From the NCBI GenBank assembly GCA_016844935.1, contig JAERTK010000027.1, positions 1-63,397 of the forward strand: a stretch of 63,397 nt of DNA, given 5' to 3'. Within the stretch, counting starts at the first letter, position 1; each line of letters begins with the position of its first letter. Position numbers and translations under genes: made by a program. Source of the DNA: Desulfobacteraceae bacterium. GTDB taxonomy: Bacteria; Desulfobacterota; DSM-4660; Desulfatiglandales; Desulfatiglandaceae. This document shows, in pieces, positions 1 to 63,397 of this stretch. The notes beneath the pieces were generated by a model. It made no database searches. It was not told the DNA's origin and saw only the letters and a program-made list of their open reading frames with translations.

Positions 1-423
1 CGGAATGTCGACGCCCAAAGATGCGGGCTCGCTTGCGAGGTCTTGGTTGTTCAAATCGTCATGGGAAGCATAACCGCCCAATGGATCCGCGGAACCTTCT
101 TCGGTGGTCCGGATGGGGAACTTAAACCTTTTCAGGCTGCCATCGCGAAACTTGACCGTCCACATGATATCTTCGGAGCCGCGAAGCGGTGTACAGCTTG
201 CGCCCAAAGGAATAAAGTCGGCATAGCCACGAACATCCATGGCCTGCTGCGGGCAAATCTTAACACAGCACTGGCATTCCCAACACATGGAAGGATCACG
301 GTTATACGCCAACATCTTCTCCTGATCCAGCATCATGAGGTCGTTGGGGCAAATGTACATACAAGCAGTCTTGTCCTGCCCTTTGCAACCATCGCATTTT
401 TCTGTAATTACGAAACTTGGCAT
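1..423 (-). CDS. aprB: Adenylylsulfate (APS) reductase beta subunit, C-terminus cut by window edge
   Basis: Iron-sulfur subunit of dissimilatory APS reductase, which passes electrons to the AprA flavin where APS is reduced to AMP and sulfite in the cytoplasm. 141 residues are visible and the frame is open at the left edge; the family is about 145-165 residues, so little is missing. Two [4Fe-4S] motifs are readable: CDGCKG...CMYICP near residues 10-25 and CWECQCCVKICP near residues 47-58. The start at 423 follows AGGAGGT with ideal spacing. aprA would be expected just left of the window. A sigma70-like promoter at 682-709 and a leader of about 250 nt precede it. This gene is the main basis for calling the host a sulfate reducer (or reverse-sulfur organism). 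Confidence 0.95.
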   Translation of the reverse strand, partial: MPSFVITEKCDGCKGQDKTACMYICPNDLMMLDQEKMLAYNRDPSMCWECQCCVKICPQQAMDVRGYADFIPLGASCTPLRGSEDIMWTVKFRDGSLKRFKFPIRTTEEGSADPLGGYASHDDLNNQDLASEPASLGVDIP

Positions 424-681
424 TAGTATACCTCCTGATTTAACAATTTAAAAACGGTAAACGATGATACAATCAAAAATGATTGATCTGTGAAGTTACG
501 ACGTTTACACCTCCTTTCCCTATGATAAGGTCCAAAAAGCCGCCGGTCGGAAATATGGATAATCTCCAACCGAAAATCTTCATCCATACCTTCAAAATGC
601 ACCTGCTTGCCGTCTCAAAGTTGGTACCGCGCTCTCAAAATTCGGCTTAGGATATACTTTGTGCATTTTGTAACAAGCACC

Positions 682-709
682 TTTATATCCAATTTTTTGG
701 AGGTGTCAA
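682..709 (-). promoter_or_regulatory. Sigma70-type promoter for aprB
   Basis: On the minus strand, TTGACA (709-704), a 16-bp spacer, and TATAAA (687-682). It lies between a candidate terminator for the upstream phosphofructokinase gene and aprB, so it would give aprB(A) its own transcript with a long 5' leader (about 675 to 424). Confidence 0.6.
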
Positions 710-739
710 GGAAAAATGATCAATTGTTTGAAGATTATC

Positions 740-784
740 AAAAAAATTGTGCCAACGGCTTCAGCGGTCTTGCCGGCCGGCAAA
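740..784 (-). terminator. Candidate terminator after the phosphofructokinase gene
   Basis: Downstream of the pfk stop on the minus strand, a perfect palindrome TTGCCGGCCGGCAA (771-784) can also pair with GCCGTTGGCA further on, and is followed by CAATTTTTTT (746-740 as U tract). The rest of the 424-843 gap holds the aprB promoter and leader; I see no gene in it. Confidence 0.45.
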
Positions 785-843
785 CCGAAAGGAACAACTG
801 ATTGTTAATACGAGCGAATCTTTATGTCTCCACTTAACGGATC

Positions 844-2184
844 TCACGGTTTCTCCGGAACACTCGCGCACACATTTTCATCCGTTACGCAGGGACCCGC
901 CAGATCCCTGGGTTGGCCGGTGGATTCAACGACGCTGCTCCATAGGCGACCGTCGGGATCGATCCTCTTTCGCTTTGAAACCGCCATGGGGATCGGCACG
1001 TGGGTGTATTCCGAATCCCAGTACCCCACCACCATATTGGTTCGGCCCGCCATACCCGCATGCACCGCATTGTGCCCCAGCAACAGGCAGAAAACGGAGT
1101 CTTTCGGGTTAGCGGGAACGCTGCGGATCACATAACTGGGATCGATATACTTCAGGTGCATCTCCACCCCTTCACGTTGGAAATAGGCTTTGATTTCATC
1201 GCGGAGAAACAGACCGATATCCCCGAATCGAAGGTTTCCGGACGCATCATGGTCGCCGTCTCTATTCAGCAGATCCTGGCCGGCCCCTTCGGCCACCACA
1301 ATCACAGAGTGGGTGGACCGTTTAATCTTCTCTTTCAACACGGGTAGAAAACGCTCAAGGGTGAAAGGCACCTCCGGCACCAGACAGAAATTGACGTCAC
1401 TGCTGGCGAGGGTCGCATAGGCGGCAATAAAGCCGGATTCCCTTCCCATCAATTTAACCAGGCCTACGCCGTTTCGCGCCCCTTTCGCTTCCACATGGGC
1501 CGCGGAGATACAGGGCCGGGCCGCGGAGACAGCGGTCTCAAAGCCGAAAGACTGCTCCACAAAGGAAATGTCGTTGTCAATGGTTTTGGGAATGCCCACC
1601 ACGCCGATCTTGAGGCTGCGCCGACCAATCTCCTCACTGATGGCCTGGGCCCCTCGCAGCGTGCCATCCCCCCCGACGGTAAACAGAAGCCTGATATTCA
1701 TGCGCTCCAGGGCGTCTACCATTTCCGAAATATCCTGAGGGCCCCGGGATGAACCGAGGATAGTGCCCCCTTTTTCATGAATATCTTCCACAATCTTCGG
1801 GTTCAGTTCCAGGGGAACGTGCCGGTACCGGGGTGAAATGCCCTCATACCCGTAACGAAACCCGAAAACCGTACTCACCTGGTAGTGGTAATGGAGACTC
1901 AGCACAATGGCCCGGATCACGTCGTTCAGTCCGGGACAGATACCGCCGCAGGTCACGATCCCGCACTTGAGCTTGGACGGGTCAAAATAGATCTTTTCCC
2001 TGGGGCCGGCCATCTCAAAACTTGGCAGGGACTTGCAGGCGTCGATGCATGTCTCAGCCTCTTTCAGCGTACAGTGATACAATACGCGGTCCTCATCCTT
2101 TACGAATTGACCCTTGGTCATGGGGGACGGCACGCTGCATCGACCCAGCTTTTCTATTTCCAGGTTCAGAGCTTCTATTTCCAT
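844..2184 (-). CDS. 6-phosphofructokinase (ATP-type residue pattern, long form)
   Basis: Phosphorylates fructose 6-phosphate to fructose 1,6-bisphosphate in glycolysis. 446 residues, with an N-terminal extension of about 70 residues ahead of the PFK core. Readable motifs are CGGICPGLN, a nucleotide-binding GGDGTLRGA (Gly rather than Asp at the position that separates ATP- from PPi-users) and GIPKTIDNDI at the catalytic loop (Lys where short ATP enzymes have Gly). That Gly/Lys combination is known from the long, TP0108/plant-like ATP-PFK group. I chose the ATG at 2184 because MEIEALNLE looks like a natural N-terminus and an AAGG lies just upstream; an upstream in-frame ATG at 2256 would overlap the promoter. 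It stands alone and is divergent from the regulator at 2378. Confidence 0.88.
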   Translation of the reverse strand: MEIEALNLEIEKLGRCSVPSPMTKGQFVKDEDRVLYHCTLKEAETCIDACKSLPSFEMAGPREKIYFDPSKLKCGIVTCGGICPGLNDVIRAIVLSLHYHYQVSTVFGFRYGYEGISPRYRHVPLELNPKIVEDIHEKGGTILGSSRGPQDISEMVDALERMNIRLLFTVGGDGTLRGAQAISEEIGRRSLKIGVVGIPKTIDNDISFVEQSFGFETAVSAARPCISAAHVEAKGARNGVGLVKLMGRESGFIAAYATLASSDVNFCLVPEVPFTLERFLPVLKEKIKRSTHSVIVVAEGAGQDLLNRDGDHDASGNLRFGDIGLFLRDEIKAYFQREGVEMHLKYIDPSYVIRSVPANPKDSVFCLLLGHNAVHAGMAGRTNMVVGYWDSEYTHVPIPMAVSKRKRIDPDGRLWSSVVESTGQPRDLAGPCVTDENVCASVPEKP

Positions 2185-2227
2185 GTTGAAAACCTTTTTG
2201 TAAGGGTGCAAACTAATTCCCCCAGGA

Positions 2228-2256
2228 GAATAAATGAACCAGGGACACGGTGTCAA
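2228..2256 (-). promoter_or_regulatory. Possible promoter for the phosphofructokinase gene
   Basis: Minus strand TTGACA (2256-2251), 17-bp spacer, then TTATTC (2233-2228), a poor -10. It sits 44 bp before the chosen ATG at 2184. Confidence 0.35.
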
Positions 2257-2300
2257 CCCTGTTCATGTTTGCTTCTGGAAAGCGGCAGGGCAAAAAAGAA

Positions 2301-2330
2301 TTGACAACTAAGCGCCCCCACGGGTAGTAA
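2301..2330 (+). promoter_or_regulatory. Possible promoter for the PAS/sigma54 activator operon
   Basis: Plus strand TTGACA (2301-2306), 18-bp spacer and TAGTAA (2325-2330), about 48 bp before the ATG at 2378. Confidence 0.4.
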
Positions 2331-2377
2331 ACTAATACCGCCCACTCGGGAAGATATTGATATTGCAGGTTGAAAAG

Positions 2378-4129
2378 ATGACGAAACATTCCACAACACA
2401 AGACAAGGTCGTGTTGTACGACCAACTGCAAAATACCTTTGACGATCTGAAAATCGGGGTATTCACGGTAGACTCCAACCGAAAGCTCACATCTCTTAAC
2501 CGAACCACTGAACAGTTTACCGGATACACTGAAAAAGAAGTTTTGGGCAAGTATTGCTACCAGGTCTTCAAAAACAATCTTTGCTATGGCGACTGCAAGT
2601 TCCACGAGGCTGTGGAAGCGGAACAGAAGTCTTTACGTTTCAGCCTTGAGTTCATCAATCGTCAAAACGAAAAACAACTGATTACCAAAATCGTCACCCC
2701 CCTTTATGATGTGAACGAGAAACTGGAAGGGTGTATGGAGATTTTTCAGAGCAACTCTGCTTTTGAAGAACTGGTAAATCGGATTCGATACGACGAGCGA
2801 AATCTGAAAATCATTCTGGACAACCTGGGTATCGGCGTTTTCACGACCACACGGGGGGGGCATGTTACCTTTTTTAATACCATGGCCGAATCCATCTCCG
2901 GCTATAATCGGAAAGAGGTGCTGGGAAAACCGTGTTCAGTCATTTTGGGAGGGAATAACGGAAAGGATACCGCCCTGTTACTGAAATCCATATCAGATGG
3001 AAAACCCCGATCCAACAAAAACGGCCTCGTGTCGACGAAAGACGAGAGGGTTATATCTGTTCAAGCCGATTATATGGCCCTCTTCAACGAACGGGCGCGC
3101 ATTGTGGGCGGCCTTGCCACCATAGAGGATCTCTCTTTGATTCAACAAATGAGCCGCGCCATTAGTGCCCAGTACATATTTGCCGACATGATCGGGAAAG
3201 CCCCTTCCATGCAGAAAATCTTTTCAATGGTGCCTGTGGTGGCTGCCAGTGAGGCAACGGTGCTCATTGGCGGCCCCACGGGTACCGGCAAAGATCTCCT
3301 GGCCAAGATCATCCATAACATCAGTTCACGAGCGCAAAAGCCCATGGTAAAAGTAAACTGCGCAGCCCTCCCCGACAACCTCCTGGAGTCTGAGATGTTC
3401 GGTTATGTAAAGGGGGCATTTACCGGGGCTGACCAGGATAAACCGGGGCGGTTTCAGGAAGCCGATGGCGGCACCATATTCTTAGATGAAATAGGGGACC
3501 TTCCGCTCTCGCTTCAGGCAAAACTGCTCCGTGTCCTGGAAGACCAGGAATTCTATCCCCTGGGGAGTCGCAAGATGACCAAAGTGGATGTGCGGATTGT
3601 TGCGGCCACGAATCAAACCTTGGAAAAGGAAGTGGAAAAAAGGAGATTCCGTGAGGATCTCTTCTATCGCCTTAACGTGCTGCGGTTGGAGCTGCCCCCC
3701 CTGCGTGAAAGACGGGAAGATGTTCCTTTACTCATTAATCATATCATGAAGCAGCGAAGCACCATGTTACGGGCTCCGGCCAAGGGGATCTCAGAAGGGG
3801 CTATGGAGGTGCTGCTTAATTACGGCTATCCGGGCAATGTGCGGGAACTTGAAAATATTTTGGAGCATGCCCTAATCATATGCCAGGACGACACCATAGA
3901 GCGTAAACACCTGCCCCATTCCCTCCAAAAAAAGAGCCCCCCTTTGGAATCACCGGAAGATTCCGGGGATAATTTCCTCTCAGCCACTCACAGCAATGAA
4001 AGGCGCCGAATTCTCCAAGCCCTGAAACGGTTTGACTGGCATCGGGGCAACACGGCCCTGGAACTGAATATGAACCGGTCCACCCTGTGGCGCAAGATGA
4101 AGAAATATAACCTCTCCTCACGGTATTAA
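2378..4129 (+). CDS. Sigma54-dependent transcriptional activator with two PAS domains
   Basis: 583-residue enhancer-binding protein. Two PAS domains (about 15-125 and 135-250) are followed by an AAA+ domain with Walker A GGPTGTGKD, the sigma54-contacting GAFTGA loop and Walker B GGTIFLDEIGD, then a C-terminal Fis-type helix-turn-helix (LELNMNRSTLWRKMKKY). There is no receiver domain, so it is probably controlled by what its PAS domains sense. The first PAS has clustered cysteines (CYQVFKNNLCYGDC), suggesting a redox or metal signal. A TTG at 2357 is in frame, but its Shine-Dalgarno spacing is too short, so I prefer ATG 2378. It is followed 2 nt later by a histidine kinase. Likely targets include the sigma54 promoters at 8978 and 9488. 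Confidence 0.9.
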   Translation: MTKHSTTQDKVVLYDQLQNTFDDLKIGVFTVDSNRKLTSLNRTTEQFTGYTEKEVLGKYCYQVFKNNLCYGDCKFHEAVEAEQKSLRFSLEFINRQNEKQLITKIVTPLYDVNEKLEGCMEIFQSNSAFEELVNRIRYDERNLKIILDNLGIGVFTTTRGGHVTFFNTMAESISGYNRKEVLGKPCSVILGGNNGKDTALLLKSISDGKPRSNKNGLVSTKDERVISVQADYMALFNERARIVGGLATIEDLSLIQQMSRAISAQYIFADMIGKAPSMQKIFSMVPVVAASEATVLIGGPTGTGKDLLAKIIHNISSRAQKPMVKVNCAALPDNLLESEMFGYVKGAFTGADQDKPGRFQEADGGTIFLDEIGDLPLSLQAKLLRVLEDQEFYPLGSRKMTKVDVRIVAATNQTLEKEVEKRRFREDLFYRLNVLRLELPPLRERREDVPLLINHIMKQRSTMLRAPAKGISEGAMEVLLNYGYPGNVRELENILEHALIICQDDTIERKHLPHSLQKKSPPLESPEDSGDNFLSATHSNERRRILQALKRFDWHRGNTALELNMNRSTLWRKMKKYNLSSRY

Positions 4130-4131
4130 TC

Positions 4132-5673
4132 ATGCTTAAGCAAAACAAGATCAACAATGCCTTCAGTAACGCCGAGAAAATGCCTTTGAATCTGGCCATC
4201 GTAGGGGGAGGGCGAACCTGCAAATTCTTTTTGGAACTTCTGGAGGACAACGGTTTCCCTTTTCTGGATATCAGATTGGTGGGTGTTTGCGATATAGACC
4301 CCGAAGCCGTCGGGTTTAAGCTGGCAAAAGAGATGGGGATCTACACCACTGACAACCTCACAGACCTTCTTGCCATCAAGGATTTAAACTTCGTTATTGA
4401 GTTAACCATGAGTAAAGAGATCCTGCTGGAACTCTTACGTCTCCGGCCGCAAGGGGTCGGGGTGCTGGAACACAACGTCAGCAAATTGTTGCGGCATCTG
4501 TTTGACATGGATCAGAAGTTAAAATCAACAGAACAGCAGGCCGAAGTTGATAAAGTGATCTCAGATTTTTTATTGCAGCATACCAATGAAAGGGTCCTGC
4601 TCATACGGCCTGATTTCGTCATTGTTGACGCCAATGAATCCTACCTTGATGCGGCACCCAAATCTGGAAATGAGGTGATAGGGGCCCACTGTTATGAAGT
4701 CAGCCATGGGCTCAAGTCCCCTTGTCACATTTCACAGCCAAACCTGGGATGCCCCCTGATGGAAACGCTGCAAACCGGTAAGTCCGCTCAGTCCATCCAT
4801 GAACATATCATCAAGGGAGGTGAAGTAACCTATTGTGACATGGTTACCTACCCGGTCAAGGACCTCGGCGGCGAAATCAAGATGGTCATTGAGGTGTGGA
4901 GAGATATCACTGAAGAGGTTTCGACAAAATTGGAAAGACGGTCCGCGGCATTAAAAAACGATCTCAACAAACTGATCCAGGAAGATCGAATGATTTCCCT
5001 GGGGAAACTGGTGGCTACCAGCGTTCACGAGATCAACAACCCCATCCAGGGCCTATTGACTTTCAGCCACCTCATGCAGGGGATTTTGAAAGAAGGCGAG
5101 CCAGGCCCGGATGATCTGAAGAAATTCCAGGGTTTTCTCTCCATCATGAGCGAAGAACTGGAACGGTGCGGTGACATTGTCTCCGGACTCCTCTCATTCT
5201 CCCGTGAGAGCGTTACGGAATTTAAGGATGTTGACATCAATGAGATACTAGAGCAGGTCCTCAGGCTGACCCAACACAGGATGGAACTCCAGAACATCGG
5301 ATTGAATACCGGATTATCCCCCGTTCCACTGATAACCCGCGGGGACATAAACCAGCTCCAGCAATGTTTTCTAAATCTGATCTTCAATGCCATTGAAGCC
5401 ATGCCGGAAGGGGGGCAACTGAATCTGGACGCACATCCTGACACTTCCCGTGAGGATGCCCTGATAACCATTCAAGATACAGGGCTCGGGATAGCCAAGA
5501 AAAATCTGGATCATATATTTGATCCCTTTTTCACTACCAAGGAGACTGGAGAGGGCACGGGCCTGGGATTGTCAATTGTGTACGGGGTGGTGAAGGCCCA
5601 CGGAGGAAACATCAAAGTCGATAGCCAGGTGGGAAAGGGGACCATTTTCAGCTTGAGTTTCCCGATTCAGTAA
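4132..5673 (+). CDS. Histidine kinase with N-terminal Rossmann-like domain and Cys-rich PAS domain
   Basis: 513 residues. Residues about 16-130 read as a nucleotide-binding Rossmann-like fold (LAIVGGGRTCKFF, then VGVCDIDPEAVG and VIELTMS), of the kind found at the start of homoserine-dehydrogenase or Gfo/Idh-type oxidoreductases. A PAS domain follows (about 145-270) with the cysteine pattern CYEVSHGLKSPC...GCPL, then HisKA with the phospho-accepting H299 in HEINNP and a HATPase (N box NAIEAMPEGG, G boxes DTGLGIA and GTGLGLS). No membrane segment is seen, so it should sense an internal signal, plausibly NAD(H) or redox state (inference). Starts 2 nt after the upstream activator and ends 20 nt before the NtrC-type regulator, its likely partner. 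Confidence 0.88.
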   Translation: MLKQNKINNAFSNAEKMPLNLAIVGGGRTCKFFLELLEDNGFPFLDIRLVGVCDIDPEAVGFKLAKEMGIYTTDNLTDLLAIKDLNFVIELTMSKEILLELLRLRPQGVGVLEHNVSKLLRHLFDMDQKLKSTEQQAEVDKVISDFLLQHTNERVLLIRPDFVIVDANESYLDAAPKSGNEVIGAHCYEVSHGLKSPCHISQPNLGCPLMETLQTGKSAQSIHEHIIKGGEVTYCDMVTYPVKDLGGEIKMVIEVWRDITEEVSTKLERRSAALKNDLNKLIQEDRMISLGKLVATSVHEINNPIQGLLTFSHLMQGILKEGEPGPDDLKKFQGFLSIMSEELERCGDIVSGLLSFSRESVTEFKDVDINEILEQVLRLTQHRMELQNIGLNTGLSPVPLITRGDINQLQQCFLNLIFNAIEAMPEGGQLNLDAHPDTSREDALITIQDTGLGIAKKNLDHIFDPFFTTKETGEGTGLGLSIVYGVVKAHGGNIKVDSQVGKGTIFSLSFPIQ

Positions 5674-5693
5674 TTGCTTGATGGAGGAAGGCC

Positions 5694-7043
5694 ATGAACG
5701 AAAAAATGAGCATACTTATCGTGGACGACGAAAGGATTATCCGGGAATCCTTTTTCCACTGGTTTGAAAAATCGGGGCACATGGTGGACACGGCTGCTTC
5801 AGGCCCCGAGGCCCTGGAAAAATTAGAGAAGCTCCCTTTTGAACTCCTGTTCGTGGACATCAAGATGCCGGGAATGGATGGCATTGAGCTGTTGGGCCGG
5901 GTGAAAGAGGAATACCCTGACACCATTGTTATCATCATGACCGCATACGGGTCCATCGAGACGGCGGTGACCGCCATGAAACTGGGAGCCGGCGATTATC
6001 TGCTGAAACCTTTCAAACCGGATCAGCTCTCCCTGGTGATGGAAAAAGTCTTTCATCAGCATAGGCTCGCATCCGAATACCACTACCTTAAAGCACAGTT
6101 AGAGGAAAAAACCCGTTTTGATAATATCATCGGGCAGTCTCCCGCCATGGAGGATATTTTCAAAATCATCCCCGAGGTAGCAGTGAGTGAGTCTTCTGTC
6201 CTCATATTGGGAGAAACGGGTACCGGAAAAGAGTTGGTTGCAAAGGCGATCCATGCCAAGAGCAAACGATCCAACGGGCCTTTTATGGCCATTAACTGCG
6301 GCGCCATCCCGGACACCCTCCTAGAAAGTGAACTCTTCGGGCATCAAAAAGGGGCCTTTACGGGGGCTGTAAATCATCGGAAAGGGCTCCTGGAGGTTGT
6401 TTCGGGAGGGACTCTTTTCTTAGATGAAATCGGCGAAATAAGCCCGAAGATGCAGGTGGATCTATTGCGGGTGCTGGAAGAGAAGAAAATCACAAGGATC
6501 GGGGAGAGAGCGCCCATTGATGTGGACTTTCGGCTCATCTCTGCCACGAGGCGGGATCTGGAAAAGGAGGTGGCCGAAAGAGAATTCCGGGAAGACTTCT
6601 ATTATCGTGTGAACGTGATCATCATCCATATTCCCCCTTTACGAAAAAGAAGGGAGGATATTCCCCTGCTGGCCGAGCACTTTCTCCAGAAATACTGTCA
6701 TGAGACCGCCAAAAAGGTTGATCATATTTCCCGGGATGCCACAGCGCTCTTGAAGGACTATGACTGGCCCGGGAATGTGAGGGAGTTGGAGAATGCCATT
6801 GAACGGGCTGTGGTGCTCTCCAAGTCCAGGACCGTGGGGGTTCGGGATTTCTCTTTCCTCAATCCAGCATCATCCCCTGTTTCCGGGCAGCGCTCCCTCA
6901 GGGAGATGGAGAAAGAGTATATTCAGGAGATCTGGGCTGAATGCGGGTGGAACGTTACAAAAGCCTCCAGGATCCTGGACATAAACCGCGTAACCCTGCA
7001 TAAAATGATAAAACGATACGGGTTAAAAAGACCTGCTTCCTGA
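5694..7043 (+). CDS. NtrC-family sigma54-dependent response regulator
   Basis: 449 residues: receiver domain (acidic pair DDE, phospho-acceptor in FVDIKMPGMDG, switch Thr in MTAYGS, Lys in LLKPF), AAA+ domain (Walker A GETGTGKE, GAFTGA loop, FLDEIGE), and a Fis-type helix-turn-helix at the end (ASRILDINRVTLHKMIKRY). Good Shine-Dalgarno GGAGG upstream. It directly follows the Rossmann-PAS kinase, so the two form a two-component pair. The receiver is strikingly like the receiver domain embedded in the HdrA-type protein at 15205-18648, for example DIKMPGM and MTAY..(V/I)ETAV.AMK.GA.DYL.KPF, which suggests one kinase could address both. Confidence 0.93.
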   Translation: MNEKMSILIVDDERIIRESFFHWFEKSGHMVDTAASGPEALEKLEKLPFELLFVDIKMPGMDGIELLGRVKEEYPDTIVIIMTAYGSIETAVTAMKLGAGDYLLKPFKPDQLSLVMEKVFHQHRLASEYHYLKAQLEEKTRFDNIIGQSPAMEDIFKIIPEVAVSESSVLILGETGTGKELVAKAIHAKSKRSNGPFMAINCGAIPDTLLESELFGHQKGAFTGAVNHRKGLLEVVSGGTLFLDEIGEISPKMQVDLLRVLEEKKITRIGERAPIDVDFRLISATRRDLEKEVAEREFREDFYYRVNVIIIHIPPLRKRREDIPLLAEHFLQKYCHETAKKVDHISRDATALLKDYDWPGNVRELENAIERAVVLSKSRTVGVRDFSFLNPASSPVSGQRSLREMEKEYIQEIWAECGWNVTKASRILDINRVTLHKMIKRYGLKRPAS

Positions 7044-7057
7044 CCCGGACCCCATTC

Positions 7058-7615
7058 ATGAACGCAAAAAGCAGTACAAGAATACGGCTCGGGGTGGTGG
7101 CCCTGGGGAAAATCCCCGAAATCCTACCCAAATCCATAGCAGCCCATATCTCAGGCTATCTCAATCTCAATACAGATGTTCTTCCCTCCCGGGAACTCCC
7201 TTCATACGCTTTTAGCAGAGAGCGATTGCAATATGATGCGGGGATTATCCTGAAACACCTCGAGCAGGAACATCTCCCAGATTACGAAAAAATTGTCGCC
7301 GTGGTGGAAGTGGACCTGTTTGTCCCCATATTCACCCATGTTTTTGGGGAGGCAAAGCAAGGAGGGAAATGCGGGCTGGTTTCCGTTTACAGGCTGAATG
7401 ACGAACAGGATGATTCGGCTCCCCTGCCCCCCCTTTTGCTGGAGAGGGCTGCCAAGGTGTCCCTTCATGAGACGGGACACCTTCTGAATCTGGTCCACTG
7501 TACTGATGAAAGGTGCCTCATGCACTTTTCAGGCAAACTGGCGGATTTGGACGGGATGCCGCTTTATTTTTGCAGATACTGCGGTGCCTATCTTCGGGAT
7601 TTCCTCAAACGATAA
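7058..7615 (+). CDS. amzA: Archaemetzincin-type zinc metalloprotease
   Basis: 185 residues. The zinc site is readable at 137-148, HETGHLLNLVHC, followed by TDERCLMHF (Met-turn) and FCRYC near the end. This is the archaemetzincin signature with its second, structural Cys4 zinc site. The position usually occupied by Gly after the second His (HExxHxxGxxH) is Asn144 here. The substrate of the family is unknown. The gene follows the NtrC-type regulator by 14 nt and is probably co-transcribed with the kinase and regulator, an unusual neighbourhood. Family assignment is firm from the metal motif; the cellular role cannot be stated. Confidence 0.85.
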   Translation: MNAKSSTRIRLGVVALGKIPEILPKSIAAHISGYLNLNTDVLPSRELPSYAFSRERLQYDAGIILKHLEQEHLPDYEKIVAVVEVDLFVPIFTHVFGEAKQGGKCGLVSVYRLNDEQDDSAPLPPLLLERAAKVSLHETGHLLNLVHCTDERCLMHFSGKLADLDGMPLYFCRYCGAYLRDFLKR

Positions 7616-7618
7616 ACG

Positions 7619-7645
7619 CTCCCCCGCGTCCCGGCACAGGGGGAG
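7619..7645. terminator. Hairpin between convergent genes
   Basis: CTCCCCC (7619-7625) and GGGGGAG (7639-7645) form a 7-bp GC-rich stem with a 13-nt loop in the 44-bp gap between two convergent genes. There is no clear U tract on either side. Confidence 0.4.
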
Positions 7646-7659
7646 ATCGCAATGAGGGC

Positions 7660-8601
7660 TTACAGTTTTTCAGTCCCCAGAAAAGTTGTGGTGAGTTTAT
7701 CCCAACCCACATCAGGGAAGGCCCCGAAAAAGTCGCCGATCGGTTCACCACCGGTAGAGGCCAACTGTTCGTACTCAGGGCCCATAAGACCCATAAGTTT
7801 CTGGCCTTCCTTTTCAATCCATTTGAAGCTCTCATCTTCAAAATAGAGCCCCTTCAGATTCTTTTTGGGGAATTCCGGTTCCATCATAAACAGCCATCCT
7901 TGTTGATAGGGATCATGATGGGTAATCTCAGGATCCTCCTTCGCCCTGTGGTTTACGGCGATAACCGTGCCGGTTACAGGGGCCAGAACGGCTGCCTCAT
8001 GGCCATCTTTTCCAAAAGTCCAACCCACCTGGTTTTGTTTTAATCCCACCCCCAAAGGCGGAAGCTCCAGGGACTTAGCTGCCCCAAAAAGCTTTACAAT
8101 GAAATCATCAAACCCCACCCTCACGCGCCCCCCGTGTTCGAACCGCGCCCAACTGTGCCCCATATGGTAGTAGTAGCCTTGCGCCATTCGATATCCGGAG
8201 GCCAATTTGTAATTGGGCGTATCAGTGAACACCTGGAAATCCAGCTCATCCAACATCTGATCGTAAGCACAGTGATAACATTCATAGTTCTTTGTGCATA
8301 TCTTGGGGGCGCTGACGTGGCCTGTGAGGACATGGCGGCAAGGCCTGGAGGAACCATGAAAATCCTGCTTAAGGTGTTCCACCCAACCGGGCTGCTGCTC
8401 TTTACCCGTGGCAGGAGACTTCATGCCCATGGCCTTGCTCATACCCATGTCAAATGGACAATTATAACAGTCATAGGCGTTGTCACACATCCTGAAATTG
8501 ATAACCCCTGCTTTCATCCAAATGCATTCTTTCTCTAGTACCTGAAAACCTACGACCGATCTTTTCTTCCCTTTCACACGCTTGGCTGTTTTCTCTTCCA
8601 T
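7660..8601 (-). CDS. GcvH-like (lipoyl-carrier fold) protein with N-terminal Cys clusters, lipoyl lysine absent
   Basis: 313 residues. The N-terminal third carries cysteine clusters C39-x5-C45-x2-C48 and C88-x13-C102-x5-C108-x2-C111, likely metal or iron-sulfur ligands. From about residue 149 it follows glycine-cleavage H protein: HSWARFE, VRVGFDDF, LPPLGVG, then LAPVTGTVIAVN. In GcvH the lipoyl lysine lies seven residues before the AP of APVSG; here that place is Gly200, so lipoylation at the usual site looks impossible (hand alignment). Start at 8601 follows GAGGGAGG. It is 52 nt downstream of the small Cys protein and shares that leftward sigma54 promoter. Function unknown; the setting suggests a partner of the Hdr/Flx proteins. 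Confidence 0.8.
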   Translation of the reverse strand: MEEKTAKRVKGKKRSVVGFQVLEKECIWMKAGVINFRMCDNAYDCYNCPFDMGMSKAMGMKSPATGKEQQPGWVEHLKQDFHGSSRPCRHVLTGHVSAPKICTKNYECYHCAYDQMLDELDFQVFTDTPNYKLASGYRMAQGYYYHMGHSWARFEHGGRVRVGFDDFIVKLFGAAKSLELPPLGVGLKQNQVGWTFGKDGHEAAVLAPVTGTVIAVNHRAKEDPEITHHDPYQQGWLFMMEPEFPKKNLKGLYFEDESFKWIEKEGQKLMGLMGPEYEQLASTGGEPIGDFFGAFPDVGWDKLTTTFLGTEKL

Positions 8602-8653
8602 GAAATTTACCGACCCTCCCTCTGAAAGTTGTCTCTCCGTAACTGTTGACCCA

Positions 8654-8878
8654 TCAAGCTGCTTCGGCCAGAACATAACCCGATATTTCCAACCCTTTCT
8701 TTGCTATTGTGCATCTCTTAATTTCATCAAGCCACTCATTAAAACCACAGTGCCAGCACTCATACTTTCGGGTGCAGCTTTTAGGAATTTGCCCCTTTTC
8801 CGGATGGAGGCAAAGACCGTTAGAGGTTTCAAACTCGCTTCTTACATCCTGAATTTTTCGGGGTATTCTATTTTCCAT
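8654..8878 (-). CDS. Small Cys-cluster protein related to the N-terminal part of the downstream GcvH-like protein
   Basis: 74 residues, with C23, then C35-x5-C41-x2-C44 (KSCTRKYECWHCGFNEWLDE) and C57. The same pattern and flanking residues occur in the neighbouring GcvH-like protein (KICTKNYECYHCAYDQMLDE), so the two are related by duplication of a metal- or cluster-binding module. The start at 8878 is set by a strong AGGAGGTGG six nt upstream; an in-frame ATG at 8932 is less likely. It is the first gene of the leftward unit driven by the sigma54-type promoter at 8978-8994. I do not recognise a named family. Confidence 0.72.
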   Translation of the reverse strand: MENRIPRKIQDVRSEFETSNGLCLHPEKGQIPKSCTRKYECWHCGFNEWLDEIKRCTIAKKGLEISGYVLAEAA

Positions 8879-8977
8879 TTGATCCACCTCCTCTATGGTT
8901 CTGTTAATGATGTTTCCAGGGGGTTTCCCCATTTAAGGCTCCCTCAAAAATAAATTCTCTTTTTGACTCTTATGAGT

Positions 8978-8994
8978 AGCAACGGGCGTGCCAA
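8978..8994 (-). promoter_or_regulatory. Sigma54 (-24/-12) promoter for the Cys-cluster/GcvH-like unit
   Basis: Minus strand reads TTGGCAC-N5-TTGCT, an exact match to the RpoN consensus with GG-N10-GC spacing. Transcription would begin near 8966, 88 nt before the ATG at 8878. Confidence 0.8.
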
Positions 8995-9110
8995 AGACTG
9001 GGTTCCATATTATTCTTAGGGTTTTCTATCTGAAATCATTGAAAATTTTTCAAAATTTCCTTTCGATGGGTTTTTCATGGCCATTCGGGTAAAGGCAACA
9101 GGTACGAGCA

Positions 9111-9126
9111 AAACGGCTACACGTTT
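9111..9126. promoter_or_regulatory. Inverted repeat, possible activator site
   Basis: AAACG-GCTACA-CGTTT. The GGCTACAC core recurs in the perfect palindrome at 9195-9211, which is itself followed by CGTTT. It lies about 120 bp upstream of the leftward sigma54 promoter, a usual distance for an enhancer. Confidence 0.4.
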
Positions 9127-9194
9127 AAGGGGGCCCGAAAGGATTCGCAGGAATATACATGTAAAATCAATGCGTTAAGCTAATGTTTATTTTG

Positions 9195-9211
9195 GCTACA
9201 CCGGGTGTAGC
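9195..9211. promoter_or_regulatory. Perfect 17-bp palindrome, candidate enhancer for sigma54 activator
   Basis: GCTACACC-G-GGTGTAGC is a perfect 8-1-8 palindrome about 200 bp from the leftward promoter and 280 bp from the rightward one. Fis-type activators such as those at 2378 and 5694 bind symmetric sites of this size; which one binds is unknown. Confidence 0.55.
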
Positions 9212-9313
9212 GTTTGGTTACATGTTTTTTGGCGCTTCCACAAAGCTTTTCAAAAAGATCCCAATGCGGTCGGCATCAACATTTTGGCTGCATTGCCAGG
9301 AATTGTTGCTTTA

Positions 9314-9340
9314 TGCATCACACGTTGCATTAATGATGCA
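9314..9340. repeat. Inverted repeat in divergent control region
   Basis: TGCATCA (9314-9320) and TGATGCA (9334-9340) separated by 13 bp, about 150 bp upstream of the rightward sigma54 promoter. Confidence 0.35.
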
Positions 9341-9487
9341 CATATGAATAAATACTTGAAGTAACAGTATTTTTAAGGATAAGTCGATTAGAGAAAAGAA
9401 TTTGATGTTGCGATATGCAACAACAGTCGGCCGGCCCTGCAGGCAATGTTTTCGTTAAGTGTTTGTATTTACTAGATTTTGTCTTTT

Positions 9488-9503
9488 TGGCACAATAAAT
9501 GCT
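9488..9503 (+). promoter_or_regulatory. Sigma54 (-24/-12) promoter for the receiver protein and Hdr operon
   Basis: TGGCAC-N5-ATGCT with GG (9489-9490) and GC (9501-9502) ten bases apart, one mismatch from consensus. The predicted start of transcription near 9513 lies upstream of ATG 9532 but downstream of the in-frame ATG at 9499, which decides the start of the following gene. Confidence 0.68.
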
Positions 9504-9531
9504 GGTAGAGCCCGCAACGGGAGAACCAGGG

Positions 9532-9945
9532 ATGACCTCAAACGGCATGAAAAAGAAAAAGGTCCTGATCGTAGACGATGAGCTGGACATGAGGATCTTT
9601 CTTTCGACCCTGCTGGAGACAAACGGGTACAAACCCGTTGTGTCCACAGACGGGATGGAAGGGATCCGCAAGGCAAGAGAGATCAAGCCGGATCTAATTG
9701 TTTTAGATGTGATGATGCCAAAAGCGGGCGGCGTTCAAATGTACCGCGATTTGAGGGTGGACAGCGAACTCGAGGGTATCCCGGTCATTATGCTGTCCGG
9801 GATCGCCAAGAAAACCTTTTTTCACTCTCAAAACGTGCTTGATTCCTACATGGATCAATCTGTGCGTGAACCCGATGCATACATCGAGAAGCCGCCGGAA
9901 GCAGAAGAATTTCTTCAAAGCGTTCGAGGGTTATTGAACATGTGA
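9532..9945 (+). CDS. Single-domain response regulator (receiver only)
   Basis: 137 residues. The acidic pair (VDDE), phospho-acceptor Asp (LIVLDVMMPK) and switch residue (MLSGIA) are present. The conserved Lys region reads YIEKPPEAEEF. A stretch between the switch and the Lys (FFHSQNVLDSYMDQSVREPDA) is longer than in typical CheY-like proteins. There is no output domain. ATG 9532 is preferred over 9499 because the latter falls inside the sigma54 promoter and 9532 has GGGAGA upstream. It leads the Hdr operon 66 nt ahead of the first hdrA, so it may be a phosphate-relay partner for the system, alongside the receiver inside the second HdrA. Confidence 0.85.
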   Translation: MTSNGMKKKKVLIVDDELDMRIFLSTLLETNGYKPVVSTDGMEGIRKAREIKPDLIVLDVMMPKAGGVQMYRDLRVDSELEGIPVIMLSGIAKKTFFHSQNVLDSYMDQSVREPDAYIEKPPEAEEFLQSVRGLLNM

Positions 9946-9956
9946 ACATGTCCAGG

Positions 9957-9980
9957 GTGAGATACCTATGTGTATCTCAC
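9957..9980 (+). terminator. Strong hairpin between receiver gene and hdrA
   Basis: GTGAGATAC (9957-9965), 6-nt loop, GTATCTCAC (9972-9980), a perfect 9-bp stem followed by TTAATTCTG. It lacks a clean U tract, so it may be a partial terminator, processing site or mRNA stabiliser that sets the ratio of the receiver to the Hdr proteins. Confidence 0.45.
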
Positions 9981-10011
9981 TTAATTCTGAAACCATTACG
10001 AGGTTGAATGA

Positions 10012-13000
10012 ATGATGTCAAAAAGGATAGGGTTTTTTATTTGTCATTGCGGGGTCAATATAGCCGGTAAAGTCCGGGTTGAAGAGGTGTCTGAATTTGT
10101 CCGCGGACTTAAGAACGTCGTGGTGGCCAGAGATTACAAGTTCATGTGTTCGGATCCGGGCCAGGACATGATAGAGAAGGACATCACAGATCTTGACTTG
10201 AACCGCGTGGTGGTTGCCTCCTGCAGCCCAAGGCTTCATGAGAAGACATTTCAGAGCGTTTGCCAGCGGGCCGGCATCAACCCCTATTTTTTCCAGATGG
10301 CCTCCGTCCGGGAGCAGGTCTCCTGGGTGACCGAGGACCCGGATGAGGCCACCAATAAGGCAAAAACCCTGGCGGCAGCAGCCATCAACCGGGTCAACTT
10401 TCATCGGGGACTGGAGTCCAGAGAGGTGGATATCCACCCCGATGTTCTGGTGGTTGGAGCGGGCATTACCGGCATGCAGGCATCCCTCGACATCGCCCGT
10501 GCCGGGTACAAAGTCCATCTCGTGGAAAAACAGCCCTCCGTGGGGGGGCACATGCTCCAGTTTGACAAGACATTTCCTACCCTGGATTGCGCCGCATGTA
10601 TCGGGACGCCAACCATGGTAAACGTGGGGCAGGAATCGAACATTGACCTGCTCACCTATAGCGAAGTGGAAGAGGTGACAGGGTTCATCGGCAATTTTAA
10701 CGTGAAGATCCGGAAAAACGCCCGGTATGTAAAGGAGGGTGTATGTACGGGTTGTGGAGACTGCGCAAGTGTCTGCCCCGTTACAGAACTGAGCGAATGG
10801 GACGTGGGTCTTGCCAAGCGAAAAGCCATTTACAGGTCCTTTCCCCAGGCGGTGCCCATTACCTTTGCCGTTGAAAAAATGGACAGGGCCCCCTGCGGGA
10901 TCACCTGTCCAGCCGGAATAAATGTTCAGGGCTACGTCCAGCTTATCGGTCAAGGCAAATACAAAGAGGCGGTGGAGCTGATCATGGAAAGGCTCCCCTT
11001 GCCGGGGACATTGGGCCGGGTGTGCCCGCACGCCTGCGAGGCGGAGTGCAGGCGGCTTGAGGTGGATGAAGCCATATCCATCAGGGATCTGAAACGCTTT
11101 GCCGCCGACCAGGTGGACCTGAGCCAGTTGCCGCTGCCGGAGATCGAGGAGCGGGAAGAAAAGTTGGCAATCATCGGTTCTGGGCCGGTCGGATTGACCG
11201 CGGCATATTATCTGAGGCTCAAAGGGTACCCGGTAACGATTATTGAATCGCTTGCAGCCCTTGGCGGGATGCTGCGGGTGGGAATTCCCGATTATCGTTT
11301 ACCCCCCGAGGTGTTGGACAATGAGATCAACCACATCCTGAGATTGGGGGTTGAGTCCCGGACCGGCAAGGCCCTGGGGGTTGATTTTACCCTTCAAGAT
11401 CTGGAAAAGGAGGGTTTTAAGGCCGTTTTCCTGGGAACCGGCGCCCATGGCGGCATTAAGCTGAATGTCCCCGGGGAAGAGGAGTTTGAAGGTGTTTTGG
11501 ATGCGGTGGACTTCCTGAGGGAGACCAACCTGGGAGAACGCAAACTGCCCGGAAAAAGGGTGGTGGTCGTAGGCGGCGGCAACGTAGCCATTGACGCGGT
11601 CCGCATGGCGCGCCGGCTGGGCTCTGAAGAGGCCACCGTCGTTTACCGCCGGAGCCGCGAGGAGATGCCGGCCTATGAGGAAGAGGTCGAAGCGGCCCTG
11701 GCTGAAGGCATAATAATCCATTACCTCACGGCACCGGTGCGAATCCAGGGTGCCGAAGGAAGGGTTACAGGCTTTGAATGCATAAAAACCGAATTGGGAT
11801 CTCCCGATGCAAGCGGACGTAGACGCCCGGTGCCGGTAGAAGGTTCCGAGTTCGTGATCGAATGCGATGTGGTGATGATGGCCATAGGGCAGCGACCCCA
11901 GTTAGATTGGGCAGGGGATGAGGCAGGCTTGGAAATCTCCAGGTGGGGGACATACGAAGTAAATCCCCATACCATGCAGACGAGCATCCCCCACGTTTTT
12001 GCAGCCGGCGACGCAGTGACAGGCCCGGCAACGGTCATCGAAGCGGTGGCCGCCGGCCACAAGGCGGTGGAGGCCATTGATCGATATATTAACGGAGAGG
12101 ACCTTGGGGCTTATGCCGAAACATTAGAAGCCGTGGCGCCTCCGGGCCGGGACTGGCGGGAAATCCCCGAAGGCCTCGAAAAGGAGGACCGTGCCCATCC
12201 GACGTTCAGGGACCCAGAGGAGAGCGCCGCTTCCTTCGAACAAGTGGATCTTGGGTTTAGCGAAGATGAAGCGCAAAGGGAAGCTTTGCGTTGCCTCAAC
12301 TGCGGGCTCTGCTCGGAGTGCATGGCCTGTGTGGGCGCCTGTGAGGCCAAAGCCATCGACCACACCATGGAAGATGAGGCATTGGACGTAAAGATCGGCA
12401 GTATTATTTTGGCAACGGGATATGATCTTCTCGACCCCACACCCATGAAGCAGTTCGGCTACGGTTCCTTCCCCAATGTTTTTACCAGCCTCGAGTTCGA
12501 ACGCCTCAACAATGCCACTGGCCCCACAAGCGGCCAGATCCTCATGAAGGATCAAACGGGCGAATTCACCACACCCCCGGAGAGCGTAGCCATTATCCAC
12601 TGTATCGGCAGCCGGGACGAAAACTACCATGAATACTGCTCAAGGGTCTGCTGTATGTACGCCCTCAAATATGGACATCTCCTGAAAGACAAGGTGGGAC
12701 ATCACGTTAAGATCTATGACTACTACATCGATATGCGCTGCTTCGGGAAAGGGTATGAGGAATTTTACAGAAGGTGCCAGGAAGAGGGGATCAACTTTGT
12801 TAGAGGAAAGCCTGCTGAAATCACGGATCAGGCACTGGCCCCCGACGAAGAGGGTAAGCTGATCGTCATCGGAGAAGACACATTAATCGGAAAACGCTAC
12901 AGGAACCCCGTTGATATGGTGATCCTTTGTGCTGCCATGGAAGCCCGTGAGGATGCCAAAGATGTTGGCAGGATTTTCGGCGTCAACCAGGGGGCCGATG

Positions 13001-13425
13001 GGTTCTTCCTGGAAGAACACCCGAAATTAGGCCCACTGGATACTGCCACGGACGGGGTGTTCATCGCCGGGGCCTGTCAGGGGCCAAAAGACATCCCGGA
13101 TGCTGTTTCACAAGCGTCAGGAGCGGCCGCCAAGGCCCTGCAGCTGGCCAGCCGTGGAACGGTGGAGGTCTCTTCCACCATTAGCTGGATTGATCCTGAC
13201 GTATGCTCCGGCTGCCAGGCCTGCATCGGCCTGTGTGCCTATTCCGCCATTGAATTTGACGAACGGAGAGGGATCTCTGTAATCAACGAAGCCTTGTGCA
13301 AAGGATGCGGAAGTTGTTCGGGGCACTGTCCAAGCGGGGCTGCACAGGTCAGGCATTTCAATGAGAAACAGATCTTCGCGGAATTAGATGGCATCATGGA
13401 CGCTATTGCTGCGGTAGCGGCTTAG
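10012..13425 (+). CDS. hdrA: HdrA-type flavin/iron-sulfur protein with inserted GltD/NfnB-like NAD(P)H domain
   Basis: 1137 residues, against about 650 for plain HdrA. The order is: N-terminal HdrA domain (FFICHCGVNIAG, ASCSPRLHE), FAD site VVGAGITGMQAS (about 146-157), LDCAACI, ferredoxin motif CTGCGDCASVCP near 245, then at about 290-710 a GltD-like domain with its own cysteines (CGITCPAGI, CPHACEAECRR), FAD fold IIGSGPVGLTAA (about 387) and NAD(P) fold VVVVGGGNVAID (about 518). HdrA resumes with CLNCGLCSECMACVGAC (about 761), SIILATGYDLLDP, CIGSRDENYHEYCSRVCC, and ends in two [4Fe-4S] motifs near 1063-1110. So it carries two flavins plus a pyridine-nucleotide site and is probably the entry point for NAD(P)H in an electron-bifurcating complex (inference). 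Start supported by GAGG eight nt upstream. Confidence 0.92.
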   Translation: MMSKRIGFFICHCGVNIAGKVRVEEVSEFVRGLKNVVVARDYKFMCSDPGQDMIEKDITDLDLNRVVVASCSPRLHEKTFQSVCQRAGINPYFFQMASVREQVSWVTEDPDEATNKAKTLAAAAINRVNFHRGLESREVDIHPDVLVVGAGITGMQASLDIARAGYKVHLVEKQPSVGGHMLQFDKTFPTLDCAACIGTPTMVNVGQESNIDLLTYSEVEEVTGFIGNFNVKIRKNARYVKEGVCTGCGDCASVCPVTELSEWDVGLAKRKAIYRSFPQAVPITFAVEKMDRAPCGITCPAGINVQGYVQLIGQGKYKEAVELIMERLPLPGTLGRVCPHACEAECRRLEVDEAISIRDLKRFAADQVDLSQLPLPEIEEREEKLAIIGSGPVGLTAAYYLRLKGYPVTIIESLAALGGMLRVGIPDYRLPPEVLDNEINHILRLGVESRTGKALGVDFTLQDLEKEGFKAVFLGTGAHGGIKLNVPGEEEFEGVLDAVDFLRETNLGERKLPGKRVVVVGGGNVAIDAVRMARRLGSEEATVVYRRSREEMPAYEEEVEAALAEGIIIHYLTAPVRIQGAEGRVTGFECIKTELGSPDASGRRRPVPVEGSEFVIECDVVMMAIGQRPQLDWAGDEAGLEISRWGTYEVNPHTMQTSIPHVFAAGDAVTGPATVIEAVAAGHKAVEAIDRYINGEDLGAYAETLEAVAPPGRDWREIPEGLEKEDRAHPTFRDPEESAASFEQVDLGFSEDEAQREALRCLNCGLCSECMACVGACEAKAIDHTMEDEALDVKIGSIILATGYDLLDPTPMKQFGYGSFPNVFTSLEFERLNNATGPTSGQILMKDQTGEFTTPPESVAIIHCIGSRDENYHEYCSRVCCMYALKYGHLLKDKVGHHVKIYDYYIDMRCFGKGYEEFYRRCQEEGINFVRGKPAEITDQALAPDEEGKLIVIGEDTLIGKRYRNPVDMVILCAAMEAREDAKDVGRIFGVNQGADGFFLEEHPKLGPLDTATDGVFIAGACQGPKDIPDAVSQASGAAAKALQLASRGTVEVSSTISWIDPDVCSGCQACIGLCAYSAIEFDERRGISVINEALCKGCGSCSGHCPSGAAQVRHFNEKQIFAELDGIMDAIAAVAA

Positions 13426-13487
13426 CGTCGATGATTAACAATTGATGATTTGGGATTTGAAAAGGCTGTATTTTTAAGGAGGCAAGC

Positions 13488-13910
13488 ATGGCAGGATACG
13501 AACCAACAATCATCGCTTTTGTATGCAACTGGTGCACTTACACAGCGGCGGATCTGGCAGGGACGTCGAGACTGGCCTATCCCCCCAACGTGCGTATGAT
13601 CAGAATGATGTGCACAGGGATGGTAGATCCAAAATATGTCATCAAGGCACTTCTGGAAGGGGCGGATGCCGTACTCATCAGCGGCTGTCACCCGGGAGAC
13701 TGCCATTACATCAATGGTAACTTCAAAGCCCGGCGGCGTGTGAAACTGCTGAAAGAAATCCTCCCCCGTTTTGGGTTTGACGAACGCCGCTTAAAACTGA
13801 CTTGGATAGGCGCCAGCGAGGGGGTGGACTTTGCCAAAACCATGCGTGAGATGGCGGAGGAGATGAAAGAACTGGGGCCCACCGAAGTCAGGAACCAGAT
13901 GGTGCTCTGA
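13488..13910 (+). CDS. mvhD: MvhD-like [2Fe-2S] electron-transfer subunit (Cys form)
   Basis: 140 residues. In methanogens MvhD links hydrogenase to HdrA; here no hydrogenase is nearby, so it would link another donor to HdrA. Cluster ligands are visible as FVCNWC (13, 16), C42 and SGCHPGDCHY (67, 72). Strong AAGGAGG before the ATG. Its paralog at 22000 has an in-frame UGA exactly where this protein has Cys67. It lies 62 nt after hdrA and before the FrhB-like subunit. Confidence 0.92.
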   Translation: MAGYEPTIIAFVCNWCTYTAADLAGTSRLAYPPNVRMIRMMCTGMVDPKYVIKALLEGADAVLISGCHPGDCHYINGNFKARRRVKLLKEILPRFGFDERRLKLTWIGASEGVDFAKTMREMAEEMKELGPTEVRNQMVL

Positions 13911-13998
13911 TTTTCCACTTTTGGTTTGCGGATTTGAGATTTATAAAGAATATGGCAAAATAAGCGATTAACGATGATTTCTGTTGTGGAGGAGACGA

Positions 13999-15144
13999 AT
14001 GGCTAAAACAGCGAAGATAGATGTCAAAGAACAGAACCTCCTTATTTCTCTACAGGGCTTTTTCAAAGCACTTCTTGAGAAAGGGGGTATAGAGGCCGTT
14101 CTGGTTCCCCAGCATCTCCCAATGAAAAACTCGGTGATGCCCACCCTGGTGACGGATCCCGAAAAGATTGACGACGTCGATCCCCTGGCGCCTGTATTTC
14201 CCATGAATGCTGCCAAGATCGTTTCGAAACTCACCAGAAGGCCTTTGGATGGACAAATCGCCGTGGTCCTGCGGCCATGTGAGATTCGGGCGTTTATTGA
14301 ATTGGTAAAACTCAAACAAGGGAGAACCGATGAAGTGGTGCTCATCAGCATGGACTGTTACGGCGCTTACGGCAATGTGGACTATGGCCGTTTTGCAGGC
14401 GATGACGGTGTAGATGCCTCTTTGAGGTTTTACGAAAACATCATCTCCGGGAAGGGAACCGCCTGGGAAGACATTGATATTTCTCCGGCCTGCAAAGCGT
14501 GCGACCAGCCGGTATCGGAAAATGCCGACCTTCAGATCGGAACCCTGGGCGTAGATACCAAAGATCAACTTCTGCTAAAAGCCCTGACCTTTTCGGGTGA
14601 AACGCTGCTGGAAAAACTGGCTCTGCCTGAAACCCCGGAACCGGAAAACCGGCAGACAGCCATTGAAACGCTGGTTTCAGACCGCATCGCTTACCGGGAC
14701 AAGATCTTTGACGAGACCAGTGAGGCCACATCCGACCTCAATAAGCTCACGACCTATCTCGGCAGTTGCATCAACTGCTACAACTGCCGGGTGGCCTGCC
14801 CGGTCTGTTACTGCAAGGAATGTGTATTTTCAACCGATGTCTTTGACCATGAGCCGACCCAGTATTTGAACTGGGCCAAACGCAAAGGCATCATCAAAAT
14901 GCCCACGGACACGGTCTTTTACCACATCACCCGTTTGGCCCATATGAGTACGTCATGCATCGGCTGCGGCCAGTGTTCAAATGCGTGCCCCAATGACATT
15001 CCGGTCATGGAGATTTTCAGGACGGTGGCCAACTATACCCAAAAGGCATTTGACTACCAGGCCGGACGCAGCCTGGATGACGAGATGCCCCTGTCGGTAT
15101 TTAGAGAAAAGGAGCTTTCAGAGCTCACCGGTGGAAAAGATTAA
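13999..15144 (+). CDS. FrhB/FdhB-like iron-sulfur subunit (4Fe-4S dicluster protein)
   Basis: 381 residues. The first half has LRPCEIRAFIELVKLKQG, seen in the FrhB/FdhB family (coenzyme F420 hydrogenase or formate dehydrogenase beta subunit). The second half has CINCYNCRVACPVCYCKEC near residue 257 and CIGCGQCSNACP near residue 319, giving at least two clusters. The start at 13999 is set by GGAGGAG. The protein is a distant paralog of the one at 22431, sharing ACP(V/L)CYC and the ferredoxin tail. Between MvhD and the second HdrA it probably conducts electrons. There is no formate dehydrogenase catalytic subunit in the window. Confidence 0.82.
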   Translation: MAKTAKIDVKEQNLLISLQGFFKALLEKGGIEAVLVPQHLPMKNSVMPTLVTDPEKIDDVDPLAPVFPMNAAKIVSKLTRRPLDGQIAVVLRPCEIRAFIELVKLKQGRTDEVVLISMDCYGAYGNVDYGRFAGDDGVDASLRFYENIISGKGTAWEDIDISPACKACDQPVSENADLQIGTLGVDTKDQLLLKALTFSGETLLEKLALPETPEPENRQTAIETLVSDRIAYRDKIFDETSEATSDLNKLTTYLGSCINCYNCRVACPVCYCKECVFSTDVFDHEPTQYLNWAKRKGIIKMPTDTVFYHITRLAHMSTSCIGCGQCSNACPNDIPVMEIFRTVANYTQKAFDYQAGRSLDDEMPLSVFREKELSELTGGKD

Positions 15145-15204
15145 GGCAATTTTTGACCTTCGAGTTCCGGATTCAGGATCCATCTCTAACGAGGTTACTT
15201 CACT

Positions 15205-18200
15205 ATGAAAAAAAAGATCGGCTCAGGTCTGGTGGTAGGAGCGGGAATAAGCGGCATTCGTTCGGCCCTGGATCTGGCAGAAGTTGGCTACCACGTGACA
15301 CTCATCGACAAGGCCCCCAACCTGGGTGGAACCCTGGCCCAGTTGGATTACCAGTTCCCAAACAATCACTGCGGTATGTGCAAGATGCTTCCCCTGGTGG
15401 AGCGGGACCTATCTTCACAGTTCTGCCTCCGCAAAGGCCTCTTTCATGAAAATATTGATATCATGCTCTCGGCCGAGTTAGTGGCATTGGAAGGTGAGCC
15501 AGGCAGTTTTGAGGCGACCCTTCGTCAAAACCCAACCCTGGTTGACGCCCAACGCTGCATCGGCTGTGGGGAATGCGTAAACGTTTGTCCGGTAGAGGTC
15601 CCTGACCAGTTCAATGCAGGTCTTACCACGAGAAAGGCCGTGTATCTGCCGGTACCTCACAATATCCCCAATACGTATGTGGTGGACATGGCATCGTGCA
15701 CCATGTGTGGGGAATGCGAGAAAGTCTGCCCCACCAACGCCATCGATTTTGGCAAAGAGGCGCGTGGGAAATTCCGCATCCTGGTGGTGGATGATGAATT
15801 TGTTGTGCGCGATTCTCTAAAGGAATGGCTGACGGATGAGGGTTTCCAGGTTCATATGGCCGAATCGGGCACGGAAGCGCTGGAAACATTAGCGAAGGAA
15901 ACGTTTCATCTGATGCTTCTGGATATCAAGATGCCCGGCATGGGCGGGGTGGAAGTCCTCAAACGGTCAAAGGAACTCCGGCCCGAACTTCCGGTGGTCA
16001 TGATGACCGCTTATGCCACTGTGGAGACGGCAGTGGAAGCCATGAAGACCGGGGCCCTTGATTATCTGATGAAACCTTTTGATCCGGACACCCTGGTCCC
16101 GTTGATCATTCAGCTTCATCAAAGCATTATCGGCGCCGGCGAACACCAGATAACCGTGGGTTCCGTGATCCTGTCGGCCGGATTTGATTCCTTTGACCCA
16201 TCCACCGGAAAAAACACCTATGAATACGGCCAGTTCCCCAACGTGGTCACCAGTATTGAGTTCGAACGGTTGATGAGCGGGACCGGCCCGAATCCGGGAA
16301 AGCTTTTGCGGCCCGGTGACGGCAAAGAGATCCGGAAAATCGCCTGGTTCCAGTGTGCGGGCTCACGGGACCAGCAGGCTGATGCCGACTTTTGCTCGTC
16401 TGCATGTTGCATGTTCTCCATCAAGGAGGCCCTCTTAACAAAGGAAAAGACCGAGGGCCGGGTGGAGACATCCATTTTCTATATGGATATGCGCACATTC
16501 GGGAAGGATTTTCAACGCTATCGGGATACGGCTGAACAGGAACACGGGGTTCGCTTTATCAGAAACCGGGTCCATTCCGTTCAAATTCCGGAAACAGAAG
16601 GAGACCTGAAGGTCGCCTACGCAGACATAAACGGCGCCATACATGAAGAGGATTTTGATCTTGTCGTACTTGCCGTCGGCCAGAGACCTCCTTCAATGAC
16701 AGAGGATCTGGCGGAAATAACCGGGGTTGATATTAACCCCTGGGGGTTCTGCCAGGCCGATGGTTTTTCCCTTAGTCGCACCAGACAGGATGGCGTACTG
16801 CTGGGCGGGTCCTTTTCCGGCCTGAGGGATATCTCTGAGTCGGTTATTCAATCAAGTTCCGCCGCATTTTCCGCATCACAACTGATCCATTCAAAGGGCG
16901 GCGGCCTGTCCGAAGAGCCAGGGGCCCAAACAGCGTTTCGGGATGTCTCAAAAGAGCTCCCCAGGGTTTTGGCGGTGTTGTGTGCTTGTGGCGGCGTACT
17001 GGAGGAAGCGGCGGATCTGGATGCATTGGCGGAATGGATCAAGACCCGGGGTTCCGTAAGCCAAGTCCATACCATCGACTCCATATGCACCCGGGAAGGC
17101 TGGGATGAACTGAAGGGAACCCTTCAGGAAAGCGATGCAAACAGGGTACTGATCGCCGGTTGCATGCCCTATGTATATTCTAAGAAATTAGCGGAACTGG
17201 GCAGGGATACGGGGCTCGATCCGACCCTGATAGAGGTGGTGGATATTCGGACTCCGGTGTTTCCGGACCGGGACAGGGAAAAAGAAGACGTTATCCAGGA
17301 AGTCCGGGGAGTGATCTCCATGGGAATCGCAAAGGTAAAGGGGATGGACCCGGAGCTTGTACCCTCCACCCAGATCATTCCAAAAGCCCTGGTGGTTGGG
17401 GGAGGGATCGCGGGAATGAGCGCGGCCCTCGGGATCGCCGACCACGGTTATGAGGTAAGTCTGGTGGAACAGGGCAAGGGATTAGGGGGAAACCTCCATC
17501 ACATACACCGAACCATTCAAGGAGATTCTCCGCAGAAACTTCTGGAAGAAACCGTCCAAAGAGTGGAACAACACCCAAAGATCCAACTTTATACCCAGGC
17601 GAAGGTGGTCCTTTCGCGGGGTCATGTGGGCCATTTTGCAACAGCCATTGAAAAAGAAGACGGCGTGGGTGAAACCATAGAACACGGGGTGACCCTGCTG
17701 GCCACCGGCGGCTCAGAAGCCAATACCAAAAGCTATGCCTACGGGGAAGCCGAATCCATCCTGACCCAGCATGAGCTGGAGGGGAAATTGGCGGACCAAA
17801 CGGTAGACCCATCAGGTCTTAGCGCCGTGGCCATGATCCAGTGCGTGGATTCCAGAGAAGAGCCGCGAAATTATTGCAGCCGGATATGCTGCGCCACGGC
17901 CTTGAAAAATGCCCTGTACCTGAAGGATCAAAATCCCGAGATTGACGTTTACATCTTCTACAGGGACATCATGAGCTACGGTTTCTTAGAAAGTTACTAT
18001 ACCCAAGCCCGAAAAGGCGGGGTAATTTTCATACAATACGACAAGAACCAGAAGCCCCAGGTCAGTGTGGAAAACGGAAAGCCCCGTATTATTGCAGATG
18101 ATCCTATCCTCGGCCGAAAATTAGGAATAAACGCAGACCTCCTGGTCTTAAGCACAGGCGTTGCCCCGGCAGCGGCCGGGCAGCTTGCCGATCTTTTCGG

Positions 18201-18648
18201 GGTTGAGGCGAACCAGGACGGTTTTTTTCAGGAGGCCGATTCCAAGTGGCGCCCTGTGGACTTCATAAAGGAAGGGGTCTTTATGGCTGGGATTGCCCAC
18301 TCGCCCTGTTCCATCAACGAGGCCATAGCCATGGCCGAGGCGGCGGCCCAGCGTTCTCTGAGGATCCTTAACAGTGAGCGCCTGGCCTCTGGGCGAATCG
18401 TGGCCGAGGTGCGTCAAACCCTTTGCGCCCTGTGCGAGAGATGCATTACTGCCTGCGCTTACGGGGCTCGCTCCTATGATGAAGAACAGGAGCTGATCGC
18501 AGTGGATCAATTGATGTGCCAGGGATGTGGCTCGTGTGCCACAGTCTGTCCCAACAGCGCCTCGGTACTCCGGGGCAACCGGGATCAACAGCTTTTTGAA
18601 GTGATTGATGCCGCACTTGAGAACATTTTCGCAAACGCAACACTTTAA
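15205..18648 (+). CDS. Double HdrA/Qmo-like protein with a response-regulator receiver domain embedded in the first HdrA unit
   Basis: 1147 residues. The first HdrA unit has FAD fold LVVGAGISGIRSA at the N-terminus, NHCGMCKMLP, and ferredoxin motifs CIGCGECVNVCP (about 118) and CTMCGECEKVCP (about 167). It is then interrupted at residues 190-310 by a complete CheY-like receiver: D196/D197, phospho-acceptor D240 in LLDIKMPGMGG, T268 and K290. HdrA resumes at VGSVILSAGFDSFDP (about 318) and CAGSRDQQADADFCSSACC. The second unit begins with an HdrA N-terminal-like stretch (VLCACGG, about 591), then FAD fold LVVGGGIAGMSAA (about 729), CVDSREEPRNYCSRICC, and two C-terminal ferredoxin motifs (1074-1120). 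The reading frame is continuous through both junctions, and the receiver replaces only the short linker after the ferredoxin. All phosphorylation residues are kept, so phosphorylation could directly gate electron flow (inference). Confidence 0.93.
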   Translation: MKKKIGSGLVVGAGISGIRSALDLAEVGYHVTLIDKAPNLGGTLAQLDYQFPNNHCGMCKMLPLVERDLSSQFCLRKGLFHENIDIMLSAELVALEGEPGSFEATLRQNPTLVDAQRCIGCGECVNVCPVEVPDQFNAGLTTRKAVYLPVPHNIPNTYVVDMASCTMCGECEKVCPTNAIDFGKEARGKFRILVVDDEFVVRDSLKEWLTDEGFQVHMAESGTEALETLAKETFHLMLLDIKMPGMGGVEVLKRSKELRPELPVVMMTAYATVETAVEAMKTGALDYLMKPFDPDTLVPLIIQLHQSIIGAGEHQITVGSVILSAGFDSFDPSTGKNTYEYGQFPNVVTSIEFERLMSGTGPNPGKLLRPGDGKEIRKIAWFQCAGSRDQQADADFCSSACCMFSIKEALLTKEKTEGRVETSIFYMDMRTFGKDFQRYRDTAEQEHGVRFIRNRVHSVQIPETEGDLKVAYADINGAIHEEDFDLVVLAVGQRPPSMTEDLAEITGVDINPWGFCQADGFSLSRTRQDGVLLGGSFSGLRDISESVIQSSSAAFSASQLIHSKGGGLSEEPGAQTAFRDVSKELPRVLAVLCACGGVLEEAADLDALAEWIKTRGSVSQVHTIDSICTREGWDELKGTLQESDANRVLIAGCMPYVYSKKLAELGRDTGLDPTLIEVVDIRTPVFPDRDREKEDVIQEVRGVISMGIAKVKGMDPELVPSTQIIPKALVVGGGIAGMSAALGIADHGYEVSLVEQGKGLGGNLHHIHRTIQGDSPQKLLEETVQRVEQHPKIQLYTQAKVVLSRGHVGHFATAIEKEDGVGETIEHGVTLLATGGSEANTKSYAYGEAESILTQHELEGKLADQTVDPSGLSAVAMIQCVDSREEPRNYCSRICCATALKNALYLKDQNPEIDVYIFYRDIMSYGFLESYYTQARKGGVIFIQYDKNQKPQVSVENGKPRIIADDPILGRKLGINADLLVLSTGVAPAAAGQLADLFGVEANQDGFFQEADSKWRPVDFIKEGVFMAGIAHSPCSINEAIAMAEAAAQRSLRILNSERLASGRIVAEVRQTLCALCERCITACAYGARSYDEEQELIAVDQLMCQGCGSCATVCPNSASVLRGNRDQQLFEVIDAALENIFANATL

Positions 18649-18677
18649 TCGCAATACTTCAATCGCAACACATTAAG
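18636..18677 (+). repeat. Three imperfect 14-nt tandem repeats at the end of the double hdrA gene
   Basis: Units at 18636-18649, 18650-18663 and 18664-18677, each of the form CGCAAyACwTyAAk. The first unit contains the stop codon, so the repeats extend from coding into the spacer before hdrC. This looks like slippage rather than a CRISPR or binding array. Confidence 0.6.
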
Positions 18678-18691
18678 GGAGAGAAGATCTG

Positions 18692-19261
18692 ATGAGCGAA
18701 AAACAAGCTGATCTTGCCTTACACGAGGCTGAGCCTGATATCCTCGCCTCTGTTCAGGAAAAGGTGCAGGCGTGCATGCAGTGCGGCACCTGTAGCGGGT
18801 CTTGCGCCAATTCTTTTGCCATGGACCTCACCCCGCGTCACTTGTGGCGTCTGGCCCAGTTAGGGGACACCGAGGAGATTTTCAGCAGCAAGACCTTCTA
18901 TCTCTGCTCTGCCTGTTATTATTGCACCCTGCGCTGCCCTCGGGGGCTTCCGCTCACAGAGACCATGGGCGCCCTCAAACGGCTGGCAGCAGACCAGGGG
19001 ATAAAGAAGTACAAGAACAGCGCCAATTTTTACCGGACCTTCATGGAAACAGTGCGGCGCTACGGGCGGGTCAGGGAGATGGAATTCATTAATCGATATT
19101 TTTTCTCCCTGAAAAATCCCATCCTTCCTCTCGGCTTCACCTCTTTGGGCCTGAAACTCATGAAAAAAGGAAAGATTTCGCCACAACCGCCCAAGCTTTT
19201 CGGAGAAGGAAGATTTGACCGGCTCTATCGAAAAGTCGAAGAACTGGAGGCGAAATCATGA
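18692..19261 (+). CDS. hdrC: Heterodisulfide reductase subunit C-like protein
   Basis: 189 residues. Two [4Fe-4S] motifs, CMQCGTCSGSC (near residue 28) and CSACYYCTLRCP (near residue 71), are as in HdrC, which conducts electrons from HdrA to the catalytic HdrB. The stop overlaps the hdrB start (ATGA), indicating translational coupling. GGGAGAG precedes the ATG. Confidence 0.93.
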   Translation: MSEKQADLALHEAEPDILASVQEKVQACMQCGTCSGSCANSFAMDLTPRHLWRLAQLGDTEEIFSSKTFYLCSACYYCTLRCPRGLPLTETMGALKRLAADQGIKKYKNSANFYRTFMETVRRYGRVREMEFINRYFFSLKNPILPLGFTSLGLKLMKKGKISPQPPKLFGEGRFDRLYRKVEELEAKS

Positions 19262-20127
19262 AATATATCTACTACCCCGGTTGCTCTCTGGAAGGGACCG
19301 CAGCGGAATACAATGCGTCAACCCTAGCCACCATGAAAGCTTTAGGAGCGGAATTGACCGAACTGGAAGATTGGACCTGTTGCGGCGCCAGTGCGGCCGA
19401 TGCCACCAGTTATCTTCTCTCCATGGTCCTGGCTGCCCGTAACCTGGCTTTGGCCGAAGGAATGGATGGTGAGGCCGACATCATGGTCCCCTGCAGCGCC
19501 TGTTACCTAAATCTCAGAAAGGTTGAAGACCATGTCCAACAGGATGCGGGGCTTTCTGATAAGATAAATGAGGCCCTCAAAGAGGAAGGACTGGCGTACA
19601 GGGGGGGCATCAAAGTCCGGCATTTCCTGGATGTGGTCGTTAATGATTTTGACCCTGAGGCCATCGGGCGGATGGTAAAAAACAGACTTGAGGGGCAAAG
19701 GATTGCAATTTATTATGGGTGTCAGGCATTGCGCCCCTATGCCACGTACGATGACCCGGAACAGCCCCGTTCTTTAGAGCCTCTCATACAAGCCCTCGGG
19801 GCTGAGGTCCACCCCTGGACAGCGGGGGCCAAATGTTGTGGCGCGGCATTGATGACCACCAAGAAAGACGCGGCAATGGAGCTCACCGGCGGCATCCTTA
19901 AGGCAGCCAAAGGGGCCGATTGCATCGTGACCCTTTGTCCCATGTGCGAAATGAACTTAGAAGCCTTCCAGAAACCTGTTTCCAAAGCCCTGGAAGAGGA
20001 TCTTGAAATCCCTGTTCTCTATCTTCCCCAACTCCTGGGCGCGGCACTGGGTCTTTCGGGGGAAGATCTCAAATTAAACCTCAATCTTGCCCTGCCGGAT
20101 TCTTTTAAGGAGAGGCTCATTAGCTGA
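19258..20127 (+). CDS. hdrB: Heterodisulfide reductase subunit B-like protein (CCG domains)
   Basis: 289 residues with two cysteine-rich CCG modules: YPGCSLEG...WTCCGAS...PCSACYLN, and YYGCQALRP...KCCGAALM...CPMCEMN. In methanogens such modules bind two non-cubane [4Fe-4S] clusters that reduce CoM-S-S-CoB. In sulfate reducers the substrate is unknown; a DsrC-type trisulfide, a thiol disulfide or another sulfur carrier are candidates. Start overlaps the hdrC stop. Last gene of the operon; a convergent kinase gene ends 16 nt further on. Confidence 0.93.
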   Translation: MKYIYYPGCSLEGTAAEYNASTLATMKALGAELTELEDWTCCGASAADATSYLLSMVLAARNLALAEGMDGEADIMVPCSACYLNLRKVEDHVQQDAGLSDKINEALKEEGLAYRGGIKVRHFLDVVVNDFDPEAIGRMVKNRLEGQRIAIYYGCQALRPYATYDDPEQPRSLEPLIQALGAEVHPWTAGAKCCGAALMTTKKDAAMELTGGILKAAKGADCIVTLCPMCEMNLEAFQKPVSKALEEDLEIPVLYLPQLLGAALGLSGEDLKLNLNLALPDSFKERLIS

Positions 20128-20142
20128 GGGAAATCAAAATCC

Positions 20143-21696
20143 CTATCCCTTTACCGGTATCTTTATGGTAAAAACCGCGCCTTTTCCTGCTTCGCTCTGC
20201 ACCGCAATGGTCCCCTTGTGCCGGTCAATAATGCCGTAGACCGTTGAAAGGCCCAGGCCTAACCCTTTTCCTTCTATTTTGGTGGTGAAGAAAGGATCGA
20301 AGATATTGGGCAGATCTTCTTTCGAAATGCCACACCCGTTATCCTCGACGCTTACTTCCACCACATTCATTTTAGGGTCATGGGAACTCACAATGGTCAG
20401 TGTTCCACCTTCCGGCATGGCATCAATGGCATTGAAGATCAGATTGATAATACATTGCTGAATCTGGCTTAAGTCACCCCAGAGTTTTGGAATATCCGCC
20501 CCAAAACCTTTCGCGATCTTGATATTCTGCAGCGTCAGTTTGTGCTGGCTCAGCATAATGCATTTTTCGAGCAGGTCATTAATGGCCATCTCCCCTGACG
20601 CCATTTTGGATTTTCGGGAAAATGCCAACAGGTTAGAGACGATTTTAGCGCAACGATCGGTTTCGCGCTCCACGAGACTGAGATAGCCCTGGAATTTCTC
20701 TGACTGCTCCTGTTCAAACACGCCCCTTTTGAGGATCTTTATCATTAGACGCGCGTAATTCAAAATGCCCGCAAGGGGATTATTGATCTCGTGCACGACA
20801 CTGGCTGCTAACCGGCCTAAGGATATCATTTTATCCTGGTGAAGGAGTCGGGTCTGATCAGCAAACTGCTGTTCCATCTTCCTGATCTCTCTCAGGTCCC
20901 TGATGAAGCACACCATCCCGATCTCTTCTAATCCTTCTTTCAGAACCGTTGCGGAGAGCTGGGCGGGAATTTTCATTCCGTTCTTAGGAAGCAGGTTTGT
21001 TTCAAAGAGAAAAAGCCGATTTTTCCCCCCGTATGCATCAGAATGCAATTCTTTTCTGAACTGTTCTGCTGCGCCCACCGGATAGAATTCATTGAGGTGC
21101 ATTTTCCCAACCACTTCACCCTTGGGGTAACCTGACATCTTTTCCATGGCCCTGTTGAACGTGACGATCTTATCATCCCTGTCACACCCCATAATCCCAT
21201 CAATGGAACTCTCAATGAGGTTTTTCTGGAAATCGAAGGTCCTTGCCAACTCCTCTGCCGTATCCATCCACCTCTCTTCAATAATGGCAGTGTAGTTGTT
21301 CAACGCTTTCCGGTCTGTATACCGCTTTTTAGCCCTTTCCAGGGCAACCAGGAGGGCTTCATTTTCGATCGGTTTTGTGACAAAATCAGAGGCATCTGAC
21401 TGAAGCGCTCGAATGGCGAGTTCCATATCTCCGAATCCGGTGACGACGATTACCTCTTTGTCAGGGTCATACGCTTTAACCCTTTTGAGGACCTCGATTC
21501 CGCCTATACCGGGCATCAAAATATCGGTGATAACGATTTGAGGGGACTCCTCTTTAAACAACCGGAGGCCACTTTCACCATCCGCGGCCGTCACTATTTG
21601 ATAGCCTTCATCCGCCAATACAATTGAAACCACACTGCGGATAGCTTCTTCGTCATCAATCAGCAGTATTTTCCAGTGTTCTTTCTTCAGAAGCAT
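20143..21696 (-). CDS. Hybrid sensor protein: receiver-PAS-histidine kinase
   Basis: 517 residues. N-terminal receiver (LLIDDEEAIR, phospho-acceptor in VITDILMPGIGG, VTGF, TKP), a PAS domain at about 160-285, then HisKA with SVVHEINNPLAG and a HATPase (NAIDAMPEGG, DNGCGIS, GLGLGLSTVYG). There are no membrane segments. Receiver-first kinases usually take a phosphate from another kinase or act as relays. It sits between the Hdr and Flx operons on the opposite strand, so it is a candidate partner for the receiver embedded in HdrA (inference from position). Confidence 0.9.
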   Translation of the reverse strand: MLLKKEHWKILLIDDEEAIRSVVSIVLADEGYQIVTAADGESGLRLFKEESPQIVITDILMPGIGGIEVLKRVKAYDPDKEVIVVTGFGDMELAIRALQSDASDFVTKPIENEALLVALERAKKRYTDRKALNNYTAIIEERWMDTAEELARTFDFQKNLIESSIDGIMGCDRDDKIVTFNRAMEKMSGYPKGEVVGKMHLNEFYPVGAAEQFRKELHSDAYGGKNRLFLFETNLLPKNGMKIPAQLSATVLKEGLEEIGMVCFIRDLREIRKMEQQFADQTRLLHQDKMISLGRLAASVVHEINNPLAGILNYARLMIKILKRGVFEQEQSEKFQGYLSLVERETDRCAKIVSNLLAFSRKSKMASGEMAINDLLEKCIMLSQHKLTLQNIKIAKGFGADIPKLWGDLSQIQQCIINLIFNAIDAMPEGGTLTIVSSHDPKMNVVEVSVEDNGCGISKEDLPNIFDPFFTTKIEGKGLGLGLSTVYGIIDRHKGTIAVQSEAGKGAVFTIKIPVKG

Positions 21697-21999
21697 ATTC
21701 TTGCCAAATTTGTATAATCAAAGCTTTCCGTTACGCTCTATTCATAAGCAGCGTCATTACATACTGATACGCTAAAGTCAACCCCAAGTTTCGCATGTGG
21801 ATATCCCACATGAGGCCAAACGCAAATTAGTAATCAGGTGGGAATCTTAAGGGAGTTGCATTTTTTTCTAAAATTTGGACTCATGATGTGGTATAGGAGT
21901 TTTTCAAGTTTCAAGTTTAGGTTCTAGGTTTCAAGTGTTAAGCTTTTTGCCTTGCCCTTAGCACCTTGTGCCTAACCAAATAGAATAGGAGATGAGGGA
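21697..21999. other. Divergent spacer between kinase and Flx-like operon
   Basis: 303 bp with no gene visible. It contains a 7-bp inverted repeat (21794-21812) and, at about 21901-21960, short direct repeats of the type TTTCAAG/TTTAGG/CTAGG. I could not assign a promoter with confidence. Confidence 0.55.
21794..21812. promoter_or_regulatory. Inverted repeat, possible operator
   Basis: CATGTGG-ATATC-CCACATG, perfect 7-bp arms, about 190 bp upstream of the Sec-type mvhD and about 100 bp upstream of the divergent kinase gene. Confidence 0.4.
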
Positions 22000-22431
22000 A
22001 TGAGCGATTGGGAACCAAAAATCACAACTTTTCTCTGTAACTGGTGCAGTTACGGTGCAGCGGATCTGGCGGGTGTAAGCCGATTTCAATACCCGCCCAA
22101 TTTCAGGATCATCCGGGTACCCTGCTCGGCCCGGGTCACCCCGAAATTCGTACTGGCGGCCTTTCGCCATGGTTCTGACGGTGTATGGGTGTCCGGCTGA
22201 CACCCCGGCGACTGCCATTACCTGGAAGGTAATTATTACGCAAGACGGAAATTCGCACTCTTAAAGGGTCTTCTGGAACATGTCGGCCTTGAACCGGGCA
22301 GGCTCCATTTTTCCTGGATATCGTCGGCGGAAGCAACCAAATTTGTTGAAGTGGCAAACACGGTGGCCGGCGACGTAAAGGCCCTGGGCCCGACCCGTTA
22401 TTTCGTTAAATCGAGAGCCGAGGTGGCATAA
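22000..22431 (+). CDS. mvhD: MvhD/FlxD-like [2Fe-2S] subunit, selenoprotein (UGA at codon 67)
   Basis: 143 residues if UGA at 22198-22200 is read as selenocysteine. Before it: FLCNWCSY...VSG; after it, in the same frame: HPGDCHY. The paralog at 13488 reads SGCHPGDCHY with Cys at the same residue 67, and methanogen VhuD is known to carry Sec in this family. A hairpin (22217-22233) starts 16 nt after the UGA, consistent with a bacterial SECIS. The frame stays open and conserved to TAA at 22429-22431, which overlaps the next ATG (TAATG), as in an intact operon. An ordinary gene finder would truncate it to 66 residues. It would link the Flx subunits to HdrA. Confidence 0.9.
22217..22233 (+). promoter_or_regulatory. 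Candidate bacterial SECIS hairpin
   Basis: ATTACC-TGGAA-GGTAAT, a perfect 6-bp stem with a 5-nt loop inside the coding sequence, beginning 16 nt after the in-frame UGA. Position and size suit SelB recognition. Confidence 0.65.
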
Positions 22432-23381
22432 TGCTCAAATACACTGAAAAAATCAGGGAAACTGCAAAAAGGCTGCTTGCAGAGGAAAAGGTGGATGTCT
22501 TCATCGGCTACCAGAAGGGAACGGTGCCCATGATGAACGAGCCTCTCCTGGTGAACCACCCTGACAAAGTGGACCCGCTCTACTGGGACAACTTTTGCGG
22601 TCTGAACCTTTGCAATTACCTGACCAAACGAACCGATAAGATCGGCATCGTGGCCAACGGGTGCAACTCGAGAAACATCGTCACCCATATTATTGAAAAC
22701 CAGATCAAGCGGGATCAACTCTATATCGTGGGCATCCCCTGTGAAGGCATGATCGACCACCGGGCTGTGGTCCGAGCGGTCAAGTTTAAGGAAATTCTGG
22801 ATGTTCATCAGGACGGGGCTGAATTCACGGTTAAAGGTCACGATTTTGAGGAAACCTTTCAGAAAGAAAAGTTTCTGCAAAGCAACTGCGCGGTCTGCAC
22901 CCACCGAAATCCCGTCATACACGATGAAATGCTGGGCGACCCGGTGGATGAACAGACCGATGTCAACCCCTATTCGGATGTGGAAAAAATCGAGGGTATG
23001 GACCCCGAAAAGAAACAGGGGTTTTTCACACGGCTCATCAGCCGCTGTATCCGGTGCTACGCCTGCAGGAATTCCTGCCCCCTCTGCTACTGCCCCACCT
23101 GTTTTGTGGATGAATCGGCACCCCAGTGGGTGGGAAAAAGCATTGATCCCGCGGACACCATGACCTTCCACTTCCTGAGGGCTTATCACTGCGCGGGACG
23201 ATGTACCGATTGCGGGGCCTGTGAGCGCGTCTGCCCCATGAGCATCTCCATGAGACAGTTTACCAAGAAACTCAATAAGGACGCCTGGGAACTTTTCTCC
23301 TGGGAAGCCGGACTTGATCCGGAGAAAAGACCGCCTCTGGATGTTTACCAGCCCGATGACTATAACGATTTTATCAAATAG
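22431..23381 (+). CDS. FrhB/FdhB-like iron-sulfur subunit of the Flx-like module
   Basis: 316 residues. The N-terminal half has GIVANGCNSRNIV and IVGIPCEGMID, typical of the FrhB/FdhB family. C-terminal clusters are CIRCYACRNSCPLCYCPTC (near residue 203) and CTDCGACERVCP (near residue 260). It starts on the last base of the upstream stop codon. It is a shorter paralog of the protein at 13999. Role: electron conduit between the flavoprotein/NADH side and MvhD-HdrA (inference). Confidence 0.85.
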   Translation: MLKYTEKIRETAKRLLAEEKVDVFIGYQKGTVPMMNEPLLVNHPDKVDPLYWDNFCGLNLCNYLTKRTDKIGIVANGCNSRNIVTHIIENQIKRDQLYIVGIPCEGMIDHRAVVRAVKFKEILDVHQDGAEFTVKGHDFEETFQKEKFLQSNCAVCTHRNPVIHDEMLGDPVDEQTDVNPYSDVEKIEGMDPEKKQGFFTRLISRCIRCYACRNSCPLCYCPTCFVDESAPQWVGKSIDPADTMTFHFLRAYHCAGRCTDCGACERVCPMSISMRQFTKKLNKDAWELFSWEAGLDPEKRPPLDVYQPDDYNDFIK

Positions 23382-23429
23382 GCCATAAACGGAACCAACA
23401 GATATCATCAATAGATGAAGGTAGCTGAT

Positions 23430-24467
23430 ATGACTGAAAAAGTATTCACTAAAGAGGAATGGCTGGGAACCCTGGAGACCTTGAAGGAGTCCTATAAACT
23501 CTTTGGTCCGGTTAAGGATGGCGATTTTCATACATTCATGCCCCTTGACGGGAACAAAAAGCCGGACTTTGATTATGAGAACACCAGGCTTTCCCCCAAA
23601 TCCGTTATTTATCCAGAATCGGAAAGGATGTTTGAATACTCACTGGATGAAGCGGAAGACGATGCCCACATTTTGAAGGAATCACCCAAGGACTATTCGC
23701 CCTCGGCGGTGTTGGGCATCAGACCCTGTGACGCCCAGGCCTTTCAAATTGTAAAACGCAACTTTGATAATCCTGAATATCAGGACCCCTGGTGGACGCA
23801 GCATTTTGAAGCCACCACCCTGGTGGGGCTCGGGTGCAATATGCCCTGTGCCACATGCTTCTGCACCCAGGTGGGAGGGGACCCATTCCATGAAGCGGGA
23901 TTGGATGTGCTGCTCTTTGATCTGGGAGACCGATTCCTGGCTAAAGCCATCACCGACAAAGGCGAAGCGTTTCTGGAGAAAACGGCTGGAAACCCGGCCG
24001 ATGACGGAGCGCTTACGGCGGCCGAAGGTCTGAAGCAGCCGGCCCGGGATAAAATAACCGCCACGGTACCCACGGATCAATTGAAAGAGAAGGTGACCAA
24101 CGCGCTTTTTGACGCCCCGTTCTGGGAAGAGGTGGCGTTTGCGTGTCTCAACTGCGGCACCTGTACCTATCTCTGCCCCACCTGCTGGTGTTTCGACATC
24201 CAGGATGAAGTCCAGGGAAACCAAGGTGACCGGATTCGCAACTGGGATTCGTGCATGTTTCCCCTCTTTTCCCTTCACGGATCGGGGCATAACCCCAGGG
24301 ACAACAAATTCCAGCGGGTTCGGCAGCGTTTTATGCACAAACTCAAGTATTATGTGGACAAATACCAAAATGGTGTTCAATGCTCCGGGTGCGGCCGCTG
24401 CGTCAGGTATTGTCCGGTGAACATTGATATCCGGGAAGTTTGTAAGTTGATGAATGAGTTTGGGTAG
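23430..24467 (+). CDS. FlxB/AsrA-like 4Fe-4S protein
   Basis: 345 residues, related to anaerobic sulfite reductase A and sulfhydrogenase beta subunits (HydB) and to FlxB of flavin oxidoreductase-Hdr systems. Visible are VLGIRPCDAQAFQIV, GLGCNMPCATCFCTQ, and two ferredoxin-type motifs, CLNCGTCTYLCPTCWC and CSGCGRCVRYCP. The ATG at 23430 is preferred over 23415 because AAGG sits eight nt before it. It normally pairs with an AsrB/HydG-like NAD(P)H flavoprotein, which follows. Confidence 0.88.
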   Translation: MTEKVFTKEEWLGTLETLKESYKLFGPVKDGDFHTFMPLDGNKKPDFDYENTRLSPKSVIYPESERMFEYSLDEAEDDAHILKESPKDYSPSAVLGIRPCDAQAFQIVKRNFDNPEYQDPWWTQHFEATTLVGLGCNMPCATCFCTQVGGDPFHEAGLDVLLFDLGDRFLAKAITDKGEAFLEKTAGNPADDGALTAAEGLKQPARDKITATVPTDQLKEKVTNALFDAPFWEEVAFACLNCGTCTYLCPTCWCFDIQDEVQGNQGDRIRNWDSCMFPLFSLHGSGHNPRDNKFQRVRQRFMHKLKYYVDKYQNGVQCSGCGRCVRYCPVNIDIREVCKLMNEFG

Positions 24468-24567
24468 GTTTAAAGTCTAAGGTTTAAGGTGCTGACAGCA
24501 CTAAATTTAGAAGATTGTAAGCAATGTGCCTGGCGCGATGCTTGGTGCAACAAAGAGGGGGGTTCAA

Positions 24568-25410
24568 TTGGGAAATCCTTATTTACCCTATCCTGTTCGC
24601 ATTGACAGGATTGTCACGGAAACAGAGGATAAAAACCTCAAAACTTTCAGGTTTGTGTTTCTCAACCCGGAAGATGAGGAAAAATTCGCCTATACGCCGG
24701 GGCAATTTGGAGAATTATCCATTGCCGGAAAGGGAGAGATCCCCATCGGCATCGCGTCCTCGCCAACGGAAAAGGGTTTCGTGGCCTTTACGGTCAACAA
24801 GGTGGGACTTGTCACCACCCATCTGCATAATATGAAAGAAGGTGATATCATGGGGCTCCGGGGCCCTTTGGGCAACTGGTATCCCTGGGACGAGATGGAA
24901 GGGAAGCATGTGGTTATTGTGGGCGGTGGTTTCGCTTTCACCACCCTGCGCTCCAGCATCATCTATATGCTGGATCCTGAAAACAGGTCAAAATTCGCTG
25001 ACATCTCCGTGGTGTACGGCGCCAGAAGCCCCGGTATGCTGCTTTACAAGGACGAACTGGCTGAATGGGAACAACGGGATGACATCAACATGCACATCAC
25101 CGTGGATGGTACCGATGATCCGGACTGGAAATACAATGTGGGATTCGTCCCCACCATTACGGAGCAGAAGATCACCAGCGCGGACAATGCCATCGCCATC
25201 GTTTGCGGACCGCCCATCATGATCAAATTTACCCAGCCGGTTCTTGAAAAGCTGGGATTTTCTCCGGATCGGATTATCCTTTCCCTTGAAATGCGCATGA
25301 AATGCGGCATCGGTATCTGCGGCAGGTGCAACATCGGTGACCAGTACGTGTGCAAAGACGGACCGGTTTTTCCACTGGCCCAACTCAAGAACATGCCGGG
25401 GGAGTATTAG
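24568..25410 (+). CDS. FlxA/AsrB-like FAD/NAD(P)H oxidoreductase
   Basis: About 280 residues, PyrK/AsrB type. An N-terminal FAD-binding barrel (GQFGELSIAG, IGIASSP) is followed by an NAD-binding fold (VVIVGGGFAFTTLRSSI) and a C-terminal [2Fe-2S] loop (MKCGIGICGRCNIG...VCKDGPVF). It would oxidise NADH and feed FlxB. The start is uncertain: TTG 24568 has GAGGGGGG upstream and gives LGNPYLPYPVRID, a natural N-terminus; ATG 24538 and GTG 24526 are in frame but lack a ribosome-binding site. Last gene of the Flx-like operon. Confidence 0.88.
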   Translation: MGNPYLPYPVRIDRIVTETEDKNLKTFRFVFLNPEDEEKFAYTPGQFGELSIAGKGEIPIGIASSPTEKGFVAFTVNKVGLVTTHLHNMKEGDIMGLRGPLGNWYPWDEMEGKHVVIVGGGFAFTTLRSSIIYMLDPENRSKFADISVVYGARSPGMLLYKDELAEWEQRDDINMHITVDGTDDPDWKYNVGFVPTITEQKITSADNAIAIVCGPPIMIKFTQPVLEKLGFSPDRIILSLEMRMKCGIGICGRCNIGDQYVCKDGPVFPLAQLKNMPGEY

Positions 25411-25438
25411 CTTATCACTCAGGGCCTCGGCAAAAAAA

Positions 25439-25489
25439 CAAGACCACTTTTGCGTCTTGCGTTAGACATTTTGGTTGCGGCTATGCCGC
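25439..25489. repeat. Pair of short hairpins after the Flx-like operon
   Basis: CAAGAC (25439-25444) with GTCTTG (25454-25459), and GCGGC-TAT-GCCGC (25477-25489), followed by GGCTTTTTAAAA. They may act as a terminator for the Flx operon or belong to a dispersed palindromic repeat. Confidence 0.4.
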
Positions 25490-25510
25490 GTTGGAGGCTT
25501 TTTAAAAGGA

Positions 25511-25547
25511 ACAAGAATTAGTGCACCCTAAATAAGTAAGTTCTTGT
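25511..25547. repeat. Inverted repeat beside the AAA ATPase gene
   Basis: ACAAGAA (25511-25517) and TTCTTGT (25541-25547) with a 23-bp spacer, just outside the ATPase stop codon. Confidence 0.3.
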
Positions 25548-25559
25548 CAACCGTACAAA

Positions 25560-26693
25560 CTACTGGATGATTTCGCCACCCCATAGTTTTTTCAAAAAGA
25601 TCTCCCAGGGGAAAATGGTAATGCCATCCTTCGTTTTTCTTTCATATCGGTCACAGCTGACGACAGCAAAATTCTGAATATTTCCCTCTTCTTTCAGGGC
25701 TCTGATACCTTTGAGGTGTTTGTCGCGTATGGATGTCGTGCTTTTAATTTCCACGGCCCAACGGCTGTTCAGGATTAAATCAACTTCAAACTGCGACGTG
25801 GATCGCCAATAATACATCCTGTCTATTTTTCTCGTATAGGATAGAAAAGCCCTCACCTCCAACAGAATAAAATGCTCAAATGCTTTACCAAACAGCTCGG
25901 AGCCCGCCATAATTTCACCCCTGTTTGCCAGGGAATTTGTTACGCCGATGTCGAAAAAATAGAGCTTGGAACGGGAAATGGCCTTTCGTTTGTGGGTTTT
26001 TGTGAAAGCCTTCAAACTAAAGGCCACCAGGGTATCTTCCAGCACCTGGATATAATTCTTGATGGAGTTGGCTGAAACGCCGCAGTCACCGGCAATAGTC
26101 TGGTAGCTTACCTCTTCGCCATTGCACAGGGCCATCAGGTCCAGAAACTCCGAGAATTGGGCCACTTTTCTGGTCAACGCTTCATTCTGAATTTCTTCTT
26201 TCAAATACAACGCCGTATAGGCCCGAAGCTCTTCGACGTAATCATGGCTTGGATAGATTGAAGGCAATCCTCCCCTGTTCAGATAGGTCATCAAATCAAA
26301 GTCAGGAATTTCGTTTGACGTCAACGGAAAAAGTTCAGCCCACCAGGCCCTTCCCGCCAGCAAGTTGGCGCCGCCTCTTTTGAGCTTACGAGCGCTGCTG
26401 CCGGTCAGCAAAAATGTCAACTTTCGTGCCTGGATCAAACGATGCACTTCATCCAATATTTCCGGAAGCTTTTGAACTTCGTCAATCACCACAACGGGGT
26501 TTAACTTCTGTTCTGAAATAATGGTTGGATTTTTCAAATATTCCCGGTAGGTCCTAATTTCCAGCAGATCAATCACGGTGGCGTCTAAAAGGGTTTGCTG
26601 AATGAGCGTCGTTTTTCCGGTCCCTCTGGGGCCAAACAGGAAAAACGACTTCTTTTTTAGCAGTTCAGTCAAATCAAGGATTCGTTTATACAT
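25560..26693 (-). CDS. AAA-family ATPase with DUF4143 domain
   Basis: 377 residues. Walker A GPRGTGKTTL near residue 22 and Walker B VVVIDEVQKL near residue 68, followed by LTGSSARKLKRGGANLLAGRA, typical of the AAA_14 group. The C-terminal half (KLYFFDIGVTNSL, FEHFILLEVRAFL, YWRSTSQFEVDLIL, WAVEIKST) is the DUF4143 domain with a nuclease-like core. These proteins are common, patchily distributed accessory genes of unknown role. It is flanked by an inverted repeat and unrelated genes, suggesting it arrived independently of its neighbours. Confidence 0.9.
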   Translation of the reverse strand: MYKRILDLTELLKKKSFFLFGPRGTGKTTLIQQTLLDATVIDLLEIRTYREYLKNPTIISEQKLNPVVVIDEVQKLPEILDEVHRLIQARKLTFLLTGSSARKLKRGGANLLAGRAWWAELFPLTSNEIPDFDLMTYLNRGGLPSIYPSHDYVEELRAYTALYLKEEIQNEALTRKVAQFSEFLDLMALCNGEEVSYQTIAGDCGVSANSIKNYIQVLEDTLVAFSLKAFTKTHKRKAISRSKLYFFDIGVTNSLANRGEIMAGSELFGKAFEHFILLEVRAFLSYTRKIDRMYYWRSTSQFEVDLILNSRWAVEIKSTTSIRDKHLKGIRALKEEGNIQNFAVVSCDRYERKTKDGITIFPWEIFLKKLWGGEIIQ

Positions 26694-26845
26694 GTGTCAC
26701 CTTAAACATGATTCAGATTGTCATGATAATCCGCAACTCTGTTTCATTTAGTAATACATGCCACTGCATTTTTCAACCCTTTTCATCAGAATCTTCATTC
26801 GGGGTGTAAATCACGACCGTTGGAGGGAATCCTCGTTTTCGTGCT

Positions 26846-27493
26846 TCAAGCGTGAAGGCCCGTAATCACCCCATGGCAGCGGCAAGCAGTGCTCAGCAGG
26901 ATGGGACCACGGGCCTTTTCCATACGGTCAGCCAGATCGAAAAGTTCTTTCACGCGGTACCCTCCGACGCCGACTCCCAGTTGGTGGCTTCGAATTACCA
27001 GGCTTTTCCAGGGGGGGAACCGGATATCTTTGAGCAGTTCGAACATATTCTGTTTTCTGGGTTCTCCTGTGAATGTGCACATATTCCGGGGTTCGGCGCA
27101 ATCATCCGGGCAGAGGAAATCCGCATGGCTCACAAAGATATTGCCATTCTCAACCCGCAAAGGATGGGGCAGGAGAGGGTCCATCTCAGCGGGGATGGGG
27201 ATCGGTTGCAGGTTTTCTCTGCTTTCGCCCAGCATGAGCCAATCGGCGGCCAGATGAACGGGGACGGCCGGAACAATCCAGTCGGGATTTTCATTTTTCC
27301 CTTTTGAAATATGTTCCGCCAGATAATCAGCGCCGTCAGCCTGAATCAGGGTTCTTCCGGAGCCCCCGGCCCCATGAAGCTTTTCCGCTTCCAGGTCCAC
27401 CAGGACAAGATGCAGGTCTTTAATCTTATCGGTTAAGCGATCTGCGGCCAAACGTCCAAAACGTCCGACTCCGATGATCCATATTTCTTTCAT
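26846..27493 (-). CDS. TrkA-N-like NAD-binding protein with conserved cysteines
   Basis: 215 residues. N-terminal Rossmann fold IIGVGRFGRLAADRL with an acidic end of strand two (LVLVDLEAEK), as in TrkA-N/KTN domains. The middle holds FLCPDDCAEPRNMC, three cysteines that might bind a metal, and the C-terminus has ACRCHGV. No TrkA-C domain is seen. Its start overlaps the stop of the large MscS-type channel gene by 4 nt, so the two are translated together and it may regulate that channel according to nucleotide or redox state (inference). I do not know a characterised member. Confidence 0.7.
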   Translation of the reverse strand: MKEIWIIGVGRFGRLAADRLTDKIKDLHLVLVDLEAEKLHGAGGSGRTLIQADGADYLAEHISKGKNENPDWIVPAVPVHLAADWLMLGESRENLQPIPIPAEMDPLLPHPLRVENGNIFVSHADFLCPDDCAEPRNMCTFTGEPRKQNMFELLKDIRFPPWKSLVIRSHQLGVGVGGYRVKELFDLADRMEKARGPILLSTACRCHGVITGLHA

Positions 27494-30400
27494 GCCGGTG
27501 TATCTTCTTCATTCACCAGTCGAATATCCAGGGGACCGGCGCTGGTATCCAGGTGGGTATCCCGCTGGGGAAATGGCATCTCGATGTCTTCTTCCTGAAA
27601 AACCAGATTGATCCGATGCCGAATCTGGTTCTGAACTTTAATGGCATCTGAAAGGGGGACAAAAACCCGCAGCTTGAAATCCAGGGAGTCGGCCCCAAAA
27701 CCTGCGAAATATACGCTGGGACCGGGAGTATCCAAAACCAACCTGTTTTCCTTGGCAATTTTGAGCAGCAGTTCCTCGGCCTTTTTTGCATCGGAACCAT
27801 AACCGATGCCCACGTCAATGACCACCCGCCTGACTTTGTCGGACAACGACCAGTTGGTGATCTTTTCAGAGAGAAAAGCCTGGTTGGGAACGATCAACTC
27901 ACGCCGATCCCAGTCGGTGATGGTGGTGGAACGGATACGGATCCTTGACACCTTACCGGAGGAACCGGCCACCGTCACCGTATCTCCCAGTCGAATGGGC
28001 CGCTCAAACAAAATGATGATCCCCGATACGAAATTGGCGAAAATATCCTTCAGCCCGAAACTTAAACCCACCGTCATGGCCGCGGCCAGCCATTGAAACT
28101 GTTTCCAGCCGATGCCGATGGCGTTCAACCCCGCAAACAGGCCTACCATAAAAATGGCGTACTGGAATATGAGGCCGAAAGACTGCTGGCTGCCCACATC
28201 CAGTTTGGAACTTTTCGCCATGAGAATCTCCACCAGCGCGGTTCCCGATTTGACCACAATATACGTGGCGACAAAAATGATGATAGCAATGATCACGTTG
28301 AGCAGGGTAATGGATTTTAGGATGGGCGTTCCGGCCTTGTCCACACCGATCTCCTGGGTCCAAAGGGCAACATTTTCCAAGAAACGGAAAGCGGGAAATA
28401 CATCGGACCAGATGAGCCCGAGCCCGAACAGGCTTAGCACGAGAATGGCCGATCGGATGAGCATGGATGTCTGGGCACTGATTTCCTGAAGATCCAGGGC
28501 CGGTGCTGAAATCTGTGATGTTGACTGAATGCTTTCTTCCGGGTCCTCATTGGCTTCCCGGGCTTTTCTGGCGACTTCCTCCTGTTCCCGCAAGGCTTTT
28601 TGAAGGGCCAGTTTCGCCTGGGCCGCCCGAAGCCCCCGCAACATCAATGCATTGGCGGACACCAGTAACAGTATCAGCCATGCCGTATCTCCAAGGCCCC
28701 AGGCCAGCTGATAGGCCGTAAAATAATAGCCCAGTATTGATAGAACCATTAAAGCCACGGGGCAGAGAAGGGCCAGAGTTGACCAGACGGGAAAATACTT
28801 GCTGAGCCATCCCTTGGATCGGCCCTTGCGGATGGCCTGGGTCAGAGGGCTCGATTTGCTGAAGGAACGCCATAAAACCAGGAGCAGGGGAATCATGGCA
28901 AACAGGAACAAGATCCGTCCCAGAGAGCTCCTGAATCCCTGGGCCTGGGGACCATTTTGTATCATCACCACAAAAAACAGCAGGGGCACAAAAATGTATA
29001 ACAGTGTTCTGGCGGAACGGACCAGGGAACCGCAGACTGCCTCATCCCACAAGAAATGGGTGTTTCCCGGGCCGCCCTTTTTGCAGAGCTGTACCGTCAG
29101 CCTCAGAAAAATAACCACTTCCAGGGCCACGGCCAGTCCTGAGCAGACCGCCCTGGTAAAATAGTCCGCCGTGGGAAGCGCTTTTAGGTGAATGGCTGCC
29201 AGATAGAGGATGATCGGAATACCGGCAGTTTGAATAACGATCCAGAGCATCAGGACCAGGGTTCCACCCATCCCCTCCGTGGATGATTTTTCCCCATGGG
29301 ATTTGATGTTTCTCCGGATCCGGGGCTTTAAAAAAATGACCATCAGAAGCACCAGCACCAGGAGACCCCAGATGGCGGGACGGCTTCCCGCAGACAGCCC
29401 CAGATCCCGAAAAAATTTCCGCCAGTTGGCAGGGCTGAACAGCCAGGAAATCACCTTTTCTGAAACGATTGCCTCGGAAGGGGAAATCAGATCAACACTC
29501 TGGGTCCACAAAAGACGCTCGTTGATGAAATCCCTGTATTCCTCGGCCAAGATATCCAGTTTCTTCTGGGCCGTCTCCTGAGCGTTCAGTTTTTTCAGGT
29601 AATTGATATAGGATTTTCCGGTTTCTTCAAAAAGTTTTCGCCTGCTTTCCAACAGAAAAAACGCCTGCATGGTGAGATCTTCGTTCTGTTTGGTGGAAAG
29701 GGAGGGTTCCAGGTTGTCCAGTTGATCATAAATTTTGTTTTTTAAGACCAGATAGTTCTGGCGTTCCTGAATCATCTCGTCACTGGCCAGGTTGACCCTG
29801 AGAATCTCATTTCTCCGTTGAGACGCCACCCTCGGGTTCGCCCGGCTCTTCCGAAGGGTTTCCCGCCGGGACTGAAGCCATTGGGCGGCTTTTCGGGTAA
29901 GGCCCATCATCTTGACCCGCCTCCGGGTGAGTTCAAAATCCTTCTGGGTCTGATTCAGGCGGGTTTCCAGCAACTTGGCGGTTTTGTCCGCCTCTTGTTC
30001 CCGGGTATCCAGTTGGATGAGGATTTCAGACAGTGCCAGGTTCTGCTTCCCCAGTTCTTTCAGGAAAGCCCCGGCCTTGGGCCAGTTTTCCGAAGCCATT
30101 TGCCTCAAGGATTCCTGTGTCTGGCGCATCTCTATATAGCCCACATCGCTCTGGCGGTACTCCCGGACCGATTCCCAGGTCTTGATCAGGGTTTCCAGCC
30201 GATGGACTTTCCGGGTAAACAGGGCCTGCTGATTCTGGACGGCGCCCATCTCCCGCTTGGAAATGACCACCTCCCGGTCCGCCGCCTTGAGCTGGGCTTC
30301 CAGGGAGGACTGCTGCGCCCGAAGGCTGGTTCTCCTGGCGCGGATGAGGCGGGGCGATTCATCCTCCGGCTTGGGACGGGCCAGCTTTTCCTGCAGTTCG

Positions 30401-30972
30401 GACAGGGTCTGTTCAAACTTGGCAATGTTCCGGCGCAACTGGACCGGACGTTTGAGCAAATCCTGAAGTATCTGTTGTTTGCTTTCAAGCTGGGTCTGGA
30501 CTTCCGCCAGCTGAATATGCAGACCGGCAATTTCCCCCTCGATCTCCACCAGAGCCATGGCCTTGGCCCGTTCTTCCACGGCCGCTGTTCGAACCGGCTT
30601 CACCTGCCCCCGGGGCAAATCCTTCGGGTGGGGCAGTTCCTTGAGGGTCGCGGCGTACTCAGACACCCGTGCCATGGCTTTTTCCCGGCGCGTAAGCGAA
30701 TCGATGGCTTTTTGATAAAACGCGACAATCCGCTCTTTGGATTCGGGTGACAGTTTGGGTGCCGCTTTGGCAATCCGAATCCGTTCCTCCAATGCCGGCA
30801 CTGTCAGATCCGGAAGACCTTCCATTGAGGGGGGGACCGATTCTTGAACACCTTGAGATTCAGCCGACCGGCATACGGCCGGCGTTACAACCAGAAACAG
30901 TAAAACGAACATAAGAAACCCAGCAGAAAGTGCCACTTTCTGTCGCATCCCATGGAAAAAAAGGCAAGGCAT
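27490..30972 (-). CDS. Large MscS-family mechanosensitive channel (MscK/MscM-like)
   Basis: 1160 residues. A signal peptide (residues 9-35, ending AVCRSAES) leads into a long periplasmic region of about 480 residues rich in Gln, Glu, Arg and Leu that should be coiled coil. About eleven hydrophobic segments follow, then the MscS pore and beta domain near the C-terminus (SFGLKDIFANFVSGIIILFERPIRLGDTVTV, IRSTTITDWDRRELIVPN). The architecture matches MscK/YnaI-like giant channels that release osmolytes under hypo-osmotic shock. Start ATG 30972 has AGGAGGAG upstream. It is followed, with a 4-nt overlap, by a TrkA-N-like gene. Confidence 0.9.
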   Translation of the reverse strand: MPCLFFHGMRQKVALSAGFLMFVLLFLVVTPAVCRSAESQGVQESVPPSMEGLPDLTVPALEERIRIAKAAPKLSPESKERIVAFYQKAIDSLTRREKAMARVSEYAATLKELPHPKDLPRGQVKPVRTAAVEERAKAMALVEIEGEIAGLHIQLAEVQTQLESKQQILQDLLKRPVQLRRNIAKFEQTLSELQEKLARPKPEDESPRLIRARRTSLRAQQSSLEAQLKAADREVVISKREMGAVQNQQALFTRKVHRLETLIKTWESVREYRQSDVGYIEMRQTQESLRQMASENWPKAGAFLKELGKQNLALSEILIQLDTREQEADKTAKLLETRLNQTQKDFELTRRRVKMMGLTRKAAQWLQSRRETLRKSRANPRVASQRRNEILRVNLASDEMIQERQNYLVLKNKIYDQLDNLEPSLSTKQNEDLTMQAFFLLESRRKLFEETGKSYINYLKKLNAQETAQKKLDILAEEYRDFINERLLWTQSVDLISPSEAIVSEKVISWLFSPANWRKFFRDLGLSAGSRPAIWGLLVLVLLMVIFLKPRIRRNIKSHGEKSSTEGMGGTLVLMLWIVIQTAGIPIILYLAAIHLKALPTADYFTRAVCSGLAVALEVVIFLRLTVQLCKKGGPGNTHFLWDEAVCGSLVRSARTLLYIFVPLLFFVVMIQNGPQAQGFRSSLGRILFLFAMIPLLLVLWRSFSKSSPLTQAIRKGRSKGWLSKYFPVWSTLALLCPVALMVLSILGYYFTAYQLAWGLGDTAWLILLLVSANALMLRGLRAAQAKLALQKALREQEEVARKAREANEDPEESIQSTSQISAPALDLQEISAQTSMLIRSAILVLSLFGLGLIWSDVFPAFRFLENVALWTQEIGVDKAGTPILKSITLLNVIIAIIIFVATYIVVKSGTALVEILMAKSSKLDVGSQQSFGLIFQYAIFMVGLFAGLNAIGIGWKQFQWLAAAMTVGLSFGLKDIFANFVSGIIILFERPIRLGDTVTVAGSSGKVSRIRIRSTTITDWDRRELIVPNQAFLSEKITNWSLSDKVRRVVIDVGIGYGSDAKKAEELLLKIAKENRLVLDTPGPSVYFAGFGADSLDFKLRVFVPLSDAIKVQNQIRHRINLVFQEEDIEMPFPQRDTHLDTSAGPLDIRLVNEEDTPA

Positions 30973-31178
30973 TGGTATATCTCCTCCTGCTCACATGAGT
31001 CTGATTACGGATCTTGGACATTCCAACTCAACCAACCCCCGAAACATACGTGCGGGCGATTTTCTTGTCAACCGCTTCCGGGAATTTTTGCATATTAGCT
31101 GCTCTTTCGGGCCAAAAACAGTTTCAACGAGAAAATCGACCCGGAAATGCTGAGCATGTTGTACAACCTGCTTTTTCC

Positions 31179-31208
31179 TTCACATTCAAGGTTCGTTTGT
31201 TGTATATA
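31179..31208 (+). promoter_or_regulatory. Possible promoter for the RACo operon
   Basis: TTCACA (31179-31184), 18-bp spacer, TATATA (31203-31208), 50 bp before ATG 31259. The rest of the gap 30973-31258 holds nothing else I can support. Confidence 0.35.
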
Positions 31209-31258
31209 AAGGTCCGTATTCTTTAATGGTAACGGCACGAAATTCCGGAGATACTCTC

Positions 31259-33142
31259 ATGGGAGACCATACAATTCGTTTTTTGCCCGCGGATCAGTCC
31301 CTCCGCGTGGCGGATGGCACCACCATCGCTGAAGCGGCCCGGCAGGCCGATGTGTTTATCACCAATCTTTGCGGCGGCGAAGGGGTCTGCGGAAAATGCC
31401 GGGTGCAGGTGACAAAGGGTCGCGCCCCTGCGGAGGCGCTTGCCAAGGGCTTTTTCTCACAGGATCAAATCATGAAGGGGTATGTACTGGCCTGCCAGAC
31501 CCCGATCCACGACGACCTGGAAATCATCATTCCAGCGGAGTCCCGCATGGATGCCTCCAAAATCATGACCGGCGGGGAGAACCAGGGCACGGCGAATTTG
31601 CCCCTGGACCCCCTTGTCAAGAAATTTTACCTGGCCCTTACAACGCCCACCATGGAAGACAATGTGCCGGATGTGGAACGGATCGCCAGGGAGCTCAGAA
31701 AAGAGCTGGGATGGCACACCTTTGATATTCCGCTGGACTGCCTGCAGACCCTATCCACCAAGCTCCGTGAAAACGACTGGAAGGTGACCGTGACGGTGGC
31801 CAGGCATGGGGAAAACTATCGAATTCTGAGAATCGAACCCTTTGACACGGCCCGGTCCCATTACGGTCTGGCAGTGGATGTGGGAACCACCACCGTGGTG
31901 GCCCAACTGCTGGATTTGAACACCGGCGAGGTGCTGGATGTGGAGGGGTGCCACAACCAGCAGGCCAGTTTTGGCGAAGACGTAATTTCCAGGGTCATAT
32001 TCGCTTGCGGTAAAGGGGGCCTGGACCCGGTTCAACAAGCGGTGGTCAAAAATATCAATACCCTCATCAATAGGCTCGTCAAGAAGCGGAAAATTTCCCG
32101 TGAGGAGATTGACGTCATTGTGGCGGCCGGCAACACCACCATGAGCCATCTGCTCCTGGGGTTGACGCCCTGCTCCATCCGCCTGGACCCCTATGTGCCC
32201 ACCACCGATGAATTTCCCCAGATCCGGGCTTCCGAGATCGGCATCCGTATCAACCCCCGGGGTATACTGGAAGTCATGCCCTGTGTGGCCTCTTATGTGG
32301 GGGGAGACATTGTGGCGGGCGTTCTGGCAAGCGGCATATCAGAACATGAAGCGGTCAAGTGCCTCATCGACATCGGCACCAACGGTGAAATCGCCATCGG
32401 CAACCAGGACTGGCTGGTGTGCTGTTCGGCCTCCGCGGGTCCCGCCTTTGAAGGGGGGGGAACCCGTTGCGGCATGCGCGCCACCGACGGTGCCATTGAA
32501 AAAGTGGTCATCAAAGACGGAGAACTGCACTATAACACCATCGGGGGCAAAAAACCCCGTGGAATTTGTGGTTCCGGGCTGATCGACTGCATTTATGAAC
32601 TGGTGCGGAACAATATTATCGGACAGGATGGCAAATTCCACCGGGAACGTGAAGACCCCCGCCTGGATGTTGAGGACAACATTTTCGAATACATCATTGC
32701 TTTCGCCCATGAAACGGAAACCGCCGCCAATGTGGTCATCACCGAATCGGATATCGACAACCTCATCAAAAGCAAAGGAGCGGTGTTCGCAGCCATCAAG
32801 TCCCTCATGGATTACATCGGGCTGGGGTTCGACACCATCGACACCCTGTATGTGGCGGGAGGATTCGGCAGTTTCCTGGATATTCCAAAATCAGTGGCCA
32901 TCGGGCTTCTGCCGGATATACCGCTTGAGAATATCAAATTCATCGGTAACAGTTCCCTTACGGGGGCACGGGCCTCTCTTCTTTCCAAAAGCACTTTTGA
33001 AACCTGCCTGAACATCTCAAGGTCCATGACCAACATCGAACTTTCCACCTATCAGCCTTTTACCGACGAATATATTGCAGCGCTTTTCCTGCCCCATACG
33101 GACGAGAAACTCTTCCCTTCGGTTACTTACGCCAAAGGATGA
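31259..33142 (+). CDS. Reductive activator of corrinoid proteins (RACo-like; 2Fe-2S plus ASKHA ATPase)
   Basis: 627 residues. A [2Fe-2S] ferredoxin-type domain (CGGEGVCGKCRVQV, later ACQTP) is at the N-terminus, a linker domain follows, and from about residue 205 an ASKHA-type ATPase fold (GLAVDVGTTTVVAQLLDL, VAAGNTTMSHLLLG, CLIDIGTNGEIAIG, YVAGGFGSF) of the DUF4445/RACo family. These proteins use ATP to push an electron into Co(II) corrinoid proteins and return them to Co(I) for methyl transfer. The start at 31259 is preferred because GGAGA precedes it. No corrinoid protein or methyltransferase lies in the window. Genes for a cNMP-binding protein and NuoE/F/G-like subunits follow closely. 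Confidence 0.88.
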   Translation: MGDHTIRFLPADQSLRVADGTTIAEAARQADVFITNLCGGEGVCGKCRVQVTKGRAPAEALAKGFFSQDQIMKGYVLACQTPIHDDLEIIIPAESRMDASKIMTGGENQGTANLPLDPLVKKFYLALTTPTMEDNVPDVERIARELRKELGWHTFDIPLDCLQTLSTKLRENDWKVTVTVARHGENYRILRIEPFDTARSHYGLAVDVGTTTVVAQLLDLNTGEVLDVEGCHNQQASFGEDVISRVIFACGKGGLDPVQQAVVKNINTLINRLVKKRKISREEIDVIVAAGNTTMSHLLLGLTPCSIRLDPYVPTTDEFPQIRASEIGIRINPRGILEVMPCVASYVGGDIVAGVLASGISEHEAVKCLIDIGTNGEIAIGNQDWLVCCSASAGPAFEGGGTRCGMRATDGAIEKVVIKDGELHYNTIGGKKPRGICGSGLIDCIYELVRNNIIGQDGKFHREREDPRLDVEDNIFEYIIAFAHETETAANVVITESDIDNLIKSKGAVFAAIKSLMDYIGLGFDTIDTLYVAGGFGSFLDIPKSVAIGLLPDIPLENIKFIGNSSLTGARASLLSKSTFETCLNISRSMTNIELSTYQPFTDEYIAALFLPHTDEKLFPSVTYAKG

Positions 33143-33158
33143 CACCCGGGAGGTGAAA

Positions 33159-33626
33159 ATGGATCAAAACGAAATCAAACAAATCCTCGAGGGGTGCGAA
33201 TTTTTCAAGGGTCTTCAGGAGTCTTACATCAATAACATCATCGGCCTGTGCCAGGTAAGGAACTATGAACCGGGGGAATATGTCTTTTGTCAGGGGGATT
33301 TCGGAGAATATCTTTATGTGATCGCCGAAGGAAACGTCTCCCTGGAACGGTCCATGGATCTGGGAACCCGCAGGGGAAGTGCTGTCATTGGACTTCTGGG
33401 GAAAGGGCGGGCCATGGGATGCTGGTCGACGCTCTTGGGCCAGCCCCACACACTCATGAGTTCTGCCGTCTGCCGGAAACCCACGACGGTGGTCAGTTTT
33501 AACGGGACAGAGTTGAGAAATATCATGATGGGCAACCATGAGCTGGGGTTCCGCCTCATGGAAAGCCTCTGTTTTCTCCTTCGGGACCGGCTGCACGGGG
33601 CGCTGGGCGCCATGGAAAATATTTGA
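33159..33626 (+). CDS. Stand-alone cyclic-nucleotide-binding-domain protein
   Basis: 155 residues. Crp-type sensor barrel only: FFKGLQESYINNI, GEYVFCQGDFGEYLYVIAEGNVSLE and IGLLGKGRAMGCWSTLLGQPHTLMSSAV. No helix-turn-helix follows, so it is not a transcription factor by itself. The start is fixed by GGGAGGTGAAA. It is 16 nt after RACo and 11 nt ahead of the NuoE-like gene, so it probably modulates this NADH/iron-sulfur complex directly (inference). A second protein of this design lies at 56995-57405, also next to a NADH-using enzyme. Confidence 0.85.
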   Translation: MDQNEIKQILEGCEFFKGLQESYINNIIGLCQVRNYEPGEYVFCQGDFGEYLYVIAEGNVSLERSMDLGTRRGSAVIGLLGKGRAMGCWSTLLGQPHTLMSSAVCRKPTTVVSFNGTELRNIMMGNHELGFRLMESLCFLLRDRLHGALGAMENI

Positions 33627-33637
33627 GGAGTTCCCTA

Positions 33638-34165
33638 GTGGATGACGATATTCGTGCCCTGGAAGCGGCCATGCTGGTGGAGATTGAGGGCCGGCTTCAA
33701 GGGTTTAAAAAAGAAAGAAAAAACCTGATCCCCATGCTTCAGATGATCCAGGAGCGGTACACCTACCTGTCGCCCGATGCCCTTCAAATGGTTGCCGATA
33801 CCCTTGGACTGGCCCTGTGCGAAGTTTATGGCGTTGCCACCTTCTATAACCAGTTCCGGTTTCACCCGCCGGGAAAACACCACATGAAGGTGTGCCTGGG
33901 TACCGCCTGTCATGTGCGGGGGGGCGACATCATTTTAGAGAATTTCGAACGAAAGCTTGGGATTGCTCATGGGGAAACCACCCCGGACCGGGAATTCAGC
34001 ATTGAACGGGTGGCCTGCGTGGGGTGCTGTGCCCTGGCCCCGGTGGTGATTGTGGATGAGACGGCTCACGGTCATGTGGCTCCCAGTAAGGTGGAAGGGC
34101 TGATCCTGGGATTTCAGATCGAAAAGGAGAAACAGGCGCGGGAAAAGCAGGAAAATGGCTCTTAA
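33638..34165 (+). CDS. NuoE-like [2Fe-2S] subunit
   Basis: 175 residues, thioredoxin-like NADH dehydrogenase 24-kDa type, with the four ligands in CLGTACHVRGG and CVGCCALAPVV. GTG at 33638 is chosen because GAGGAG lies nine nt ahead; a TTG at 33623 is in frame but overlaps the upstream stop region. It overlaps the start of the NuoF-like gene by 11 nt. With NuoF and the NuoG-like protein it makes a soluble NADH-oxidising module. Confidence 0.9.
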   Translation: MDDDIRALEAAMLVEIEGRLQGFKKERKNLIPMLQMIQERYTYLSPDALQMVADTLGLALCEVYGVATFYNQFRFHPPGKHHMKVCLGTACHVRGGDIILENFERKLGIAHGETTPDREFSIERVACVGCCALAPVVIVDETAHGHVAPSKVEGLILGFQIEKEKQAREKQENGS

Positions 34166-36101
34166 TAATAAAGTAAATCCGGAAGAGGCCTTTACCCCCA
34201 TTCGCCAAAAGGCTCTGGCAAAGCGGAAAACTCTGGAAAATGCTTCCAGCCCCGTGATCCACATCGGCATGGCCACCTGCGGCATTGCCTCCGGGGCGCT
34301 TGAGACCAAAGCGGCCTTTGAGGAAGCGCTGGCGGCCCGGAATCTGGCGGCCCGCATCCATTCGGTGGGCTGCATCGGACATTGCTATGCGGAACCGGTG
34401 GTGATCATTGAAAACCCCGGCTTCCCAGCTGTCCTGTACCACCAGGTGACCCCGGGCAAAGCCCGGATGCTGGTGAAGTCTTTCCTTCAAAAAGGTGACC
34501 CTCTCTTTGAGTATCTCATGGGCGCCATGGTTGAAAATGACATGATCCCCCAGGTCTGGGATTTTCCACGGTTCAACATGGAAAAACGTCTTGTCATGGA
34601 GCATTGCGGCCGGGTGGATCCCGAAGAGATTCTTGATTACATTTCCCATGGGGGGTACGGCGCCCTGGTCAAGGCCCTTCAATCCCTGCCGGAGGAGGTC
34701 ATTGGGGAGATCAAGGCGGCCGGTCTCAGGGGACGCGGCGGTGCGGGGTTTCCCACGGGTATCAAGTGGGAGTTTGCGGCCGATTCAAACGGCCGTGAAA
34801 AAACAGTCATCTGCAATGCCGACGAGGGGGATCCCGGGGCCTACATGGACCGGACCATACTGGAGAGCAACCCCCACCAGGTGCTGGAAGGAATCATTAT
34901 CTGCGCCCATGCAGTGGGGGCGCAAAAGGCCATTGTTTATGTGAGGGCGGAATATCCCCTTGCCGTCAAAATGGTCAACCGGGCCATAAGCCAGGCCGAA
35001 GAACTGGGGCTGTTGGGAAATGAGATCCTGGGATGTTCGTTCAGCCTGAAGATCGAGGTTTTTCAGGGTTCCGGGGCTTTTGTGTGCGGCGAAGAAACAG
35101 CCCTCATTCAGTCCATCGAAGGGCGGCGCGGCATGCCCACCTACCGTCCCCCTTTCCCGGTTCAGAAAGGGCTTTGGGAGCAGCCGACGGTCATCAACAA
35201 TGTGAAAACCTTTGCCACGGTTCCATCGGTCATTTCCCAAGGAGCCGGACGGTTTCGGGAGATCGGAACGGAAAAAAGCCCAGGCACCGCCATCTTTTCA
35301 GTGGTGGGCAATGTGCGGCATGCGGGCCTGGTGGAGATTCCCATGGGGGTTGACCTGCGAACCCTGGTTTTTGATACCTGCGGCGGCATTCCCAATAAAA
35401 AAGCGTTCAAAGCCGTTCAGATCGGAGGACCATCAGGCGGATGCCTTCCGTCAGATTTTCTGGATACCCCCATCGATTTCGATTCGCTGACCCAAGCCGG
35501 AGCCATGATGGGTTCGGGCGGCATGGTGGTCATGGATGAAGACACCTGCATGGTGGACGTGGCCCGGTATTTCCTGGATTTTACCCAGAATGAATCGTGC
35601 GGAAAATGTACCTTCTGCCGGGTGGGGACCCACCATCTGCTGGAAATTCTGGTTCGCATCACCAAGGGGGAGGGGCGCGAGGGAGATCTGGAGATTCTGG
35701 AATCGCTCAGTGAAGACATTAAAGCGGGATCCCTCTGTGGTTTGGGGAAGACAGCCCCCAATCCGATTTTGACGTCCCTCAAATATTTCCGGGATGAATA
35801 CGAGGCCCACATCAAAGAAAAACGGTGCCCGGCCTGTATGTGCAGGGAACTGACAGCCTTTTACATTGACCTGGACAAATGCGCCCGGGGTTGTGACGCA
35901 TGCGTGGGCTGCTGCCCCGTGGAAGCGATCTTTACCACCAATAATCGAAAAAAAGGGGTCGATCAGACCCTCTGTGTGAAGTGCGGCGAATGCGTTACCG
36001 CCTGCCCCCCGGAGTATGATGCGGTGGTGAAGGTGTCGCCACCACACCTTGCCCCCATTGTGGAACGGCCCACAGATGGAGCCAATAGAGCAACATCATG
36101 A
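34155..36101 (+). CDS. NuoF-like NADH-binding flavoprotein with extra ferredoxin domains
   Basis: 648 residues. The N-terminal thioredoxin-like [2Fe-2S] domain has TCGIASGALE...GCIGHCYAEP. The NuoF core follows with GRGGAGFPTGIKW (FMN/NADH site), NADEGDPGAYMDR, GEETALIQSIEG and the N3 cluster motif ESCGKCTFCRVGTHH. At the C-terminus is a two-cluster ferredoxin domain (CARGCDACVGCCPVEAI, CVKCGECVTACP). This matches HndC/HydB-type subunits of bifurcating NAD-dependent hydrogenases and formate dehydrogenases, but no catalytic hydrogenase or dehydrogenase gene is adjacent. Oxidation or reduction of NAD(H) is therefore coupled to an acceptor encoded elsewhere or to RACo. Confidence 0.92.
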   Translation: MALNNKVNPEEAFTPIRQKALAKRKTLENASSPVIHIGMATCGIASGALETKAAFEEALAARNLAARIHSVGCIGHCYAEPVVIIENPGFPAVLYHQVTPGKARMLVKSFLQKGDPLFEYLMGAMVENDMIPQVWDFPRFNMEKRLVMEHCGRVDPEEILDYISHGGYGALVKALQSLPEEVIGEIKAAGLRGRGGAGFPTGIKWEFAADSNGREKTVICNADEGDPGAYMDRTILESNPHQVLEGIIICAHAVGAQKAIVYVRAEYPLAVKMVNRAISQAEELGLLGNEILGCSFSLKIEVFQGSGAFVCGEETALIQSIEGRRGMPTYRPPFPVQKGLWEQPTVINNVKTFATVPSVISQGAGRFREIGTEKSPGTAIFSVVGNVRHAGLVEIPMGVDLRTLVFDTCGGIPNKKAFKAVQIGGPSGGCLPSDFLDTPIDFDSLTQAGAMMGSGGMVVMDEDTCMVDVARYFLDFTQNESCGKCTFCRVGTHHLLEILVRITKGEGREGDLEILESLSEDIKAGSLCGLGKTAPNPILTSLKYFRDEYEAHIKEKRCPACMCRELTAFYIDLDKCARGCDACVGCCPVEAIFTTNNRKKGVDQTLCVKCGECVTACPPEYDAVVKVSPPHLAPIVERPTDGANRATS

Positions 36102-36754
36102 TCAAAATAATTGTAGACAATCGGGAAATTCATGTGAAGGCAGGGGCCAATCTTTTGAAGACCTGTCTTGACCACGAGATATACATTCCCAACCTCTGCT
36201 ACCTGGAGACGCTGGAACATCCTCCCGCTTCCTGCCGGCTCTGTTTTGTTGACATCGAGGGTCGGGAACAGCCAGTTCCCTCATGCCAGGAGAAGGTAGC
36301 GGCGGGGATGAGGGTAAAAACCGACACACCAGCGGTACGACGGCTGCAGCGAACCGCCCTGGAGCTGTTGTTGTCCGTGCACCATGTGGACTGCGCCCAT
36401 TGTCCGGCCAATAAGAAATGCGAACTGCAGAATTTTTCCCGGTTTCTGAAGGTGGGACTCAAGCCCAAACGCCTGGAACGCTTCCTGAAAAATCAGGACA
36501 TAATCGATGACCATCCGTTGTTGAACCACCACCCCAACCGGTGCGTCCTGTGCGGAAAATGCATTCAGGTGTGCCGCGAGGCCCACGGTACACCCCTCAT
36601 GGATTTTGCCGATCGGGGGTTTAAAACGCTCATCCGGTTTTATGGACAGCAAACGGCCACCACGGTTCCCTGCAAGGAATGTCGAAGCTGCATGAGCATC
36701 TGCCCTGTGGGGGCCCTCACTTTAAAAACCGAGACGGATGCTGCCAGAGCGTGA
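36098..36754 (+). CDS. NuoG/HoxU-like iron-sulfur subunit without catalytic domain
   Basis: 218 residues. The N-terminal [2Fe-2S] ferredoxin (CYLETLEHPPASCRLCFVDIEG) is followed by the His/Cys-ligated cluster region (HHVDCAHCPANKKCELQ), then CVLCGKCIQVC and CKECRSCMSICP. The protein ends there: neither an H-cluster hydrogenase domain nor a molybdopterin domain follows, so it is an electron-transfer subunit like HoxU. Start overlaps the NuoF-like stop by 4 nt (ATGA). Confidence 0.9.
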   Translation: MIKIIVDNREIHVKAGANLLKTCLDHEIYIPNLCYLETLEHPPASCRLCFVDIEGREQPVPSCQEKVAAGMRVKTDTPAVRRLQRTALELLLSVHHVDCAHCPANKKCELQNFSRFLKVGLKPKRLERFLKNQDIIDDHPLLNHHPNRCVLCGKCIQVCREAHGTPLMDFADRGFKTLIRFYGQQTATTVPCKECRSCMSICPVGALTLKTETDAARA

Positions 36755-36758
36755 TGTC

Positions 36759-37748
36759 ATGTTAAAAATAGGCACGCTCGCGCTCAAGAACCGGCTTATT
36801 ATGGCCCCCATGGCCGGCATCACCAACCCGCCGTTTCGTTTGATCGCCAAGCGACTGGGGGCAGGCCTCGTGGTCACAGAGATGGTGAGCGCCGTGGGTC
36901 TTTCCCGGGGCCATGAAAAGACCTTTCGCTACCTGGAGAGCGATCCCGAGGAAAAGCCCCTTTCGGTGCAGATATTCGGGGCGGACCCCCGGATCATGGC
37001 CATGGCGGCTGAAACAGCCATTCAAAAGGGCGCCGACATGGTGGACATCAATATGGGGTGTCCCGCCAGAAAAGTGATCAAGAACGGCTCCGGTGGGGCC
37101 TTGCTTCGAAACCCCACAGCGGTGCACCGGATGGTTACGGCCGTCCGCAAATCCTGCACGGTTCCATTAACGGTGAAGATACGGGCCGGGTGGTCGGCTG
37201 GGGAGGCCAATTTTCTTGAAATCGCCGGCATCATAGCGGATTGCGGCGCAGATGCCGTTACCGTCCATCCCAGATTTGTTAAACAGGGATTTTCAGGGGC
37301 AGCGGATTGGCGCATCATTCGGGAGGTGAAGGAAAAGCTCGCCATCCCCGTTATCGGAAACGGCGATGTGTTTAAACCGGAGCTGGCACTTCAAATGCGG
37401 GAAGTGACGGGATGTGACGGGGTCATGATCGGACGGGGCGCTTTGGGCAACCCCTGGATATTTCGTCAGATTCTGGACCTTGAGAAAGGTCTTGAAGTAC
37501 GTCCGCCCGAACTGTCCGAGAGAAAAGAAATCATCCTGGCACATTTCGCGCATCTCTCGCAAATAATCGGAGAAGAGAGAGCCTCTAAATTGATGCGCGG
37601 CCAACTTCTGTGGTACACGAAGGGGCTTCCCCACAGCGCCCGATTTCGCGGTGCTTTCACCGGCATCAGGGATATCCGTACCATGATGGCCACATTGGAC
37701 CGGTACTTTCAAACCCTCATGGAACATCAAGAAAATGTCAGGAGATAA
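36759..37748 (+). CDS. dusB: tRNA-dihydrouridine synthase (DusB-like)
   Basis: 329 residues. FMN-dependent reduction of uridine to dihydrouridine in tRNA. Motifs are MAPMAGITNPPFR at the N-terminus, DINMGCPARKVIKNGSGGALL with the catalytic Cys, VTVHPRF, GNGDVF and MIGRGALGNPW. ATG 36759 gives the usual family N-terminus (MLKIGTLALKN); ATG 36738 is in frame but overlaps the upstream gene by 17 nt. Six nt before the IspH fusion gene. Confidence 0.93.
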   Translation: MLKIGTLALKNRLIMAPMAGITNPPFRLIAKRLGAGLVVTEMVSAVGLSRGHEKTFRYLESDPEEKPLSVQIFGADPRIMAMAAETAIQKGADMVDINMGCPARKVIKNGSGGALLRNPTAVHRMVTAVRKSCTVPLTVKIRAGWSAGEANFLEIAGIIADCGADAVTVHPRFVKQGFSGAADWRIIREVKEKLAIPVIGNGDVFKPELALQMREVTGCDGVMIGRGALGNPWIFRQILDLEKGLEVRPPELSERKEIILAHFAHLSQIIGEERASKLMRGQLLWYTKGLPHSARFRGAFTGIRDIRTMMATLDRYFQTLMEHQENVRR

Positions 37749-37754
37749 CACCCC

Positions 37755-39473
37755 ATGAAAGTGATCTTGGCCAAAACCGCCGGTTTCTGCATGGGCGTGC
37801 GACGCGCCATGGAAATAGTCATGGCTGAATCCAACAAAAAGGAAGGGCCGCTCTTTACATTTGGACCGCTTATTCACAACAAACAGGTACTGGACCTCCT
37901 TGAGACCAAAGGCGTAAAGGCCACCGATGACACCACGGGGCTTACCGCTGGCCGGATTTTGATCCGCGCCCACGGCATCCCGCCCCGCGAACGGGAGAAG
38001 CTTCAGAATTCGGCGCTCAAAGTCATCGACGCCACATGTCCCAAGGTGACCCGTGTACAAGCCATTATCAGGCACCAGTCCAACAAGGACCGTCCCACCA
38101 TCATCGTAGGTGACAAGAACCATGCTGAAGTCATCGGCCTCATGGGCTACAGCAAGGAACCCGCCCACCTGATCGAGGAAAAGGCGGATGTGGCAAGCCT
38201 TCCCCAATTGGAAAACCCCTTTGTGGTGGCACAAACCACCCAGGATGTAGAAGATTTCAAGGAAATCATTTCGGCCCTGCGGTTGCGGTTCCCGGATATC
38301 CAGGTTTTTGAAACCATCTGTGATGCCACCCACGAACGGCAAGAGGAGGTTCGCACTTTCAAAGAGCAGGTGGAAGGGGTGGTTGTGGTGGGTGGATTTC
38401 ACAGTGCCAACACCCAGCGATTGGCCAAGATATCCGAAGAGAAACATCTCCCCACCTACCATGTGGAGACGGAAGAGGGACTGCCCCGTGAAGCCCTTTC
38501 CAAAATGAAGGTTATCGGTCTTACAGCCGGTGCTTCGACCCCTCACTGGCTCATCAAGAATGTGATGCAGGAAATTGAATCCATTCAGGCCCAAAAGGAA
38601 ACACCTGTTGTTCACGGGGTGAAGCGGGCGTTCCGGTTCATGGTGCTCAGCAATCTGGCGGCGGCGGCGGGCGCGTTCAGTTTCGGCTATGCGGTTCTGC
38701 GCCTTGCGGGTGGAAGCAGGGAACTGGTGTTCCCATTGATGGCGGCCCTCTACATTTATGCCATGCATGTTTTCAACCGGTTTCTGGATAAAGGCGCAGC
38801 CTCCTACCATGATCCGGACCGGGCCGCCTTTCAAAAGCAGTACAAAAGCCTGTTGATCCTCATGGGATCCCTTGCCATGGGCATCTCCCTGACATTGAGC
38901 TTCATAACGGGGTTGGGTGCCTTTTTGGCCCTTGTGGCCCTGAGCCTTTTAGGCGTTGTGTACAGCATTCCCCTTATTCCCGAAGGGGTTGGAAATCGGT
39001 ACCGATTTGTCAAAATAAAGGACATCCCAGGGTCTCGAAGCCTGTCCGAAGCCCTCGCATGGGTAGCTGTCATGGTGTTTCTGCCGCTTTTCAGTGGCTC
39101 ACCGGGTCCGGTTTTGAGCCTTGTGGTTGCAGGACTGGTGGTATTTTCCTTCAGTTACACCAGGGCGGTTCTTTTCAGCCTGTTTCAACTTCAAGGAGAC
39201 CTGATGGTAGGCACGGAAACCCTCCCCATCACATTGGGTGAAAAACGGACACTCGCCCTTTTCAATCGGATTCTTCTGGGCACAGCATTGCTGTTGGTAT
39301 GCAGTACCCTGTTGGGCCTGGTCAGTTCCATTTTTTGCCTGATGCTCATCCCCCTTTTGACCCTTCTCCTTTGTCTTTACACCTATGAAAAGCAATGGCT
39401 TTCCTCCGGAATCGCCCTGGAAGGTCTGGTGGAAGGTAACTTCCTGGTGGCAGGGCTTCTGGTTTTGTTGTAG
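37755..39473 (+). CDS. ispH: IspH (HMBPP reductase) fused to a UbiA-like prenyltransferase/membrane domain
   Basis: 572 residues. Residues 1-280 are a complete IspH, last enzyme of the MEP isoprenoid pathway, with the three cluster cysteines in GFCMGVRRA, IDATCPKVT and TICDATHERQ, plus HSANTQRLA. After a short linker, residues 290-572 hold about eight hydrophobic segments with UbiA-like features: NRFLDKGAASYHDPDR near residue 340 and QGDLMVGTETLPITLGEKRT near residue 480, resembling the two aspartate-rich prenyl-diphosphate motifs. The fusion implies that isopentenyl/dimethylallyl diphosphate made by IspH is used near a membrane prenyl-transfer step (inference). The frame is open throughout. 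Confidence 0.88.
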   Translation: MKVILAKTAGFCMGVRRAMEIVMAESNKKEGPLFTFGPLIHNKQVLDLLETKGVKATDDTTGLTAGRILIRAHGIPPREREKLQNSALKVIDATCPKVTRVQAIIRHQSNKDRPTIIVGDKNHAEVIGLMGYSKEPAHLIEEKADVASLPQLENPFVVAQTTQDVEDFKEIISALRLRFPDIQVFETICDATHERQEEVRTFKEQVEGVVVVGGFHSANTQRLAKISEEKHLPTYHVETEEGLPREALSKMKVIGLTAGASTPHWLIKNVMQEIESIQAQKETPVVHGVKRAFRFMVLSNLAAAAGAFSFGYAVLRLAGGSRELVFPLMAALYIYAMHVFNRFLDKGAASYHDPDRAAFQKQYKSLLILMGSLAMGISLTLSFITGLGAFLALVALSLLGVVYSIPLIPEGVGNRYRFVKIKDIPGSRSLSEALAWVAVMVFLPLFSGSPGPVLSLVVAGLVVFSFSYTRAVLFSLFQLQGDLMVGTETLPITLGEKRTLALFNRILLGTALLLVCSTLLGLVSSIFCLMLIPLLTLLLCLYTYEKQWLSSGIALEGLVEGNFLVAGLLVLL

Positions 39474-39484
39474 AGAATTTATAA

Positions 39485-40330
39485 ATGGCAGCCGTCAGCA
39501 TCATCATTCCCACCTACAATCGCGCTCTCAAAACGGCTCGGGCCGTTATGTCGGTCCTCTATCAGCGGTTCACGGATTATGAAATTGTCGTTGTGGACGA
39601 CGGATCCACAGACCATACGGAAAAGGTGCTGCAACAGTTTAAAGACCACATCCGGTATGTGGCCCACACGACCAACAGAGGCGTTTCCGCCGCCCGAAAT
39701 ACGGGCATTGCGACTTCTGAAGCGCCCCTGATCGCTTTTCTGGATTCAGATGACTACTGGCTTCCCGGAAAATTGAACGCACAACTGGATTTTTTTGAGA
39801 AAAACTCCGGCACCATGATCTGCCAGACCGAGGAAATATGGTTCCGAAACGGAAAGCGGGCCAATCCCCGAAAACGGCATTTGAAGCCGACAGGGGACGT
39901 TTTTGAGCCCTCACTGGCCCTCTGCCTTGTGAGCCCCTCAGCGGTCATGCTCAAGCGTGAACTTCTAGAGGAAGTGGGTGTTTTTGATGAGGGGTTTCCG
40001 GCCTGTGAGGATTATGATTTATGGCTCCGGATTGCTTGTCGATACCCGGTTTATCTGATCCCGCAAAGCCTCGTCATCAAAGAAGGGGGTCATCCGGATC
40101 AGTTATCCGCCCGCTTTAAAGGCATGGACCGATTCAGGATCGAGTCAATGGTGAAGCTGCTTCGGGAAAGCCCGCTCAGTGAACGGCAGAAGAAGGCCAC
40201 CCTGAAAGAACTTTCCCGGAAATGCCGGATTTACAGCACAGGCTGCCTGAAACGGGGGAAAAAGTCGGAAGCGGCATATTACGGTGAACTGCCGTCAACG
40301 TTTGAAACCACACAGGATGAAAAACCATGA
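39485..40330 (+). CDS. Family 2 glycosyltransferase
   Basis: 281 residues, GT-A fold. The N-terminus IIIPTYNRALKTARAVMSVL, VVDDGSTDHTEKVL and FLDSDDYWLPGKL (DxD-type metal site) are typical of family 2. There are no membrane segments. The donor and acceptor sugars cannot be told. It overlaps the following hpnB-like gene by 4 nt. Confidence 0.88.
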   Translation: MAAVSIIIPTYNRALKTARAVMSVLYQRFTDYEIVVVDDGSTDHTEKVLQQFKDHIRYVAHTTNRGVSAARNTGIATSEAPLIAFLDSDDYWLPGKLNAQLDFFEKNSGTMICQTEEIWFRNGKRANPRKRHLKPTGDVFEPSLALCLVSPSAVMLKRELLEEVGVFDEGFPACEDYDLWLRIACRYPVYLIPQSLVIKEGGHPDQLSARFKGMDRFRIESMVKLLRESPLSERQKKATLKELSRKCRIYSTGCLKRGKKSEAAYYGELPSTFETTQDEKP

Positions 40331-41448
40331 TCTTGACTTTTCTGACCCTTCTGGGGGCTTCTCTGTGGGTCATCATTTTGCTGCTGCCCTGGCGACCCTG
40401 GTCCACCCGCGAATTCCTGGACGGGGAACCGGATGACTGCCATGACGATTTGGGCAACATCACGGTGCTCATTCCCGCCAGGAACGAAGCTAAAGTCATC
40501 CAGGCCACCCTGGCAGGCGTCGTGTCCCAGGGAAAAAATGTCAGGGTGATCCTGGTGGACGACCAATCAGAGGACAAAACGGCCACCCTCGCCGGGGAAA
40601 TGCTCGAAAACGACCTCAAAATCGTTTCAGGCCAACCCCTTCCAGAGGGGTGGAGCGGCAAGCTGTGGGCACTTCACCAGGGCTTTCAGCTGGTGGATAC
40701 ACCCCTTGTGCTTCTCCTGGATGCGGACATAGAACTCATGCCGGGCATCCTTTCAAAGCTTCGCAGGGAAATGATGAAAAGAAAAGTCCATTTGATTTCC
40801 CTCATGGCGTACCTGCGCATGGTTTCCCCGTGGGAACGGCTGCTCATGCCGGCATTCATCTATTTTTTCAAACTCCTCTACCCGTTCCGTCTTTCCAATT
40901 CCAGTTTCCCACGGGTAGCGGCCGCAGCCGGAGGGTGCATTCTGCTCCGAACCGACATGCTAAAGGCCATCGGGGGATTTGCCGCAGTACGGGGGGAGTT
41001 GATCGATGACTGCGCTTTAGCCAAAAAAGTTAAATCCTTTGGTGGGCGGACCTGGATCGGACTTTCGCACTCCGCCCTCAGCCTTCGCGCCTATGACCGG
41101 CCCGGGGTCATCTGGAACATGGTGGCCAGAACTGCCTTTCATCAGCTCCGCTATTCCATAGGGCTATTGCTGCTGGTGACGGGGATGATGATTCTCATGT
41201 TCCTGATGCCCATTACCGGCCTGTTCTTTCCATCTCTCACAGCCGGTTTTATGTCCTTTTGCGGACTTGCCGCAATGATGCTGGGGTACATCCCGACGCT
41301 TAAATTTTACCGATTGAGCTGGAAGTGGGCCTTTTTGATGCCCTTGATCGGGCTGTTGTTTCTGGCCATGACCTGGACATCGGCCATCCGCTTCTGGCAG
41401 GGAAAAGGGGCGGAATGGAAAGGACGGGCTTATGGAGAGAAAAAGTGA
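40327..41448 (+). CDS. hpnB: HpnB-like hopanoid-associated glycosyltransferase
   Basis: 373 residues. An N-terminal hydrophobic segment and a C-terminal pair or triplet of membrane segments flank a family 2 catalytic domain (VLIPARNEAKVIQATL, LVDDQSEDKTATLA, LLLDADIELMPGIL, GGCILLRTDML). The order and motifs match hopene-associated HpnB. It clusters with an isoprenoid gene (IspH-UbiA), which fits lipid glycosylation. No squalene-hopene cyclase is in the window, so hopanoid use is inferred from the family only. Confidence 0.8.
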   Translation: MILTFLTLLGASLWVIILLLPWRPWSTREFLDGEPDDCHDDLGNITVLIPARNEAKVIQATLAGVVSQGKNVRVILVDDQSEDKTATLAGEMLENDLKIVSGQPLPEGWSGKLWALHQGFQLVDTPLVLLLDADIELMPGILSKLRREMMKRKVHLISLMAYLRMVSPWERLLMPAFIYFFKLLYPFRLSNSSFPRVAAAAGGCILLRTDMLKAIGGFAAVRGELIDDCALAKKVKSFGGRTWIGLSHSALSLRAYDRPGVIWNMVARTAFHQLRYSIGLLLLVTGMMILMFLMPITGLFFPSLTAGFMSFCGLAAMMLGYIPTLKFYRLSWKWAFLMPLIGLLFLAMTWTSAIRFWQGKGAEWKGRAYGEKK

Positions 41449-41450
41449 AT

Positions 41451-41648
41451 GTTACCTATGCATCGATTCTTTTAATGTCTCACCAGAGCCCGGCCTATGT
41501 CCAAAACCAATTGGGGCATAGTTCGATAACCATCACGGTCGATATTTATGGTCATTGGATACCGGGTCAAGGTCGCCAAGGACTTGAAGAAGCATTAACC
41601 GGCGGAAAAACGCATATTTCCGCATGTAAGCAAAAACGGTCCCAGTAA
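41451..41648 (+). pseudogene. C-terminal remnant of a tyrosine recombinase (integrase)
   Basis: About 65 codons matching the end of phage-type integrases: TYASILLMSHQSPAYVQNQLGHSSITITVDIYGHWIPG, split here as TYASILLMSHQSPAYVQNQ and LGHSSITITVDIYGHWIPG, with the catalytic-region His of LGHSS and the Tyr nucleophile in VDIYGH. The N-terminal four fifths, including the first Arg, are missing, replaced by the end of hpnB. It lies 30 bp from the 3' end of a tRNA-Leu gene, a classic attachment site, so this is the scar of a lost integrated element. Confidence 0.8.
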
Positions 41649-41662
41649 GTTACTGAGACCGT
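41632..41662 (-). terminator. Rho-independent terminator of tRNA-Leu
   Basis: On the minus strand, a 12-bp stem (41662-41651 with 41647-41636, one G-U pair, 3-nt loop) followed by TTTTTG, starting 17 nt after the tRNA CCA. It overlaps the stop codon of the integrase remnant on the other strand. Confidence 0.85.
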
Positions 41663-41678
41663 TCAAGAAAAGAAAAAA

Positions 41679-41765
41679 TGGTGCCGAAGGCGAGACTCGA
41701 ACTCGCACAGGCGTACGCCCACTAGACCCTGAACCTAGCGCGTCTACCAGTTCCGCCACTTCGGC
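41679..41765 (-). tRNA. tRNA-Leu (anticodon CAG)
   Basis: 87 nt including an encoded CCA. Acceptor GCCGAAG pairs with CTTCGGC; the long variable arm (class II) and anticodon stem CTAGG/TCTAG with loop TTCAGGG identify tRNA-Leu with anticodon CAG. The T arm has GTTCGAGTC. Followed by a strong terminator. Confidence 0.95.
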
Positions 41766-41798
41766 TCGAAAATAAAGTTGATATTTCGTGAGGAGAAA

Positions 41799-41825
41799 GG
41801 TATACTTTTGGGTTATATTTGTCAA
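41799..41825 (-). promoter_or_regulatory. Likely promoter of tRNA-Leu
   Basis: Minus strand TTGACA (41825-41820), 15-bp spacer, TATACC (41804-41799), about 34 bp before the tRNA 5' end. The spacer is short but the boxes are good. Confidence 0.5.
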
Positions 41826-41915
41826 CTCATTTTATTGCAAAAACATTCCCTGAATTCCGGGGACATGGGCTTTTTCAGGAACGCATGTATTTTGCCGGAG
41901 AGTATCAATTAAATA

Positions 41916-42842
41916 ATGCCTGTTATTTCAAATCTGGAACAGTTTAAACACACCATTCGAAACCCCGTATTGACAATTGGAAATTTTGACGGTGTACATA
42001 AGGGGCATTTGAGCCTCTTTCACTTGACGAAAAGTCGGGCAGCGGCCATTAACGGCCAGTCTGTCGTAATAACGTTTGATCCACACCCCATCAAAGTCAT
42101 GAAACCGGGCAATGGACCGTCCCTCATTACATTAACCCAGCAAAAATTGGAATTGATTGAATATGCCGGCATGGATGTCATTTTCTGCCTCCCTTTCACC
42201 CGGGAGTTTGCTTCGATCTCGGCCCGGAGCTTTGTTCAAGACATACTGGTCAACAAAATCGGCATCAGGGAAATAGTGGTGGGGTATGACTACACATTTG
42301 GCGCCGGGCGTGAAGGGGGAATTGAACTGCTCGAAAGCATGGGCAGAGCGCTTGATTTCAAAGTTCACGTGGTACCGCCGGTCTATGTGGAAAACATTCT
42401 TGTTTCGAGCACATCCATACGCAGTCTGGTTCGGGAGGGAAGACTGCACGAGGCCAAAAGGCTCCTGGGACGCGATTATCAGGTTGGCGGAACGGTGATC
42501 AAGGGGGAAAACAGGGGCGCCAGGCTTCTGGGTTTTCCCACGGCAAATCTTGAATTAATTGACGAATTGGTTCCCAAAAGGGGCGTTTATGTGGTAAGGG
42601 TCCTGGTGGCGGATCGCAAATACGATGGCGTGACCAATATCGGTTACAATCCCACATTCGGGGATGCGGGGCTTTCAGTTGAAACCCACATCCTTGATTT
42701 CCAGGAAGATCTCTTGGGGAAACAGATTCGCATCAAGTTCATTGAACGGCTCAGAGATGAAAAAACCTTTGAATCCATAGAGGATCTGGTTGCACAGATT
42801 AAGCGTGACATTACCCGGGCCACTGATATATTAAACCCTTAA
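41916..42842 (+). CDS. ribF: Bifunctional riboflavin kinase / FAD synthetase
   Basis: 308 residues. Makes FMN and then FAD. The N-terminal adenylyltransferase half has GNFDGVHKGHLSL, TFDPHP and VGYDYTFGAGREG; SSTSIRSLVREGR links the halves. The C-terminal kinase half has LLGFPTANLE, GVYVVRV and NIGYNPTFG. Full length for the family. It precedes apbE, which uses FAD to attach FMN covalently to proteins; the pairing suits a flavin-heavy cell. Confidence 0.95.
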   Translation: MPVISNLEQFKHTIRNPVLTIGNFDGVHKGHLSLFHLTKSRAAAINGQSVVITFDPHPIKVMKPGNGPSLITLTQQKLELIEYAGMDVIFCLPFTREFASISARSFVQDILVNKIGIREIVVGYDYTFGAGREGGIELLESMGRALDFKVHVVPPVYVENILVSSTSIRSLVREGRLHEAKRLLGRDYQVGGTVIKGENRGARLLGFPTANLELIDELVPKRGVYVVRVLVADRKYDGVTNIGYNPTFGDAGLSVETHILDFQEDLLGKQIRIKFIERLRDEKTFESIEDLVAQIKRDITRATDILNP

Positions 42843-42898
42843 AGAACCGTGCTTTAGCGATGATACCATTGGCGGCAAGGAACCAGATGGAGGAAACA

Positions 42899-43951
42899 AT
42901 GATGGAGAAAGATATCAAACGATTGTCAGGGGGCATGGACCGAAGAAATTTCTTAAAGCTCTCCGGGATTCTCGGGGTCGGCCTTACCGCGGCTGCGGCG
43001 ATTCCCGCTTCCGCCGAAACCGTTAAGTTTGACCGCAAACTATACAAGGTTTCCGAAACCCGCCTGGCCATGGGGACTTTCGTGTCCATGACCCTTCTGC
43101 ATACATCGCGGGATCAGGCCGAAGCAGCCATGGGTACGGCTTTTGAGGAAATCGATCGGTTGACCCGGGACATGAACCGCTTCGACCGGAGCACGGCCGT
43201 CGCCCAGCTTAACCGGGAGGGGCAACTGGCGGACGTTCCCCCGGACATGGCGAATGTGATAAAGCGGGCGCTGGCTCATCACAGGATCAGCAACGGAGCC
43301 TTCGATATTTCGGTTAAACCGGTGGTGGACCTGTTCAAGAACAGATTTTCCGGGAACAAACCCTCTCCCCCCACTGAAAAAGAGATGCGTGAAACCCTTA
43401 GACTGGTGGATGCCTCCCGTATTCAACTGGCTGGAAACAGCATTTTATTGAAAAAGCCCGGCATGGGCATTACCCTGGACGGCATCGCAAAGGGATATAT
43501 CGTTGACAAAGCGTCAGAGGCCCTTTCCGGGCGCGGCATAGAGAATTTCCTGATCAATGCGGGAGGGGATATTCGAACCTCTGGGCGCCGGCAGGATGGA
43601 AAACCCTGGACCATCGCGGTACAGGACCCCCGCAAAAAGCAACGGTATCCGGACAAAATTAAAATGATGGACGGGGCCATCGCCACATCCGGGAATTACG
43701 AAGTCTATTTTGACCGGGAAAAAATGTTCCATCACATTGTGAACCCTACAAACGGCTTTTCTCCCAATGCCAGCGCCAGTGTGTCCGTTCTGGCCGAAAC
43801 GGCCATGGATGCAGATGCCCTGTCCACCAGCGTGTTTGTCATGCGCCCTGAAAAAGGGATACGATTTGTGAATTCGCTGCCGGGGTGTGAGTGTCTGGTG
43901 GTAAAGAAAGGAAACAGAAAAATGCGTTCAGCCGGGTGGAAAAGCGCTTAA
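42899..43951 (+). CDS. apbE: FAD:protein FMN transferase (ApbE), Tat-exported
   Basis: 350 residues. Transfers FMN from FAD to Thr/Ser of target proteins such as Rnf or Nqr subunits outside the cytoplasmic membrane. A Tat signal (DRRNFLKLSGILGVG, cleavage after about ASA) begins near residue 12, and the core has LAMGTFVSMTL, MNRFDRSTAVAQLN, GAFDISVKPVVDLF, ITLDGIAKGYIVD, NAGGDIRTSGR and ATSGNYEVYF...HHIVNP. ATG 42899 follows GGAGGAAACA. Located 56 nt downstream of ribF. Confidence 0.93.
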   Translation: MMEKDIKRLSGGMDRRNFLKLSGILGVGLTAAAAIPASAETVKFDRKLYKVSETRLAMGTFVSMTLLHTSRDQAEAAMGTAFEEIDRLTRDMNRFDRSTAVAQLNREGQLADVPPDMANVIKRALAHHRISNGAFDISVKPVVDLFKNRFSGNKPSPPTEKEMRETLRLVDASRIQLAGNSILLKKPGMGITLDGIAKGYIVDKASEALSGRGIENFLINAGGDIRTSGRRQDGKPWTIAVQDPRKKQRYPDKIKMMDGAIATSGNYEVYFDREKMFHHIVNPTNGFSPNASASVSVLAETAMDADALSTSVFVMRPEKGIRFVNSLPGCECLVVKKGNRKMRSAGWKSA

Positions 43952-43970
43952 CCACTAAAAAAAGAACAAT

Positions 43971-44090
43971 CGAATTACGAATACCGAACAGACGAATTAC
44001 GAAGGGCGGAATCGCTGCGCTCTGACGCTACAAAAAACCGCTCAGATCTATAGTACCTCTTCTTTCGGCGTTCGTCATTCGTCATTCGCT
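43971..44090. repeat. Degenerate short direct repeats between apbE and dnaB
   Basis: Repeats of CGAATTACGAA (43974-44005 region) and CGTCATTCGTCATTCG (44070-44086), which are roughly reverse complements of each other. The gap lies between two convergent genes; no other element is seen. Confidence 0.4.
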
Positions 44091-44092
44091 TT

Positions 44093-45460
44093 TTACATAG
44101 GCACATCTTCCTGGATGAAATTTTCAAATCGGGTCAGTTCCTTCAGGAAGGTTAATTTGACGGAACCGGTAGGGCCGTTTCGTTGCTTTCCGATGATGAT
44201 CTCCGCGATATTCTGACTTTCCTCCGACTGAGGATTGTAAAACTCATCCCGGTAGATAAATACAATCACATCAGCATCCTGCTCAATGGCGCCGCTTTCT
44301 CTTAAGTCGGCCAGTTGAGGCCGTTTATTGGGCCTGTCCTCCACCTTTCGGTTGAGCTGGGACAGTGCCATTACCGGGATGTCGAGATCCTTCGCCAGCC
44401 CTTTGAGCCCTCTCGAAATCTCCGACATTTCCAACTGCCTGGACTCCGCTGATCTTCGCCCCTGGATCAACTGCATATAATCCACGATCACAAGACCCAG
44501 TTCACCTCTCTTCTTGAGCCTTCGGCATTTTGCCTTCATTTCCAGCACGCTGATGGCAGAGCTGTCATCGATGTAAATGGGAATTTCCGAAAGACGATCC
44601 GCAGAATCGATCAGTTCCTGCCACTCGTGCTTTTTGAGCCTTCCGGTTCTCAAGCGGGTGGCATCAATCCTGGATTCAAAACCCAGTAAACGGATCCCCA
44701 ACTGCTGTCTGGACATTTCAAGGGAAAAGACAGCGATCCCTTTCTTTGTGCTCTTGGCCGCATTGTATCCCATATTGAGGGCAAGTGCCGTCTTCCCCAT
44801 ACTCGGCCGGCCGGCCACAATAATCAAATCTGACGGCTGGAGACCCGCTGTCAGACGATCAAAATGTTCAAACCCGGTGGTGATGCCCGTCAGGAATCCT
44901 TTGGATTCCCCTGCCTTCACCACCCTCTCCATGCTGCCCTTGATGACTTGATTCAGGCCCTGAAAACCCTCTTTGATCTGTGATTCGGCGATATTGAAAA
45001 TGGTTTGTTCGGCTTTTTCAAGAAGCCCTTCGGCATCTTCCTGCTCCTGAAAGCATAATTCCGAAATGTTCGAACACTCTGAAATCAACTGCCGCCGTAC
45101 AGAGGCATGCCTGATGATTTCAGCATGATAGACAATTCCCGCCGAAGTGGAAACCGACTGGACCAGAACCGCCAGATAATCGATGCCACCCACCTTTTCC
45201 AACTGGCTTTTACTGGTAAGCGCTTCGGAAAGGGTTATGACATCAATGGGTTCACTCTCATTATACAGGTGAACCATCCCGTCAAAAAGGGTGGCGTGGG
45301 CTTCTCGGTAGAAATCGTCGGGGGAAAGGATGTCCATGAGCTGGTTCATGGCATCATTGTTCAACAACACGCCTCCCAGCACAGCCTGTTCCGCCTCCAA
45401 ATTATGCGGCGGAACTTTCAGGGAAGAACGGGCGGCGGTTCGATCTTTGCTTCCAGGCAT
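44093..45460 (-). CDS. dnaB: Replicative DNA helicase
   Basis: 455 residues. Hexameric helicase that unwinds DNA at the replication fork. N-terminal domain (PPHNLEAEQAVLGGVLLNNDAM), then RecA-like domain with Walker A GRPSMGKTALALN, SLEMSRQQL, IVDYMQLIQGR and SGAIEQDADVI. ATG 45460 is chosen over a TTG three codons upstream. It closes the common rpsF-rpsR-yybS-rplI-dnaB gene order, 12 nt after rplI. Confidence 0.96.
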   Translation of the reverse strand: MPGSKDRTAARSSLKVPPHNLEAEQAVLGGVLLNNDAMNQLMDILSPDDFYREAHATLFDGMVHLYNESEPIDVITLSEALTSKSQLEKVGGIDYLAVLVQSVSTSAGIVYHAEIIRHASVRRQLISECSNISELCFQEQEDAEGLLEKAEQTIFNIAESQIKEGFQGLNQVIKGSMERVVKAGESKGFLTGITTGFEHFDRLTAGLQPSDLIIVAGRPSMGKTALALNMGYNAAKSTKKGIAVFSLEMSRQQLGIRLLGFESRIDATRLRTGRLKKHEWQELIDSADRLSEIPIYIDDSSAISVLEMKAKCRRLKKRGELGLVIVDYMQLIQGRRSAESRQLEMSEISRGLKGLAKDLDIPVMALSQLNRKVEDRPNKRPQLADLRESGAIEQDADVIVFIYRDEFYNPQSEESQNIAEIIIGKQRNGPTGSVKLTFLKELTRFENFIQEDVPM

Positions 45461-45472
45461 AAATGGCAAACC

Positions 45473-45934
45473 TTATTCTTCCGGAGCTTCCTCGTCCGCT
45501 TTTACGACGACCGTGATGGTCGCAGTAACCTCGGGGTAAATCTTAATCCCCACCTCAAATTCGCCCAATTCCTTGATGGGTTTTTCCAGAACAATTTTTC
45601 TCCTATCAATATCAATGCCCTGGTCTTTGAGCTGTGAGGCCACATCCATGGAGGTCACAGAACCGTAAAGTTTCCCCTCTTCACCTGCCTTTTGTGAGAA
45701 AGTGACCACGACATCTCCCATTGCCGCTTTGACTTTTTCCGCTTCCTCCTTAACCCTCACCCGTTTCAGCTCAATTTTCTTGCGTTGCAGCTCAAGGGCT
45801 TTTCGATTGTGTTCCGAGGCTTCCAAAGCCATTGCTTGCGGAATCAGATAGTTTCGTGCATACCCTTTGGCCACCTTGACAATGTCTCCCTCAAGGCCCA
45901 ACTCATCCACATCTTGTCTTAAAATTACTTCCAT
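45473..45934 (-). CDS. rplI: 50S ribosomal protein L9
   Basis: 153 residues. Standard L9 N-terminus (MEVILRQDVDELGLEGDIVKVAKGYARNYLIP), a long connecting helix rich in Lys/Arg/Glu, and the C-terminal domain (GSVTSMDVASQL...FEVGIKIYPEV). The short acidic tail EAPEE is not unusual. Confidence 0.97.
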   Translation of the reverse strand: MEVILRQDVDELGLEGDIVKVAKGYARNYLIPQAMALEASEHNRKALELQRKKIELKRVRVKEEAEKVKAAMGDVVVTFSQKAGEEGKLYGSVTSMDVASQLKDQGIDIDRRKIVLEKPIKELGEFEVGIKIYPEVTATITVVVKADEEAPEE

Positions 45935-45957
45935 TTGATTGTCCTCCGTCGCCTGCT

Positions 45958-46896
45958 TCAGCTATTGGCTCTTCGATGAATTCTTCTGAAATCCGCCCAC
46001 TGGTCAAATAAACCGGCCAGTATCAGCACCACAAAAAAAAGCTGCTGAATCATGATCAAGACATACGCACCAATCCTGATCCAAGTGGGAACCTTGTACT
46101 TATTTAAGAAGAAAATCACGATGGATAGCCCGTGAAAAATATAGATGGCCAAAATAACAATCAGGGCGTTTATGGCCAGAAATTCAATACTCCCTGATGA
46201 CAAAAATAGCGCAAAACCGGAAATAATGACCCCCCATACCAACACTTCAGGAGACCGCCAACGGTCCATGGGCTCAAAGGGGGGATATTTGAGATCCCAT
46301 AACCTGAAGAGCGGCTTGGCGATGACAACGTTCAACCAGATCGCAAAGCCCGTACCGATGATCATGAGGGAGGGGTAAATTTTCGAAATAATCAACATGA
46401 ACGCCTTCACATAGGTTTCCAGCGCCCGTGCGTCCGACCCTTCCAAATTCATATCCTTATAAGCCCCCACAGTGGCATTCAGATGTTCTGACATATAGGT
46501 AAGAATCATCTCGATGGGGCCCATGTTTTTCGATAGGCCAATAAAAAAAAGCAACGCCAGACCCAGCAACAGCATAAAGACCGTTGCCAGAAACATTGTC
46601 TGGCCAAACGCCAGTTCCCGTCTGAAAAGCTCCGATAGGCCCATCCCGATGATACTGAATTCAATAACAAAAATGATGATCTGCGGTTGCCCCATGAAGT
46701 TGGCAAGAACTCCGATGGTAAAGACGGCCACCGCTGCGAGTTTGATCCCCTGGCGGAGGCCGAGGCTGGTTGAATAGCAGAGAAACGGCAGTGGTGTCAG
46801 GAGGCTGAAAAAAGGGCCTATAAAGGGAATCCAAGCCGAGGCAAGAAGAAGGAAAGCAGCCCCTCCCACACACCCTAGCACATCTGTCGTTTTCAT
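45958..46896 (-). CDS. YybS-family (DUF2232) membrane protein
   Basis: 312 residues with about eight hydrophobic segments. The family sits between rpsR and rplI in many bacteria, as here. Its function is unproven; some relatives are proposed to be small-molecule transporter S-like components. 23 nt upstream of rplI and 71 nt downstream of rpsR. Confidence 0.85.
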   Translation of the reverse strand: MKTTDVLGCVGGAAFLLLASAWIPFIGPFFSLLTPLPFLCYSTSLGLRQGIKLAAVAVFTIGVLANFMGQPQIIIFVIEFSIIGMGLSELFRRELAFGQTMFLATVFMLLLGLALLFFIGLSKNMGPIEMILTYMSEHLNATVGAYKDMNLEGSDARALETYVKAFMLIISKIYPSLMIIGTGFAIWLNVVIAKPLFRLWDLKYPPFEPMDRWRSPEVLVWGVIISGFALFLSSGSIEFLAINALIVILAIYIFHGLSIVIFFLNKYKVPTWIRIGAYVLIMIQQLFFVVLILAGLFDQWADFRRIHRRANS

Positions 46897-46967
46897 CGAA
46901 TTTCAGGGATGGCAAAAAGCCCAAACACCCTGAAAATTATTCAGAGTGTTTTTTAAAGGGTTTGGGA

Positions 46968-47255
46968 TTATCTGACGATAGACGTTGTATATGGCAAAAG
47001 CGCAATATTTCTGGCCCGCTTGATGGCCACGGTCAGCATGCGCTGGTGCTTGGCGCAATTCCCGGAAATCCTGCGGGGCGTAATCTTGCCTCGCTCAGTG
47101 GTGAAATACCTGAGAATTTTTATGTCTTTATAGTCAATGGAAAGACTGCTGTCCGCACAGAATTTGCACACTTTTCGCCGGTGATAAGTCTTTCGGAACC
47201 TGCCCTTGGGTCGGTTTGTACCGCCGCTTTTGTTAAAGGATCGATTATAAGCCAT
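46968..47255 (-). CDS. rpsR: 30S ribosomal protein S18
   Basis: 95 residues from ATG 47255 ([12 protein letters not shown]), preceded by GAGGGTGAAAAAG. Contains [36 protein letters not shown] and [21 protein letters not shown]. The N-terminal CxxC is kept. The start overlaps the end of rpsF by 11 nt. In-frame codons further upstream fall within the rpsF repeat and are not part of S18. Confidence 0.96.
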
Positions 47256-47703
47256 CTTTTTCACCCTCGCCTTCCGTGCCTGTTTCCCCTGAATTTGCTT
47301 CCTCTTCAGCTGCTTCAACTTCGACTGTTTCAACTTGAACTGTCTCAACTTGAACTGTCTCAACAGATTCGGCTTCGCTCGGGTCGGGCTTTGGCTTCAG
47401 TTTTTCAAGATCAGCATTATCACTCAGTTTGACGGTCTGGTACTTCAGAAGTCTGTCGTCCAAACTCATTTCTCTTTTAAGTTCGGCCGTTAAACCCGCC
47501 TCTCCACAATACTGCAGAAGCACGTAAAAGCCTTTGTCAAACTTCTTGATGTCGTAGGCCAGACTTTTTTTCCCCCACTCATCCACCTTGGTCACAACGC
47601 CCTTGTTTTTCTCCACGGCATCGGTGAACTTGGCGACAACGGAACGGTAGTCCTCTTCCGCCAAATTCGGGTTGATGATGTAAAGGGTTTCGTAATATCT
47701 CAT
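47245..47703 (-). CDS. rpsF: 30S ribosomal protein S6 with acidic C-terminal extension
   Basis: 152 residues, against about 95-130 usual. The S6 core ([52 protein letters not shown]) is followed by an extension of about 50 acidic residues with a repeated VETVQ unit. The repeat is also visible in DNA as 15-nt tandem copies. The extension is typical in charge but variable in sequence among relatives. First gene of the S6-S18-L9-DnaB set, with its own promoter at 47818-47846. Confidence 0.95.
47320..47364 (-). repeat. 15-nt tandem repeats within rpsF tail
   Basis: Two perfect copies (47335-47349 and 47350-47364) and one imperfect copy (47320-47334), encoding VETVQ-type units. In-frame length means expansion or contraction would only change tail length. 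Confidence 0.8.
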
Positions 47704-47728
47704 TGGTGTGTTCTCCTTTCGGCCACTT

Positions 47729-47787
47729 CCCTCTTAAAAAACCTGATTTTATGAGAGGGTCTGTTTGGTCCCCACCATTGGGGGGAC
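47729..47787 (-). promoter_or_regulatory. Structured leader of rpsF, possible S6:S18 autoregulatory element
   Basis: Two hairpins in the leader: GTCCCC/GGGGAC (47787-47768) and CCCTCT with AGAGGG (47759-47729) extended by an A-T stem with a 2-nt bulge. The second is followed by GGCCGAAAGGAG, which includes the ribosome-binding site. S6:S18 complexes are known to bind their own leader; whether this matches that motif needs a covariance search. Confidence 0.35.
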
Positions 47788-47817
47788 AAGGAGCCGCTCT
47801 AAAATTAAAAACACAAA

Positions 47818-47846
47818 TTAATATCAGTGAAACTACTCCCTGTCAA
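47818..47846 (-). promoter_or_regulatory. Sigma70-type promoter of the rpsF operon
   Basis: Minus strand TTGACA (47846-47841), 17-bp spacer, TATTAA (47823-47818). Leaves a leader of about 107 nt before the rpsF ATG. Confidence 0.75.
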
Positions 47847-47879
47847 TAAGTTTTTTCATTCCGACGGCCACAACGAATA

Positions 47880-48965
47880 TTATTCATAATAATTCTTGAC
47901 GGAAAAACCTTCGTTACTGCAAAGGAGATCCCGGCTCGCTTCCTTCAGATCATGGGCCACCATTTCCGCAACCATCTCCTCGAATGATGTCTTGGGTTTC
48001 CAGCCCAGTTCCTTTTGGGCAAGGCTTGCATCCCCCAGGAGGGAATCCACCTCGGTGGGACGGTAATACCGCTTGTCAACGGCCACGATGCATTTTCCCG
48101 AATTTCGGTCGTACCCTTTTTCCTCGGCGCCCTCCCCTTCCCAGCGGATGTCAAGCCCCACCTCTTTGCCGGCAACATTGACGAAATCCCTGACGGAGTT
48201 CTGCTGACCCGTGGCAATCACATAATCCTTCGGCTGCTCCTGTTGGAGCATCAGCCACATGAGTTCCACATAATCCCGCGCATGTCCCCAATCCCGCTTT
48301 CCGTCCAGGTTCCCCAGATAAAGACAATCCTGAAACCCCAGCTTGATCCTGGCCAGACCCCGGGTGATTTTCCGGGTTACAAAGGTTTCACCCCGAATGG
48401 GGGATTCGTGATTGAACAGGATGCCGTTACACCCGAAAATGCCGTAGGCCTCCCTGTAATTCACCGTAATCCAGTAGGCGTAAAGTTTTGCCGCCGCATA
48501 GGGAGACCGCGGATAGAACGGGGTTTTTTCGGTTTGCGGTGTTTCCTGGACCAGGCCGTAAAGTTCGGAGGTGGATGCCTGGTAGAATTTCGTTTTCTTT
48601 TCAAGCCCCAGGATGCGGATGGCCTCCAGAAGCCGAAGCGCCCCCAGCGCGTCCGCATTTGCCGTATATTCCGGGGTCTCAAAAGATACCTGGACATGGC
48701 TCTGGGCTGCCAGGTTGTAGATTTCTTCCGGCTGAACCTGCTGAACAATGCGGATGAGATTGGTGGAATCGGTGAGATCTCCGTAGTGAAGTACAAAGCG
48801 TCTCTCCGATTCATGGGGACCCTGGTAAAGGTGGTCTATACGGTCCGTATTAAACTGGGATGCCCTGCGCTTAATACCATGGACCTCATAATTTTTTTTC
48901 AACATCAATTCGGCCAGATAGGCGCCATCCTGGCCGGTAATCCCGGTGATCAGTGCTCTTTTCAT
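47880..48965 (-). CDS. gmd: GDP-mannose 4,6-dehydratase
   Basis: 361 residues. NADP-dependent formation of GDP-4-keto-6-deoxymannose, leading to GDP-fucose or GDP-rhamnose for surface polysaccharide. Motifs are [16 protein letters not shown] (cofactor), ASTSELYG with the catalytic Thr/Ser-Glu, [15 protein letters not shown] (Tyr and Lys of the SDR triad) and [16 protein letters not shown]. Full length. Directly follows a related, interrupted gene. Confidence 0.95.
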
Positions 48966-48988
48966 ATTTTTACTCCCGATGGCGATGG

Positions 48989-49978
48989 TCAGTTTTCAAA
49001 GACACTCATTTCTTCTTCCACCATTTTTCGTGCCACATCTTTCATTTTATACCGGGCTTTCCATCCCAGTTTCCTGAGGGCTTTACCCGGATCCGCCTTG
49101 ACCGTTAAAATATCCGTCGGCCGGAACAGGGTTTCAGTGGTCCTTACATGATCGTGCCAGTTCAAGTCAACCGCAACAAACGCTTCACGGACAAAATACG
49201 CCAATTTGTTGGTCTCCCCGGTGGCAATCACAAAATCCTCCGGGTTTTCCTGCTGAAGCATGAGCCACATGGCCTCAATGTATTCAGGCGCCCATCCCCA
49301 GTCACGCTCCACTTCAATATTTCCCAGTTCCAGAACCTCGCCGCTGCCTTTACTGATCCGACAGGCCGCATTCACAATTTTGCGCTTCACGAACCGCTCC
49401 GGTCTCAGAGCAGACTAGTTGTTGAATATGAGCCCCGAACAGGCAAAAAGCCCATATGCTTCCCGGTAATTGGCCATATGCCAGAATGCGGCCGCCTTTG
49501 CAACCGCATAGGGACTCCTGGGGCGAAAGGGCGTCTCTTCATTGGCTGAGATGCCTTCCGTGTTGCCGAAACATTCACTGGATCCCGCATTGTAGATACG
49601 GATGGGAATGTCCAAAAACCGGATGGCCTCCAGGAGATTCAGCGTGCCGATACTGATGCTTTCGAATGACTCAACGGGCTGATCGAAAGAGAGCCCCACA
49701 GAAGTCTGCCCGGCAAGGTTATAGACTTCACCCGGCCGAACCTTTTTTAAAATCTGCAACACACTTCGAAAATCGTTCAGGGATACGGATTCCAGATCTA
49801 CCCGGTCATAGACCCCCAGGCGCTTCAAATTGGAAAAGGAAGACATCTGAGCATCCCGTGAAGCGCCGATAACCCGGTAGCCCTTTGCCAGAAGGAATCT
49901 TGCCAGATAAGACCCATCCTGCCCGGAAACACCCAGGATCAGTGCAGTTTTCTGATTATCTTTCCTAATTTTGTCCAT
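48989..49978 (-). pseudogene. Gmd/Rmd-like nucleotide-sugar epimerase/dehydratase interrupted by one amber codon
   Basis: One continuous frame of 329 codons broken only by TAG at 49417-49415. Upstream part: ALILGVSGQDGSYLARFLL, SSECFGN, RPRSPYAVAKAAAFW, ending LIFNN. Downstream part resumes at SALRPERFVKRKIVN. In the intact neighbour the same place reads NHESPIRG, so TAG replaces a Glu codon, a single G-to-T change from GAG. Everything else, including SDR residues, is preserved, implying a recent mutation, a sequencing error or suppression. It probably formed a gmd-related deoxysugar pair with the downstream gmd, 23 nt away. Confidence 0.85.
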
Positions 49979-50031
49979 ATTTGTTTGACCTTTGATATGA
50001 TTAAATACCCGAGGAACGGAATGTCAGGTCA

Positions 50032-50060
50032 TTGACCTCCAAACCACGCCCTGCTATAGT
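50032..50060 (+). promoter_or_regulatory. Sigma70-type promoter of the map-queG operon
   Basis: TTGACC (50032-50037), 17-bp spacer, TATAGT (50055-50060); start of transcription near 50067, 100 nt ahead of map. Confidence 0.7.
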
Positions 50061-50167
50061 GCAGCCCTTATAACATTCACTGATGCGCGATTCAAGGGTT
50101 AAGGAATTGAATCCACGCTTAAATTCATGAAATCACAAAATTCGAACCAGAGGTTGAAAAAATCCTG

Positions 50168-51061
50168 ATGAAAAACAAAAGGGCGAAGGTACGCCGAAAC
50201 GATCCCTGCCCCTGTGGAAGTGGGCTGAAGTACAAGAAATGCTGTTTCCATAAGGAAGGTTCGCCGCCCAAAGACAATATGAATAATCAATATCTTCAAA
50301 AGCATGGCATTCGCGTAAAAGAAGCGAGGGATATCGAGGGGATCAGGAAGGCGGGACGTCTCGCTCTTAAAACCCTTGACCTGGTTGAAGCGTCACTCCA
50401 GGTGGGGATGACAACGGATGACATCAACACACTCGTTCATGACCACACCATTAAAAACGGTGCCACGCCGGCGCCGCTGGGTTACCGCGGTTTCCCAAAA
50501 AGCGTCTGCGTTTCGGTTAACGACGTGATCTGCCACGGCATCCCCGGCGACAGGGTTTTGAGGGATGGGGATATTGTCAACGTGGATGTCACTCCCATTC
50601 TGGATGGGTATTATGCCGACGTCAATAAAAGTTTTTTTGTGGGCACACCGGATTCAAACGCCAAAAAAATCGTGCGGGTGGCGCGCGAATGCCTCAGAAA
50701 AGGCATGATGATGGTCCGCCCCGGGAACCGGATCGGGGACATCGGTTTCGCCATCCAATCCTTTGCGGAAAAGGAAGGTTGTTCGGTTGTGAGGGAATTT
50801 GTGGGCCACGGCGTGGGTTTCGATTTTCACGAACCGCCCCAGGTACCCCACCACGGACATTGCGGGGAAGGCATCGAGCTGATTCCGGGGATGGTGTTCA
50901 CCATTGAGCCCATGATCAACCTTGGCAAAAAGGAACTCCGGGTTCTGGATGACGGCTGGACCGCTGTGACACTGGACGGAAAACTATCCGCACAGTTCGA
51001 ACAAACCATCCTGGTTACGAATAACGGCTATGAGAGCCTCACCCCGTTTTCCCTACAATGA
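50168..51061 (+). CDS. map: Methionine aminopeptidase with N-terminal SEC-C zinc motif
   Basis: 297 residues. Removes the initiator Met from nascent proteins. The N-terminal SEC-C motif RNDPCPCGSGLKYKKCC (residues about 10-26) binds zinc and may dock on the ribosome. The peptidase core from about residue 40 has VCVSVNDVICHGIPG, the metal ligands in VNVDVTPILDGYYADVNKSF, GHGVGFDFHEPP, and Glu ligands in FTIEPM and QFEQTILVT. The gene overlaps queG by 4 nt. Confidence 0.95.
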   Translation: MKNKRAKVRRNDPCPCGSGLKYKKCCFHKEGSPPKDNMNNQYLQKHGIRVKEARDIEGIRKAGRLALKTLDLVEASLQVGMTTDDINTLVHDHTIKNGATPAPLGYRGFPKSVCVSVNDVICHGIPGDRVLRDGDIVNVDVTPILDGYYADVNKSFFVGTPDSNAKKIVRVARECLRKGMMMVRPGNRIGDIGFAIQSFAEKEGCSVVREFVGHGVGFDFHEPPQVPHHGHCGEGIELIPGMVFTIEPMINLGKKELRVLDDGWTAVTLDGKLSAQFEQTILVTNNGYESLTPFSLQ

Positions 51062-51963
51062 ACCTTGTTGACCATGCCAAAGAGTCAGGCTTTGTTGCGT
51101 TAGGGCTCTCCCTTTCTAAAAAACCCCCGTTTTACCATGCGTTCTGCCAATGGATTGATGCCAACAAATTCGGCCAGATGGCGTGGATCAAGAGGCATCG
51201 GGATCTGAGAGAAAATCCGGGCACGCTCCTTCCGGGATGCCAAACGGTCATCAGCCTGGCCTACCCATACTCTCCCCTGAAGCCCCGCACGCCAGACGGG
51301 TTTACCGTGGCCCGATATTGTGAACCCCAAAGAAAAGACTATCACACCCGCGTTGGGGAAAAAGCCAAACGTCTGGCATTAACCCTCAAGGAATCATACC
51401 CGGATGCAAAATCCAGGGTCTGCGTCGATTCAGCACCCATCCTTGAGCGCAGTTTTGCTCACAGGTCCGGAATGGGTTTTGTGGGGAAAAATAACATGCT
51501 CATTGTCCCTGGTCACGGATCCTATGTTTTTCTGGCCGAAATCCTGACCACCGCTTTGCTGCCCGGGGGCCAATCGGAACACATGGCGGAACCCATGAAG
51601 GAACCCATGAAGGATCAATGCGGAAACTGTACACGCTGCCTGGATGCCTGCCCCACCGGTGCGCTGGAAGGTTCCAGGCGCCTTAATGCATCCAGATGCC
51701 TTTCTTACCTCACCGTTGAACATGCAGGCGATCTCGACCCTAAAGCGGGAAAAAGGATGGACCGATGTATTCTGGGGTGTGACGTGTGCCAGGAAGTATG
51801 CCCATTCAACCCGGCTGAAAAGGCCGGGAAGGCCTCCCTTCCAGGCATCACGGAATTCCTGAAGATGGATGAAGGGACGTTCAAAATGCGTTATGGACAA
51901 ACGGCCCTTTCGCGCCCGGGGCTTCAGCGGATAAAACGAAATATCAAAGCGGTTCTCACTTGA
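51058..51963 (+). CDS. queG: Epoxyqueuosine reductase
   Basis: 301 residues, somewhat shorter than the E. coli enzyme (379), lacking its C-terminal HEAT-like part. Cobalamin-dependent last step of queuosine synthesis in tRNA. Two [4Fe-4S] motifs, CGNCTRCLDACPTGAL and CILGCDVCQEVCPFN, and the catalytic region VCVDSAPILERSFAHRSGMGFVGKNN are visible. Start overlaps the map stop. Confidence 0.93.
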   Translation: MNLVDHAKESGFVALGLSLSKKPPFYHAFCQWIDANKFGQMAWIKRHRDLRENPGTLLPGCQTVISLAYPYSPLKPRTPDGFTVARYCEPQRKDYHTRVGEKAKRLALTLKESYPDAKSRVCVDSAPILERSFAHRSGMGFVGKNNMLIVPGHGSYVFLAEILTTALLPGGQSEHMAEPMKEPMKDQCGNCTRCLDACPTGALEGSRRLNASRCLSYLTVEHAGDLDPKAGKRMDRCILGCDVCQEVCPFNPAEKAGKASLPGITEFLKMDEGTFKMRYGQTALSRPGLQRIKRNIKAVLT

Positions 51964-51998
51964 ATGGAACAAGGCTATCTAACGGAAAGGCAACACCG

Positions 51999-52184
51999 AT
52001 GGAATTCTGTGATCTGAACTGTCAATACGCCGCCTGGCCTGAAAAAGAAGCACTGGATGGATCGGGGAGTTGTCGCAGTTTTCAGGCCATCTACTGCACT
52101 AAAAAAAGCCGGAATGTTCACAAGAACATGCCGTGCCATGAAAAGAAAAAAAGAAAGAAAAACAGCCCACTTAAAGAAGGGTAA
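51999..52184 (+). CDS. Small Cys-containing protein downstream of queG
   Basis: 61 residues with five cysteines: MEFCDLNC, GSCRSF, IYC and MPCHEKKK, followed by a Lys-rich tail. The spacing suggests a small metal-binding protein. ATG 51999 has GGAAAGG eight nt upstream; an in-frame ATG at 51960 overlaps queG. It ends 6 nt before the convergent purH gene. I do not recognise a named family. Confidence 0.55.
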   Translation: MEFCDLNCQYAAWPEKEALDGSGSCRSFQAIYCTKKSRNVHKNMPCHEKKKRKKNSPLKEG

Positions 52185-52189
52185 AGGGT

Positions 52190-52786
52190 TTAAAGTTCCA
52201 TCCCATCCAGGTATCGGCATATGGCGCCGTCGTATTCATGGGTCAAGCGGAACACCTTTCTGGCCAGTCGAAATCGTGTTGAGGGCCGGGTTTCCCCGGC
52301 CGAGGCATCCATTTCCTTTAAAACCTCCTCATAATCATCCGGATCCACAATAACCGTCACATCCTTGAAATTCTTTGCCGCGGATCGTAGCATGGAGGGA
52401 CCTCCGATATCGATATTCTCGATGGCCTCTTCCAGCGTCACCCCTTCTCTGGATACTGTTTTTTCAAACTGATACAGGTTCACCACCACCAGGTCAATAT
52501 TTTCAATACCGTGCTCCGCCATGACCTTCACATGATCGGGATTGTCACGCAGGCCCAGAAGCCCCCCATGCACTTTCGGATGAAGGGTTTTGACGCGGCC
52601 GTCCATCATTTCCGGAAACCCGGTATAGGCCGAGATATCCGTCACCATAACCCCTCCCTGGCGTAGCGCTTTGGCCGTTCCCCCTGTTGACAATATCTCC
52701 ACCTTGAATCCGATCAGGGACTGCGCGAAATCCACGATTCCCGTTTTATCCGTGACGCTGATGATCGCTTTTTTTATCTTACCCAT
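52190..52786 (-). CDS. purH: IMP cyclohydrolase (PurH N-terminal domain only)
   Basis: 198 residues corresponding to the MGS-like cyclohydrolase half of Pur[55 protein letters not shown] and [17 protein letters not shown]. The AICAR-formyltransferase half is absent and must be a separate gene, as known in some Desulfobacterota and archaea. ATG 52786 is set by GAGGAG eight nt before it. Located 45 nt after the DUF1178 gene. Confidence 0.93.
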
Positions 52787-52831
52787 GCATTTCTCCTCAA
52801 TACCAGGCGACAACCATCCGCCCTCTTCCAT

Positions 52832-53254
52832 TCAATTACTTTTTTCAGGGTCTGACACGGGGACCGGGACCTTCAAAAAACCCACGCCCTCTTCTTTTAG
52901 AGTCTTTTCCTCTTCCTCCGTTGCCGACCCACGGATGCTTCTCTTTTCCGCGGCGCCGTAATGGATTTTCAACGCTTCGGCGGCAAATTGGGTCCCCACA
53001 TCTTCCGAATTAGTTTTAATGTATTCAACGACCTCTTTTGCCAGTTTCTGGTAATTGATGGCCGCCGGGTCGGTCACTTCATGGGATTGGGACGTTCTGA
53101 CCGCCACGGGCGAAAGAACCTTCCTGACATCGGCAACATCACAGACCGGGCATTGTACAAGGTTATCTGAATTCTGTTCCTCAAAAGACTGAAGGCTGTC
53201 AAACCAGCCTTCAAAAAGGTGCCCCTGGGAACACTCCAAATCAAATGCAATCAT
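52832..53254 (-). CDS. DUF1178 family protein
   Basis: 140 residues. N-terminal MIAFDLECSQGHLFEGWFDS with LVQCPVCDVADVRKVLSP, a zinc-ribbon-like arrangement typical of DUF1178. The middle helix (AKEVVEYIKTNSEDVG) and IHYGAAEKRSIRGSATEEE are also family features. Function unknown. Lies 9 nt after the XRE-cupin regulator and before purH on the same strand. Confidence 0.88.
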   Translation of the reverse strand: MIAFDLECSQGHLFEGWFDSLQSFEEQNSDNLVQCPVCDVADVRKVLSPVAVRTSQSHEVTDPAAINYQKLAKEVVEYIKTNSEDVGTQFAAEALKIHYGAAEKRSIRGSATEEEEKTLKEEGVGFLKVPVPVSDPEKSN

Positions 53255-53263
53255 TTTGCCTTT

Positions 53264-53950
53264 TTATCCCTCCGAATAGAGAACAGCCAGAATCCGTGTG
53301 ACACCACTGCCATGATTCTTGACAAGATGCGGAACCGTAGAATCGTAGTATATGGAATCGCCCCCTTCGAGCACGTAAACCTCCTCGCCGAGCCTGACTT
53401 CCATGGACCCTTCCAGAACGTAAATGAATTCCTGGCCATCGTGGGCAGATCGCTCCTCGTCGGCCTTGGAAGGTTCAAGGGAAACAAGAAAGGGTTCCAT
53501 GTGCCGGTCTTTCTTGTGGGGGGCCAGGGACTCGTAACCATATCCATAATATTTGCCCTTTTTGGAACTGTAGCGCGAGACCACCTTCCGGTCGTGTTTC
53601 CGGACAATGGTGAAAGGCATATCCTCTTCGCCTGATATGAAATAGCCCATCTTCAGGTCAAGGGCCTTGGCCAGTTTAATAACGGTCCCCAGGGGTGGCG
53701 CAACATTGCCGTTTTCGATCTGCTCCAGGAACGCCACCTCCAGACCGGTTCTTTGAGAAATATCCTGCAGCGTCAAGTCCCGCTCTTCCCGCACTTGTCT
53801 GACCCGTTCACCCACATTGATCTGAATATCTTCCTTGGGAGCAGATGGGCTGATGCTGTTTAAAAAATCCTGTTCCTGATCTTCTCCATTGAACCGGCTG
53901 ATGTCCGTCAGAAAATCCTGTTCGGCATCCCGTGGATTCTCTTCTTCCAT
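53264..53950 (-). CDS. XRE-family transcriptional regulator with cupin domain
   Basis: 228 residues. An acidic N-terminal stretch repeats EQDFL..IS twice, then a helix-turn-helix (VRQVREERDLTLQDISQRTGLEVAFLEQIENG, residues about 57-85) and a C-terminal cupin (FIYVLEGSMEVRLGEEVYVLEGGDSIYYDS). Such regulators sense small ligands. ATG 53950 is preferred because AGAGGA is seven nt upstream. First of three genes on this strand with DUF1178 and purH. Confidence 0.9.
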   Translation of the reverse strand: MEEENPRDAEQDFLTDISRFNGEDQEQDFLNSISPSAPKEDIQINVGERVRQVREERDLTLQDISQRTGLEVAFLEQIENGNVAPPLGTVIKLAKALDLKMGYFISGEEDMPFTIVRKHDRKVVSRYSSKKGKYYGYGYESLAPHKKDRHMEPFLVSLEPSKADEERSAHDGQEFIYVLEGSMEVRLGEEVYVLEGGDSIYYDSTVPHLVKNHGSGVTRILAVLYSEG

Positions 53951-54121
53951 AATCATTTCCTCTGGAGCCAATTTCAAAGCGTCCCCTTTTGCCCGATCTC
54001 TGCGTCATTCTTAAATTTTAATCCTCGAAATATTAAGTATATTCCTGTGGTTAAAATTTTCGCCTTCCTTGATACCGAACAAAATTGAACATTTTGAAAC
54101 TGGCTCTCTCGATTGCTCAGT

Positions 54122-54328
54122 TTATGTTTCGAGAACAAATATAACTTCCATCCTGACGCGGTATTCACGTATGATGTCGTCCTCCACCGCGACCCTTTGT
54201 TCTATAACCCTTAGACCGGTGATGCCTCTTAGGGTTTTTCTGGCCCTTTCAAAACCGGTTTTGATTGCCTCATCGAAACTCACGGGAGAGGCACCGATGA
54301 TCTCAGTAATGCGAGCAACTCGTTCCAA
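54122..54328 (-). CDS. Dodecin-like protein lacking the flavin-stacking Trp
   Basis: 68 residues, dodecin length and pattern: VARITEIIGASPVSFDEAIKTGFERA, then RVIEQRVAVEDDIIREYRVRMEVIF. Dodecins form 12-mers that store flavin. The Trp that stacks on the flavin in halophile-type dodecins falls at a Gly here (GITGLRV, hand alignment), so flavin binding is doubtful. Possibly a ligand-free or metal-binding dodecin. Confidence 0.85.
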   Translation of the reverse strand: MERVARITEIIGASPVSFDEAIKTGFERARKTLRGITGLRVIEQRVAVEDDIIREYRVRMEVIFVLET

Positions 54329-54421
54329 TAGCCGACCTCCTTGCCTTTTTCAACTAAATTTTGAATTTTGACCTGTTTGCATCTATCGTTGACAATAAAC
54401 GACGTAATGCCTGTCAAACCC

Positions 54422-54450
54422 TTGACACAAACCCGCCACCACCCTATTAT
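54422..54450 (+). promoter_or_regulatory. Sigma70-type promoter for the LOG-family gene
   Basis: TTGACA (54422-54427), 17-bp spacer, TATTAT (54445-54450); start near 54457, 84 nt before the ATG. Confidence 0.75.
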
Positions 54451-54540
54451 TCCACGCTGGCTCCATATAAAAGCTAAAGTATGCGGTGACAAAAAGCAAC
54501 GGTTTTTTGTGCATTTAACGGGAAAGAAAGGACATTTACC

Positions 54541-55194
54541 ATGAAAGACAGTCAATATATTGTTGATGATTTGAACTTGAAAGACTCCTGGAGGATGTTT
54601 CAGATCATATCTGAGTTCGTGAGGGGTTTTGAAGAGATGCCTGAAGCCTATCCCGCAGTCAGTATTTTTGGATCTTCACAGACCGAACCTGACAGCGACG
54701 TATACCAGAAAACCATCAAAGCGGCCCAGCTCCTTGTGGAAAGCGGCTTCAATGTAATTTCAGGCGGGGGTCCCGGCGTGATGGAAGCGGCCAACCTGGG
54801 AGCCAGCAAGGCAAAAGGAAAGTCCGTGGGGCTTCATATCGAGCTTCCCAATGAACAGCAACCCAACAAATATGCCAACGTCCGCCTGAGTTTCAAGTAT
54901 TTTTTCATTCGAAAAGTGATGTTTGTCAAATACGCCGTTGCCTATATTATCATGCCGGGAGGATTCGGCACTCTTGATGAGCTCTTTGAATCATTAACCC
55001 TCATACAGACAAAAAGAATTCGGCACTTTCCCGTCATCCTGGTGGGTTCGGACTACTGGGGAGGATTGATGGACTGGATTAAGGATGTAATGATCAAGGA
55101 AAAGACCATTTCGGAATCGGACCTTGACATTTTTCAGGTGGTGGATTCACCGGAAGAAGCCGTAGGGATCATCAAGAGACGTGTCGTCATCTAA
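54541..55194 (+). CDS. LOG-family nucleotide 5'-monophosphate phosphoribohydrolase
   Basis: 217 residues. Signature motifs are ISGGGPGVMEAANLGA and the catalytic PGGFGTLDELFE. Family members cleave cytokinin ribotides or purine and pyrimidine nucleotides; the bacterial substrate is often unknown. 15 nt ahead of rsmG. Confidence 0.92.
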   Translation: MKDSQYIVDDLNLKDSWRMFQIISEFVRGFEEMPEAYPAVSIFGSSQTEPDSDVYQKTIKAAQLLVESGFNVISGGGPGVMEAANLGASKAKGKSVGLHIELPNEQQPNKYANVRLSFKYFFIRKVMFVKYAVAYIIMPGGFGTLDELFESLTLIQTKRIRHFPVILVGSDYWGGLMDWIKDVMIKEKTISESDLDIFQVVDSPEEAVGIIKRRVVI

Positions 55195-55209
55195 GGGCCA
55201 CCGCAAAAA

Positions 55210-55887
55210 ATGATGGCCACGGAATCATGTTTCACAGAAATTGTAGCAAGCCTTTCGCCAAAGCAAAAGGGGCTTCTTGGCATTTTTGTCAAGGAGTTGA
55301 CGGCCTGGAACAAACACATGAATCTAACGGGCCTATCATCCACTAAACGCATTATGGACGAACTGGTGGTCGACTCTCTCATGCCGGCCCCCTGCCTTCC
55401 TGATAACGGTTTACTCCTCGATGTGGGCTCAGGGGCCGGTTTCCCCGCCATTCCCCTGAAGATTTGCAAACCGTCAATGAAATTTTTCCTCCTGGAACCC
55501 AATTCAAAAAAGGGGAGCTTCTTAAGGCAAATCATCCGGCTCTGCGGTTTGAAACAGATCGAGGTCCTTAAAGACCGGATTGACACACCTTCCCGGCCTT
55601 TCCCTTTTACCCGGTGTGACATCATCACATCGAGAGCCATGGCACCATTGCCTCAACTTATCAAGTGGTGCACGCCCTACCTGGCCCCAGGGGGCCTGAT
55701 GGTTGTTTTTCTGGGAAATCGATCCGAGGAGATTCTTACGGAAAGTGAACCGCTACTAAAAGAGAAGGGGCTTTTCGTTCAAGATAAAAACGCTTATACT
55801 CTGAAACAAAGGGAATCAGAAAGGAGTCTGTTAATCATTAAGAAAGGGAAAAAACCGGGAACCGACAACCGGCAACTTCATCAATAG
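55210..55887 (+). CDS. rsmG: 16S rRNA (guanine-N7) methyltransferase G
   Basis: 225 residues. SAM-dependent methylation of G527 in 16S rRNA. Motifs are AWNKHMNLTGLS, VDSLMPAPCL, LLDVGSGAGFPAIPLKI (SAM site) and ITSRAMAPLPQL. Two adjacent ATG codons at 55210 and 55213 are possible starts; no strong ribosome-binding site. Its end overlaps that of the convergent TetR gene by 7 nt. No parA/parB or mnmG neighbour, unlike many bacteria. Confidence 0.93.
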   Translation: MMATESCFTEIVASLSPKQKGLLGIFVKELTAWNKHMNLTGLSSTKRIMDELVVDSLMPAPCLPDNGLLLDVGSGAGFPAIPLKICKPSMKFFLLEPNSKKGSFLRQIIRLCGLKQIEVLKDRIDTPSRPFPFTRCDIITSRAMAPLPQLIKWCTPYLAPGGLMVVFLGNRSEEILTESEPLLKEKGLFVQDKNAYTLKQRESERSLLIIKKGKKPGTDNRQLHQ

Positions 55888-56498
55888 TTTACCCCCAGTG
55901 CATCCATGATGGTCACCAGCTGGGTGTCAATGTATTTATCCAATGTCAAACGGTTTTTAAAATGCCAGTGCTTCAGTATCCACATTTGTGACAACATCAA
56001 AATATTGTAGGCCATGAGGTCAACATCGACCGCTTTGAAAACCCCCTGCGCAATCCCCTCATTAATGATAGTAGAAAAAATCTCACTGACTTGGACTTCA
56101 AGCCCCATAATCCGCCTTTTTGAACGCCTGTCCAGCGAACTGGATTTCTGATAAAGCAGCAGCATTTTTTCGCGCTGACGATCCAGCACCCTGAGGTAGA
56201 GAATGACCGCAATGGCGAGTTTCTCCACGGGGTCCACAATGTCCTTGATTTCCTCGATCAAGCTCTCCTGGAAAATATTCAACACATCTTCCATGATAAG
56301 CCGCATAATCCCGGATTTCTTTTTGACGTAGTGGTACGTAACAGGCAATGCAACATTGGCGGTTTCGGAGATTTCCTGAATTGAAGTGGCCCCGTAGCCT
56401 TTCCTGGCATAAAGGGCGCTTGCAGCGTCTATGATTTTTTTTCGGACCTTATCTGAGGCCACAATTTGATCAAGAACCGTCAGTCTGTTTCTGGGCAT
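55881..56498 (-). CDS. TetR-family transcriptional regulator
   Basis: 205 residues. The N-terminal DNA-binding domain contains YGATSIQEISETANVALPVTYHYVKKKSGIMRLI (given in two parts: YGATSIQEISETANVALP and VTYHYVKKKSGIMRLI). The C-terminal ligand domain is all-helical. Resembles fatty-acid or acyl-CoA-responsive members in overall pattern, but the ligand cannot be told. Starts about 70 bp before a dodecin-like gene. Confidence 0.9.
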   Translation of the reverse strand: MPRNRLTVLDQIVASDKVRKKIIDAASALYARKGYGATSIQEISETANVALPVTYHYVKKKSGIMRLIMEDVLNIFQESLIEEIKDIVDPVEKLAIAVILYLRVLDRQREKMLLLYQKSSSLDRRSKRRIMGLEVQVSEIFSTIINEGIAQGVFKAVDVDLMAYNILMLSQMWILKHWHFKNRLTLDKYIDTQLVTIMDALGVNY

Positions 56499-56570
56499 AT
56501 TCAGCGATGCTCCTCGGATAGCCTACAGCAAAAACGGGGATGAACACAGGGGGTTTTTTGTTTGATTACC

Positions 56571-56780
56571 CTATTTGGCGTATTTAAATGAAACACTTAA
56601 TCGTGTTCTAAATGAGGTCACCTTTCCATTTTCGATGGTCACATCCAGCTTGGTAACTTCCGCTACCCTCAGATCCTTGAGGCTTTCTCCCGCTGTTGCG
56701 ATTGCTGTGTTGGTTGCATCTTCCCACGATTGGTCACTCGTTCCCACCAACTCAATAAGTTTGTATGTACTTCCAGCCAT
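56571..56780 (-). CDS. Second dodecin-like protein
   Basis: 69 residues from ATG 56780, which follows AGGAGGGTTACG. MAGSTYKLIELVGTSDQSWEDATNTAI, then LRVAEVTKLDVTIENGKVTSFRTRLSVSFKY, is the dodecin pattern. The position of the flavin-stacking Trp is Val (LRVAEV). Only about 48% of positions look shared with the one at 54122, by eye, so they are old paralogs. Confidence 0.88.
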   Translation of the reverse strand: MAGSTYKLIELVGTSDQSWEDATNTAIATAGESLKDLRVAEVTKLDVTIENGKVTSFRTRLSVSFKYAK

Positions 56781-56994
56781 CGTAACCCTCCTTTTCACTT
56801 TAAAGGTTTTGGGCAAACGCCCGCCAAAATCCTACACGATTCACCCCCTTTCCTCTCTAGTCCTATCTCTTGAAAAACAGAATAACAGAGCATTTCATCC
56901 TTTGCAAGATACCATTTTTCATAACCACTAACAGGGCGCAGAAAAAACTGCGTAAACCCTGCACCCTGACAACTGCCCCCTGCACCCTATTTAT

Positions 56995-57405
56995 CTACCC
57001 ATTAAAATCTTTGATCCGCCGCCAGGCCAAATCCTTGAGTTTTTTTAACAGGGACGGAGACGCATTGCCGATATCTTCGATATTCCATTGAAGCAGGGTG
57101 GCCGGTTCAACCGCTTTCAAGGTTACCGTGCGTTTCCGCTGCTGGCTGATGGTACCCACTTCACCAATGATTTCTCCCGAAGAGAGCGTTTTCAACACAT
57201 AGCCCTGCTGGGTGCTCGCCTCCAGTTTCCCTGAAACAATCAGGGCAAAGGAGCCATCAGCATCATCTCCCTGTCGATAAATAAATTCTTCTGCCGCGAA
57301 TTCCTTCCCCTGAGCACTCATGGCCAGAAGACCCAACTGGCCCTGGTCCATCCCTCGAAACAAGGCGCAATCATTTAGCGCTTTTTGCATGGTGTTGAAA
57401 TCCAT
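56995..57405 (-). CDS. Stand-alone cyclic-nucleotide-binding-domain protein
   Basis: 136 residues. Crp-type barrel: LFRGMDQGQLGLLAM, EEFIYRQGDDADGSFALIVSGKLEAS, LSSGEIIGEVGTISQQRKRTVTLKAVEPATLLQW. There is no DNA-binding domain. ATG 57405 has GGGAGG upstream and lies 17 nt after the stop of the CoA-disulfide-reductase-like gene, so they form one operon. Compare the similar protein at 33159 in the RACo/Nuo operon. Confidence 0.87.
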   Translation of the reverse strand: MDFNTMQKALNDCALFRGMDQGQLGLLAMSAQGKEFAAEEFIYRQGDDADGSFALIVSGKLEASTQQGYVLKTLSSGEIIGEVGTISQQRKRTVTLKAVEPATLLQWNIEDIGNASPSLLKKLKDLAWRRIKDFNG

Positions 57406-57422
57406 ATGCCGATACCTCCCAC

Positions 57423-59129
57423 TTAAATGTCCAATCCCCACTTCTTTACGGTGGCCATCCCCCCCTGAAGGTTATAGGTGTCGGTAATGCCTTCCTGCCG
57501 CAGGTTCAGCTGCGCTTCGTAAGACCGAACACCCGTATTGCATATGAGTACCAGGGGTTTGTCCTTTGGAACCTCATCCATGCGCTGTTTGAGTTCATCC
57601 TGGGGAATGCTTTTCCAGTCTTCAGGATGTTTTTCCGCAAACGATTTCGCATTCCCCCAGCCCCGACAATCCAGAAAAACAGCATCTCTACCGTCCCTAT
57701 CCTGCCACCATTTTGCGAACTGGTCCACATCAATCAACTTATTTTTTCCTTTCAAAACATTTTCGGCCGTATTGCCCAGGGCGTTGACGATATCCATGGC
57801 CGCTGAAAAGGGAGGCGCGTAGAGGAGTTCGAGGTTGCTGATGTCCGCCGTGACAGGCCCGTATTTCAGTATGGCCGCCACAGCGTTGACCCGGGCGAAA
57901 ACCGCGTCCGTCGTGCTACCCAGCCCCTGAACTCCCAGAACTTTCTCTGTTTTTCGATCCACGATGAGCTCCATGTACATGAGGCCCTTCTCAGGATAAA
58001 AGTGCGCCCTGTCAAACTGCGAAACAAACACGCTAATAGCATCCCATCCCGCACTCTTCGCGGTTTTCAAGCTCATTCCCGCACTGGCTAAGGAGATTTC
58101 AAAAACCTTTATAATAAACGTTCCCACGGCACCCTCGAATCGGGCATTTCCGCCCGCCAGGTTCGTACCGATGACCCGCCCCTGCCTGTTGGTCAGGGAA
58201 CCGGATGGGAAATAGCCCGGTTTTTCCGTGAGCAGGTTGGGAATCTCCACACAATCCCCCCCCGCAAAAATATGGGGATCAGAGGTTTGCATCCGTTCGT
58301 TTACCACTATGGCCCCTTGGGCAGAAACCTCGAGTCCGGCTGCTTTGGCCAGATCGCTGTTGGGGGAAACACCCACCGCCATGATCACCATATCCGCGTC
58401 AATGGTGCCTTTGTCGGTCACGACCTTTTTCACGCGATCCGTCCCCTGGAGCTCTTGAACCATTTCACTCAGGCGAACGGTAACCTCATTTTCTTCCAGA
58501 TGGCACTGGGCCATATGGGCCATATTCGGGCTGACAATGCCGGGTAGAATCTGATCGGCCACTTCAAGCACCGTGGTCTCGATTCCCCACAAATCCGCAA
58601 AGGCTTCCGCCATTTCAAGCCCGATGGCCCCGGCGCCGATAACGACGGCTTTTTCAACCTCGCCTTTCGAAAGCCCCTGCTTGATGGCCATTGCTTCATT
58701 CAGATTTGATACGGTAAAAACCCCTTTCAGGTCGGCACCGGGGATGGGGAGCCGTTTGGGGCGGCTGCCGGTGCCCAGCACCAGCTGGTCATAGGGCAGG
58801 GTCTCTTCCTGTCGGTCCAGCACATTCTGCACAGTTACCGTTTTGTTGTTTCGATCAATGGACAGGGCCCGGGTATTAATCAACACATCAATGTCTTTAA
58901 CGCTATGGAAAAATTCTGCGTCGCGAACCATGTGAAAACTGGTTGACTGGAGCTGGCTCGCATCATTCACGTCTCCCGATACAAAATACGGGATTCCACA
59001 CCCCCCGTAGGAAATGAATTCCGACTGATCCACCATGGTGACTTTTGAATCGGGTTCAAGTCTTTTAAAACGGCAGGCTGCTTTTGGACCCAAAGCAACT
59101 GCCCCGATAACAACGATACGCTGTGACAT
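57423..59129 (-). CDS. CoA-disulfide reductase / NAD(P)H-dependent sulfur reductase with rhodanese domain
   Basis: 568 residues. The FAD/NAD disulfide-reductase core starts IVVIGAVALGPKAACRFKRL, has the redox Cys44 in ISYGGCGIPYF, NAD fold AVVIGAGAIGLEMAEAFAD and FAGGDCVEIP. A rhodanese domain occupies about residues 465-568 with active-site loop ICNTGVRS and Cys. This arrangement (CoADR-Rhd, Npsr) reduces polysulfide, elemental sulfur or CoA persulfide with NAD(P)H, fitting a sulfur-metabolising anaerobe. It is followed by a cNMP-binding protein. Confidence 0.92.
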   Translation of the reverse strand: MSQRIVVIGAVALGPKAACRFKRLEPDSKVTMVDQSEFISYGGCGIPYFVSGDVNDASQLQSTSFHMVRDAEFFHSVKDIDVLINTRALSIDRNNKTVTVQNVLDRQEETLPYDQLVLGTGSRPKRLPIPGADLKGVFTVSNLNEAMAIKQGLSKGEVEKAVVIGAGAIGLEMAEAFADLWGIETTVLEVADQILPGIVSPNMAHMAQCHLEENEVTVRLSEMVQELQGTDRVKKVVTDKGTIDADMVIMAVGVSPNSDLAKAAGLEVSAQGAIVVNERMQTSDPHIFAGGDCVEIPNLLTEKPGYFPSGSLTNRQGRVIGTNLAGGNARFEGAVGTFIIKVFEISLASAGMSLKTAKSAGWDAISVFVSQFDRAHFYPEKGLMYMELIVDRKTEKVLGVQGLGSTTDAVFARVNAVAAILKYGPVTADISNLELLYAPPFSAAMDIVNALGNTAENVLKGKNKLIDVDQFAKWWQDRDGRDAVFLDCRGWGNAKSFAEKHPEDWKSIPQDELKQRMDEVPKDKPLVLICNTGVRSYEAQLNLRQEGITDTYNLQGGMATVKKWGLDI

Positions 59130-59173
59130 AATTCGAACTCCTGATCAGGCTGTTTTATTTTTCATTTGAACCC

Positions 59174-59203
59174 TTTATAAATCATTGTGGATTCACTTTT
59201 CAA
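59174..59203 (-). promoter_or_regulatory. Promoter for the CoADR-rhodanese operon
   Basis: Minus strand TTGAAA (59203-59198), 18-bp spacer, TATAAA (59179-59174), 45 bp before the ATG at 59129. Confidence 0.55.
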
Positions 59204-59275
59204 TGCTTTTAAAACCGAACCTTTCAATATTCATAAAAAGCCGCCCATAAGATCCATCACACCGTCCTAAAACCC

Positions 59276-59304
59276 TTGACTTTGATAAAAGGAATCTTTA
59301 TTAT
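59276..59304 (+). promoter_or_regulatory. Sigma70-type promoter for the CBS/SLC13 unit
   Basis: TTGACT (59276-59281), 17-bp spacer, TATTAT (59299-59304); start near 59311, about 30 nt before the CBS gene, which has a GGAAGG ribosome-binding site. Confidence 0.75.
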
Positions 59305-59341
59305 CCGCGCCAAAATGCCATTAATATTAGGAAGGTGAATT

Positions 59342-59899
59342 ATGGAAGCAATTACGATTAAAGATCTTATGGTGCCTCTTGAAGAATACGCTACAGTCCC
59401 GGACAGCGCAAACCTTTACGAAGCCGTTCTGGCTCTGGAGGACGCACAGGAAAAATTCGACCATCTGCCCTATAAACACAGGGCCGTATTGGTATATGAC
59501 GAAAAAGATCGGATTGTGGGCAAACTGGGCCAGTTGGACATCATCAGAGCATTGGAACCCAAATATGGTGATATGGGCAATATCAAGTCCCTGTCACGAT
59601 TCGGCTTGAGCGGTAAATTCATTTCTTCCATAATGGAGAACAACTATCTGTGGGAAAAGCCGCTTACCGACATCTGCAAAAAAGGCGCCAACATAAAAGT
59701 CAAGGATTTCATGCATAGTCCCGTAGAAGGTGAATATGTCAGTGAGGATGCTACCCTGGAGATGGCCTGCCATCAATTGGTGCTGGGGCATCATCAGTCC
59801 CTGCTTGTGACCCGGGAAGACAAAATCATCGCCATTTTGCGGTTGACGGACGTCTTTAACGCCATCTTCCAGACAATGAAAACCACCTGCAGTCTTTAA
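59342..59899 (+). CDS. CBS-domain pair protein
   Basis: 185 residues. Two CBS motifs: IKDLMVPLEEYATVPDSANLYEAV at the start (residues 5-70) and VKDFMHSPVEGEYVSEDATLEMA (about 120-180), separated by a linker. CBS pairs bind adenosine nucleotides and report energy state. No catalytic domain. It is 75 nt upstream of the SLC13 transporter and may regulate it (inference). Confidence 0.88.
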   Translation: MEAITIKDLMVPLEEYATVPDSANLYEAVLALEDAQEKFDHLPYKHRAVLVYDEKDRIVGKLGQLDIIRALEPKYGDMGNIKSLSRFGLSGKFISSIMENNYLWEKPLTDICKKGANIKVKDFMHSPVEGEYVSEDATLEMACHQLVLGHHQSLLVTREDKIIAILRLTDVFNAIFQTMKTTCSL

Positions 59900-59974
59900 C
59901 ATTTAAGAATATATAGGGCACTCAATTCCGCCTCGACTATTTCGTGAATATAAATCAGACGGAGGGTTCAATAC

Positions 59975-61450
59975 ATGTCGAACGACACTGCTTCAGCAGA
60001 TGAAAAATCAAAAATTAACTGGACGAAGATCATTTTTCTTCTGGTAGGGGTTTTTCTGTTTATTATTGTCTATACATCCTCATCCTGGCCCGATGCCGTA
60101 GACCCAATGGGGAAACATTTCCCCTTAAGCAAAGAGGCAAAAGGCGCATTAGCGGTCTTCCTGCTGGCGGGAACCTGGTGGGTGTTTGAAGTGGTCCCCA
60201 TCGGGGTTACCAGCCTGACCATCGGTGTCCTTCAAGCCATGTTTCTGATCCGGCCGGCAAAAGTGGCTTTTACGGATTTCATGGTACCGTCCGTCATGTT
60301 TATTTTTGCATCCATCGTCATTGGCCTGGTCTTTACCAAAGTGGGGTTGACCAAACGGCTTGCCTACAAAATGTTGATCGTTGTGGGGGAAAAAACAAGC
60401 ATGATTTACCTGGGCTGTTTCGTCGTGACGGCGGCCCTCTGCCACATCATGGCCCATACGGCTGTGGCTGCGACCATTTACCCGCTGCTCATATCCATTT
60501 ATGCCCTTTATGGTGAGGGGAACAAGCAAACAAAGTTTGGCAAGGGCCTTTTTATTGGGATGGCCTATGTGGCCGGTGCCGGCAGCATTGTGACCCTGCT
60601 GGGGGCCGCCAGGGGCGCGGTTGCCTTGGGTTTTTACACTGACGTGGTGGGCAAGGATGTCAGTTTTTTTGAACTGAGCTACTACATGTTCCCTATCGGT
60701 TGGCTCATGACCTTTCTCCTCTGGGGATTTTTCATGATATTTTTGAAACCTGAAAAGAAGGTAATCCCCGGCCTAAGAGATAAAGCAAGACAGTTGAATG
60801 CTGAACTGGGGTCCATTACTAAAAAGGAGATCCTGGCAGCCGTTATTGTATTCGGCTGTATCCTGGTCATGAGCCTGCGGTCCTTTATCCCCGCGCTTCA
60901 GCCCATCAACAAGACAGCCATTATCCTGGTATCCACCATTTTGTTTTTTATCGTCGGCATTCTGGATGTGGACGACCTGGAAGACATCCCCTGGAATATT
61001 ATCCTCCTGTTCGGCGGGGCCATGAGCATCGGCTTCTGCCTGTGGGATACCGGAGCCGCAAAGTGGCTCGCCGTGAACTGGCTCGCCATGTTCAAGGAAG
61101 CCACCTGGTTTGTCTTTGTCATGAGCATCGCCTTTTTCGTGATGATGATGACCAACTTCATCATGAACGTGGCCGCTATCGCCATATCGCTGCCCGTGGC
61201 CCTGGTCATTGCGCCCTACCTGCATGTGGCACCCGAGGTGATCCTTTTCGCCTCCCTGGTGGTGGCAGGTATGCCTTTCCTGCTGCTGGTGGGCGCAGCA
61301 CCCAATGCCATTGCATACGATTCGAAACAGTTTTCCACAGGCGAGTTTTTTCTATACGGCATTCCCGCCAGCATCCTGTTAATGATTGTGACGGGGATCG
61401 CCGTTTATGTCATCTGGCCCCTCATGGGAATGCCGGTGACAACACCATAG
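59975..61450 (+). CDS. SLC13/DASS-family anion:sodium symporter
   Basis: 491 residues with about 11-12 membrane segments. The family's two signature regions are recognisable: HTAVAATIYPLLISIYAL (first half) and LLVGAAPNAIAYDSKQFSTGEFF near the C-terminus. Members carry dicarboxylates, sulfate, or other divalent anions; sulfate would suit the host, but the substrate cannot be read from sequence. GGAGGG precedes the ATG. Confidence 0.88.
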   Translation: MSNDTASADEKSKINWTKIIFLLVGVFLFIIVYTSSSWPDAVDPMGKHFPLSKEAKGALAVFLLAGTWWVFEVVPIGVTSLTIGVLQAMFLIRPAKVAFTDFMVPSVMFIFASIVIGLVFTKVGLTKRLAYKMLIVVGEKTSMIYLGCFVVTAALCHIMAHTAVAATIYPLLISIYALYGEGNKQTKFGKGLFIGMAYVAGAGSIVTLLGAARGAVALGFYTDVVGKDVSFFELSYYMFPIGWLMTFLLWGFFMIFLKPEKKVIPGLRDKARQLNAELGSITKKEILAAVIVFGCILVMSLRSFIPALQPINKTAIILVSTILFFIVGILDVDDLEDIPWNIILLFGGAMSIGFCLWDTGAAKWLAVNWLAMFKEATWFVFVMSIAFFVMMMTNFIMNVAAIAISLPVALVIAPYLHVAPEVILFASLVVAGMPFLLLVGAAPNAIAYDSKQFSTGEFFLYGIPASILLMIVTGIAVYVIWPLMGMPVTTP

Positions 61451-61505
61451 CCCGTTTCGAAAATGTGGGTTTAATCCCGGGGGTTTTGATCTTCTGATTT
61501 GGACC

Positions 61506-62516
61506 ATGGCGCAAGAAAAACAAAAACCCGGCTCCTTTAACCATCTTCAGGCCCGAAATCTGCTGCTGACCATCGTCATTTTTTTCGTCATGATGATCGT
61601 GGTCAGCAGCCTCATCCTTTTTCAAAAGGATATCTCTGAAAACACCATCAAAATAGCGCTGATAATGATGCTTGCAGCCGGTACAATTCTGGCATCCATC
61701 GCTTTCATTATGGTTCGAAAGGTGGCTGTACGGACTGAACGGGCTGATGAAAAGAAAAAGGTGATGGAACTGCAGGTTTGTGAAACCGACAAACTGGCCT
61801 CCTTTGAAGAACTGGCCACCGGCATTGCCCACGAAATCAACAACCCCGTGGCCATCATGATCGAAGAAGCGGGCTGGATCGAAGATCTTCTGGCGGAAGA
61901 AGCATTCAAGAATGACAAGAATCTGACAGAATTCAAGCGGGCACTGGAACAGATTCGAGCCCAGGGGCATCGATGCAAGGAGATCACCCAGAAGTTACTC
62001 AGTTTCGCCACAAAAACTGATTCACGTGTTCAGGAAGTTCACGTAAATGAAGTGATCCGAGAGTTAATCACCCTATCTGAACAAAAGACCCGATACAGCA
62101 ACATTGATGTTGAGAGCCATCTCCAGGAAAACCTGCCCGCCATACAGCTTTCCCCGTCTGAGCTCCAGCAGGTTTTGCTTAATTTGATCAACAATGCCAT
62201 CGACGCAATGGAGAAAGCCGGGGGAACTTTGAGAGTCTCCAGCCGTATGGAAGAAAACGGCACAGCAGAGGGTGATCACATGATCATCCAAATCGCTGAC
62301 AACGGACCGGGGATACCGCCAGGCGATCTGAATCGAATATTCGATCCGTTTTTCACCACCAAACCGGTGGGAAAAGGCACGGGACTGGGCCTGTCCATAT
62401 GCTACGGCATTATCAAGAAGATGGGCGGGATCATTGAAGTCCGAAGCGTTGTCCATGAGGGGACGACCTTTAAAGTAAGAATTCCCCTTTCGAAAAAACA
62501 AAAGGATAGCGAATAG
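61506..62516 (+). CDS. Membrane-bound sensor histidine kinase
   Basis: 336 residues. Two membrane segments (about 18-41 and 51-72) with only a very short loop between, no PAS or HAMP domain, then HisKA with [18 protein letters not shown] and HATPase ([38 protein letters not shown]). The lack of an external domain suggests it senses through the membrane or via a partner, such as the adjacent transporter. It lies 56 nt after the SLC13 gene, with a receiver protein next, so transporter-kinase-receiver form a unit. Confidence 0.9.
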
Positions 62517-62545
62517 CTATCCAATGCATATTTGAACATTTTAGA

Positions 62546-62590
62546 AACGAATATCGAATATCGAACAAGGAATGTCGAATTTTGAAGTTT
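62546..62590. repeat. Degenerate CGAATATCGAA-type direct repeats
   Basis: Several copies of GAATATCGAA/GAATGTCGAA in tandem in the spacer between kinase and receiver genes, similar in flavour to those at 43971-44090. Confidence 0.5.
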
Positions 62591-62637
62591 TAAAGCTGAT
62601 GGCTAACGGCTAATTGCAGATTTCGGAATACCGGTGC

Positions 62638-62667
62638 TTGAAATGATAAATTGTTTCATGATAAAAT
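62638..62667 (+). promoter_or_regulatory. Possible promoter for the receiver gene
   Basis: TTGAAA (62638-62643), 18-bp spacer, TAAAAT (62662-62667). It is close to the ribosome-binding site, leaving a very short leader, so confidence is limited. Confidence 0.3.
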
Positions 62668-62685
62668 AGATGAGGAGAAAAGGTT

Positions 62686-63117
62686 ATGGCAATAGCAAAC
62701 GTGCTCTTGGTTGACGATGAAGTTCCTTTCGTGGAGGCAATGGCCCGGCGGTTAGACAAGAGGGATGTCAATATCGCCACCGCATTCAGCGGTTCCGAAG
62801 CCCTGGATGTCCTCGGGGAGGACACCAGCATTGAAGTGGTGATCCTGGACGTGAAGATGCCCGGTATGGACGGGATCGAAACCCTTTCGGAGATCCGGAA
62901 AAGATTTCCCCTCCAGGAAGTGATCATGCTCACCGGACATGCCACCGTAGAAACCGGCATAGAAGGCATGAAACTGGGGGCATTTGACTACCTCATGAAG
63001 CCCTGTGACATGGACGTACTGATGGAAAAAGTGAAAGACGCCTCCGCCAAAAAGAGACGGCATGAAGAAAAGATCATCGAGGCGAGGATGAAGGAGATTA
63101 CTTCGAGAAGGGCGTGA
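62686..63117 (+). CDS. Single-domain response regulator
   Basis: 143 residues. Full receiver: LLVDDEVPFV, phospho-acceptor in VILDVKMPGMDG, MLTGHATVETGIEGMKLGAFDYLMKP. The C-terminal 20 residues are a charged helix (KKRRHEEKIIEARMKEI) without an output domain. GAGGAG before the ATG. Probable partner of the kinase at 61506. Confidence 0.92.
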   Translation: MAIANVLLVDDEVPFVEAMARRLDKRDVNIATAFSGSEALDVLGEDTSIEVVILDVKMPGMDGIETLSEIRKRFPLQEVIMLTGHATVETGIEGMKLGAFDYLMKPCDMDVLMEKVKDASAKKRRHEEKIIEARMKEITSRRA

Positions 63118-63154
63118 GACATTAATAATTGATCTCCCCCAACGACTTAAGTCG

Positions 63155-63397
63155 ATGAAAAAAAGCAACAAAAAACTCTTATTGATGCTGACGCTGAGCT
63201 TTTGCTTTTTCCTTTCTGCAAATGAGGGAATATCCTGGGCAAAACTTGGCAAAACCACGGACAGAACCGAGGCTGAAATCCGACGGCACTGGAAATCATT
63301 TTCCAAAAAGAAGAAATCGGCCAGAGTGCAGGGCAATTACCCTTACATGGATTGCTTTGCGGATGCGGCCAGGAAATACAACCTTCCCGTCCCCCTG
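63155..63397 (+). CDS. Secreted lytic transglycosylase-like protein, C-terminus cut by window edge
   Basis: 81 residues visible, frame open at the right edge. A lipoprotein- or Sec-type signal (MKKSNKKLLLMLTLSFCFFLSA) is followed by a charged stretch and YPYMDCFADAARKYNLPVPL, which resembles the entry helix of SLT-type transglycosylases just before their catalytic Glu. The catalytic part is outside the window, so this remains tentative. It starts 37 nt after the receiver gene. Confidence 0.6.
   Translation, partial: MKKSNKKLLLMLTLSFCFFLSANEGISWAKLGKTTDRTEAEIRRHWKSFSKKKKSARVQGNYPYMDCFADAARKYNLPVPL

What the first reader, a model, noticed from the sequence alone, without database searches (positions are those of the whole stretch)
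15205..18648. Complete response-regulator receiver domain embedded inside a double HdrA
Residues 190-310 of a 1147-residue HdrA/Qmo-like protein form a full CheY-like receiver with D196/D197, D240, T268 and K290, placed between the second ferredoxin motif and the rest of the flavin domain, where ordinary HdrA has only a short linker. The frame is uninterrupted on both sides and the receiver resembles that of the NtrC-type protein at 5694. Inference: phosphorylation could switch electron flow in an electron-bifurcating enzyme directly, a post-translational link between two-component signalling and core redox metabolism that I do not know to be described.
Basis: partly seen in the sequence, partly recalled or inferred. 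Interest (0 to 1): 0.95.

Follow-up and report, generated by a model that had tools for sequence, protein, structure and literature searches.

The report
Receiver switch inside electron-bifurcating HdrA enzyme
This HdrA-like redox protein carries a complete response-regulator receiver domain between its ferredoxin module and its flavin module, intact copies in the sampled genomes come together with one particular histidine kinase, and that kinase is therefore predicted to switch core electron flow directly.

Summary
ORF 15205-18648 encodes a tandem HdrA-like protein with an intact NtrC-type receiver (Pfam E 5.6e-32) where ordinary HdrA has about 6 residues. It is neither a chimera nor a one-off: all 120 listed relatives of the first database search have the receiver, and its five key residues are unchanged in 117 of those 120 and in 70 of 80 genome-contig loci. 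The receiver is as conserved as the ferredoxin module, both connections keep exact lengths in 77 of 77 aligned relatives, and the predicted structure (pTM 0.87) shows a normal receiver in an HdrA core. The gene lies in a conserved operon (HdrL-MvhD-FrhB-like-HdrA-HdrC-HdrB).

The strongest new evidence is a partner. Close relatives of the hybrid kinase encoded next door (20143-21696) occur in 13 of 395 sampled phylum genomes: all 12 with an intact fused receiver, none of 3 with a decayed one, and one whose hdrA is cut by a contig gap over the receiver. Kinase and receiver trees look parallel. The same receiver type also sits in Usp-receiver-Usp proteins.

Phosphorylation and its effect on electron flow are inferred, not shown. 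Searches of an open-access library found no description; subscription papers were not searched.

The parts
15205..18648 (+). Tandem HdrA-like protein with embedded receiver, 1147 aa
15226..15534 (+). First FAD domain, part 1 (residues 8-110)
15535..15759 (+). Inserted ferredoxin module, two CX2CX2CX3C motifs (residues 111-185)
   Evidence: all eight cysteines present in 120 of 120 database relatives; in the 80 loci in all that are not gapped there (74 for the first motif, 77 for the second)
15772..16119 (+). Receiver domain (residues 190-305): D196/D197 acid pair, D240 predicted phosphorylation site (nt 15922-15924), T268, K290
16147..16890 (+). First FAD domain, part 2 (residues 315-562)
16954..17370 (+). 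HdrA N-terminal-type domain of the second half (residues 584-722)
   Evidence: aligned to 5odc 2 onward
17371..18378 (+). Second FAD domain without inserted ferredoxin (residues 723-1058)
   Evidence: Pyr_redox_2 728-840; 6tjr_A 726-1057
18379..18615 (+). C-terminal ferredoxin (residues 1059-1137)
   Evidence: Fer4_21/Fer4_10
10012..13425 (+). HdrL-type protein: HdrA core with a GltD/NfnB-like NAD(P)H domain inserted at the equivalent site
   Evidence: flanking HdrA matches 1476 nt apart; upstream ortholog in 51 of 53 loci with room
13488..13910 (+). MvhD/FlpD-like electron-transfer subunit
   Evidence: PF02662 E 7.6e-54; 52 of 53 loci
13984..15144 (+). FrhB/FdhB-like iron-sulfur protein
   Evidence: PF04432 and Fer4; 52 of 53 loci
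18692..19261 (+). HdrC-like subunit
   Evidence: TIGR03290 E 7e-21, below its cut-off
19258..20127 (+). HdrB-like subunit (CCG domains)
   Evidence: PF02754; TIGR03288 E 3.6e-54, below its cut-off
20143..21696 (-). Hybrid kinase (receiver-PAS-HisKA-HATPase), predicted soluble, predicted cognate kinase
   Evidence: HEINNP box at 302
4132..5673 (+). Kinase with an N-terminal NAD(P)-type Rossmann domain (predicted), PAS, HisKA, HATPase
5694..7043 (+). NtrC-type regulator; nearest receiver relatives of the embedded one
9499..9945 (+). Stand-alone receiver upstream of HdrL
   Evidence: PF00072 E 4.1e-17; a relative (35% identity or more) in 27 of 80 loci

Best explanation
The 1147-residue protein is a tandem HdrA-like flavoprotein whose inserted response-regulator receiver is likely phosphorylated at Asp240 by the co-occurring hybrid kinase encoded at 20143-21696, and this phosphorylation would gate electron exit through the adjacent ferredoxin module of a predicted NAD(P)H-linked Hdr complex. 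Shown here: the fusion, its recurrence, the conserved residue set, the fixed connections, the operon and the kinase co-occurrence. Predicted: a normal receiver fold with both ends joined directly to the ferredoxin and flavin modules. [quoted passage not shown] the inserted ferredoxin is the low-potential exit, as in archaeal HdrA; phosphorylation shifts the alpha4-beta5-alpha5 side of the receiver, whose last helix runs straight into the flavin domain, and so re-positions the ferredoxin module. The sign of the effect (opening or closing) cannot be read from sequence. A Usp-receiver-Usp protein in some relatives would be a second target of the same kinase.
For: Receiver residues unchanged in 117 of 120 database relatives and 70 of 80 loci and in 11 of the 14 other fused genomes of an even phylum sample. 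Mean identity to the window's protein: receiver 72%, inserted ferredoxin 71%, first FAD domain 77% and 62% for its two parts, second FAD domain 62%, C-terminal ferredoxin 65%, N-terminal domain 43%. C175-D196 is 21 residues and K290-V318 is 28 in 77 of 77 although residues 306-314 are only 30% identical. AlphaFold2: pLDDT 88.2, pTM 0.87; helix 294-310 is followed by strand 312-318. Close kinase relatives (51% identity or more, 448 bits or more; next best 378 bits, 40%) in 13 of 395 genomes: 12 of 12 intact, 0 of 3 decayed, plus G232, whose gene is split at a contig gap over the receiver; Fisher 5e-22, counting G232 against the idea. In 7 of the 12 the kinase is on another contig, so neighbourhood alone does not explain it. 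Kinase tree and receiver tree look parallel by eye: hybrid-kinase group with HdrA/Usp receivers, HK1 group with NtrC receivers. Literature passages: the inserted ferredoxin-like domain is the anticipated electron exit and arm movements seem to gate transfer in archaeal Hdr (PMC12350162).
Against: No phosphorylation, enzyme or redox data. Fixed lengths are also seen at two of the four other inter-domain joints examined. Genomes related by descent are not independent, so the Fisher value overstates certainty; the 51%/448-bit line was drawn after seeing the gap in the table, and only 3 candidates per genome were scored. In the fetched flanks a hybrid-kinase relative is seen in only 21 of 80 loci. 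One lineage keeps the domain after losing part of the residue set, so the domain has some use without it. The model is an unphosphorylated single chain without cofactors, and its coordinates could not be inspected, so no contact was measured. The published mobile arm is the N- and C-terminal part of HdrA with the donor subunits, not the inserted ferredoxin itself. That the complex bifurcates at all is inferred from homology.
Confidence: 0.5

Rival explanations
1. Phosphorylation controls docking or assembly rather than electron flow inside the chain: phospho-receiver recruits or releases a partner (ferredoxin, a second complex, or the Usp-receiver-Usp protein), like CheY-type docking.
For: Stand-alone receivers bind partners on the same face (established for CheY-like proteins; recalled). 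Usp-receiver-Usp proteins with 62-68% identical receivers lie near a relative of the kinase in L019, L041, L048 and L076; receivers could pair with one another. Fits all conservation data.
Against: The domain is inserted with both ends fixed in length, which docking would not need; a terminal tag would do.
Confidence: 0.2
2. Information flows the other way: the redox state of the HdrA core alters the receiver's phosphorylation or its hold on the kinase, so that HdrA is a sensor or phosphate sink that tunes the NtrC regulator or the Usp protein.
For: Two related kinases and an NtrC regulator lie next to the operon; receivers as phosphate sinks are established knowledge (recalled). HdrA would be well placed to report the electron supply.
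Against: The receiver tree separates HdrA receivers from NtrC receivers (97/94 and 99/91) and the kinase cores split likewise, which suggests insulated pairs.
Confidence: 0.15
3. The receiver is a structural insert or dimerisation module whose phospho-chemistry is not used.
For: Loci titled Desulfovibrio, Desulfovibrionaceae or Desulfomicrobium (L047, L052, L060, L068, L077; L052 and L077 encode the same protein) keep the domain with a decayed residue set; so do three genomes of one family (L104-L106). The Asp at 240 itself is kept in L047, L068 and L104-L106 and lost in L052/L077 and L060; what all of them have lost is part of the acid pair, and all but L047 the Thr.
Against: Elsewhere the residue set is nearly invariant, and its decay goes with absence of the kinase: 0 of 3 decayed genomes have it.
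Confidence: 0.12
4. Assembly chimera or a misread frame.
For: None found; the genome has 7.35% estimated contamination.
Against: Same arrangement on many independent contigs and in a record named Desulfatirhabdium butyrativorans.
Confidence: 0.005

Closest known systems
HdrA of methanogen HdrABC complexes (PDB 5odc, 8rvu/8rvy/8rwn, 7bkb-7bke)
   Same: FAD domain, inserted ferredoxin with two cluster motifs, C-terminal ferredoxin and N-terminal domain all align
   Different: Two HdrA cores in one chain, each lacking some domains; receiver inserted between inserted ferredoxin and flavin domain; scores below the curated HdrA cut-offs
HdrL of Desulfobacterium autotrophicum and ANME-1 HdrA with an NfnB-like insertion (passages of PMC2702500; PMC9012536)
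   Same: A foreign domain in an HdrA-type chain; in ANME-1 it interrupts the inserted ferredoxin, and the window's own HdrL has its insertion at the site equivalent to the receiver's
   Different: There the insert is an NAD(P)H-handling domain, here a signalling receiver
NtrC-family response regulators
   Same: Receiver sequence and complete residue set; nearest group in the tree
   Different: No AAA or DNA-binding output; the output is a redox protein
FlxABCD-HdrABC of sulfate reducers (named in passages of PMC10553843)
   Same: MvhD-like subunit and HdrA, HdrB, HdrC genes together; NADH-linked by analogy
   Different: NAD(P)H input here appears to be HdrL; I did not identify FlxA or FlxC, and the HdrA is doubled with a receiver
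Enzyme-output response regulators such as CheB or PleD (recalled)
   Same: Receiver controlling a catalytic domain in the same chain
   Different: Receiver sits inside, not at the end of, a core redox protein; no such output was found in the searches listed

Membership tests
HdrA (heterodisulfide reductase subunit A) | FAD-type Rossmann motif and HdrA flavin core | tested here: met
HdrA (heterodisulfide reductase subunit A) | Inserted and C-terminal ferredoxin modules | tested here: met
   Motifs at 118, 165, 1074, 1105; inserted one only in the first half, C-terminal one only in the second
HdrA (heterodisulfide reductase subunit A) | Curated NCBIfam HdrA cut-offs | tested here: not met
   NF040770 689.5 of 1100, NF041891 532.9 of 1300, NF041778 520.6 of 1400 bits; filed here as HdrA-like, not HdrA
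HdrA (heterodisulfide reductase subunit A) | Flavin-based electron bifurcation | not testable with these tools
   needs enzyme assays
Response-regulator receiver (PF00072) | Pfam gathering score | tested here: met
   110.6 of 30.2 bits
Response-regulator receiver (PF00072) | Acid pair, phospho-Asp, Thr/Ser, Lys | tested here: met
   D196, D197, D240, T268, K290
Response-regulator receiver (PF00072) | Five-fold beta-alpha fold | tested here: met
Response-regulator receiver (PF00072) | Phosphotransfer from a histidine kinase | not testable with these tools
   co-occurrence only
FlxABCD-HdrABC complex | FlxA, FlxB, FlxC, FlxD with HdrA, HdrB, HdrC | tested here: inconclusive
   MvhD/FlxD-like, FrhB-like, HdrA-, HdrB-, HdrC-like genes found; FlxA and FlxC not sought with their own models

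The most novel reading that the evidence does not exclude
A dedicated soluble histidine kinase switches flavin-based electron bifurcation directly: it phosphorylates a receiver built into the joint between the flavin and the ferredoxin exit of HdrA, making a core energy-conserving enzyme the output of a two-component system, with a Usp-receiver-Usp protein as a second output and an NAD(H)-sensing sister kinase beside it.
Probability: 0.45. Interest if true: 0.93.

Novelty: new variant of a known kind. Interest (0 to 1): 0.83.

Why it matters
Electron bifurcation sets how much reduced ferredoxin an anaerobe can make, and control of it is usually sought in gene expression and thermodynamics (general knowledge). 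A receiver inside HdrA with its own kinase would allow fast control by phosphorylation, and gives a handle (D240, BeF3-, kinase deletion) to lock the enzyme in one state. An intact version is present in a record named Desulfatirhabdium butyrativorans, so it can be tested in a named species.

Tried and rejected
Rejected: assembly chimera (many independent contigs). Rejected: a chance or generally decayed domain. Considered and not kept as the partner: the HK1 kinase (4132-5673); its Rossmann domain type is in 96 of 395 genomes, 10 of the 15 fused ones, so it is not specific, whereas the hybrid kinase is. The stand-alone receiver at 9499 has no clear tie to the embedded one (very long branch). 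Sigma-54-like sites (pattern recalled) were not enriched in the window: 58 found, mean 67 in shuffles, so no promoter claim is made. Sigma-70-like and terminator-like sites also did not exceed chance. The Usp-receiver-Usp protein was full-length in only 1 of 395 phylum genomes at E 1e-50; in the other 5 genomes hit, the match is the HdrA receiver itself, so it is an accessory, not a constant partner. First-look limits: only 5, 4 and 3 candidates per genome were scored, so counts are lower bounds.

Dropped rows: L081-L088 (own genome) left out of the counts; L060 is missing from the receiver tree because its decayed receiver was not matched at E 1e-8; L065 was labelled 'other' there but is a truncated embedded receiver; L065, L069 and L075 count as incomplete because the alignment holds 75, 18 and 0 of 116 receiver columns. 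L052 and L077 encode identical proteins and were both counted. The kinase tree is a quick one without bootstrap, capped at 8 HK1, 14 hybrid, 26 other and 9 own rows (8, 14, 26 and 5 used, plus two of the window). The parallel between the two trees was judged by eye.

Papers: passages only of PMC2702500, PMC5109826, PMC4215793, PMC12350162, PMC9012536, PMC10553843, PMC4103992, PMC4046663, PMC3739170; of all others only search listings. Six of these ten searches paired Hdr or bifurcation terms with receiver or response-regulator terms; of the 15 papers listed I opened passages of 6. The review of HdrA modules by Appel and others (2021) is not held and was not read; it could describe this. One notebook entry says 8 of 12 kinases lie on other contigs; the recount is 7.
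Full report
What is there. The ORF at 15205-18648 (+) encodes 1147 aa without interruption. Pfam finds one Response_reg domain at 192-299 (E 5.6e-32) amid flavin and ferredoxin domains. HdrA of known structure aligns up to query 185 and again from query 317, with 6 residues between in 5odc against 131 here. At eight other HdrA-like genes of the same genome the flanking matches are 3-21 nt apart. The receiver is thus a clean insertion between the inserted ferredoxin and the re-entry of the flavin domain.

The protein is two HdrA cores in one chain. The first has the flavin domain, the inserted ferredoxin and the receiver; the second has the N-terminal domain, a flavin domain and the C-terminal ferredoxin. 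In archaeal HdrA, electrons enter by the C-terminal ferredoxin and leave for ferredoxin through the inserted one (passages of PMC9012536; PMC12350162). If that holds here (inference), the receiver sits at the exit.

Recurrence and selection. The first database search found 2297 proteins at E 1e-30 or better among 7997 scored candidates; only the best 120 are listed, and all 120 have the receiver (116 of 116 columns filled; PF00072 in the table). Whether the other 2177 have it was not seen. A second search from a distant member gave 1097 at E 1e-100, 120 listed, one named Desulfatirhabdium butyrativorans. A genome-contig scan gave 311 encoding stretches, of which the best 80 were kept. The residues D, D, D, T, K are unchanged in 117 of 120 proteins and 70 of 80 loci. 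Of the 10 others, three are cut within or before the receiver, five are titled Desulfovibrio, Desulfovibrionaceae or Desulfomicrobium and are decayed (two of them the same protein), and two (L032, L072) are single oddities. Decay means loss of part of the acid pair, usually of the Thr, and in some also of D240. In an even sample of 395 phylum genomes 15 have the fusion, the window's included, in ten families; of the other 14, 11 have the set unchanged and 3, all of one family, are decayed though they keep D240. Distribution is patchy: 5 of 41 close relatives including the window's own genome, and none of the four others of the same genus, two of which are under 90% complete.

The receiver is conserved like a working part: mean identity to the window's protein is 72%, against 71% for the inserted ferredoxin, 77% and 62% for the two parts of the first flavin domain, 62% for the second, 65% for the C-terminal ferredoxin and 43% for the N-terminal domain, over 77 aligned proteins that I chose for spread. 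The connections keep exact lengths in 77 of 77. Two of four other joints between domains do so as well, and the stretches inside the receiver are nearly fixed (D196-D240 44 residues in 70 of 77, D240-K290 50 in 76 of 77), so this shows tight packing rather than a unique feature. AlphaFold2 gives pLDDT 88.2 and pTM 0.87; the last receiver helix (294-310) is followed at once by a flavin-domain strand (312-318). The first half matches HdrA over 418 residues at 1.7 A and the receiver matches LuxO's at 1.0 A over 121. I could not inspect coordinates.

Operon. Where at least 5.2 kb upstream is held, HdrL is found in 51 of 53 loci, MvhD in 52 and the FrhB-like gene in 52; HdrC and HdrB follow in 42 of 65 with at least 1.8 kb downstream. 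HdrL itself carries a GltD/NfnB-like domain at the equivalent insertion site (flanking matches 1476 nt apart), so this joint accepted two quite different inserts: one for NAD(P)H, one for a signal. [quoted passage not shown]

The partner kinase. Embedded receivers form one supported group (97/94) that holds only HdrA receivers and those of Usp-receiver-Usp proteins; the receivers of the NtrC/HK1 pair are nearest to it (86/76, not starred). Kinase cores show a matching pattern: the hybrid-kinase group (94 by SH-aLRT), the HK1 group (98) and a further group (99) form one set (98). In the window's genome the hybrid kinase is the closest core to HK1 (47%, 236 bits; next 160 bits). In the 395 genomes, hits to the hybrid kinase fall into two classes: 448 bits or more (51% identity or more) and 378 or less (40% or less over the full length, up to 45% over shorter parts). 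The upper class is in 13 genomes: the 12 with an intact fused receiver, none of the 3 decayed, and G232. G232 has the same hdrA, but residues 1 to about 103 end one contig and residue about 317 starts another, so its receiver is unseen. In 7 of the 12 the kinase lies on a different contig. Families f1, f2, f8, f38 and f91 contain both genomes with the two genes and genomes with neither, which speaks against simple shared ancestry, although no formal correction was made. The Fisher value with G232 counted against is 5e-22. Within the fetched flanks a hybrid-kinase relative (45% identity or more) is seen in 21 of 80 loci.

A second target. In L019, L041, L048 and L076 a protein of 437-474 aa has a receiver 62-68% identical to the embedded one between two Usp domains (Pfam run on the L041 and L076 proteins), and a hybrid-kinase relative lies near it. 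The first helix, which is the usual kinase-contact face (recalled), reads almost the same in both.

Mechanism and its limits. I commit to: the hybrid kinase phosphorylates D240 and this gates the ferredoxin exit. The partner step is well supported by co-occurrence; the gating step rests on position, fixed connections and the reported conformational gating of archaeal Hdr, where the arm that moves is the N- and C-terminal part of HdrA with its donor subunits (passage). The decayed lineage tells that the domain can stay without its full residue set, and the three decayed genomes lack the kinase. Docking and reverse-signalling rivals fit much of the data.

Prior knowledge. Databases label such proteins 'response regulator', 'FAD-dependent oxidoreductase' or 'heterodisulfide reductase subunit A', so the fusion is visible to automatic annotation. 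Ten searches of an open-access library, six of them pairing Hdr or bifurcation with receiver terms (the others 37, 38, 42, 102), gave no paper in whose opened passages it is discussed; not every listed paper was opened, and subscription papers were not searched. Domain types are known; the combination, its constant site and its kinase are the new variant.

Noticed in passing
window 4132-5673: Histidine kinase with a predicted N-terminal NAD(P)-type Rossmann domain, a possible cytosolic NAD(H) sensor; the domain type is in 96 of 395 phylum genomes, and a second copy in the window's genome (C244) lies beside another Hdr cluster.
   Followed up: partly
L041:14995-16308, L048:14885-16309, L019:15166-16485, L076:14174-15493: Usp-receiver-Usp proteins whose receiver nests among the HdrA-embedded ones.
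   Followed up: partly
L103:2336-7010 (own genome, C282): A receiver-less double HdrA next to a stand-alone receiver gene and a kinase: the same parts unfused.
   Followed up: partly
own genome C282, C31, C332, C244: HdrA paralogs with one in-frame TGA in the stretch that matches the N-terminal half, possibly selenocysteine as reported for Desulfobacterium autotrophicum HdrA.
   Followed up: no
window 7660-8676 (-): GcvH-domain protein with a cysteine-rich N-terminal part, with relatives near the fused hdrA in several loci; by eye no clear lipoyl lysine.
   Followed up: no
L104-L106, L047, L052, L060, L068, L077: HdrA with decayed receivers; in L104-L106 genes similar to the first Usp domain of the Usp-receiver-Usp protein lie beside the Hdr genes.
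   Followed up: partly
upstream of HdrL in L007, L026, L027, L033, L035, L059, L066: A 761-785 aa protein with HdrC similarity lies before HdrL where separate HdrC and HdrB genes were not seen downstream, perhaps a fused replacement; also in L044 and L054, whose contigs end in hdrA.
   Followed up: no
window 8979-8993 (-) and 9488-9502 (+): Sigma-54-like sites (exact and one mismatch; consensus recalled) near the stand-alone receiver start; not above chance overall.
   Followed up: no
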